Origin: Patescibacteria group bacterium
GTDB lineage: Bacteria > Patescibacteriota > Patescibacteriia > UM-FILTER-42-10
Assembly: GCA_018825385.1 (NCBI GenBank)
Contig: JAHJEX010000054.1
Span: 1 to 39,872, forward strand
DNA length: 39,872 nt
Direction: 5' to 3'
Part shown: positions 1 through 39,872 of the stretch, in pieces
Position numbering within the stretch: position 1 is the stretch's first letter
Layout: every line of letters begins with the position of its first letter
Position numbers and translations under genes: made by a program
Notes under the pieces: model-generated
Seen by the model: only the letters and a program-made list of their open reading frames with translations
The model's database searches: none
Told to the model about the DNA's origin: nothing

Positions 1-27
1 AATATTTTACTAGACCAAATAATTGTT

Positions 28-942
28 TCATGAATTTTTACTTAATACTATAAATATTTTAGAACCACAATTAGGTAAAAGCTTACTCAGAACTTTATCA
101 ATAAAAGGATTTCCCAGAATTTTTCTCTTGCCTAAATATTTGTATGTTGAATAATCATCAATGCTATAATTATCAAATTGATTTGTTAGATTCATAAATC
201 TATTTTTAGAAAAACCAATTTCCTTATTAACAATACTCCCAGCGGTCGGTGAATGGTAATCAACTAATTTTTGCAATTCACTTGCTGTTAACTCCTTTTT
301 AATTATATCATTTGACAATAATTCTTTATTTACTTTACTGACTAAATTGCCAGATATTTTAGTTGAAGCAATACGTTTATTGTTTTTAACAATTATTTTG
401 TATGAGTAAATAGTATCTAAAAATTTATTAATTAAATAAATTGATTTGCTATTATAGTAAAGATTGTTCGGCTCATGAGCAATAATAATTTTACCATCAA
501 GTTTTAAATAATGATTTAATTTGTTAAATAAAATACTCAAATCAGGAATATGATGTAGTACAGAATTGAGTAATATGAAATCAAATTTATTTTTAAATCC
601 GTTGATTTCATATTTACTATCTTTAATTAATACAAAATTACTGTAGTTATGATTAATATTATCTTTTGATATTCTTAACATTTCTGGTGATGGATCGGCT
701 AATGTGATTTTACTATTTGGTGATATATAATCTTGTATAATTGAAGAAACAAAGCCAGTGCCTGCACCAAAATCTAAAATATCATATTTACTGTCAACGA
801 GGTATTTTTTTGCAATACCTTGCCATAATTCTATTTCATCACGAAAAATTTCATCATGTCTTCTATGGTATATAGAAGCTTCATATTTGTGCCAAGTTTT
901 ATTTATTTCAAATACTTTTTCTGGGCTGATTTTCATTGTCAT
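28..942 (-). CDS. class I SAM-dependent methyltransferase
   Basis: ORF; motif I ILDFGAGTGFVSSII, LADPSPEML, FDFILLNSVLHHIPD. Confidence 0.85.
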   Translation of the reverse strand: MTMKISPEKVFEINKTWHKYEASIYHRRHDEIFRDEIELWQGIAKKYLVDSKYDILDFGAGTGFVSSIIQDYISPNSKITLADPSPEMLRISKDNINHNYSNFVLIKDSKYEINGFKNKFDFILLNSVLHHIPDLSILFNKLNHYLKLDGKIIIAHEPNNLYYNSKSIYLINKFLDTIYSYKIIVKNNKRIASTKISGNLVSKVNKELLSNDIIKKELTASELQKLVDYHSPTAGSIVNKEIGFSKNRFMNLTNQFDNYSIDDYSTYKYLGKRKILGNPFIDKVLSKLLPNCGSKIFIVLSKNS

Positions 943-964
943 AATGTTTCTTAAAGGTATACTA

Positions 965-2023
965 CTAACTAGTCTTAAATAAGTTTAAATAATTATCAAT
1001 AAAATAATCTAGATTGAATTGCTTTGCTGCTTCAAAACTTTTCTTTGACATCTCAAATACCTTACGCTCATTTTTAATGAGATTCGTTACCTCTTTTGCC
1101 ATTAGATCAAATCTACCATCGTCTACGAGAATTCCATTTGATAAATTAACTACTTCCTTTGTGGCAGAATTATTATATGCAATAATTGGCAAACCGCTTG
1201 CCATTGCTTCTACTGTTGTAATACCAAACATTTCGTGAGTTGAAGTTGTTGCATAAATTCTTGATTCTGATAGTAATTGGATCTTTTTTTCTTCAGAAAC
1301 TTTCCCATGAAAAGTAATGCAATTCTTTAAAGATAAATCCGACACCATTTTTATGATCTGATCATAATATCCTTGTCGCATAGTTTCATAACTCCCAATT
1401 ATATCAAGGTGAATTTTGGGATTTATTTTATGTACTAAGTTAAACATTTTAATAAGATCAGAATAGTTTTTACGGGAGCAAATTCTACCAATTGTCAATA
1501 TATTATACCTTTCAAAATTACTTATAGAGTATTGATTAATTTTGACAGGGTTATAAATTACGTTAATACTATCTAAATATTTGCCGCCTAATGAAACACT
1601 TTTAGCATAGTTGGATACTGCTACCAAATTATCGTAGAGCCATACAACTACAAACGTTATTCTATTTACTATCCAATTTGAATATTCAGAAACACTGCCA
1701 CAAAAAATTAGATTAGTAATAATTTTTCTTTTCAGCAATTTAATTAAAAAAGTTAGATAGAAATAATTTTTATATGGCTCAAAAACACATAATACATCAA
1801 TTTTAAATTTATAAAGAACTTTTAAAATATTATTTGCGTTTAAATAGTAAACGTGCATCCCGTCTTCGAAAGAGTAATTTAATATTTTGTAGTCCGAATG
1901 ATCAGCTAGAACGTAAATATTACACTTCTCGTCTTTTTGAATTAAGCCACTACCAAGATTTCTCATTATTTCTTGAATGCCACCCTGAATTTTACTGTAT
2001 TTATAAACGAATAAATAATTCAT
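965..2023 (-). CDS. glycosyltransferase family 4 (GT-B)
   Basis: ORF; ILTIGRICSRKNYSDLI and STHEMFGITTVEAMASGLPIIAYN donor-site motif. Confidence 0.88.
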   Translation of the reverse strand: MNYLFVYKYSKIQGGIQEIMRNLGSGLIQKDEKCNIYVLADHSDYKILNYSFEDGMHVYYLNANNILKVLYKFKIDVLCVFEPYKNYFYLTFLIKLLKRKIITNLIFCGSVSEYSNWIVNRITFVVVWLYDNLVAVSNYAKSVSLGGKYLDSINVIYNPVKINQYSISNFERYNILTIGRICSRKNYSDLIKMFNLVHKINPKIHLDIIGSYETMRQGYYDQIIKMVSDLSLKNCITFHGKVSEEKKIQLLSESRIYATTSTHEMFGITTVEAMASGLPIIAYNNSATKEVVNLSNGILVDDGRFDLMAKEVTNLIKNERKVFEMSKKSFEAAKQFNLDYFIDNYLNLFKTS

Positions 2024-2135
2024 ATCTTGTTATTAAAGGAATGTATTCTACGTTCTAGTCATTTTTGAACGTGGAATATTAAACCACGATCATGAAAACT
2101 ACGAATCCATTTCTGTCGTCAAAAATTCGTTTCAT

Positions 2136-2798
2136 TCATTTATTTGCAACAATATAGTAGCCACTATGGTATTTCATTAGTCGTTTATTTTTTTTGACCC
2201 ATTTACTATTATCAAGTTTTACAGCTAGATCCATTAATGGGTAGAATAAGTAAAAGAAATGTTTGATAGGGAATGGTAATAGTTTTATCAACTCCTTTTT
2301 CATATCCATTAGAACAGTAAAATATCTACCCATTATCACAATTTTACTAATCTGAAAGCCCACTTTTACTAATTCGTTTTTCCATTTATCTTCAGTCCAC
2401 CTTTGAAAATCATTAGGGTCGGCATGGACAGGGTACAAGAAAGGTACACATATTATTATTGTACCGCCGTTTTTTAGAACCCTATAACATTCTTTCAATC
2501 CATCTTCTATCCTTTTAACGTGTTCAAAAAGCTCAATAGCATTTATTACATCAACACTTTCTGATTTGATTGTATCCATATGGGATACATCTAATACCAA
2601 ATCTGGTTTATGCTTCTTATTGATGTCAGTATAAATCCATTTCTTAACTTTCCCCATCGGCTCTTTAAATTGGCCTCGTTTCCGACCACCAATATCTAAA
2701 ACAAATCCATTATAGAAATGAATATTCTCTTTTAAAATTCGATCAATACTCTTCCTTCTATATGTGGCCCAAAAATAATAATTTACATTTTTTAGCAT
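2136..2798 (-). CDS. class I SAM-dependent methyltransferase
   Basis: ORF; FVLDIGGRKRG, DVINAIELFEHVKRIEDGLKECYRVLKNGG (Methyltransf_11-like). Confidence 0.8.
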   Translation of the reverse strand: MLKNVNYYFWATYRRKSIDRILKENIHFYNGFVLDIGGRKRGQFKEPMGKVKKWIYTDINKKHKPDLVLDVSHMDTIKSESVDVINAIELFEHVKRIEDGLKECYRVLKNGGTIIICVPFLYPVHADPNDFQRWTEDKWKNELVKVGFQISKIVIMGRYFTVLMDMKKELIKLLPFPIKHFFYLFYPLMDLAVKLDNSKWVKKNKRLMKYHSGYYIVANK

Positions 2799-2933
2799 TT
2801 ATATTTTGCAATGATAAACAACATGATATATTTGATTGCTATTTTTTTATTAAACTGTATTCTCCAATAGATTATAGGCTAGATAAATGATTTAATCAAA
2901 TTGGTATAATGGTTTAATTGAATACATAATAAA

Positions 2934-4013
2934 TTAAGTTATAAATTCTTTAAAACCTAATTTCTGGTTTACTTCTAAAATTTGAGTAATTATGGATATG
3001 CCCCATAAGAACATTACTGTGCCATGAATATCTGGTTCATTCTGACCACGCGAAATCTTTGCGTCGTAGTATGTTGTGTTTGCCTGACCTTGATTAAAGG
3101 AAAACCCGCCTAATTTCGGATAATAATATTTGTGATAAATTTTTAGGCGGTCATAAGCGAATTCTTTAATTTTTGATGATTTATACTCACTACTTATCTG
3201 ATTGCAGTATTTTAGAACATAAACAATATTGAAATTATCGCAGGCTTGTTCATTATGTTTCGCTGCTAGGCATAAGTCAATTAATTTATCTGGGTATTGA
3301 AAATTCAATTTATTAACAACTTTCAAACCTGTGATTACTTTCATTGCACCATTTATTTTTTGTTGCAAACTTGGTTCGTTTTTGTACCATGAACCACTTT
3401 TTGGATCTTGAAGTTTATTAACCCAATCTACTGAGTAATTAATTAACTCAGATTTATTATTTACATTACTATTTTGCAAAAAGAACATCAAATGCGAAAA
3501 ATGACTTCCTGCTCCCCAGGGTTTTTCCCAGTCAAGATTAATTAAATAAGTTTCAACTCTCTCTTTCGTTTTTGGAAATTCTAGATAAGGAATTTCAGGC
3601 CCTTCTTCTAAAAGGTTCAAGGCAGAAATTGCTTGTCTTGTTTCAGCTCTAATTGTTGATTTATGAAAAAAATTGCTATAGTCTAAATTTCTCAATCCTA
3701 CCAATTTATCTCTCAAAAATGTTTTTCTTTTTACTAATGGGTCATATAAGGATCCATCTTTCTGTTGAAAGCTCTTAATAAAATTTGCCATTGCTTTCCT
3801 TTCTTTGACTGGCAATTTATCTAACAAATCTAATGAATAATAAATCTTAGTCGCAAAAACAGTATTACCCAATCCCCATTTAATATTATCGTCATATAAA
3901 TCTCCCGACAAAGAATAATGAAAAAAACCAGGTACGTTGTCAACTTTCAATTTATCCAAGAATAATGGAACATCCTGTTTCAAATTTTCTATCCATTCTA
4001 TTTGCTTATTCAT
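2934..4013 (-). CDS. uncharacterised alpha/alpha-toroid-like protein (prenyltransferase/terpene-cyclase-repeat or glycan-enzyme-like fold)
   Basis: ORF; repeating helical segments with FIKSFQQKDGSLYDP, WVNKLQDPKSGSWY, YYPKLGGFSFNQG reminiscent of toroid repeats; function unknown. Confidence 0.5.
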   Translation of the reverse strand: MNKQIEWIENLKQDVPLFLDKLKVDNVPGFFHYSLSGDLYDDNIKWGLGNTVFATKIYYSLDLLDKLPVKERKAMANFIKSFQQKDGSLYDPLVKRKTFLRDKLVGLRNLDYSNFFHKSTIRAETRQAISALNLLEEGPEIPYLEFPKTKERVETYLINLDWEKPWGAGSHFSHLMFFLQNSNVNNKSELINYSVDWVNKLQDPKSGSWYKNEPSLQQKINGAMKVITGLKVVNKLNFQYPDKLIDLCLAAKHNEQACDNFNIVYVLKYCNQISSEYKSSKIKEFAYDRLKIYHKYYYPKLGGFSFNQGQANTTYYDAKISRGQNEPDIHGTVMFLWGISIITQILEVNQKLGFKEFIT

Positions 4014-4022
4014 ATAAGAAGT

Positions 4023-5048
4023 CTATTTAAGTTTACTTTTAATGTTCCAAAAATTTGTCATAAGCAATAGATGATACAGATGGAATATATTTGGCATTTT
4101 TTGCTTATACATACCATTTCTAGATTCTTCGAATATTTTATGAGCAAATCTATAATAATTTTCTCCAACTGCTTTAATTTTAGGCAAATCAATTTCATTT
4201 TGGTATTTCAGGTAATTATTTGTAATCATATCGATTTTATTAATAACATCAGCTTTACTTTCAAAAATTTCTCCTGCTTTATTTATTATTTCTCTGTGCC
4301 CGCCATCATTTAGTGTTACAGCTGGGAGACCACATGATAATGCCTCAATTAGTGAGTTGGAACAGGGATCTACTTGACTTGCTGTTATGAATATATCATG
4401 ATTTTTTAAAATCCCAGCAATCTTTATACTGTCCATGGGTTTTAACCATTTAATATTCTTAAATTTTACTGGAGAATTACCAATAAAAGTCATTTCATAC
4501 TTTGAAAAATCTAAGCTATTATCTAAATATTTGTAGATTTCGAAACCTTTTCGCCAGTTAGCTGACCAACTTGTGGCTATTAGTTTTATTTTTCTTTGTT
4601 TACTAAATTTGGCCTTACTATCATTATTGAAAATATGTGGATCAGAAGCATTGATAATAGTAGTTTCGAAATTATTTTTTTTAATACCTAGTTGGTTGTT
4701 GGCCGTCTTACACCAGTTAGACTGAAATATTGTGCCATCGGAAAATTGATCGTTAAAGTTATATATTATTTTGTCCACCTCATAATCTTTATTTCTTATT
4801 TTAGAAATTGGTCCATCAACACGATGAATTATTATCTTACCTGCTTTTTTTAGATTATAGATTTGTTTAAAACGGAATTCTTCTCTGAAAGGAAAACTGT
4901 TAAATAATATTACATCAGCTTTTGTGGGGTCTTCCGAATATGCGTTCATAGATAAAAATTGCTGACGCAAAATTTTTAAAAATTGGTTGCCACCACCAAA
5001 GGGACCAGTTTTAAGTTTATATAGTATGTGAATTTTAATTTTATTCAT
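4023..5048 (-). CDS. glycosyltransferase family 4
   Basis: ORF; KAGKIIIHRVDGP, LIATSWSANWRKGFEIYKYLD, VDPCSNSLIEALSCGLPAVTLNDGGH. Confidence 0.82.
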   Translation of the reverse strand: MNKIKIHILYKLKTGPFGGGNQFLKILRQQFLSMNAYSEDPTKADVILFNSFPFREEFRFKQIYNLKKAGKIIIHRVDGPISKIRNKDYEVDKIIYNFNDQFSDGTIFQSNWCKTANNQLGIKKNNFETTIINASDPHIFNNDSKAKFSKQRKIKLIATSWSANWRKGFEIYKYLDNSLDFSKYEMTFIGNSPVKFKNIKWLKPMDSIKIAGILKNHDIFITASQVDPCSNSLIEALSCGLPAVTLNDGGHREIINKAGEIFESKADVINKIDMITNNYLKYQNEIDLPKIKAVGENYYRFAHKIFEESRNGMYKQKMPNIFHLYHLLLMTNFWNIKSKLK

Positions 5049-6127
5049 AATTTCTTATATATCTCATCATAATACTTACTGGCAATTAATCTCCAGTCAA
5101 ATTCTTTGACAGACGTTAGGCCATTATTAGTAATTATTTTCCCTATTTTCCTATCTTCAAATATATTGAGAGATTTTGACAATAGGTTAGATATATCATC
5201 TATTTGTGTAAGCATGCCATTTTGCTTATCATTAATGATATCAGGAGCCATACCCACCGTGGTTGATACTATAGGAACACCACAAGCCCATGATTCTAAA
5301 ATTGCTTTAGGTCCACCTTCTTCACGCGAGGTCATCAAGTATAAATCTATAGCATTGTAGTAATCAACAATATCAAGGTAATTCTTAAGATAATCATGTT
5401 TATAGTTTATTTTTGCATCCTCCAACCTTTTTTTTACGTACCCCCGGGCTGGTCCGGTCAGCAATACAAAAATTGGTGATCTTTTTGATAACTTTTCGAC
5501 AACATCACAGAAAATATCAGGACCCTTTACTAATTTGGGTTCAATTCCTTTTCCCCAACCTACGCCGTCTTTTTGAAAGGATCCAATAATAAATTTATCT
5601 AAGGGTAATCCTAATCGTTTCTTTATCCTATTTTTTTCATCTGAACTCATAGGTTTAAAATAATCTAAATCAACACCTAAGGGGATAACAGTGATTTTAT
5701 TTTCAGGGATTCCAAAACCAACTAATTTTCTTTTAGTATTATTGGAAGCAGTATGAAAAATATCGACTACTTTTAATAATTGCGGGATAAATTTAACTTT
5801 CTTGTCATTTTCAATTATATGAAACCAGGTTAAAATTATCTTATTGCTCTTATCAATATTAGCCACATTTTCGTGATCGATTATTGTGTTAATTGATCCA
5901 AAATGGATGATTTTATTTCTCAAACCAAGATAAGTGGTGCTTGTTCTGGATCTGATTAATTCTAATTTATTCAAATTATCGGTGAGCTGCCTTCCGTCCC
6001 AATTGATTGACCACTCTGGTTGCTCGACAACATAAACAAGTTCGTGACGCTTATCAAGTGTATTTCGGGTAATACTTTTTATTTTATTGAGTTTACTGAT
6101 CATATGATTTTTACAGCTACTGCCCAT
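5045..6127 (-). CDS. glycosyltransferase family 4
   Basis: ORF; ITVIPLGVDLDYFKP, LMTSREEGGPKAILESWACGVPIVST; start overlaps the upstream ORF, and Met9 (~6103) is an alternative start. Confidence 0.88.
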   Translation of the reverse strand: MGSSCKNHMISKLNKIKSITRNTLDKRHELVYVVEQPEWSINWDGRQLTDNLNKLELIRSRTSTTYLGLRNKIIHFGSINTIIDHENVANIDKSNKIILTWFHIIENDKKVKFIPQLLKVVDIFHTASNNTKRKLVGFGIPENKITVIPLGVDLDYFKPMSSDEKNRIKKRLGLPLDKFIIGSFQKDGVGWGKGIEPKLVKGPDIFCDVVEKLSKRSPIFVLLTGPARGYVKKRLEDAKINYKHDYLKNYLDIVDYYNAIDLYLMTSREEGGPKAILESWACGVPIVSTTVGMAPDIINDKQNGMLTQIDDISNLLSKSLNIFEDRKIGKIITNNGLTSVKEFDWRLIASKYYDEIYKKL

Positions 6128-6738
6128 ACTTCGCCAAACTGAACGGTTTTAGAGTCAACATTCCAACCTGAGGCATTTAGCTCTTCTTTCAGTGTGTCAG
6201 GAGTATATTCAATGTAATGTGTTTTATCTAGTCGATATTCGAAATTATTCTCTTTTTTATAAATTGTTAACCAGTCTCTATTGATAAGGGGGACTCTTAC
6301 TAAAATAATATCTGAAATTTCATGCAAATCGTACAAAAAAGATTTTCGATCTTCAATATGCTCTAGAACATTTGATAAAACAATTTTACTGAATCTTTGC
6401 TTAAAATCTCGTTTAGTAGCATCTCCGACGATAAAATTCAAATTGTCACGAAAATATTTACTCTTAGCAAATTCTATATTTTTTTGAGAGATATCAATAC
6501 CTACAACACTTTTAGCTTTTTTAGCGATATCATAGGTGTTATTTCCGCTACCGCAACCTAAATCTAATATAATGTCATCGGAAGAAATGTTATCAACAAA
6601 GAATTTATGGTAATTAATTATTCTGTGTTTCGGATGAATTCCATTATTTATTTTTACAGATAATAGGGAGATTTTATCATACGAATAATTATGTAACAGA
6701 ACAAACAGATTAGTTAATAATAAATATATTTTTTTCAT
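6100..6738 (-). CDS. class I SAM-dependent methyltransferase
   Basis: ORF; DIILDLGCGSGNNTYDIAKKAKSVVGIDIS, KIVLSNVLEHIEDR. Confidence 0.85.
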   Translation of the reverse strand: MKKIYLLLTNLFVLLHNYSYDKISLLSVKINNGIHPKHRIINYHKFFVDNISSDDIILDLGCGSGNNTYDIAKKAKSVVGIDISQKNIEFAKSKYFRDNLNFIVGDATKRDFKQRFSKIVLSNVLEHIEDRKSFLYDLHEISDIILVRVPLINRDWLTIYKKENNFEYRLDKTHYIEYTPDTLKEELNASGWNVDSKTVQFGEVWAVAVKII

Positions 6739-6870
6739 TTGTGATTTAAAAAAATTAGTAAAATAGTATGACTACTGAAATATACAAATTATCTATAAAT
6801 AGCACTTACGATAAGTTTATTAAAGAAAGAATTTCTATCACAATATGTTATGATATGTTATGCTGGCAGG

Positions 6871-7983
6871 TTAATGCATTAGTTGCTTATATATCATATT
6901 TTCTTTTTTAACAATGCTTTCAAGATTAAAACTATTTTCTACACTTATCCTAGCCTGTTTACCAATGTCTTCACGGAGTTTTCTGTTCCCCATTAATTCG
7001 ATAATACCGTTTCTAATACTTAAAGTATCAGTATTAATTAGTAAGCCATTTACTTTATTTTTAATTAACTCGTTAGTTCCATTAACGTTTGTACCTAGGC
7101 AAGCCATTCCACAGGCCATTGCTTCAATCAATGTCTTCGGCATCCCCTCATAAAAAGAAGGCAATATGTACATTTTATAATGATTGAGTATATATGGCAA
7201 TTTGGAATTAGGAATATTTCGTATAAAATTTATTTTGACGTTCTTACTTTTTGCAAAATCTGATAATTTTACTCCCAAAACTCCTGAGCCGTAAATATCT
7301 AAAGAATAATCGAGATTTTCCATGGCTTCAATTAAACTGAATAAATTTTTCTGATCGGTAAGTCTGCCAACAAAAACAATATCTTTATCTTTCTCTATAC
7401 CTAAATGTCTAAAAAGGTTCATATCAACAAAATTATGAATCAAACTGACATCTGATTTAATATTATAATTACTAATGATATATTGTTTATCGTGTTTGCT
7501 GGTGACAATACTATGGTCGGCAAATTTATAAGCTAATTTCTCCACTAATCTATATATAAAACGCAAAAACTTTTTATTCTTTAAAAATAATGTCATTGTG
7601 TAGCCTGTTCTGATCAATAATTTACTCTTATAAATTATTTTACTGATAACTGCGCTCCAACTACCTGGCATTTGATTTGTCTTCAAAATGGTACATTCTT
7701 TAATATACCTTTTTTGTAGTAGTGGCAATAGAAAAGAATATAGGAGTGAGCCATATTTTATATTAAAAAAAACCGGTTTTGGTATGATAATAATTCCATT
7801 TTGCAAGTATTTTTCATATTTTTTATCATCAGAGCCATAAGTAAACCAATAAATACTATCAAAGATATTTTTTTTGATAAATTCTTCATATAACAATTTC
7901 TCACGTTCAAGCAAGTCCATTTTTTCCCACCTTTCTACTGATACACCTTTGGTAAAAAATACACCTAATGTTTTATGATCCAT
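6871..7983 (-). CDS. glycosyltransferase family 4
   Basis: ORF; DIVFVGRLTDQKNLFSLIEAM, YILPSFYEGMPKTLIEAMACGMACLGTNVNGTNELI. Confidence 0.9.
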   Translation of the reverse strand: MDHKTLGVFFTKGVSVERWEKMDLLEREKLLYEEFIKKNIFDSIYWFTYGSDDKKYEKYLQNGIIIIPKPVFFNIKYGSLLYSFLLPLLQKRYIKECTILKTNQMPGSWSAVISKIIYKSKLLIRTGYTMTLFLKNKKFLRFIYRLVEKLAYKFADHSIVTSKHDKQYIISNYNIKSDVSLIHNFVDMNLFRHLGIEKDKDIVFVGRLTDQKNLFSLIEAMENLDYSLDIYGSGVLGVKLSDFAKSKNVKINFIRNIPNSKLPYILNHYKMYILPSFYEGMPKTLIEAMACGMACLGTNVNGTNELIKNKVNGLLINTDTLSIRNGIIELMGNRKLREDIGKQARISVENSFNLESIVKKENMIYKQLMH

Positions 7984-8950
7984 TATTTTTGTATCTCAAG
8001 AATCTGTATATATTATATGCATTTGGCATAGTGACAATTAAAGATAATAGCAATTTAGAAAAGTAATTGCCATCATAACTTTTCAAAGAGTCTTTGGCGA
8101 ATGAGTATTGCTGCTTTTGCAAATAAGATAACACATTTAGCTCAATTACTTTATTATTTAATTCTTTTTCGCTTATTTCTAAAAAATCAAGGGTATTGTT
8201 CAAATTCTCAAAAACCAATTTATCATAAGAATCATGATTTAATTTCGTTCTTTCAAAATAGAATTTACTTGCTAGCGATTTATTTAATAATTGCTGTTTT
8301 AAATTTATACTAGATACACTCTTTTCATTCAAAACACGATGATATATTAATGGCTGATTGAGATTATCAATTAGAAGATTCTTGGTTAGTAGATTCAAAT
8401 AGAAATCATAATCTTGGGAAAAGGTAAATTTTTCACGATAAAGCATTCCTTTTATATTTCTAAACAATATTGTTGGATGGATTAGGCAATTTTTTGACTC
8501 CAAAACTCTTTTAATATTATTAGAACCATAAACTAGTTTTACAGTATTTAATTTATTTCCATTCGCGTCAATTTTGATTGCCTCGCTACCCAATAAGAAA
8601 ACATTTAAATTTTCCTCTAAAAAATTATACTGCTTTTCAAATCGATCAGTGAAAGCGATATCATCACAATCCATTCTTGCAATATACTTTCCTTTGGAAC
8701 ATTTTAATCCTATATTCAGCGACTTTGTAAGACCAAGGTTAACTGGGTTATTTATTACAGTAATTCTTTTATCTGATTCAGCAAATCCGTTGATAATTGT
8801 TAATGAATTATCTATTGATCCGTCATTTATAATAATAAATTCAAAATTACTGAATGATTGATCTAAAACTGACTTAATAGCTTCAGTAAGATAATTTTCA
8901 CCATTAAAAGCCGACATGATAACAGATATCGCTGGATTGGACATAGTCAT
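7973..8950 (-). CDS. glycosyltransferase family 2
   Basis: ORF; ISVIMSAFNGENYLTEAIKSVLDQSFSNFEFIIINDGS, ARMDCDD. Confidence 0.92.
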   Translation of the reverse strand: MTMSNPAISVIMSAFNGENYLTEAIKSVLDQSFSNFEFIIINDGSIDNSLTIINGFAESDKRITVINNPVNLGLTKSLNIGLKCSKGKYIARMDCDDIAFTDRFEKQYNFLEENLNVFLLGSEAIKIDANGNKLNTVKLVYGSNNIKRVLESKNCLIHPTILFRNIKGMLYREKFTFSQDYDFYLNLLTKNLLIDNLNQPLIYHRVLNEKSVSSINLKQQLLNKSLASKFYFERTKLNHDSYDKLVFENLNNTLDFLEISEKELNNKVIELNVLSYLQKQQYSFAKDSLKSYDGNYFSKLLLSLIVTMPNAYNIYRFLRYKNNGS

Positions 8951-8951
8951 A

Positions 8952-9962
8952 TCAATTAAAAATTTCTGGTTTTAATTTTAAATACAAATCATCTTTTACC
9001 ACTCTCTTACTTTGAAGCATTGCCCTTTGTTTAAAGCTATTGTTTAATTTTCTTACAAATACGGAAATTGATGCAAAAAACGCGATAGCAATTCTTATTT
9101 CTCGGTATTTAATAGCGTACTTTATTGTTTTTAGAATTTGGAAAGTAACAAAAATCGGGAATCTAAAAATTAGATTAAATTTATTATAATTCTTGATAAT
9201 ACTTCTTGCATGTCCAGAAAATTGATATTTGTAATAATCAAGATAAATTTTACTTTCTCGTGAACGTTCAGAACCTAAATTGTAAACGAAACTTTTCGTG
9301 TAAAGCATATTTTTATAACCAAAAAGATATGCTCTTGGACCAATATCAATGTCATCAAGATGAAAAAGCTGAGATTGATCAAATCCACCAATTTTATCCC
9401 ATACATGTTTATTAAAGAACATAAATGCACCTGTTGGCCCGGCAATTTCTATTGTGTCCTCTGGATAATTTAATATTTTATCAATACTGACAGTCTTTTT
9501 ATGCCAATGTAATCCATATAGTGAAAAGTAAATACCATAATCGTTTGTAACCTTAGAGTTACTATCTAACAATGGTACTTGTATGAAAGCGTATTCATTC
9601 GAATAAATATTCAATAATTTATTTAATAATTGATCGTCTGTAAGTGAAATATCATTATCGATTGATAAAATAAATTCTCCACGAGCATGATCAATGCCAA
9701 TATTCTTTCCTTGAGAAAACCCCAGGTTCTTTTTATTCTTAATCAATTTAATATTATCGTATTTTTCAATGTAATGAATACTTTCGTCAGTTGAGCCATT
9801 GTCTACGATTATCACTTCGTAATTAGAATAATCGATTTTAAATACAGAATCTATAGTTCTTTTTAAATAATCTAGGCCATTAAAGTTTAAGATAATAATA
9901 CTAACTAATGGTTCGAGACCATGATTGCTGGTTTTATCTATTTGTTTTGAAGGCAACTGCAT
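8952..9962 (-). CDS. glycosyltransferase family 2
   Basis: ORF; VSIIILNFNGLDYLKRTIDSVFKIDYSNYEVIIVDNGSTDES, LSIDNDISL. Confidence 0.92.
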   Translation of the reverse strand: MQLPSKQIDKTSNHGLEPLVSIIILNFNGLDYLKRTIDSVFKIDYSNYEVIIVDNGSTDESIHYIEKYDNIKLIKNKKNLGFSQGKNIGIDHARGEFILSIDNDISLTDDQLLNKLLNIYSNEYAFIQVPLLDSNSKVTNDYGIYFSLYGLHWHKKTVSIDKILNYPEDTIEIAGPTGAFMFFNKHVWDKIGGFDQSQLFHLDDIDIGPRAYLFGYKNMLYTKSFVYNLGSERSRESKIYLDYYKYQFSGHARSIIKNYNKFNLIFRFPIFVTFQILKTIKYAIKYREIRIAIAFFASISVFVRKLNNSFKQRAMLQSKRVVKDDLYLKLKPEIFN

Positions 9963-9975
9963 CTGTATTAGTAAA

Positions 9976-10929
9976 TTAAAATTTTTCTGCTAATATATTT
10001 TTTATTATGACCCTTCTTCTATTAAATTCAATGCGCTTAATTTTACCGAATACTAATTGTAGAAATGAAATCAATAAGTGCACTATAAATCTGACAAAGA
10101 ATCCTACTTTTAAAACTATGTAATCAAAATATAGTTTATGCTTTCTAAAAAACTTTAACGAAGAAATGCAGTAGTTTCTACTATAATTATAAAAATCAAG
10201 TTTATTTAATGACTGTTGTTTAATGTGATAAAAGGGGATATCAGCTTTATACAATATTTTCTTTCCTAGTTTTTCAATTCTGTAGGATAGATCAACATCA
10301 TTATAAAATAAGGGAAAATTACGTTCATCAAACAAGTATTGCAATTTATCAATCAATTTTCTGTTCATTATTATGACTGCACCAGGCGCCTGTTCAATAT
10401 AAAAGTCTTTCTGAAAGTCCTTATTTAAAGATAGATACGCCTTAACATTAGGCAAAAGCCTCAAAATACTAAGTTGCCTTGAAAGACCAGTAGCTAATAA
10501 TGTGAAAGCAGAGGGAAAGCTGCGATACATGGTGTTTTGCACTGTGCCATCTAGATTAATCAGTTTGCCAGTCATAACTTGCTGATTTTTTTGCATCATG
10601 AAATCTAGCAGCCTATCGATTGACCCTTCTGGAACAATTATGTCGGGGTTCAGCAATAGAATATATTTTCCCTTAGATGCTTTGTATGCCTGATTATTGC
10701 CACCAGCAAAATAATTGTTTGAATTATTCCTTATCAGCTTAATATGAGAATACTTATTTTCAATCAATTCGGGCGATCCATCAGCAGAATTATTGTCAAC
10801 GACAATTATTTCATAACTATGACGATTTATAGTCTGTATTAAAGATTCGAGGCATTTAATGATAATATCTCGGCAATTCCAGTTTACTATTAATATTGAT
10901 AATTCAGTTTCTTTAGGAGCTGTGTTCAT
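9976..10929 (-). CDS. glycosyltransferase family 2, WbbL/rhamnosyltransferase-like
   Basis: ORF; LSILIVNWNCRDIIIKCLESL, VVDNNSADGSPELI, FAGGNNQAY, LLLNPDI; typical of WbbL-type proteins. Confidence 0.85.
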   Translation of the reverse strand: MNTAPKETELSILIVNWNCRDIIIKCLESLIQTINRHSYEIIVVDNNSADGSPELIENKYSHIKLIRNNSNNYFAGGNNQAYKASKGKYILLLNPDIIVPEGSIDRLLDFMMQKNQQVMTGKLINLDGTVQNTMYRSFPSAFTLLATGLSRQLSILRLLPNVKAYLSLNKDFQKDFYIEQAPGAVIIMNRKLIDKLQYLFDERNFPLFYNDVDLSYRIEKLGKKILYKADIPFYHIKQQSLNKLDFYNYSRNYCISSLKFFRKHKLYFDYIVLKVGFFVRFIVHLLISFLQLVFGKIKRIEFNRRRVIIKNILAEKF

Positions 10930-11797
10930 TATTTTTTACTGTTACTACTAATCTAGATGATCTTTTGAATAGATATGGAATCACAGCAAAAGGAAACAAT
11001 AGCGCAGTGAATAACAAGTAATATTTGTAATTCAATCTTGGAAATTTCAATTTAAAGAAATTATATAGTTCATTAACTGTAAATTCGTTTTTGACGGTTG
11101 TTACAAATGAAGGATCGGCAAACAATATTTTGATAGACTTTTCAGAAAAAATATTTAGATGTCTTGGTGCATCAAATACGTAAGTGTGATTTTTAAACCA
11201 CCTTAGAAATAAAAATGTTGAATTAGGAGTCTTAATAAAAATTTGCCCATTGTCATTAATAAATCCTTTAATTTTATTTACAATTTGTTGAGGATGATAA
11301 AAATGTTCTATTACATGACTCATTATGATAAGGTCATATTTTTCCTCAAAAACCAAATCTTCAAAATTGCCTATCTTTATGTCAATTCCTATTTTGGATA
11401 ATGCTTGCATTTCCATCTCGTCAATGTCGGTAGCAGTCACTTTGTACCCTTTCCGAAAAAAATATTTTGAGAAAAGCCCGCTACCTGCGCCTATCTCAAG
11501 TATTCTAAAATCTTTTCTATTTTGTACTTGACTTAGCACTTTATCTATCAATCGTATTGCTAATAGTTTCCTAATTTTATTAAATAATTTGTTCTCGAAT
11601 TTGCTGTAATTTTTAGGATAAACAAATGCTATATCTTTTTGGTTAAATGGATTGCCTAAGAATAAGTTGTCACATTTAGTGCACTTATTAAAATAAAATT
11701 CTCCAGAAATGCAATTGTATGGATCTTTTATACCTGTATAAAATCTTTCTTTAATCTCTCCACTTTTGCAAATGGGACAGTTTAACAAATTTTTCAT
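10913..11797 (-). CDS. SAM-dependent methyltransferase with N-terminal zinc ribbon
   Basis: ORF; CPICKSGE...CTKCDNLF zinc-ribbon cysteines, ILEIGAGSGLFSKYF, DLIIMSHVIEHFYHP. Confidence 0.85.
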   Translation of the reverse strand: MKNLLNCPICKSGEIKERFYTGIKDPYNCISGEFYFNKCTKCDNLFLGNPFNQKDIAFVYPKNYSKFENKLFNKIRKLLAIRLIDKVLSQVQNRKDFRILEIGAGSGLFSKYFFRKGYKVTATDIDEMEMQALSKIGIDIKIGNFEDLVFEEKYDLIIMSHVIEHFYHPQQIVNKIKGFINDNGQIFIKTPNSTFLFLRWFKNHTYVFDAPRHLNIFSEKSIKILFADPSFVTTVKNEFTVNELYNFFKLKFPRLNYKYYLLFTALLFPFAVIPYLFKRSSRLVVTVKNNEHSS

Positions 11798-12819
11798 AAT
11801 TTCAGCATATTTATTTTATTTACCAGATCACTGGTATCTTTATTCCTAACATAAATTCCATTATCTTTTAAAATTCTACGATTTTCAGGTAAATCAAAGC
11901 AAATAACTTTTAATCCCATAGCTATATAATTATACAACTTGGCGTTTGCTTCACCGCTATCCGTAGTTTTTAGGGAAATTGCTATATTGCCTAGCTTCAA
12001 ATAAGCGGGTGCTTGCTCATATGGTATTTTTCCAGTAAAAGTAATTCTATTTAGTATACCAAGTTCTTTTGCAATTCTTTGGCAATCCTTTTCTGGGTAT
12101 CCCATAATTAGAAAATGAAACCTATAATCAGTAGATGCAATCGCATTTAAAAGATAATCAAGTCCTTTATATAGTTGTAGGCCACCTAAATAAGTAATCA
12201 CTATTTTATTTTTTGGAAGGTCCAGTTTTGCTGATTGAACTTGAGAATTAAACAGTGTATCATTGGGAAGATCTTCTTCAACGACAATATTTTTAACTTG
12301 AAAATTATCTAAAAGAATTTTTTTTAATCCTTCATTACTAGCAATTATCTCATCAGATTTTTGTATAATAAATTTCTCTAAGCGATAAACTATCTTAAAT
12401 ACCAGACTATTTTTCTTAATTGTCTTCTGCGTAGTCAATTCACCAGTCAAAGAACCTTGGTTGTCAAAAATTAGTTTTTTTCTAAAAATTATTTTCAGAA
12501 AATATCCAATAAAAGCTCCCTCATATAAGTGAGCATATACGACATCATATTTACCAATCAGCATTTCCTTAATAGCTTTGAACAATAAAAGAAAATCTAA
12601 AAATGGTTTGTAAAAAGAAAAACCGGGCTTTGTTTGATGGTAGCCAGGTACTTTAGATATTCTTTTCGTTTCTACCCCATCCATATCTCTTCCTAATGGA
12701 TAGGTGAGTAATAGGACATTATGTCCAATATCTTGTAAATTAAGATAACTATTCAGTACCCTTATATGACAACCCCGATCGGAAAAAAATGGCGTTGGCG
12801 CCAGCATTAATAGCTTCAT
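11794..12819 (-). CDS. glycosyltransferase family 4
   Basis: ORF; APTPFFSDRGCHIRV N-terminus, IVITYLGGLQLYKGLDYLLNAI, KLYNYIAMGLKVICFDLPENR. Confidence 0.87.
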   Translation of the reverse strand: MKLLMLAPTPFFSDRGCHIRVLNSYLNLQDIGHNVLLLTYPLGRDMDGVETKRISKVPGYHQTKPGFSFYKPFLDFLLLFKAIKEMLIGKYDVVYAHLYEGAFIGYFLKIIFRKKLIFDNQGSLTGELTTQKTIKKNSLVFKIVYRLEKFIIQKSDEIIASNEGLKKILLDNFQVKNIVVEEDLPNDTLFNSQVQSAKLDLPKNKIVITYLGGLQLYKGLDYLLNAIASTDYRFHFLIMGYPEKDCQRIAKELGILNRITFTGKIPYEQAPAYLKLGNIAISLKTTDSGEANAKLYNYIAMGLKVICFDLPENRRILKDNGIYVRNKDTSDLVNKINMLKL

Positions 12820-13802
12820 TAGGATTTAGCATCTGAATTAGCTTCATCATCTTCATACTTATTCTCGATTATTTCCTTTATTGAGTAAGTACTCCTTTTT
12901 TCGTTATAGTATGTCTTAACAGCAATATCTGCCAGCAAACCGGAGATGAAAAGCTGAATCCCTGTTAAAACCAGAAAGACAGCAATTAATGGCCAAATAC
13001 TATTTTGAAGAGCAATTTTACCTAATATTCTTGCCACTGCAAGATACGTTCCTAAAAGCATTCCTAGAGTTCCAGATATGATTCCCAAACCTCCAAATAA
13101 GTGAAGTGGCCTCCCTGAATATTTCCGCCAAAACCAAACTGAAATCATATCGATTAAACCTTTTAATACTCTTTTCCAGTTGTATTTTGTTTTGCCTGTG
13201 GTTCTGGGGCGATGATTGACCTTTATTTCAGCAATTCTAAATCCCAGCCATCGAAGAATCCCAGGAATAAATCGATGAATTTCTCCGTAGAGAGTAAGAT
13301 TTTTAAAGCATTCAGCCTTATACGCTTTTAAAGAGCACCCTGAATCGTGTATTTTGTCATTGATAAAAAATTTTCTCAAAAAATCTGCACCTCGAGAGAA
13401 AAATCTTTTTGAGAAATCATCCTTTCTGTCAATCCTCCAGCCAGAAACCATATCATAACCCTCAGACATCTTTTTAATTAGTTTTGGAATATCTACAGGG
13501 TCGTTTTGGCCATCTCCGTCCATAGTTATGAATATCTCTCCCTCTGCATTCTTGAATCCTGCGTCTAATGCTGCAGTTTGACCGAAATTTTTTCTAAACC
13601 TTATTATCTTTATAGGTGATAGAGAATTAAGTTTTTCAAAAGTTTTGTCGATTGAGCCATCATCAACAAAAATAATTTCATAGGGTTGCTGCATTTTATT
13701 CATCGCGTCTTTGATCTCACTAAAAAGCGGCTGCACTGATTCTTCCTCATTGTAAACCGGAACTATTACAGAGTATTTATATTTTTTCTCAATATCACTC
13801 AT
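12819..13802 (-). CDS. glycosyltransferase family 2, DPM1/GtrB-like with C-terminal transmembrane helices
   Basis: ORF; YSVIVPVYNEEESVQPLFSEI, IIFVDDGSIDKTF, ITMDGDGQNDPVDIPKLI, GCSLKAY, two C-terminal hydrophobic segments. Confidence 0.93.
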   Translation of the reverse strand: MSDIEKKYKYSVIVPVYNEEESVQPLFSEIKDAMNKMQQPYEIIFVDDGSIDKTFEKLNSLSPIKIIRFRKNFGQTAALDAGFKNAEGEIFITMDGDGQNDPVDIPKLIKKMSEGYDMVSGWRIDRKDDFSKRFFSRGADFLRKFFINDKIHDSGCSLKAYKAECFKNLTLYGEIHRFIPGILRWLGFRIAEIKVNHRPRTTGKTKYNWKRVLKGLIDMISVWFWRKYSGRPLHLFGGLGIISGTLGMLLGTYLAVARILGKIALQNSIWPLIAVFLVLTGIQLFISGLLADIAVKTYYNEKRSTYSIKEIIENKYEDDEANSDAKS

Positions 13803-13807
13803 AAGTT

Positions 13808-14761
13808 TTACTTATAGTAGTCTTTATACCAGTTAATAAAATTTTTAATTCCCAATTCCACACTGGTTTTAGGATTGAAGCCAAGCATTTTGTTTGCCTT
13901 CGTTATATCAGCATATGTTTTCACAACGTCGCCAGGCTGAAGCGGCAATAAATTCCTTTTTGCTTCAATTCCAAGCTCTTTTTCAATAACTGAAATGAAG
14001 TATTCAAGCTCAACCGTCTGGGAATTACCAAGATTAAAGATTTCATAATCGTGTGGTTTCTCCAAAGATTGTATTACTCCATCAATAATATCATCTATGT
14101 AGGTAAAATCACGCTGATGCTTTCCATGATTGTAAACATCTATCGGTTCACCGCTAAGGATTTTCTTTGTAAATTTATAATATGCCATATCCGGCCTACC
14201 AAAAGGACCATAAACTGTAAAAAATCTTAGGCCAGTTACATTTAGTTTATATAGGTTGTGATAAACATGTGCAAGCAATTCAGATGACTTCTTTGTGGCC
14301 GCATATACCGAAACAGGGGAGTCTACAGGATCATTTTCAGAAAATGGTACCTTTCTGTTCCCACCGTATACTGAAGACGACGATGCGAATACGAAGTTGC
14401 TGATATCGTTGTCTTTTGACAGCTCCAGTAGGTTTAGTGTGCCTTGGATGTTTACTTCCTGATAGCTAAAAGGATCATTAATCGAGGCTCTTACTCCGGC
14501 CCTGGCTGCTAAATGACAAACTCGATCTATCTTGTATTTCTTGAATATCTTCTTTAAGCCTTCGAAATCACAAATGCTTATTCGATGGACTGGAAAGGTG
14601 TAATCTCCTAAAAACTTTGATATTCTGTCTTCTTTGATTCGCGGGTCATAGTAGTCATTGAAATCATCCACGCAAACTATGCTTTCTCCACTTTCTAACA
14701 GTCTTTTCGATGTGTGAGATCCAATAAAACCTGCGCCACCAGTTACAAGAGTTGTACCCAT
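13808..14761 (-). CDS. NAD-dependent epimerase/dehydratase, UDP-glucuronate 4-epimerase-like
   Basis: ORF; VTGGAGFIGSHTSKRLLE, VDDFNDYYDPRIKEDRI, YAATKKSSE, FTVYGPFGRPDMA. Confidence 0.88.
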   Translation of the reverse strand: MGTTLVTGGAGFIGSHTSKRLLESGESIVCVDDFNDYYDPRIKEDRISKFLGDYTFPVHRISICDFEGLKKIFKKYKIDRVCHLAARAGVRASINDPFSYQEVNIQGTLNLLELSKDNDISNFVFASSSSVYGGNRKVPFSENDPVDSPVSVYAATKKSSELLAHVYHNLYKLNVTGLRFFTVYGPFGRPDMAYYKFTKKILSGEPIDVYNHGKHQRDFTYIDDIIDGVIQSLEKPHDYEIFNLGNSQTVELEYFISVIEKELGIEAKRNLLPLQPGDVVKTYADITKANKMLGFNPKTSVELGIKNFINWYKDYYK

Positions 14762-14794
14762 TATTTATTGATTATTTGGTTAATATACCATGAA

Positions 14795-14823
14795 ATTATA
14801 CTAGATTTTAGCAAATATTACCA
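14795..14823 (-). promoter_or_regulatory. candidate promoter for the minus-strand glycan cluster (TGGTAA-N17-TATAAT)
   Basis: minus-strand TATAAT (plus ATTATA 14795-14800) with weak -35 TGGTAA at 14818-14823, spacer 17. Confidence 0.45.
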
Positions 14824-14825
14824 GC

Positions 14826-14854
14826 TTGTAAAGATGAGCGGAAAATACTATAAT
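14826..14854 (+). promoter_or_regulatory. candidate promoter for the rhamnose operon (TTGTAA-N17-TATAAT)
   Basis: TTGTAA 14826-14831, 17-bp spacer, perfect TATAAT 14849-14854; 48 bp upstream of rfbA. Confidence 0.6.
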
Positions 14855-14901
14855 GCTTAGCGTGTAGGGGCACTTCGTAACCAATTATTCAACATCCGAT
14901 T

Positions 14902-15624
14902 ATGAAAGGAATAATTTTAGCGGGAGGACAAGCAACACGTTTGAGACCACTGACATTGGTAACCAATAAGCATTTGCTACCGGTTTATGATAAGCCAATG
15001 ATTTACTATCCACTATTGACCTTAGCAAATGCCGGGATAAAGGATATTATGGTTATCTCAGGCAAAGGACACGCCGGCCACTTTTTAGAGCTTCTGCGGT
15101 CCGGAGATGAATTTGGTGTGCGATTATCATACGGCGTTCAAGAAGAAGCGGGTGGAATAGCCCAGGCATTAGCGTTGTGCAAGGATTTTTCCGATGAAGA
15201 AAAAATAGCTGTTATATTAGGAGATAACATATTTGAAAAAAACGTTGCAAAGAAAGCGGTTAATGATTTTGAAAAGCAGGAAAAGGGGGCCAAGATTTTC
15301 ATTAAAGAAGTCCCTGACCCAGAGCGCTTTGGTGTTGCGGAAATAAACAGGGACAAAATAATGGGTATTGAAGAAAAACCCAATAAGCCAAAAGGTTCAA
15401 TGGCAGTGGTTGGCTTGTATATGTATGACAATCAAGTGTGGAATGTTATTGAAAATCTTAAGCCGTCTGGTAGAGGTGAACTTGAGATAACCGACGTCAA
15501 TAATTTCTATATTGATCAGGGAATAATGACTTATGAAGTATTGGATGGTTTGTGGACAGATGCTGGCACATTCGATTCCCTGTATAGAGCTAATAAAATT
15601 GTTGCAGAAAGAAATAACCAATAA
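14902..15624 (+). CDS. rfbA: glucose-1-phosphate thymidylyltransferase (short form, 240 aa)
   Basis: ORF; MKGIILAGGQATRLRPLTLVTNKHLLPVYDKPMIYYPL, LGDNIFEKN, GLWTDAGTFDSL. Confidence 0.93.
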   Translation: MKGIILAGGQATRLRPLTLVTNKHLLPVYDKPMIYYPLLTLANAGIKDIMVISGKGHAGHFLELLRSGDEFGVRLSYGVQEEAGGIAQALALCKDFSDEEKIAVILGDNIFEKNVAKKAVNDFEKQEKGAKIFIKEVPDPERFGVAEINRDKIMGIEEKPNKPKGSMAVVGLYMYDNQVWNVIENLKPSGRGELEITDVNNFYIDQGIMTYEVLDGLWTDAGTFDSLYRANKIVAERNNQ

Positions 15625-15628
15625 ATAT

Positions 15629-16108
15629 ATGATCGATGGTGTAATAATAAAGGATCTAATTGTAAGAAAAGATATACCTGATAGAGATGAGGATATATCA
15701 AAACCAGGATTTTTGATGGAGGTTCTGCGTGATGACGATAAACTGCTTACTAAATTTGGCCAGACGACATTTACTGTGGCGTATGAAGGGACAATAAAAG
15801 CTTTTCATTATCATGAAAAGCAAGATGATCTTTGGTTTGTAGCAACCGGCAAGGCAATGATCGTGCTGTATGATTTACGAAAAAACTCTCCCACAAATGG
15901 TGAAACTCAAGTTATATTTGCCGGTAAAGATGATTACAAATTGGTTGTTATACCTATTGGGGTTGCACATGGTTATAAGGTTCTTTCTGATGAACCGGTT
16001 TTGCTTTTTTATCAAACGACCGAGAGTTATGATCCAAAAGATCCAGACGAAAAGCGAATGCCTTACAATGATCCAAAGATTGGGTTTGACTGGAATAAAA
16101 CCCTGTAA
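15629..16108 (+). CDS. rfbC: dTDP-4-dehydrorhamnose 3,5-epimerase-like cupin protein
   Basis: start set at ATG 15629, just after the rfbA stop (the ORF-track start at 15533 lies inside rfbA); KAFHYHEKQDDLWFVATGKAMIVLYDLRKNSPT, IGVAHGYKVLSDEPVLLFYQTTESYDP. Confidence 0.75.
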   Translation: MIDGVIIKDLIVRKDIPDRDEDISKPGFLMEVLRDDDKLLTKFGQTTFTVAYEGTIKAFHYHEKQDDLWFVATGKAMIVLYDLRKNSPTNGETQVIFAGKDDYKLVVIPIGVAHGYKVLSDEPVLLFYQTTESYDPKDPDEKRMPYNDPKIGFDWNKTL

Positions 16109-16113
16109 TTGGC

Positions 16114-16653
16114 ATGAAAAAGATTTGGGATACAACTACATCAGAGACTGCGCTTTCAAATAAGTGGCTTAAAGTTATACACGACAGGTATATTCTGCCC
16201 ACAAAAGAAGAAGGGGATTACTTTTATGTCAAAACAAACGGATCATCAATAGTTGTTCCTGTCATGGATGATCGAAAGATTGTTCTTGTAAAGCAATATA
16301 GATACATAAATAAGAAAGTTTGTGTTGAACTGCCTATGGGAGGTTTAGAAGATAATCAGCTTCCACTGGATGCAGCAAAAGCAGAGTTAGAACAGGAGAC
16401 AGGTTATGTCGCAGAACAGTTTACAAAAATAGGGGATTTTAATCCCTTTACCGGTGTAACAAATGAAGTCTGCAATGTTTACATTGCGAGAGGACTGACA
16501 AAAACTACACAGGCACAAGATAATACTGAAGATATTGAAGTACTTGTTAAAGATCCAGAGGAAGTTGATCAACTTATTAAGGAAGGTAAGATTTGGGATG
16601 GGCAAAGCATAACAGCTTGGTATTTGGCACAAAAATATTTAAAACAGAAATAG
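16114..16653 (+). CDS. Nudix-fold protein (ADP-ribose pyrophosphatase-like) with degenerate Nudix box
   Basis: ORF; ELPMGGLEDNQLPLDAAKAELEQETGY. Confidence 0.82.
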   Translation: MKKIWDTTTSETALSNKWLKVIHDRYILPTKEEGDYFYVKTNGSSIVVPVMDDRKIVLVKQYRYINKKVCVELPMGGLEDNQLPLDAAKAELEQETGYVAEQFTKIGDFNPFTGVTNEVCNVYIARGLTKTTQAQDNTEDIEVLVKDPEEVDQLIKEGKIWDGQSITAWYLAQKYLKQK

Positions 16654-16654
16654 C

Positions 16655-17587
16655 ATGAATATATACATTTCAGGTTCACTTGCTTATGACAGAATTATGG
16701 ATTTTCCAGATTATTTTAGAAATCACGTACTTCCTGAAAAAATACACATTTTAAATGTAAGTTTTTTGATTAATTGTTTGAAAGAAAATTTTGGGGGAAC
16801 GGCAGGAAATATTGCGTATACATTAAAGTTGCTTGGTGATGATCCAAAGATAGTTGGTATTGTAGGAAGAGATTTTAAACCATATCTCGAGTGGCTCAAA
16901 AAAAATAGAATCAGTTCAGACAATATTAAGATAGTGAAATCTGAATTGACCGCAGGTGCATATATAATTACGGATAAAACAAATAATCAAATAACAGCAT
17001 TCCATCCAGGAGCAATGTCACATTCTATTGGAAAATTACCGAAGTTTGGCAAAGGTAGTTTAGTAATAATTTCACCTGGAAATGTTTCTGATATGGTAAA
17101 GATTGCAAAGGAATGTAAGAAGAAAGAAATTCAATATATTTTTGATCCTGGCCAGCAAATACCCGCACTTCCGACAAAGGACCTGAGATATCTTCTGAAT
17201 GGCTCATATATGTTTATTGTGAATGACTATGAATATGCTCTGGTTTCAAAGAGATTGAAGGCCAATAAGTCAAAATTAATGACAATGACTGAGAACATAA
17301 TTGTAACTAGAGGAGAGAAAGGATCAATAACAACCACTAATGACGGAAGCTTCTCTATCAACGCTGTTAAGCCTAGAAAGCTAGTTGATCCGACTGGAGC
17401 GGGGGATGCATTTCGTTCCGGGTTAGTTCATGGTATAATAAAAAAGTACCCAATTAAGAGGGCTGTTCAGCTGGCTACTTTGGTGGCAACATACCCAATT
17501 GAGCGCTATGGTACGCAGGAGCACAAATTTACAAAAAAGGAGATTTCGTTGCGTTTTTATAAAAATTTTAGGGTAAAAATCAGCTAA
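16655..17587 (+). CDS. PfkB-family adenosine kinase (mycobacterial AdoK-like)
   Basis: ORF; SGSLAYDRIMDFPDYF...LPEKIHILNVSFLINCLKENFGGTAGNIAY and HPGAMS resemble mycobacterial AdoK as I recall it; DPTGAGDAFRSG anion-hole motif. Confidence 0.85.
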   Translation: MNIYISGSLAYDRIMDFPDYFRNHVLPEKIHILNVSFLINCLKENFGGTAGNIAYTLKLLGDDPKIVGIVGRDFKPYLEWLKKNRISSDNIKIVKSELTAGAYIITDKTNNQITAFHPGAMSHSIGKLPKFGKGSLVIISPGNVSDMVKIAKECKKKEIQYIFDPGQQIPALPTKDLRYLLNGSYMFIVNDYEYALVSKRLKANKSKLMTMTENIIVTRGEKGSITTTNDGSFSINAVKPRKLVDPTGAGDAFRSGLVHGIIKKYPIKRAVQLATLVATYPIERYGTQEHKFTKKEISLRFYKNFRVKIS

Positions 17588-17606
17588 AAATTAAATTAAG
17601 AGCTCA

Positions 17607-17723
17607 ATGAAGCTATCCTATTTCAAGAAGAGTAATACAATGAAGGTGCTATCTATAGTGCTTGGTCTTGCTATAATAGCTTACCTGGTATTTGGGATCA
17701 TAGCGGTAAAATTAGGAGAATAA
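17607..17723 (+). CDS. putative 38-aa single-pass membrane peptide
   Basis: manual translation MKLSYFKKSNTMKVLSIVLGLAIIAYLVFGIIAVKLGE*; lies in the gap between the adenosine kinase and ahcY. Confidence 0.4.
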   Translation: MKLSYFKKSNTMKVLSIVLGLAIIAYLVFGIIAVKLGE

Positions 17724-17768
17724 AACAAGGAGAACCATAGCTAAAGTAGGGGTAGCTCCTCTGCTTTT
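17722..17768 (+). other. hairpin in the ahcY leader (terminator or attenuator candidate)
   Basis: AAAACAAGGAG pairs with CTCCT-c-TG-c-TTTT (two single-nt bulges); alternative AGCTA/TAGCT stem uses overlapping bases. Confidence 0.35.
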
Positions 17769-17801
17769 GTGTCTTAAAATCATTAATAACTACAATCAAA
17801 G

Positions 17802-19079
17802 ATGAGTAAAGCAAAAAAGTCAACAAATTATGATATTAAAAATATCCGTTTAGCCAGCCAGGGAAAGAAAAAAATTGACTGGGCTGAAAAGCAGATGGAT
17901 GTCTTGCGTCTTATTAAAAGCCGGTTCGAAAAAGAAAAGCCACTTGAAGGCATTAGAATATCTGCTTGCTTACATGTCACAACCGAGACGGCAAATTTGA
18001 TGAATACATTAAAATCCGGGGGGGCAGATGTTGTTTTATGCGCTTCAAATCCTTTGTCAACACAGGACGATACAGCCGCGTCAATTGTGAAGAATTTTGG
18101 AATACCTACATATTCTATTTGTGGAGAAGATCGCAAAGTGTACTATCAGCATTTAAAGGCTGCGCTGGATCATAAACCACACATAACAATGGATGATGGA
18201 GCTGACTTGGTTTCAGAGCTTTTGTCAAAGCGAAAGAAGCAGACTAAAGAGATATTGGGATCCTCCGAGGAAACAACGACTGGTGTTATCCGTCTAAGAA
18301 GTATGGAAAAAAAGAAAGTGCTTCGTTTTCCAGTAATTGCCGTTAATGATGCAAAGACCAAGCACCTATTTGATAATTATTACGGCACCGGCCAAAGCAC
18401 ACTGGATGGAATACTGCGTGCAACAAATATCCTGTACGCGGGTAAAACTGTAGTAATTGCAGGTTATGGGTCATGTGGCCGCGGACTGGCAATTCGGGCA
18501 AAAGGGATGGGTGCACATGTCATTGTGACTGAAGTTGATCCGCTTTGTGCGCTTAAGGCACAAATGGATGGTAATCAGGTAATGCCGATGAGCCATGCTT
18601 GTAGGTTGGGAGATGTTTTCATCACTGTGACTGGAAACACAAGTGTGATTAGAAAAGAACACTTTGTGAATATGAAGGATGGAGCAATTGTCTCGAACTC
18701 AGGGCATTTTGATGTTGAACTTGACGTTGAGCAACTTAATAAGATGAGCAAAGAAATTTCAGAACCGCGTGACTTCGTGCAAGCATTTATGCTCAAAAGC
18801 GGAAAAGTAATTAATATTTTAGCGGAAGGCAGACTAGTTAATCTTGCTGCAGCCGAAGGGCATCCGGCCTCAGTAATGGATATGAGCTTCGCAAATCAGG
18901 CACTGGCAGCTGAGTACATTACAAAAAATCATGAAAGTCTGGAAAACAAAGTATACGCAGTACCGGAAGATATTGATGCTGAGATAGCAGCATTAAAACT
19001 AAAATCTATGGGCATAAATATTGACCAGCTGACACCTAAGCAAAAGAAATATCTTGCTTCCTGGACTATTGGAACCTAA
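17802..19079 (+). CDS. ahcY: adenosylhomocysteinase (S-adenosyl-L-homocysteine hydrolase)
   Basis: ORF; ISACLHVTTETANLMNTLKSGGADVVLCASNPLSTQDD, DDGADLVS, GTGQSTLDGILRATN, VVIAGYGSCGRGLA. Confidence 0.96.
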   Translation: MSKAKKSTNYDIKNIRLASQGKKKIDWAEKQMDVLRLIKSRFEKEKPLEGIRISACLHVTTETANLMNTLKSGGADVVLCASNPLSTQDDTAASIVKNFGIPTYSICGEDRKVYYQHLKAALDHKPHITMDDGADLVSELLSKRKKQTKEILGSSEETTTGVIRLRSMEKKKVLRFPVIAVNDAKTKHLFDNYYGTGQSTLDGILRATNILYAGKTVVIAGYGSCGRGLAIRAKGMGAHVIVTEVDPLCALKAQMDGNQVMPMSHACRLGDVFITVTGNTSVIRKEHFVNMKDGAIVSNSGHFDVELDVEQLNKMSKEISEPRDFVQAFMLKSGKVINILAEGRLVNLAAAEGHPASVMDMSFANQALAAEYITKNHESLENKVYAVPEDIDAEIAALKLKSMGINIDQLTPKQKKYLASWTIGT

Positions 19080-19088
19080 AAACACCCA

Positions 19089-20186
19089 ATGAAATTACTG
19101 ATAACTGGTGGAGCCGGATTTATCGGCTCTAACTTTATCCATTATTGGCTTAAAAACCATCCAGACGATAAAATAGTGAATCTGGATAAGTTGACGTACT
19201 GCGGTAATTTGGAAAATCTCCAGTCTATTGAGAAAAATCCCAACTACAAATTTGTTAAAGGTGATATTTGTGATCTAAATCTTGTTGGAGCAATACTCCA
19301 AGAGAACAAGATTGATACGATTGTTCACTTTGCTGCACAGTCACACGTAGATCAATCGATCCTCAATATTGATAAAGAGGGGAGAGAAAGTAATGAGACG
19401 ATACAAAAACTGTTTGAACATTCACTGCCGTATGATTTCGTTTTAAATAATACGTGGGGCACTCATGTTCTACTTGAAGCAGCGGTGAAGGCCTGGCGTG
19501 GCGAAGAATTTAGAAATAAAAAATTTCATCATATCTCAACTGATGAGGTTTTTGGAGCGTTGCCATTAGATGACGCGGGCAAATTCAGTGAAAGTACAAA
19601 ATATGATCCCCGTAGCCCGTATTCCGCGTCAAAGGCAGCTTCGGATCATTTAGTAAGTGCATATTATACAACTTATGGACTTCCGGTTACCATTACGAAT
19701 ACATCAAATAATTATGGCCCCTATCAATATCCTGAGAAACTGCTTCCATTGGCAATAACAAACTTGCTGGAAAATAAGAAAGTGCCAATTTATGGAGACG
19801 GAAAGTATGTCAGAGATTGGCTGTACGTGGAGGATCATTGCAGAGCAATAGAATTGGTATTAGAAAAAGCAAAAATAGGAGAAACGTACTTAATTGGCGG
19901 TCTTACCGAGGATGTTAATAACCTAGAACTCATAAACCGCGTGTTGGCAATAATGGGAAAATCGGAGGAAATGCTGGAGTATGTAAAAGATAGGCCAGGT
20001 CATGATAGACGCTATGCTGTTGACTGGACAAAGGCAAAAAATGAATTAGATTATAAACCGCTTTATGATTTAGATACTTATTTAGAAAAAACAATCAACT
20101 GGTATAAGGAAAATGAATCATGGTGGAAACGAATTAAATCCGGGGATTATTTGAAGTACTATAAGAAGCAATATGAGAAGCGATAA
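19089..20186 (+). CDS. rfbB: dTDP-glucose 4,6-dehydratase
   Basis: ORF; LLITGGAGFIGSNFIHYWL, DKLTYCGNLENL, FAAQSHVDQSI, HISTDEVFGAL, YSASKAASDHLV, NNYGPYQYPEKLLPL. Confidence 0.96.
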   Translation: MKLLITGGAGFIGSNFIHYWLKNHPDDKIVNLDKLTYCGNLENLQSIEKNPNYKFVKGDICDLNLVGAILQENKIDTIVHFAAQSHVDQSILNIDKEGRESNETIQKLFEHSLPYDFVLNNTWGTHVLLEAAVKAWRGEEFRNKKFHHISTDEVFGALPLDDAGKFSESTKYDPRSPYSASKAASDHLVSAYYTTYGLPVTITNTSNNYGPYQYPEKLLPLAITNLLENKKVPIYGDGKYVRDWLYVEDHCRAIELVLEKAKIGETYLIGGLTEDVNNLELINRVLAIMGKSEEMLEYVKDRPGHDRRYAVDWTKAKNELDYKPLYDLDTYLEKTINWYKENESWWKRIKSGDYLKYYKKQYEKR

Positions 20187-21006
20187 ACTAATTCTTATTT
20201 TAGGCGCAAAAGGAATGCTCGGATCCGAGCTTTCTATTATTTTTGCCGACTTGCAACCGATTTGCTGGGATATTGATGATTTAGATATTACCAATGAAGA
20301 AATTGTGCAAAAAAGAATTCGGGAAATATCACCATCAATTATCATCAACGCTTCGGCCTATACGGACGTTGATGGAGCGGAACACAATCAAGAGCAGGCC
20401 AACAGGATAAACGGAACGGCAGTAGGTCATTTAGCAAAAACGGCACAAACAATAGGAGCGAAGCTTATACATTATTCAACTGATTATGTATTCAGTGGCA
20501 CAAATAAATCCGGCTATAAAGAAAATGATGATACAAATCCTGTAAATGCATATGGGTATTCAAAATTGCAAGGAGAACAAGCAATTCAAAATATATGCAG
20601 GGAGTATTACATTATCCGGACATCATGGCTATATGGAAAGAATGGAAAAAACTTTGTTGATACGATGTTAAATATTGGAAATAAGCAAAAGGAGATTCAA
20701 GTTGTAAATGATCAATTTGGTAAGCCAACGTATACTGTTGATTTAGCATTGCGAACACGTAGGCTTATTGAGGATAAATTACCCTATGGGGTTTACCACA
20801 TTACCAACGAAGGGCAGGTTTCATGGTTCGAGTTTGCCAAAAAAGTTTTTGACCTGTCAGATATGTCTGTTTCTGTCTTACCTGTAGCATCAGATAAATT
20901 TCCACGTCCAGCAAAGCGGCCGAATTATTCGTCGTTGATTAACACAAAAATACCACTATCTCGACAGTGGCAGGTGGCGCTAAATGAGTATATTTCAAAA
21001 CGCTAG
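20173..21006 (+). CDS. rfbD: dTDP-4-dehydrorhamnose reductase
   Basis: ORF; ILGAKGMLGSEL, IINASAYTDVDGAE, STDYVFSGT, YGYSKLQGEQAI, RTSWLYG, KRPNYSSL. Confidence 0.95.
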   Translation: MRSDKLILILGAKGMLGSELSIIFADLQPICWDIDDLDITNEEIVQKRIREISPSIIINASAYTDVDGAEHNQEQANRINGTAVGHLAKTAQTIGAKLIHYSTDYVFSGTNKSGYKENDDTNPVNAYGYSKLQGEQAIQNICREYYIIRTSWLYGKNGKNFVDTMLNIGNKQKEIQVVNDQFGKPTYTVDLALRTRRLIEDKLPYGVYHITNEGQVSWFEFAKKVFDLSDMSVSVLPVASDKFPRPAKRPNYSSLINTKIPLSRQWQVALNEYISKR

Positions 21007-21007
21007 C

Positions 21008-22351
21008 CTACTGAATCGGTTGTTGGAATAAGTTTTGAGAAGAGTCATGGAAAAACAGGACTTTATTATTTTTGTTTACTGCAAATGGTATGATGTCGGT
21101 TTGCGCGAGATTTACTATGTTACGTTTTTCGCGCCCATCAAGTTCAATAGCTTTTATAAAACCCTCGTGACTATAAATCATCCACCTTCCATCGGGTGAC
21201 CAGTCGGCATATTTTATTTGCTTGCTTGATCTTATCAGTAGCTCTTGCTGATCTTGCTCTGGATTAAATAGCCAAATCTCGAAATCATTGTAAAGTAATA
21301 AATTGTTCTCGTCTGGTGACCAAACAAACCTTGAGACATTTAGATTTAATTTATTTAGTTTGAGTGAAAACTGATCTTGAATCCCAATTAATGACAGTTC
21401 ATTATTCTGAATATCGTGAAGCGTGAGATAATTTTGTGTTATGTATGATAGAAGACATTCACTATTATGCGAAAGAGTGAGCAGTTTGTGAGAATTATCA
21501 AGGTCATTCAAATCTGCTTTCATTAATACAGACACGTTTTCTTGTACTTCAATATAGTAAATTGACTGGCCTATTTCAACAACATCCTGAATAATTCCAT
21601 CAACAAATCTTTTAAAAGTTTTTTCTTCAACATTGATTTGTTTAATACCACTTTCTGATATTGCATACAGGACATTGGCTTTTGAAGATTCAGTAATTCT
21701 TTTTATAGGTATATAAGAAGGTGAAATCAGATCAAGTATAATATCATATTGCCCGTCTACAGAAATGATCCTTGTTATGTAATTAGTTTCAGGATTAATC
21801 AAATATACATAGTTTGCATTGCTTGAGAAAGCTAACTTTGTTTTGACATCAATGCCTTCAATAGAATGAATGGTACGGAGTGTGCCTTGTTGCTTAATAA
21901 TCAAATCATTAGTCTTTTTTTCATTCACAATCGTATAAGCAAGATATGAGTCATTTGGCGAAAAAACTATATTTGAAACTCTTTCTTCAACTACAAGTGT
22001 AGGACTGCTAGATTTAAGAAGAGACACTCTTTCTGTTGAAGTGGATCGGTTTGGAAACACTTGCAGAGTTTTTTCCCAGGTAAAATAATCCTCTTTCTCA
22101 ATTATTACAGAGTAGTCTCCAGGGAATAGGTTTTTAATCACAGTTGGAGTTTTTGAACCAAATTTCCCTCCATTTATTGTGATTTGAGCATTGCGAGGAT
22201 CTGAATCAACTGATAATACCCCGGTCTTTATAACTTTATGGTCATCAAAATCATATCGATATCCTGTAGCATAGAGCACTAGGAGGGGAGCGACTACAAT
22301 AAATACCAATACCAGGGTAAAAGCGTAGATTCTGCGGTATTTCTTCTTCAT
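21008..22351 (-). CDS. membrane-anchored PEGA-domain plus TolB/WD40-like beta-propeller protein
   Basis: ORF; N-terminal TM; GVLSVDSDPRNAQITINGGKFGSKTPTVIKNLFPGDYSVIIEKEDY (PEGA); blade-like FVWSPDENNLLLYND, ADWSPDGRWMIYS. Confidence 0.8.
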   Translation of the reverse strand: MKKKYRRIYAFTLVLVFIVVAPLLVLYATGYRYDFDDHKVIKTGVLSVDSDPRNAQITINGGKFGSKTPTVIKNLFPGDYSVIIEKEDYFTWEKTLQVFPNRSTSTERVSLLKSSSPTLVVEERVSNIVFSPNDSYLAYTIVNEKKTNDLIIKQQGTLRTIHSIEGIDVKTKLAFSSNANYVYLINPETNYITRIISVDGQYDIILDLISPSYIPIKRITESSKANVLYAISESGIKQINVEEKTFKRFVDGIIQDVVEIGQSIYYIEVQENVSVLMKADLNDLDNSHKLLTLSHNSECLLSYITQNYLTLHDIQNNELSLIGIQDQFSLKLNKLNLNVSRFVWSPDENNLLLYNDFEIWLFNPEQDQQELLIRSSKQIKYADWSPDGRWMIYSHEGFIKAIELDGREKRNIVNLAQTDIIPFAVNKNNKVLFFHDSSQNLFQQPIQ

Positions 22352-22352
22352 T

Positions 22353-22381
22353 TTGACCAGAATGAAATTAGTAGGTAATAT
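22353..22381 (+). promoter_or_regulatory. candidate murA promoter (TTGACC-N17-TAATAT)
   Basis: TTGACC 22353-22358, 17-bp spacer, TAATAT 22376-22381; abuts the 5' end of the divergent PEGA gene. Confidence 0.4.
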
Positions 22382-22435
22382 GTATCATATAGGATAACTA
22401 ATTCTACCATGTTTTGAAATAATAGGAATTTTTTT

Positions 22436-23698
22436 ATGGAAAAATTTGTAATAAACGGAAAAAATCCTCTTTCAGGAGAAATTGAAGTAAGAGGTGCTAA
22501 AAATGCAGTAATGAAGATATTGCCCGCTGCTTTGCTTTCCAAGGGGACAATTACTATTAAAAACCTTCCTAATATAGAAGAAATTCATAAAGCAACTGAT
22601 ATTCTTAAAGATCTTGGCGCATCCATTAAACTAGATGGAAGAAATTGCACTGTGTCAATTACAGAGATTAAGAAAAATATTCTTGAGCCGGAGTTTGCAA
22701 ATAAGTTTAGGTCTTCAGTAATGTTCGCCGGTCCTCTTCTAGCGCAAACTGGTGAAGTTAGATTTCCTCATCCCGGCGGATGTGTAATTGGTGCTGGTAA
22801 ACGGCCGATCGATTTATTTCTTGACGGTTTTGTTGCATTAGGTGCTGAGGTTGAAGAAAACGATGATTATTATGTTGTGAAGGCAAAAAAATTAATTGGC
22901 GGGAATTATTTTTTTACAACTGCCAGTGTAACAGGAACGGAAAGCATGATTATGACGGCAGTTCTCGCAGAAGGAGTAACAACTCTGGGGAATTGCGCAA
23001 TGGAACCAGAGATAGTTGCTTTGGCGGATTATTTAAACAAAAATGGTGCAAAGATATTAGGAGCAGGTACTTCGACAGTTATCATTGAGGGTGTAAAGGA
23101 AATATCCGCAGGCGAATACACAATAATTCCAGACCGGATCGAAACGGGAACATTTGCGATACTTGGTGCTGCAACAAAATCAGAGTTGACGATAACAAAA
23201 TGCAATCCAAATAATATTGAGTCTCTATTAGCTGTATTTCAAAAAGTCGGGATTTCTTATGAGCGTGGAGAAGACTGGTTGAAAATAAAGCCAGCAAAGT
23301 CTTTAAGGCCGATAGATATTAAAACACACGAGTATCCAGGCTTTCCTACTGACCTACAACCCCCATATACTGTCCTGATGACTCAGGCGGAGGGGAGGTC
23401 TGTGATACATGAAGTGATATATGATCGGCGCTTACTATTTACGGACATGTTAGTGCAAATGGGTGCGGATATTATTATGTGTGACCCACATCGTATTGTT
23501 GTTAATGGGCCAACAAAGCTTCACGGTAGAAAACTAACTAGCCCTGATTTAAGAGCAGGGATTGCTGTTGTAATAGCTGCTGCGCTTGCAGACGGGCAAA
23601 CAGAGATTGATAATATTTATCAAATTGACCGTGGGTACGAAAAAATAGAAGAACGCCTTCAAAAAATAGGTGTAAAAATAGAAAGGGTAAACGAATAA
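22436..23698 (+). CDS. murA: UDP-N-acetylglucosamine 1-carboxyvinyltransferase
   Basis: ORF; GGNPLSGEIEVRGAKNAVM-like N-terminus, PGGCVIGAGKRPIDL with catalytic Cys, FPTDLQPP, LRAGIAVVIAALADG. Confidence 0.95.
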   Translation: MEKFVINGKNPLSGEIEVRGAKNAVMKILPAALLSKGTITIKNLPNIEEIHKATDILKDLGASIKLDGRNCTVSITEIKKNILEPEFANKFRSSVMFAGPLLAQTGEVRFPHPGGCVIGAGKRPIDLFLDGFVALGAEVEENDDYYVVKAKKLIGGNYFFTTASVTGTESMIMTAVLAEGVTTLGNCAMEPEIVALADYLNKNGAKILGAGTSTVIIEGVKEISAGEYTIIPDRIETGTFAILGAATKSELTITKCNPNNIESLLAVFQKVGISYERGEDWLKIKPAKSLRPIDIKTHEYPGFPTDLQPPYTVLMTQAEGRSVIHEVIYDRRLLFTDMLVQMGADIIMCDPHRIVVNGPTKLHGRKLTSPDLRAGIAVVIAAALADGQTEIDNIYQIDRGYEKIEERLQKIGVKIERVNE

Positions 23699-23699
23699 T

Positions 23700-24938
23700 A
23701 TGGAGAATCACACTCGCAAACCATCTCGGGTACAGCGATACTTTAAGTTTTATTCAACTTTGGTAATTATATTTATTGCATTTCTTGGTGGGATATTATT
23801 TGGTGCATGGAAATTTAATGGCGTGGCTGTTTCTCAAGTAGGGGATATAGTTGTTAATAAATTTACTGATAATCCGGAGACACAAGAAATTGATTTTGGA
23901 ATTTTTTGGGAAACTTGGCGGACAATACAAAACAAATATTATGACAGGCCTGTAAGCGAGAAGGACCTTTTTTATGGTGCATTGGTCGGAATGTCAGCAA
24001 GCGTACAAGATCCTTATACTGTTTTTTTCGATCCGGAAATAAGCCAGGATTTTAATGAACAAATTAGTGGTACTTTCGAGGGAATAGGAATAGAGATAGG
24101 AATCAAGGATGATCAATTAGTTGTTATAGCACCATTACCAGAAACACCTGCATATAATGCGGGAGTGCTTGCGGGTGATCAAATAGTCAGCATTGATGGC
24201 ACTGATACCACTGGAATAACGCTTGATCTTGCAGTGGGCATGATTCGAGGTGAAAAAGGCACTTCAGTGGAATTAGGTATTAGAAGAGAAAATGAGGAAG
24301 ATTTAGTATCGATTTCAATTGTTCGTGAAACAATAAAGGTTGAATCAATTTCCTGGAAGATGCTAGATGGTAATGTGGCACATATCGTGCTTTCTGATTT
24401 TAACGAAAATACAGAAAAGGGATTCGAGAAGGCGGTACGTGAAATTATCCTTGAAGAACCAAAGGGTGTTATATTAGATTTAAGGAACAATCCTGGTGGT
24501 TTTTTAGCGACAGCAGTTAATATTGCCGGATATTTTGTTGCGGAAAATGACGTTGTATTGGTTGAAGATTTTGGGAACGGCAATGAAAATTCATATGTTG
24601 TAGAAAATGGTGAAGATTTTATCGATTATCCGATGATTGTTCTTGTAAATGCAGGTACGGCGTCTGCATCAGAGATTGTTGCGGGGGCTATCCAAGATCA
24701 TGGAATTGCGACAGTTTTGGGTGAGCAAACATTTGGAAAGGGTACAGTGCAGGAATTAAATGAATTTGCTGACGGTTCGTCACTAAAAATTACAGTGGCT
24801 GAGTGGCTTACCCCCAATGGACGTTCGATTGATAAGGAAGGTATTACCCCGGATGTTATTGTAGAAATTACACTAGATGATATTGAAGCAGGGCTTGACC
24901 CTCAGTTGAATAAAGCCGTTGAATTGCTAACAGAATAG
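23700..24938 (+). CDS. S41-family carboxyl-terminal processing peptidase with PDZ domain
   Basis: ORF; N-terminal TM, PDZ segment, VILDLRNNPGGFLATAV, NAGTASASEIVAGAIQDHG, TFGKGTVQ. Confidence 0.94.
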   Translation: MENHTRKPSRVQRYFKFYSTLVIIFIAFLGGILFGAWKFNGVAVSQVGDIVVNKFTDNPETQEIDFGIFWETWRTIQNKYYDRPVSEKDLFYGALVGMSASVQDPYTVFFDPEISQDFNEQISGTFEGIGIEIGIKDDQLVVIAPLPETPAYNAGVLAGDQIVSIDGTDTTGITLDLAVGMIRGEKGTSVELGIRRENEEDLVSISIVRETIKVESISWKMLDGNVAHIVLSDFNENTEKGFEKAVREIILEEPKGVILDLRNNPGGFLATAVNIAGYFVAENDVVLVEDFGNGNENSYVVENGEDFIDYPMIVLVNAGTASASEIVAGAIQDHGIATVLGEQTFGKGTVQELNEFADGSSLKITVAEWLTPNGRSIDKEGITPDVIVEITLDDIEAGLDPQLNKAVELLTE

Positions 24939-24968
24939 TAAACAAAACCGTTTTTTTCTGCTATACTC

Positions 24969-25244
24969 ATGAAGAAGAAAAGAGCAAGGATTAGAATATA
25001 TGGTACTGTGCAGGGCGTTTTTTTCCGATATAATGCCCTAGAAAAAGCAAAAGAGTTACAGATTACTGGTTGGGTTAAAAATGAATCAGACAAAACAGTA
25101 AAAATTGATGCAGAGGGTGAAGAAAACAATCTGCAAAATTTTATTGATTGGTGTCACAGTGGCCCTGATCAGGCAAGTATCAAGAAAGTTGAGATTGAAT
25201 GGGGTGATTATAAAAACATGTCTAGCAATTTTAAAATAAAGTAG
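24969..25244 (+). CDS. acylphosphatase
   Basis: ORF; RIYGTVQGVFFRYNA...ITGWVKNESDKTVKI. Confidence 0.93.
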   Translation: MKKKRARIRIYGTVQGVFFRYNALEKAKELQITGWVKNESDKTVKIDAEGEENNLQNFIDWCHSGPDQASIKKVEIEWGDYKNMSSNFKIK

Positions 25245-25260
25245 GAGTTCAACACTTAGT

Positions 25261-25707
25261 ATGAAAGTAATATTTCTAAAAAATGTACCGCCTCATGTGA
25301 AGAGAGGTCAAGTCAAAAATGTGACTGATGGTTACGCTCGGAATTATTTGTTACCCAGAGGTCTTGCCGCCCCGTTTACACAAAAGATTGAAGAAAGCTT
25401 AGAACTAGAGAAAGAAAAAAGTGAAAAATCAGCCAAAGGCGATAAAGAGAAAGTTGAAAATGTTTTTAGTGCCCTAGACGGAAAAAGAATTGTTCTAGTA
25501 GTGAACGCAAGCGATGATGGAACTCTCTATGCAGGGGTTGGGAAAAAAGAAATTGTACAGAAAGTACAGAAGGTCTATAAGCTCACTTTAAACGAAAACC
25601 AAATACTGTTAGAAAAACCGATAAAATCTGTAGGCGATCATGAGATTGCTGTCCAAGCTGAACCGAAGAAACAATTAAAACTTTTGGTAAGTATCGAAAA
25701 AGAATAA
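25261..25707 (+). CDS. rplI: 50S ribosomal protein L9
   Basis: ORF; MKVIFLKNVPPHVKRGQVKNVTDGYARNYLLPRGLA. Confidence 0.95.
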   Translation: MKVIFLKNVPPHVKRGQVKNVTDGYARNYLLPRGLAAPFTQKIEESLELEKEKSEKSAKGDKEKVENVFSALDGKRIVLVVNASDDGTLYAGVGKKEIVQKVQKVYKLTLNENQILLEKPIKSVGDHEIAVQAEPKKQLKLLVSIEKE

Positions 25708-25712
25708 ATTTT

Positions 25713-27371
25713 ATGCCTGAATCAAGGAAGAAAACAAAATACATATTTGTAGTAGGCGGTGTAATGTCATCTGTAGGAAAAGGGGTTACCACTGCTTCTA
25801 TCGGAAGGATACTGCAAAGTAGAGGGTATAGTGTAGCTACAATTAAATGTGATATGTATATCAACATTGATGCAGGCACAATACGGCCGACAGAGCATGG
25901 TGAAGTTTTTGTTGGTGAAGATGGCATTGAGGCTGATCAAGACTTGGGTAATTATGAACGTTTTACAGGAGTGGATTGCGTAGCTGATAATTATATAACA
26001 ACTGGTCAGGTATATCGTGAAGTTATAAGGAAGGAAAGAAATCTTGAGTATGCCGGAGAAGACGTTGAAGTTGTTCCCGATATTCCTAATGAAATTAATC
26101 GTCGTATTAATTCCGCTGCACGGAAAAACAAAGCAGACATCGTGATAATTGAGTTTGGAGGGACGGTCGGAGAATATCAGATTTTGCTGTTTTTGGAAGC
26201 GGCAAGAATGATGAAACTTAAGCATCCTGATGATGTGGTATTTGTGCTTGTAAGTTATTTACCTATTCCAAAAGTGATTGGCGAAATGAAGACAAAACCA
26301 ACCCAGTATGCTGCACGCACTTTAAATTCAGCAGGAATACAGGCAGATTTTATAATTTGCAGGTCTGAAAAAGTATTGGACAAACCGCGACGAGATCGTC
26401 TTGCAACATTTTGCAGTATTCCAAAAGATCATGCGATTTCTGCTCCAGACCTTGAAAGCGTTTACGAGGTACCAATGGTCTTTGAAAAAGAACAACTTGG
26501 AGAAAAAATGCTAAAAGCACTCAATCTCAAAGAAAAAAAGAATGACATGATTGAGTGGAAAAGAATGGTGCAAAGAATCAAAAGTTCAAATAAAGAAATA
26601 AGAATAGGTGTAGTTGGTAAATATTTTGGAACAGGAAATTTTACTTTAGCTGATTCCTATATTTCTGTAATTGAGGCTATTAAACACGCATCCTGGCATC
26701 ATAAGCGAAAGCCGATACTAACTTGGATAGACTCTGAAGAGTACGAAAAGAATCCAAAGAAGGTTTCAGAGCTAGAGGGATATGATGGAATAATTGTGCC
26801 AGGTGGGTTTGGCTCAAGAGGCATAGAAGGTATTATTAGTGCTATTAAATATGTAAGAGAGAATAATATTCCTTACTTGGGTCTATGTTATGGAATGCAG
26901 CTCGCGACAGTAGAAATTACGCGTAATGTCCTTGGATTAAAAAAAGCAAACACAGTTGAAATTGACAAGAATACGCCCCATCCAGTAATCCATCTTAACC
27001 CATACCAAAAAAGAAATATCAGGGTAAAAAGCTATGGAGCTACAATGAGACTCGGTGCATACCCATGCATACTTGATACTGATTCGTTAAGTTTTGCTGC
27101 ATATAAGACAAAAAAAATATCTGAACGTCATAGACATAGATATGAATTTAATAATACATACAAGACAAGATTAGAAAAAGCTGGTGTTCGATTTGCCGGA
27201 ATTTATCCTAAGAATAAGCTTGTAGAAATAATTGAATTAAAAGACCATCCTTGGTTTGTCGGGGTTCAGTTCCATCCAGAATTTAAATCAAGACCACTTG
27301 ATCCACATCCACTTTATAGAGACTTTATTGCTGCAGGAATTAAAAAACAAGCAAAGACCAAAAAGAAATAA
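25713..27371 (+). CDS. pyrG: CTP synthase
   Basis: ORF; KYIFVVGGVMSSVGKGVTTASIGRILQSRGY, glutamine amidotransferase YLGLCYGMQLA and GVQFHPEFKSRP. Confidence 0.97.
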   Translation: MPESRKKTKYIFVVGGVMSSVGKGVTTASIGRILQSRGYSVATIKCDMYINIDAGTIRPTEHGEVFVGEDGIEADQDLGNYERFTGVDCVADNYITTGQVYREVIRKERNLEYAGEDVEVVPDIPNEINRRINSAARKNKADIVIIEFGGTVGEYQILLFLEAARMMKLKHPDDVVFVLVSYLPIPKVIGEMKTKPTQYAARTLNSAGIQADFIICRSEKVLDKPRRDRLATFCSIPKDHAISAPDLESVYEVPMVFEKEQLGEKMLKALNLKEKKNDMIEWKRMVQRIKSSNKEIRIGVVGKYFGTGNFTLADSYISVIEAIKHASWHHKRKPILTWIDSEEYEKNPKKVSELEGYDGIIVPGGFGSRGIEGIISAIKYVRENNIPYLGLCYGMQLATVEITRNVLGLKKANTVEIDKNTPHPVIHLNPYQKRNIRVKSYGATMRLGAYPCILDTDSLSFAAYKTKKISERHRHRYEFNNTYKTRLEKAGVRFAGIYPKNKLVEIIELKDHPWFVGVQFHPEFKSRPLDPHPLYRDFIAAGIKKQAKTKKK

Positions 27372-27382
27372 GCCGGATACTA

Positions 27383-27408
27383 AAAAGACCCTTCACACAG
27401 GGTCTTTT
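27383..27408. terminator. bidirectional Rho-independent terminator between convergent pyrG and rpmA
   Basis: perfect 10-bp stem AAAAGACCCT-tcacac-AGGGTCTTTT. Confidence 0.9.
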
Positions 27409-27424
27409 GCTATTGTTGTATTAA

Positions 27425-27706
27425 CTAATTTTGTGTTTCAATTTCTACGACTTTAGTGCTCTGTAGTCGGCCGTCATATTTTCTTAGCTTCTTGCTTTTG
27501 AATGTGACAACACCGTTGACTAATGCATAAAGGGTATCATCAGCTCCACGCTTTACATTCTTTCCGGCATGGAATTTTGATCCTCGCTGTCTTACGATAA
27601 TTTGGCCAGCCTTAGTAAACTGCCCTCCAGAGACTTTTACGCCTAGTCGTTTAGATTGTGAATCTCGCCCGTATTGTGTGGAACCACCTGATTTTGTATG
27701 TGACAT
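27425..27706 (-). CDS. rpmA: 50S ribosomal protein L27
   Basis: [58 protein letters not shown]. Confidence 0.96.
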
Positions 27707-27737
27707 GAATCAATTGTTTATATTTAAGGTTGTATCT

Positions 27738-27766
27738 ATTCTAGATAAAACATCCAAGGCTGTCAA
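27738..27766 (-). promoter_or_regulatory. rpmA promoter candidate (TTGACA-N17-TAGAAT)
   Basis: minus-strand TTGACA (plus TGTCAA 27761-27766), 17-bp spacer, TAGAAT (plus ATTCTA 27738-27743). Confidence 0.75.
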
Positions 27767-27775
27767 TACCCGTGT

Positions 27776-28978
27776 CTATTCAGTTTTTTTTGGGCGAAAG
27801 ACAACTAGCACAATCACCACGATCAAAAGTAGTACACCAAAGATTGCTACGGTTGATGTAAGTGAAGTTTTCTCTATATCTGAAAGCTCTGGGTTAGGTA
27901 ATTCAAGTTTTTTCTTCACGATGTGACCTGAATTATCAGCAAGCAACGTATAGCCATTATTAGCTTTAAATCCGTCTGTAAGCCCATCGTTACTTGTATC
28001 AGGGTCATATCGGTTTGACCCAAAAGCGTCTTCTACAGTATCCGGAATCCCATCGTTGTCCGAATCAATAGCCTGCTCAGCACCTGCAAATCTTGCACCA
28101 TTAATTGCTTGAATAATCTTTTGATCAGGCGAGCGAGCTGGAGTGTTGTTATCATCGATAAGCGGGTTGAATTCGTGTTCTTTCTCAAAACCGTCGGTAA
28201 GTCCGTCATTATCTGTATCTGGATCATTTTGGTCTGTCCCTGTTTCAATTTCCTCAACATCAGATAAGCCGTCCTCATCAGTATCAGGAGTATTTGAGAC
28301 TGGTGCATTTAAATTGGAATTAGTATTTCCATTATCATTAGTAAGTATGGGACTATTTGCATTTCCATTAATATTCAGATTCAAATTGGATGGAATGTTT
28401 ACGTTAGCATTTTCAGAATTAGTGTTTTGATTAGCATTGAAATTAGTATTTTCATTTGTATTTATGTTAGTGTTCTGATTTGTGTTTTGATTTTGGTTCA
28501 CATTATAGTTCCCAGGAGGTGTGCTGTTGGTATTTTGGTCAAAATCTGGAATACTACCGCCTGCGTTATCAACGTATATCCTATTAATATCACTGAGATA
28601 AGTTGAGTTATTTGCATCAACAGCAACAGCGTGTACACGATAAACACCGTCAATTGACTCATCAGTACTCCATGAATAATCCCATACATTATTTCCAGCA
28701 TCTACACCTTCGTAGGTAAAGGTGAATCTGCCAACTTCATCTATAAAGTAAAACTCAACCTTAGACACAGCCGAACTAGTTTGCGCACTGGCATATATCT
28801 CACCACTCAATAAAGTGCCATTTGATGGATTCAGAAGAGAAACTTGGATTTCAGCACTCATGACCTGAGATGCGAAAAATAAATTAATAAAGAGCAGGCC
28901 CGCAACTGTTATTACTACAATCAAAAATGTTGGAATAGTGATGGTTTTAAGTATTCTCATGATTACTTTTCCTCCCAA
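27776..28978 (-). CDS. secreted/membrane protein with Ig-like domain, Asn-rich low-complexity linker, thrombospondin type 3-like calcium loops and C-terminal TM
   Basis: ORF (likely start Met7, ~28960); NQNQNTNQNTNINTNENTN, DTDEDGLSDVEE, DTDNDGLTDGFE, DSDNDGIPDTVED, C-terminal VAIFGVLLLIVVIVLVVFRPKK. Confidence 0.8.
   Translation of the reverse strand: MGGKVIMRILKTITIPTFLIVVITVAGLLFINLFFASQVMSAEIQVSLLNPSNGTLLSGEIYASAQTSSAVSKVEFYFIDEVGRFTFTYEGVDAGNNVWDYSWSTDESIDGVYRVHAVAVDANNSTYLSDINRIYVDNAGGSIPDFDQNTNSTPPGNYNVNQNQNTNQNTNINTNENTNFNANQNTNSENANVNIPSNLNLNINGNANSPILTNDNGNTNSNLNAPVSNTPDTDEDGLSDVEEIETGTDQNDPDTDNDGLTDGFEKEHEFNPLIDDNNTPARSPDQKIIQAINGARFAGAEQAIDSDNDGIPDTVEDAFGSNRYDPDTSNDGLTDGFKANNGYTLLADNSGHIVKKKLELPNPELSDIEKTSLTSTVAIFGVLLLIVVIVLVVFRPKKTE
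28307..28537 (-). repeat. Asn/Thr/Gln-rich low-complexity coding tract
   Basis: protein residues ~148-224 dominated by N with recurrent NTN/NQN triplets. Confidence 0.85.
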
Positions 28979-30447
28979 GAAATAATTGCGTATTCACCAA
29001 CTGTAGGAAAATTCGGGGGTGGTGCGTAAAAAAGATTAGAATCAAAATTCAAATTTCTAAACAGATAACCAGTTCCATCTGTATAAGCAAATCCATAGCG
29101 GTCATTTGAGGCAAGTGAACCAAACAGCGTTAGAGTGTCTCTGTATACATAGCTTGCGCAACCAGCAGGACTTTGAGTGTATCCAGACCTGTTTGGGTAA
29201 TAATATCGTCCTACACGGCCATTTTGCGCTATTACAGACGCATCAATCCTCAGGTTGTCTTCACTGAAAAAGCCAACAGAGATGTCAGTTTGTGCGATAA
29301 GGCCTATTGCGTCAGTTCCATCATAATTTATGTATTCCAAATCGTTATTAACTACGATAGTCGCATCTCCTGATGCCAGAGGCTCTCTGGCAGCAATAAG
29401 CGTAACTCTCTGGCCATCAACTTGTCCGTCAACCCAAACATCATCCTCCACAAAAATAATGTAATTAGTTGGCATTGGCAAGCCTATTGAACTCTGGCTT
29501 TCATAAGTAAACGCACTTTCATTTCCAATTGACCAAATATCTGAATAAGCAAACCACCAAAACCACCATCGATAGGAGCAACTACTTTGGCTGGTAACAC
29601 GAGTAATATCTACTGTGTCATCCGGATTAAAATGTATGTGATAGCCTTGAGCACCTGAAGCACCAAGATATATTCCATTGTCAATTGCTCTTGCCTTCAG
29701 ATCAGCTAAATCTGTTGTTATGCCATTAAAATCAATTGGCGCTACGGGAAAAAGTCTGCCAGCTCCAAATACATCTGGTCGGCTGGGAACAGCAGCAGGT
29801 GGCTGGGGGTCAACAGGCGAAATGTGAGTATGCACTCCAAACTCATCACCACCACCATGGTCCGGATCATTGTATTGATCACGGGTTGAGGAAATAATAT
29901 TATGTGCGTACCCATCAAATCTTATTCCATCGTTGGAATGAACAGGACCCCATATTTCTGTGCCCGTGCCAAAACGCATTTCATCGTTTGCAACCACAGC
30001 AAAACTAGAAAAAGAGGGATTACCTAATTGAAGTGCAATTGTCCTTTTGGTTTTTGGGAAATCTATTAAATAGCCAGTTGACTCTATCGTAACGACTGTA
30101 GAGCCACTTTCCGGTGGAATGATATTTAGGGAATATTCGCCAATCAAATTTCCATTAATGTCATAATATTCGTGAACATACGGACCCGGTTCTCCAGTAC
30201 CATCTGTAAAATCATCAGTAACGTGGGCTAGATGCCAGCGATAGTATGTGATACCAGCCTCTGCAATTTCCAATGCTTTTTGATCTCTAATTTTTGCATT
30301 TGTAACTTTTGCCTGACTAACAACATATCCAGAAGCAGCAACAAGTAAAACAACAAATATACTTGAAAATACCAAAAGCATCACTAGTGCAAAACCAGTC
30401 TGATTTACATTGGTTAGATGTTTAAACTTGTATCTTGATTTGCTCAC
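28963..30447 (-). CDS. PilX/GspK-like minor pilin
   Basis: ORF; prepilin-like QTGFALVMLLVFSSIFVVLLVAASGYVVSQAK lacking Glu at +5; PilX-like N-terminus. Confidence 0.7.
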   Translation of the reverse strand: MSKSRYKFKHLTNVNQTGFALVMLLVFSSIFVVLLVAASGYVVSQAKVTNAKIRDQKALEIAEAGITYYRWHLAHVTDDFTDGTGEPGPYVHEYYDINGNLIGEYSLNIIPPESGSTVVTIESTGYLIDFPKTKRTIALQLGNPSFSSFAVVANDEMRFGTGTEIWGPVHSNDGIRFDGYAHNIISSTRDQYNDPDHGGGDEFGVHTHISPVDPQPPAAVPSRPDVFGAGRLFPVAPIDFNGITTDLADLKARAIDNGIYLGASGAQGYHIHFNPDDTVDITRVTSQSSCSYRWWFWWFAYSDIWSIGNESAFTYESQSSIGLPMPTNYIIFVEDDVWVDGQVDGQRVTLIAAREPLASGDATIVVNNDLEYINYDGTDAIGLIAQTDISVGFFSEDNLRIDASVIAQNGRVGRYYYPNRSGYTQSPAGCASYVYRDTLTLFGSLASNDRYGFAYTDGTGYLFRNLNFDSNLFYAPPPNFPTVGEYAIISWEEK

Positions 30448-30451
30448 AGTA

Positions 30452-31045
30452 TTAGAAGTTTGTTTTTAGATTTCTTATCATAATGCTGGTTTCTATAGAT
30501 ATTTGGTCGGGTGGAAGATTTGGATCAATATCTACATCGAATTTCATATGCACTAGTCGCACTTCTGCTAAATTGATCGGGTGAGTTAACGGGTCCTCAA
30601 TTCCTGTATAGTTTTCATCAAAGTACGTAAAAATTGAATCAATATTTCTAATATTTTCAACAACAGTTTCTATTACTTCGTCTGCACTCGGAGGGTCTAT
30701 GATACCTCTTTGAAAGTTTGTTCCAGAAAGAAAATACCTTAACCTCTCTCTGCTGTCGTCACCATCAACATCAGAGTAAAATGTAATTGATTGTTCCTCA
30801 GCATTGGCAAGAAGATAAGCACCGGTATCGGCGTTCTGTGCAGCTCTTAATTCTTTAGCTACTGATGTCATTACTTTGCGTAATGTATCCTGCGCCAATG
30901 CTTGATCACGTGACTGATTGAATAAATCGTGCCCTTGCAAAACAAATTGATAAATTATAGTCGTGAGTACCCCCATAATCCCGACAACAACAATTATTTC
31001 AATTAATGTAAATCCCGGCTTTGATTTTTGATGTTTCAAAATCAT
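30452..31045 (-). CDS. prepilin with type III N-terminal cleavage/methylation motif (PilW/GspJ-like)
   Basis: ORF; KPGFTLIEIIVVVGIMGVLTTIIYQFVLQGH. Confidence 0.85.
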   Translation of the reverse strand: MILKHQKSKPGFTLIEIIVVVGIMGVLTTIIYQFVLQGHDLFNQSRDQALAQDTLRKVMTSVAKELRAAQNADTGAYLLANAEEQSITFYSDVDGDDSRERLRYFLSGTNFQRGIIDPPSADEVIETVVENIRNIDSIFTYFDENYTGIEDPLTHPINLAEVRLVHMKFDVDIDPNLPPDQISIETSIMIRNLKTNF

Positions 31046-33247
31046 TTATAATGGATTTAGAAAGTATTCCGATTGTGTAGTTCCGTTAACTGTAACGGAA
31101 GTATTCAATACTTCATAACCGGCAAGAGTGATATCTATTGAATAGGTGTCAGCGTCCAGTCCGCTGAAAAATACTTGTCCAGGAGGAATGCATGCTGATG
31201 TGTAGCCGAGCTGTAGGCTGGTGACAATGGGGGAGTAAGCTATGTTTTCACTGGACAAGAATACTTTATACTTTGCATATTGGTCGCCGTTATGGCCCTC
31301 ATGAATTTGGGTCCCACTTGTTGCATAGTAACTTCCACTTGTTCCATCTGGGCCGATAAAACCCCATGTTGAGTTGTCCGTATTAGTAGCTAGTTGAACT
31401 TTCATGCTTTCTAAACCAGTTTCAGGTTGCTGTGCAAAAGGGGTCCAGGTTAGTGTTCCAAAAGTGCTTGTAGTGCCTGTGTTAAAAGAAGAAGATGTTA
31501 GTGATCCAGATGATTGAAATGCTTCAATACTGTATGAAATTGTTATATCTTGAATTGCTGGTGTTACTAGAGGATCAATCGTTGAAAGTTCAGCCCTAAA
31601 CATCAAATCTCCACCAGTAGTAACGAAATCATGCTCTACGCCAACTGTCACTGGCTCAAAATTAATTCCACCGTTTGCCGATATGAAATATGAAATTGTT
31701 TGACCATCTAACGTCTCATTCACAGAAAGCGTTGCTTTTGTTAGCTTACCAAGTTCTGTATTAAGCTTTGTAGTTTGAGCTACTCCATTAAGCATATATT
31801 CACCAGCATTGTCCGCAAGCTGTATTTGCTCAAAGGCTGTGTTCCAATCTGCAGTAGTTGCAGTTGCATCTTTATAGTTATCTGTTGAAAAACTATCGAA
31901 AAAATTACCAGGAGTTTCAAAAGAAGAAAGAATAAGGTTCCCTGGCGTCGAAGTAACATCAACTGTTCCACTATCAATCTCGTATTTAGTTGAATCACTA
32001 TAGTCTGATTGGCCACTTCCTCCTGACCAGTCATTCTGCAGGAAAAAACCATAGCCAGTTATTTTGGATTCATCGTAGCCGGATTTACTCAATCTAACAT
32101 CTGCAGCAGTTAATGCGATCTCAGTTCCTGCATCTTTGACGGAAACGCGTAATGAATTAGTAGTATGATCAGCTAAAACAAGTGATGTAGTTTGAAATGT
32201 GTTGGGCAAAATATTAAGTAAGACCGGAGGAATTATTCCAGCAATATCATAATCAGTTGCTGTTTCTAGCAAAGTGTAGCTGTCCCATTCCAAATCATCT
32301 AATTCAAGAGTTCCTTCTGAATTTGTGGGTGGTTCAGAAGAATACTTTAAAGTATCAGGATCAGTTCCTATCAGTTTTTCTCCCCAGATTGCAAGAGAAA
32401 TATTTGGCATCATTTCGCATGCGCTACCAACAGTGTTAATGGTTAGTGAACTTACAAGATCAATTGCAAAACTGGCTTCTGTGACATCTTCTTCAACAAT
32501 TGTTAAGTCCGGCTTGATGGGGTGGGGGAGATTAATTAGATCAACTGCGTAAGTTGAATCATTGCTGTACGAATCTTTAGAAACCTCTACGTGATAGCCT
32601 CCAACACTTGGTGGTAAGCTAAGAACCTGCAGATTTCCATCATTGTCTGTTGTATTTGTAATGTCTATCCAAGGATCTACAAGCGTGTTTGTAATATGTA
32701 CTGTTGCCTGCGGAACAGGTTGTCCCGAGGCATTGAAAACTTGTATTAAAAGTGAGCCTGTATTCTCTGCAGACTCCAATCCTTTTGGCGCAACTAGCGT
32801 TGATAGCAATACAGGATCTGCGAGCGGTTTATTCCACTTAACACTAACTTCAACCTTCTTATAGTCGTTTGGGGTCGTGTCTTGAGGTTTTCCCACGATT
32901 GTACCGGCAGCATTGCCATCAAAAGGATCGTCGTGAAAGTCAATTCGAGTCTCAACGACAAATTCGAAATTATTTCTTAGCAGAGTTGTGGTGGACGGAA
33001 GATTACCAGGAGGCCAACCAGTGGTCGTTCCAACATCTGCATAGGGCATATTTCGTACTATTTCCAGCTTCTCGTTGGCGATGGCAGTCGCCGTCACTTT
33101 TGATCTTGACATAGCAAGCGCCTGGATGCCTCTATCAAAGCCTGAAATTATAAAAACACTGGATGTAACAAAAATTCCTATCACAACAATCAATTCGATT
33201 AGACTAAAACCTTTTTGTTGTTTCATTGGTATAATTGCACGTTGCAT
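31046..33247 (-). CDS. large prepilin (733 aa) with type III motif and carboxypeptidase-regulatory-like beta domain(s)
   Basis: ORF; KGFSLIELIVVIGIFVTSSVFIISGFDRG; SLLIQVFNASGQPVPQATVHITNT; possible start Met8 (~33226). Confidence 0.82.
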   Translation of the reverse strand: MQRAIIPMKQQKGFSLIELIVVIGIFVTSSVFIISGFDRGIQALAMSRSKVTATAIANEKLEIVRNMPYADVGTTTGWPPGNLPSTTTLLRNNFEFVVETRIDFHDDPFDGNAAGTIVGKPQDTTPNDYKKVEVSVKWNKPLADPVLLSTLVAPKGLESAENTGSLLIQVFNASGQPVPQATVHITNTLVDPWIDITNTTDNDGNLQVLSLPPSVGGYHVEVSKDSYSNDSTYAVDLINLPHPIKPDLTIVEEDVTEASFAIDLVSSLTINTVGSACEMMPNISLAIWGEKLIGTDPDTLKYSSEPPTNSEGTLELDDLEWDSYTLLETATDYDIAGIIPPVLLNILPNTFQTTSLVLADHTTNSLRVSVKDAGTEIALTAADVRLSKSGYDESKITGYGFFLQNDWSGGSGQSDYSDSTKYEIDSGTVDVTSTPGNLILSSFETPGNFFDSFSTDNYKDATATTADWNTAFEQIQLADNAGEYMLNGVAQTTKLNTELGKLTKATLSVNETLDGQTISYFISANGGINFEPVTVGVEHDFVTTGGDLMFRAELSTIDPLVTPAIQDITISYSIEAFQSSGSLTSSSFNTGTTSTFGTLTWTPFAQQPETGLESMKVQLATNTDNSTWGFIGPDGTSGSYYATSGTQIHEGHNGDQYAKYKVFLSSENIAYSPIVTSLQLGYTSACIPPGQVFFSGLDADTYSIDITLAGYEVLNTSVTVNGTTQSEYFLNPL

Positions 33248-33255
33248 TGAATTTT

Positions 33256-33263
33256 ATTATACC
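33256..33263 (-). promoter_or_regulatory. extended -10 promoter element of the prepilin operon (TGGTATAAT)
   Basis: minus-strand TATAAT (plus ATTATA 33256-33261) preceded by TGG; -35 match weak. Confidence 0.5.
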
Positions 33264-33288
33264 ATAATATCAGAAAAAATCGAACTAA

Positions 33289-33317
33289 TTGACACTTAGA
33301 ACAGAAAAAGATATTTT
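33289..33317 (+). promoter_or_regulatory. cysteine desulfurase promoter candidate (TTGACA-N17-TATTTT)
   Basis: perfect TTGACA 33289-33294, 17-bp spacer, TATTTT 33312-33317. Confidence 0.6.
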
Positions 33318-33334
33318 ATCTGTATCAGCAAAAT

Positions 33335-34519
33335 ATGAATTCAAAAATAAAAAATAGAATATACCTTGATTATGCTGCAACTACACCTTTGGATCCATTG
33401 GTAGTAAAGGCAATGGAGCCATATTTTGTTACCAAATTTGGTAATCCAAATAGTCCTCATGGTTTTGGACAGGAGGCATTGGCAGCTGTTGATCTGGCAA
33501 GGGAAGTGCTTGCCAGATTTTGTAATTGCTCTATGGGGGAGATTATTTTTACATCTGGTGCAACTGAAAGCAATAACCTTGCTATCCGTGGAGTTATCAG
33601 GAAGTATCAGCAAATAATTGAAAAACCAGAGATTATCACAACAAGAATTGAGCACCCCTCTGTTTTAAACACATGTCGTGATATGGAAAATCAAAATATG
33701 AAGGTGAAATATCTTTCAACAGGTAGTGATGGAATAGTGAAAATTGCAAATTTTAAGAAGCTAATCACTGATTCTACAGCACTAGTAAGCGTAATGTATG
33801 CAAATAATGAAATCGGTACAATCCAACCGATCAGAGAAATTGGAAAACTATTGGAGAATATCAACAAAAATCGCAAGACACCTGTATTGTTCCACACTGA
33901 TGCTGTCCAAGCTGCAGGAACATTAAAATGTGATGTTGACTATTTGCATGTTGATTTGCTCTCACTCTCCGGGCATAAAATTTATGGTCCAAAGGGAGTT
34001 GGTTCGCTATATGTTAAAAACGGTACACCAATTCATGGAATTCAAACTGGTGGTGATCAGGAATATACTTTAAGGGCAGGCACAGTTCCAGTTCCCAATA
34101 TTGTAGGTTTCGGAAAGGCGGTCGATTTGCTCATCTATCATCAAGAGCAGGATAAAAAAAGGATGGAATTTCTGCGTAATTGGACATTCGAGCAGATTGT
34201 AAAATTAATGCCGGATATTAAAGTATCTGGTGACTTAAATAATTCAAGACTTGCTAACAATCTACATTTGCGCGTCGATAAAATAAATGGTGGAGACGTT
34301 ATGTTTCTACTAGACACACAAGCAAGTATAGCCGTTTCTACTGGTTCAGCATGCACGGCCGGAGCACCAGAGCCTTCAAAAGTTTTAACTGAAATTGGGC
34401 TGAATCAAAAACAGTCCCAAGAAGGAGTTCGGGTTACTTTAGGTAGAATGACAACAAAATCAGAAATGAAAAAATTTATTTCCTGTTATATTCACGCTAT
34501 AAATACTTTGAAGGAGTAA
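33335..34519 (+). CDS. cysteine desulfurase (NifS/IscS family)
   Basis: ORF; IYLDYAATTPLDPLV, FTSGATESNNLAIRG, HTDAVQAAG, SLSGHKIYGPKGVG (PLP Lys), STGSACTAG (catalytic Cys). Confidence 0.95.
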   Translation: MNSKIKNRIYLDYAATTPLDPLVVKAMEPYFVTKFGNPNSPHGFGQEALAAVDLAREVLARFCNCSMGEIIFTSGATESNNLAIRGVIRKYQQIIEKPEIITTRIEHPSVLNTCRDMENQNMKVKYLSTGSDGIVKIANFKKLITDSTALVSVMYANNEIGTIQPIREIGKLLENINKNRKTPVLFHTDAVQAAGTLKCDVDYLHVDLLSLSGHKIYGPKGVGSLYVKNGTPIHGIQTGGDQEYTLRAGTVPVPNIVGFGKAVDLLIYHQEQDKKRMEFLRNWTFEQIVKLMPDIKVSGDLNNSRLANNLHLRVDKINGGDVMFLLDTQASIAVSTGSACTAGAPEPSKVLTEIGLNQKQSQEGVRVTLGRMTTKSEMKKFISCYIHAINTLKE

Positions 34520-34520
34520 A

Positions 34521-34811
34521 CTACTGAAATGGATTTGAAGAAGGAAAATATATTCTAGTTGATTTTTTAACTTTTTCCTCAGAGTGAGTTATTACTTGCT
34601 CAAAAAGAGTTTGGTTGACAACCTCTTTTTTTCTTTGGATCAAAGCTGGATCAATCGATGTTTGATTAAAAAATGGTATAAATAAGTTTTGATAGAGGAA
34701 GAAAAGGATATAAAAACAGTAAAGAATGATTGCAAGATAAACAACCCGGTGGCCATTACGTTTCACATATGGGAGGTATTTGCCAAAAGAAATTGATGTT
34801 TTCATTTTCAT
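34521..34811 (-). CDS. small single-TM protein following pilO (positional PilP-like)
   Basis: ORF with start reassigned to Met19 (cat at 34809-34811), just after the pilO stop at 34813-34815; one TM (VVYLAIILYCFYILFFLYQ). Confidence 0.6.
   Translation of the reverse strand: MKMKTSISFGKYLPYVKRNGHRVVYLAIILYCFYILFFLYQNLFIPFFNQTSIDPALIQRKKEVVNQTLFEQVITHSEEKVKKSTRIYFPSSNPFQ
34602..34632 (+). terminator. intrinsic-terminator-like hairpin downstream of the cysteine desulfurase, inside the convergent gene
   Basis: AAAAAGAG-tttg-GTT/gac.. paired with AACCTCTTTTT followed by T-run; also T-rich on the opposite strand. Confidence 0.5.
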
Positions 34812-34812
34812 A

Positions 34813-35358
34813 CTATTGCCAATAAACTTTTGATGAAATTTGGACACTAATTTTACCGACTGCATCTTCGTTTGGAGAATTTTCAGAGGAAAGTGTCATT
34901 GTGTCGATAATTAGATAAAAAGGTTGTTGTTCAATCGCTAAGGCCCAATTGATTAATTCTGTGTACGATGAATTATATTTGATGTTAATAGTGCTCATGA
35001 ACAAGCCTGACTCAAGAGCAATTGGATTTGATAAGCTAAGATCTTGATTATTTATATTGCTTTCTCGAGCTATATTTTCGAGCACTGTGATCAGTTCTAA
35101 AGTATCCTGCTGCGAAAACAATGTTGACGAAACCCTGCCATGATTTGCAGCAATTTCCATTATCTGACGTTCCAGATGTACAAGATCCTGTCTCTGCTGT
35201 GTTATGAATTCATAATTTACCCTCTGATCGTAAATATCTTGATCAAGAGAGATAATGTTACGTTGTTGCGGCAAAATCACTGCAAAAACAATTACCAGTA
35301 CTGCAGTTATCCCTAGTGCTGCAATAATCAAAAGTTTAATTTTTGGTGTTAGCTTCAT
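34813..35358 (-). CDS. pilO: type IV pilus assembly protein PilO-like
   Basis: ORF; N-terminal TM then coiled coil, ferredoxin-like C-terminus, position after PilN. Confidence 0.75.
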   Translation of the reverse strand: MKLTPKIKLLIIAALGITAVLVIVFAVILPQQRNIISLDQDIYDQRVNYEFITQQRQDLVHLERQIMEIAANHGRVSSTLFSQQDTLELITVLENIARESNINNQDLSLSNPIALESGLFMSTINIKYNSSYTELINWALAIEQQPFYLIIDTMTLSSENSPNEDAVGKISVQISSKVYWQ

Positions 35359-35921
35359 AGTGAGCCTACCTCAATCTGAGGATTAATAGTTACTTGTCCG
35401 CTGAGTGTGAATGAAATATTTTCTTTCGAAAGTAAATTTGAAATAGGGGACTCGATATTACTATAAAAAGGAGATTGTTCTAGATTATTCTTGAATGCCA
35501 ATAATGAATCACGCGTGTCAGCATTGCCGGAAAATTGGAACGTCAAATTGGTTTTTTGGATTGTAAAAGAGGTTAGCGTAACACCATTTGCCACAGTCTT
35601 TGCAGTTTCAATCAAAACAGGTGACCATGCGACATATTCAGATTGTATTGCACTAACATTTCCTAAAAGCGAATTAAAGTTTTGCACGGTCTGACCAAGA
35701 TTCAATGATTTTTCATTCTCGGTTTGCTCTTTTAAAGTGAGAGTGTCTGACGCAATAGTATCCAGCTTACTTTGCAAAACCATTTGAGAGGCAAATAGGG
35801 TTGCCGCAATAATTATTAATACCACCACAGACAATACTATTATCGACTGCACTAATCGATAATTCTTTTGGAATTGATTCGCGTCCCGCTGTGCGGGGGA
35901 TGTAAAATTAAGTGTTATCAT
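35355..35921 (-). CDS. pilN: type IV pilus assembly protein PilN-like
   Basis: ORF; N-terminal TM and coiled-coil, position between pilM and pilO. Confidence 0.78.
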   Translation of the reverse strand: MITLNFTSPAQRDANQFQKNYRLVQSIIVLSVVVLIIIAATLFASQMVLQSKLDTIASDTLTLKEQTENEKSLNLGQTVQNFNSLLGNVSAIQSEYVAWSPVLIETAKTVANGVTLTSFTIQKTNLTFQFSGNADTRDSLLAFKNNLEQSPFYSNIESPISNLLSKENISFTLSGQVTINPQIEVGSL

Positions 35922-36963
35922 GATTTAATGCCCTAAGTGCAAGCCCAATAGCAGTTGCATAAGATGATTGTGTTTCTACGGTGATAAGATTTGTGTCCTT
36001 ATTTGAAATATTTAGGAGTGAATCTCCCTTTTGGATCTTCAAGCCAAGTCTCAAAACTAATTCATTTTGTAGCTCAAGCAGGTTTGCGCCACCGCCAGTT
36101 AGTAGGATGCTTGAAACTGGGTTTTGGCCAGTGTGATGTGCCTGATAAAATTCAATTATTTGCTTCACTTTTTCAACTAATGATTCTAATTGATTGCTAA
36201 GTATCGATGCTACTGCTCCTTTACCAACATTTTTGCTTAAACCCCCTATCCTTTTTGCTTTCTCTGCCTCCTCATAAGAAAGTGACAGATTTTTCATAAT
36301 CAAACTTGTCATTAGATTGCCTGAAATCTCAGTAAGAGCAGATGTAAATTGAATAGTTGAATGATCAACAATAACAAAGCTTGTACGATCAAGACCAATA
36401 TCGATTACTAGAACGCTCTCCTTTGAATTTAGAGGTTCTTCAGGCATTATGGCTCGAACAATTGCAGCTGATTCAATTTCTAAAACGTACGGAACTAGCT
36501 TCGCTTTGCCAATTACATCTTGATAGGATTCTACGATTGACTTTGGTACTGCTCCTACTAAGATGGATTCACTCTCTGTCCCTTTGTTTACTATTTGCCA
36601 GTCAATATACATTTTTGAGAGATCGTCAGGTATATGGTTTGCAAGTTCAGACTTAATGATTTCGTCTGATGGTTCAGAATTTTCTTTCATGTGCAAGACT
36701 TTTATGAAACTTTTCCGCTCTGGAAGACACGATACAACCTTTTTGGAATGTGGTCTCCGTGGTTTTGCGGCTTGAACAAGATTAGAGATTATAGATTGCA
36801 GCGAGTCCGGTTTGACAATTTCGCCTTCATTGATAATGCCGGGAGGGACCGGAACTTCACTTACAGATTCAATAGAAACACTTTTCCTTTTCTTTTCCAA
36901 GGAAACAAGTCTTAACATCCTGTCACTTATATCTAAACCAAACATTGAATTATATTTGTCCAA
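35908..36963 (-). CDS. pilM: type IV pilus assembly ATPase-fold protein PilM
   Basis: ORF; FGLDISDRMLRLVSLEKK, VLVIDIGLDRTSFVIVD, ILLTGGGANLLELQNEL. Confidence 0.92.
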   Translation of the reverse strand: MDKYNSMFGLDISDRMLRLVSLEKKRKSVSIESVSEVPVPPGIINEGEIVKPDSLQSIISNLVQAAKPRRPHSKKVVSCLPERKSFIKVLHMKENSEPSDEIIKSELANHIPDDLSKMYIDWQIVNKGTESESILVGAVPKSIVESYQDVIGKAKLVPYVLEIESAAIVRAIMPEEPLNSKESVLVIDIGLDRTSFVIVDHSTIQFTSALTEISGNLMTSLIMKNLSLSYEEAEKAKRIGGLSKNVGKGAVASILSNQLESLVEKVKQIIEFYQAHHTGQNPVSSILLTGGGANLLELQNELVLRLGLKIQKGDSLLNISNKDTNLITVETQSSYATAIGLALRALNHDNT

Positions 36964-38053
36964 CTAATGAATAAATAGGCATTATAACCGCAAGGGCAAC
37001 TGCACCAACGGCAACTCCAATCACGAGCATTAAAACTGGTTCAATAACAGCAGCCAAATTCTCCATGGTATTGGATACTTCTTCTTCATAAAAATTAGCC
37101 ATGTCTTCTGAAGTTGTATCTAGTGTTCCGGATTCTTCTCCAATATTTATAATTTGTGTGATTAATGGAGGAAACAGATCAGGATTCTTTTCTAGCGTTT
37201 CTCGGACCGAGATTCCCTTTTTTAATTCTTCTGCGGATTGCTTTAAATAGTCCTTATAAATAACATTCTTAGATGCCCTCGAAATAATCAAAAAAGTCTC
37301 AACAATTGGAATATCTGTTTTTAGTAGCGAGCTTAAGCTTCTAGTGAAATTAGCCAGATTAACCTTTTTTATAATTGGTGAAACAATTGGTATTTTAAGC
37401 AGCAAGGCGTGATATTGCCTTTTGCCTTTTACAGTTTTTAAGTAACGAGCCAAAAGGAAAATGACTAAAGCGACAGCGATTATAACATAAATTAAATATG
37501 TAGACATGAAGTCGGTCAATCCTATCAAAACTCTTGTAGGTAAAGGTAAGTCGGCTTGTGCGTCCGTGTAGAGTGATGTGATGTTCGGTAGAACGAAGAT
37601 CACCATGGCTATGCCAATTGCAACCATAGCGATTGTAACTATAGCAGGATAAGTCAGTGCATTTTTTACTTTTGCTCTAAGTTCGTGACTTTTTTTAAGT
37701 TGAATACTAAGTCTGCGTAATACTTCATCCAACTTACCACTTGCTTCGCCAGCTTCTAACATGCTAACAAAAGTTTCGGAAAATGTTTTGGGATGTTTTC
37801 CCGCAGCCTTTGAGAGTGGAGTGCCTTTTTCAACATCTTCACGCATTTCTTGGATAGTTTTCCTGAATCCTTCATGTTCAACTTGCAGATTAATTGTTTC
37901 TAAGGCTTTTGCAAGAGAAAAACCAGTTCTTACCATGATTTCTAATTGCTGAACAAAGAAAAGTCTTTGGACAAGCGTAATTCTTTTCCGAGGGCCAAGA
38001 AAACCTTGCTTTTTTTTCTTTTGCTTGTTTGCTTTTTTTTGTTCTTCTGCCAT
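36950..38053 (-). CDS. pilC: type IV pilus inner membrane platform protein PilC (GspF family)
   Basis: ORF; FVQQLEIMVRTGFSLAKALE, FVSMLEAGEASGKLDEVL, NIGEESGTLD, EPVLMLVIGVAVGAVALAVIMPIYSL. Confidence 0.95.
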   Translation of the reverse strand: MAEEQKKANKQKKKKQGFLGPRKRITLVQRLFFVQQLEIMVRTGFSLAKALETINLQVEHEGFRKTIQEMREDVEKGTPLSKAAGKHPKTFSETFVSMLEAGEASGKLDEVLRRLSIQLKKSHELRAKVKNALTYPAIVTIAMVAIGIAMVIFVLPNITSLYTDAQADLPLPTRVLIGLTDFMSTYLIYVIIAVALVIFLLARYLKTVKGKRQYHALLLKIPIVSPIIKKVNLANFTRSLSSLLKTDIPIVETFLIISRASKNVIYKDYLKQSAEELKKGISVRETLEKNPDLFPPLITQIINIGEESGTLDTTSEDMANFYEEEVSNTMENLAAVIEPVLMLVIGVAVGAVALAVIMPIYSLVGQI

Positions 38054-38056
38054 TGC

Positions 38057-39790
38057 TTAATCCTTTGTTACACGGAGCACTTCCTCAATTGTAGTTATCC
38101 CGCTTTTTGCTTTTATAAACCCATCTTGGATCAGACTAATAAATCCTTGCTTATTTGCTTCTTCATAAAGTTTTTCAGGAGGTGCTTGATTAACAATGAG
38201 TTCCGCCATTGCTTTATTAATCTCCAAAATTTCATAAATGCCCATCCTCCCTTTATATCCTTCGTGATTGCATTCTTTGCATCCATGGCCGCGATAAAAA
38301 AGTAATGAACTCATTGGTGAATCAGCCGAATCAATAATTCCCTCTCTTTCCATTACTGACAGAATATCCTTAAAATTAAGCTGTGATTCCAATTGAGTAA
38401 TATTACTCTTAGTTAGTTCATAACTCTCTATACAATGAATACATACTTTTCTTACTAAACGCTGTGCCACAATAACGTTTGTAGTAGAGGCAACAAGAAA
38501 GGGAGGAATGCCCATTTCCTGAATTCGGGGAAGTGCACCAACAGCGTCATTGGTATGAAGCGTTGATAATACTAGATGCCCCGTCATGGCAGAATGGACA
38601 CCAATCTCCGCAGTTTCTTTATCGCGGATTTCTCCAACCATGATAATATTTGGATCCTGCCTGAGCAATGAACGTAATCCTTGAGCAAATGTTAGGCCAA
38701 TCCGGGGATTAACTTGCGTTTGATTTATCCTAGGCATTCGGTACTCGATTGGGTCTTCAATTGTAGAAATATTTACCTTTGGATTATTCAGAATATTCAG
38801 GATAGTATAGAGTGTAGTCGTTTTGCCTGACCCTGTAGGCCCCGTAACTAAAATCATCCCATGAGGCTTTTTTACCGCTCTTTTAATTATTTTCAGCGGA
38901 TTTGCTAAAAATCCTAGTTGTTCTAATGTAAGAATCTGTGATGATTGGTCTAGAAGACGTAAAACAGTTTTTTCCCCGTCAAATATTGGAATAATTGAAA
39001 CACGAAATGATACTTTATATTCCTTAGATTTTATTTTAAATCTGCCATCTTGTGGTAGTCGGTGTTCATCTAGCTTTAGGTTGGCAAGAATTTTAATCCG
39101 AGCAACTATTCCCGAATGGATTTGTTTTGGTAAAGTCATAGCGTCGCGCAATACTCCATCAATTCGATACCTGACAATAACCTCGTTTTCAGCAGGTTCA
39201 ATGTGAATATCTGAAGCATCTTCAAATATTGCATATTCTAAAATCGTATCAACAATTCTTATTACAGGAAGATCCTTTGCTAACTCCTTCAGGGTTCCTT
39301 TCGCTGAATCCTTTTGGGTTTTGTCATCCTCATGAGTCATTTCATCCACCGTTGCCTTTAAACCTTTGTGATACATCTTCAATGCTTCTGTTATCATCTG
39401 GGGAGAAGTTACATACACGCTTGGTTCTTTTCCAGATTTCTTTTTTATGAAATCAAAAATCTCCAAATCCAAAGGATCAAGAGATGCGATCTTTATTTTA
39501 TCGTCTGTCTGGTCAAACGCAATTACATTGTGAGTCTGTGCAATTGATTCAGGTAAGAAATTTAGTATATCCTTTCGGATTGTCAGAGTTTCAAGACTAA
39601 TAAATGGGACATGCAAAGACTTTGCATATAATTCATACAGTGATTTCTCACTTATAATTTTTTCTTTATAAAGATGCTCAACCCAGTCTTTGTTTTGCTT
39701 TTTTGCTTCTGCCTGCGATTCTGATACGTCGGCTTCAGAAAGAATTTTATTTGTGAGTAGGAGCTTCTCTATTTGTTTTAACGGTAGCAT
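38057..39790 (-). CDS. pilB: type IV pilus extension ATPase PilB (GspE family)
   Basis: ORF; ASDIHIEP, MILVTGPTGSGKTTTLYTIL (Walker A), RQDPNIIMVGEIRDKETAEI, zinc CIHC/CKEC motif. Confidence 0.96.
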   Translation of the reverse strand: MLPLKQIEKLLLTNKILSEADVSESQAEAKKQNKDWVEHLYKEKIISEKSLYELYAKSLHVPFISLETLTIRKDILNFLPESIAQTHNVIAFDQTDDKIKIASLDPLDLEIFDFIKKKSGKEPSVYVTSPQMITEALKMYHKGLKATVDEMTHEDDKTQKDSAKGTLKELAKDLPVIRIVDTILEYAIFEDASDIHIEPAENEVIVRYRIDGVLRDAMTLPKQIHSGIVARIKILANLKLDEHRLPQDGRFKIKSKEYKVSFRVSIIPIFDGEKTVLRLLDQSSQILTLEQLGFLANPLKIIKRAVKKPHGMILVTGPTGSGKTTTLYTILNILNNPKVNISTIEDPIEYRMPRINQTQVNPRIGLTFAQGLRSLLRQDPNIIMVGEIRDKETAEIGVHSAMTGHLVLSTLHTNDAVGALPRIQEMGIPPFLVASTTNVIVAQRLVRKVCIHCIESYELTKSNITQLESQLNFKDILSVMEREGIIDSADSPMSSLLFYRGHGCKECNHEGYKGRMGIYEILEINKAMAELIVNQAPPEKLYEEANKQGFISLIQDGFIKAKSGITTIEEVLRVTKD

Positions 39791-39819
39791 AGTCTGTTTT
39801 TAGTATCAAAACTGCTAAA

Positions 39820-39848
39820 ATTATATCACAGAATTGCCATAAAGTCAA
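39820..39848 (-). promoter_or_regulatory. pilB-C-M-N-O operon promoter candidate (TTGACT-N17-TATAAT)
   Basis: minus-strand TTGACT (plus AGTCAA 39843-39848), 17-bp spacer, TATAAT (plus ATTATA 39820-39825). Confidence 0.78.
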
Positions 39849-39872
39849 TTAACGAAGGTAATGTCTAAACAC

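Follow-up and report, generated by a model that had tools for sequence, protein, structure and literature searches.

Nearly all members of the Candidate Phyla Radiation have type IV pili, to which roles in contact with hosts and in the uptake of DNA are ascribed, and to our knowledge the pilus-tip receptor has been identified in hardly any member of this group. The window, i.e. the whole analysed stretch of 39,872 nucleotides, lies on contig 64 of a 1.27-Mb Patescibacteria genome that is 90% complete. At positions 27776-33247, four ORFs follow one another on the minus strand, namely pilV-, pilW- and pilX-like genes and a gene for a protein with DxDxDG loops. A first-pass annotation had read them as a PilV-PilW-PilX-like tip module in which an unrelated calcium protein takes the place of PilY1. 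Indeed, all four ORFs were confirmed at the stated coordinates and are tightly packed, with gaps of 0, 4 and 2 nt, and given this spacing they read as one operon.

Upstream of pilV, the minus strand carries a block of type IV pilus machinery (34521..39790), in which domain-family matches identified pilB (38057-39790), pilC (36950-38053), pilM (35908-36963), pilN (35355-35921) and pilO (34813-35358), followed by a gene for a small bitopic protein (34521-34865). pilC and pilM overlap directly, and an ORF resembling a cysteine desulfurase lies on the plus strand between the machinery block and the pilV set (33335-34519). Beyond the fourth gene, rpmA (27425-27706, minus strand) is preceded by its own promoter-like site (TTGACA-17-TAGAAT; 27738..27766, minus strand), which matches at 11 of 12 positions in a scan that as a whole did not rise above chance. 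This site suggests that the pilus operon ends with the fourth gene.

Searches of the genome located a prepilin peptidase, several PilB/PilT-type ATPases and ComEC, with the peptidase and PilT-like ATPases encoded away from the locus; control genomes responded in each case. No secretin and no match to the ComEA-type HHH_3 domain were found in the same genome, with control genomes positive for both. Two further V-W-X-like sets are encoded elsewhere: one on contig 60, following the prepilin peptidase and comprising three pilins with Glu5 and an X pilin of 747 aa, and one on contig 44, whose X pilin bears a von Willebrand A (VWA) domain (E 1.1e-16). Profile comparison of the latter with the window's PilX revealed no homology past the leader. 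The presence of several V-W-X sets with different X-pilin heads in a single genome suggests different ligands.

The first gene of the set (31046..33247, minus strand) encodes a pilV-like modular minor pilin of 733 aa (KGFSLIELIVVIG), with matches to N_methyl (PF07963, E 2e-5) and to a carboxypeptidase-regulatory-like domain (PF13620, E 3.8e-9; residues 169-232, positions 32552..32743). Translation likely starts at ATG 33226 (MKQQKG^FSLIE), and Glu5 is present. The N-terminal pilin helix is followed by the carboxypeptidase-regulatory module, Ig-like/SpaA-like modules and C-terminal PEGA-like modules. PF13620, over cut-off in the window's protein, was found in all 17 aligned PilV relatives, and other relatives add SpaA, SdrD_B, Big_1 or PEGA modules; length is very variable, with complete copies reaching 1526 aa. 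A structural model predicted one helix and then a chain of beta domains of uncertain packing (pLDDT 79, pTM 0.48), and its Foldseek matches were Ig-like domains of sortase-assembled pilins; a sequence-profile search of the PDB with PilV returned nothing useful. Modular pilins are widespread, and PF13620 is among their commonest extra modules (PMC8179133). Judged by its domain content, PilV is thus of this known kind, an N_methyl start joined to a non-pilin domain. The adjacent gene (30452..31045, minus strand) encodes a pilW-like minor pilin of 197 aa in the GspJ position (GFTLIEIIVVVG; PF07963, E 1.3e-6), again with Glu5. N_methyl is over cut-off in both proteins, which have type III (prepilin) starts, and the profile search of the PDB with PilW matched pilin helices only.

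The third gene (28963..30447, minus strand) encodes a protein of 494 aa in the GspK position (TGFALVMLLVFS), which retains the glycine at -1 and carries methionine instead of glutamate at +5. Its match to PilX_N (PF14341) is weak (16.8 bits against a cut-off of 25.5); this family matched 6 of 21 relatives, at best with 1.9e-4, and DUF4900, to which a ComZ-like pilin should give a weak hit, matched a single one (E 0.066). An AlphaFold2 model built with an alignment of these 21 relatives (pLDDT 82, pTM 0.78) shows a helix at residues 2-62 and four antiparallel strands (77-129), the helix and sheet of a pilin, followed by a row of short strands at regular intervals, a linking helix, further strands and a last strand at 474-480. 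The strand pattern together with Foldseek points to a beta-solenoid inserted between the pilin strands and the last strand (approximately residues 143-483; 28999..30021, minus strand). Among solved structures, the three chains of Thermus ComZ (6qvi) ranked first (E 2.4e-10 to 1.3e-8, probability 1.00 for the best) and were the only ones below E 0.001; ice-binding beta-solenoids came next, weakly. ComZ is a GspK-like pilin with a beta-solenoid between its penultimate and last strands, for which an ice-binding solenoid is the nearest fold (PMC6561018). The order of elements and the secondary matches of the model thus agree with ComZ, yet whole-length TM-scores are low (0.27-0.29), with a domain orientation that either differs from ComZ or is wrongly modelled, and a sequence-profile search of the PDB with PilX did not find ComZ. 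We therefore describe PilX as ComZ-like by predicted fold, as distinct from a proven ComZ orthologue.

The conservation of this gene set was assessed in the surroundings of pilX in 40 related genomes and on 20 named contigs, which, after one duplicate was dropped, gave 60 loci including the window. This type of PilX is present in 47 of 115 related genomes; the closest named relatives of the window's PilX are from Kerfeld-, Vogel-, Moran-, Falkow- and Magasanikbacteria and other Parcubacteria, which places its genome in the Patescibacteria. pilV, pilW and pilX are adjacent in 55 of the 60 loci, and the exceptions are mostly contig ends or loci with another gene in between. The glycine at -1 of PilX is kept throughout (60/60), and no copy has Glu5 (0/60). 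PilW, conversely, has Glu5 in all 57 copies, and among the 50 copies of PilV that reach the site, position 5 is Glu in 46, Asp in three and Gln in one. The Glu5 assignments of the first-pass annotation, present in the first two pilins and absent from the third, hence hold in the window and, with these few exceptions in PilV, beyond it. On sequence grounds, the pattern over the three pilins is that of GspI-J-K and PilV-W-X, and its constancy together with the gene order is more than chance. pilC directly precedes pilV in 22 loci and pilM directly follows pilX in 28, with unrelated genes after pilX in the others outside the window's family. Loci with pilM next fall on either side of the main division of the PilX tree, which probably makes pilC-V-W-X-M the earlier order; the window's family would then have shifted V-W-X to the opposite end of the pilus cluster.

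Taken together, we consider it probable that pilV-pilW-pilX encode a tip complex of the GspI-J-K / PilV-W-X type in a secretin-less type IV pilus, with PilX bearing a ComZ-like receptor head, no requirement for PilY1 and the fourth protein as an accessory or passenger. The minor-pilin part of the first-pass reading is thereby retained, backed by the conserved order, the Glu5-less PilX, the ComZ-like predicted fold and the neighbouring pil genes, while its calcium-protein part is not. We infer the tip position, ligand binding and pilus function as follows. The adjacent pilB-pilC-pilM-pilN-pilO genes would make the pilus, which a trimer of PilV, PilW and PilX would prime and at whose tip it would remain. 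PilX, its cleavage glycine kept, would sit at the very end, as lack of Glu5 means that no subunit is needed ahead of it; PilX and GspK both lack this residue and are both placed at the tip (PMC7541494). The beta-solenoid, inserted into the pilin fold as in ComZ, would be the ligand-binding head, and PilV would add a stalk of Ig-like and carboxypeptidase-regulatory modules of very variable length that may bind ligand too. PilB-driven extension would present the head, and PilT retraction would draw in whatever it holds, be it a surface, a host cell or DNA. As the cargo would be fused to the pilins, PilY1 would not be needed. In the window's family, the same operon would further supply a membrane-anchored surface protein with calcium loops.

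As to the ligand, the chance that the tip serves to adhere to host cells or to surfaces falls a little short of even. Such a role has been proposed for PilX2 of the Saccharibacteria strain TM7x; Saccharibacteria have two pilus systems with PilV/W/X sets, and deletion of pilX2 lowers host binding, for the full extent of which PilX2 is needed (PMC12206443). The cultured Patescibacteria are episymbionts, the modules of PilV are Ig-like or carbohydrate-binding-like, and of the two additional V-W-X-like sets in the genome one has an X pilin that bears a VWA domain, all of which fits an adhesin. The head of TM7x PilX2, however, is a beta-propeller and not a solenoid.

A second candidate ligand is extracellular DNA. 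PilX would then be the functional counterpart of ComZ, and captured DNA would be pulled to ComEC in cells devoid of ComEA, a scenario that we regard as plausible though somewhat doubtful. ComZ, the only strong structural match of PilX, binds DNA and has been argued to be the DNA receptor at the tip (PMC6561018), and the genome combines ComEC with the lack of an HHH_3/ComEA match noted above. Across the class, ComEC was found in 112 of 115 genomes, while HHH_3 gave only eight matches over cut-off, in reading frames 776-1193 aa long and thus not of ComEA size. However, ComEC is near-universal and ComEA near-absent whether or not PilX is present (47/115), so that there is no correlation, and the co-occurrence of PilX with ComEC or ComEA over the 115 genomes is uninformative. 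What these counts do show is limited to the want of a DNA receptor throughout the class, which agrees with a report that detected ComEA in 31% of Candidate Phyla Radiation genomes and suggested an alternative DNA-binding mechanism (PMC6744442). Moreover, beta-solenoids bind many ligands, and an identity of 13% to ComZ does not transfer function.

The fourth protein bears on whether the tip involves a PilY1 analogue. Its ORF (27776..28960, minus strand) most likely begins with ATG 28960, which follows the pilX stop after two bases and is about where the first-pass annotation had put the start; GGGAGG at 28976-28971, within the 3' end of pilX, provides a ribosome-binding site for this codon, and the upstream TTG 28978 is merely the mechanical first start. 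The resulting protein of 394 aa carries TSP3 repeats over cut-off (PF18884, E 2e-11; 43.9 bits against a cut-off of 25, in three stretches). An Ig-like domain (residues 37-133; 28562..28852), matched weakly and below cut-off by Big_7 (PF17957, E 0.017) in the relative L082, is followed by a linker with 38% Asn (residues 134-220; 28301..28561) and four TSP3-type loops (27962..28285, at 28285-28247, 28219-28181, 28066-28028 and 28000-27962), three reading DTDEDG, DTDNDG and DSDNDG and one the less canonical DTSNDG. Hydropathy places hydrophobic segments at residue 12, resembling a signal peptide, and at residue 370, where a transmembrane anchor is predicted (27797..27853) ahead of a basic tail, FRPKKTE. 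PF18884 was the sole family at E 0.1 or better, the C-terminal propeller of PilY1 (PF05567) giving no match, and a sequence-profile search of the PDB returned nothing useful. By its layout, the protein looks like one fixed to the membrane with its domains outside.

That this protein acts as a calcium-binding analogue of PilY1 at the pilus tip is improbable. It shares the operon, with its two-base spacing and a ribosome-binding site within pilX, and its linkage persists in all three members of the family despite an identity of ~47% between the proteins, the two relatives (L081 and L082) having the same build and keeping the C-terminal anchor. In addition, PF05567 matched none of 115 relatives, as if the place of PilY1 were empty, in a search to which the control genomes were silent too, so that absence of PilY1 is unproven. 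However, a TSP3 gene comes directly after pilX in no more than 3 of 60 loci, those of the window and of the two other genomes of its family, which form one fully supported clade on the PilX tree and thus a single gain; the protein is missing from this place in the other 57 loci. The whole neighbourhood is syntenic in the three genomes, which makes their linkage weak evidence. Conserved linkage of the four-gene unit among Patescibacteria, which the first-pass annotation had proposed to survey, therefore extends to one family, and the outcome it had itself named as speaking against its reading, an independent membrane protein, is what the signal-peptide-like N-terminus, C-terminal anchor and basic tail predict. 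A PilY1 protein would be expected to start with a type I signal peptide and to lack an anchor in the membrane. With linkage in one family only, an anchor and no propeller, the analogy was set aside. TSP3/Asn-rich proteins matched in 108 of 115 related genomes, at least three further genes of the window's genome encode TSP3 repeats, and outside the family the nearest proteins with a comparable architecture (L130:5315-7462 and L132:4295-6262) adjoin sugar-phosphate genes and not pilus genes. The TSP3 gene is best read as an accessory or passenger of the pilus genes that is particular to this lineage, and its product may have an accessory function at the base of the pilus or at the surface. A position next to pilX alone does not make a gene PilY1.

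Finally, the set could belong to a type II secretion pseudopilus, as its resemblance to GspI-J-K and the good scores of PilC with GspF models might imply, but the matches to PilM, PilN, PilO and PilB and the lack of a secretin or outer-membrane route render this very improbable.

The pilus-tip reading, with PilX as the head, puts names to the genes and offers a specific fold that can be tested; it also accounts for the way in which a pilus with neither PilY1 nor secretin could bind a ligand. Among open-licence papers, we found no description of ComZ or TSP3 in Patescibacteria and, as far as these show, a ComZ-like fold in a conserved operon of this group has not been described. Speculatively, and with considerable doubt, the arrangement may hold class-wide: in this class of Patescibacteria, a ComZ-like solenoid pilin, fused cargo and a modular PilV would take the place of PilY1 in type IV pili and supply the otherwise missing receptor for DNA or hosts in cells that have ComEC and lack ComEA, and single genomes with several tip sets, such as the solenoid, the VWA-bearing X pilin and the 747-aa X pilin, would carry exchangeable tips.

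Among known systems, Thermus thermophilus ComZ (6qvi) with PilA2 is similar in that the minor pilin genes lie side by side and a GspK-like tip position has been proposed, as it is for the Glu5-less PilX here. It differs in that PilX, at only ~13% identity and with no match to ComZ by sequence search, is encoded in a core pilus operon with a modular PilV, in an organism without a secretin. The Pseudomonas/Myxococcus FimU-PilV-PilW-PilX-PilY1 set shares the V-W-X order and a PilX without Glu5, whereas the set described here has no FimU and no PilY1, would have its cargo fused to PilX and PilV, and neighbours a TSP3 gene that is lineage-specific. The GspI-GspJ-GspK tip likewise has Glu5 in I and J and lacks it in K; however, GspK carries an alpha-domain insert where an all-beta solenoid is predicted here, and the surrounding machinery is that of a pilus and not of type II secretion. 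As in modular pilins such as PilB of S. sanguinis, a pilin module bears a bulky extra module, of which the X pilin of contig 44 is the VWA version, but the solenoid of PilX is predicted to be inserted into the pilin fold rather than appended. The PilV/PilW/PilX sets of Saccharibacteria (N. lyticus TM7x) come from the same radiation, with the same kinds of genes, an extra domain on the X pilin and more than one pilin set per genome. In TM7x, this extra domain is a jelly roll in PilX1 and a beta-propeller in PilX2, as opposed to the beta-solenoid predicted here, and the picture of a single tip layout whose heads can be exchanged agrees with both the window's genome and Saccharibacteria.

Upstream of pilV, direct reading of the minus strand revealed the sequence TGGTATAAT (window positions 33256-33261), which resembles an extended -10 element and lies eight bases ahead of the first pilV ATG (33247). 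Transcription from this element would either render the message leaderless at that ATG or indicate the ATG at 33226 to be the start codon. Behind pilO, the window encodes a small single-pass protein (34521-34865) without a match to any Pfam family; most pilM-pilN-pilO loci carry at this position a gene for a protein of ~87-130 aa with one hydrophobic segment.

The PilX proteins of several relatives (loci L101, L103, L104, L117 and L119; 593-740 aa) contain long additional insertions within the solenoid region, where their matches are fragmented into pieces. In other families, a conserved gene pair (L130:5315-8878 and L132:4295-7647), adjoining CoA-binding and RpiB-like genes, encodes a large protein with a signal peptide and a C-terminal anchor, which in L130 includes Ig-like and TSP3 parts, together with a neighboring protein of 462-467 aa that has two hydrophobic segments.

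Elsewhere in the window, a cluster of glycosyltransferase and methyltransferase genes (28-14761) has a G+C content of 27-30% over most of its length, as compared to 35-40% for the remaining window sequence, and possibly represents exchanged surface-polysaccharide genes. Across 115 related genomes, ComEC was present in 112 and ComEA-sized HHH_3 proteins were practically absent; judged by gene content, the competence system of the class would lack the usual DNA receptor.

The window's own genome harbors further minor-pilin sets. On contig 60, a second set downstream of a prepilin peptidase gene (L121:13042-15230 and L127:831-3074), near a complete second PilB/PilT/PilC/PilM-O cluster, ends with an X-type pilin of 747 aa that lacks Glu5 and in which no domain was recognized. 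An additional set of H, V, W and X-like pilins is encoded on contig 44 (L122:521-3003). Its X pilin, likewise devoid of Glu5, bears a von Willebrand A domain (PF00092, E = 1.1e-16) and in this respect resembles a modular adhesive pilin.
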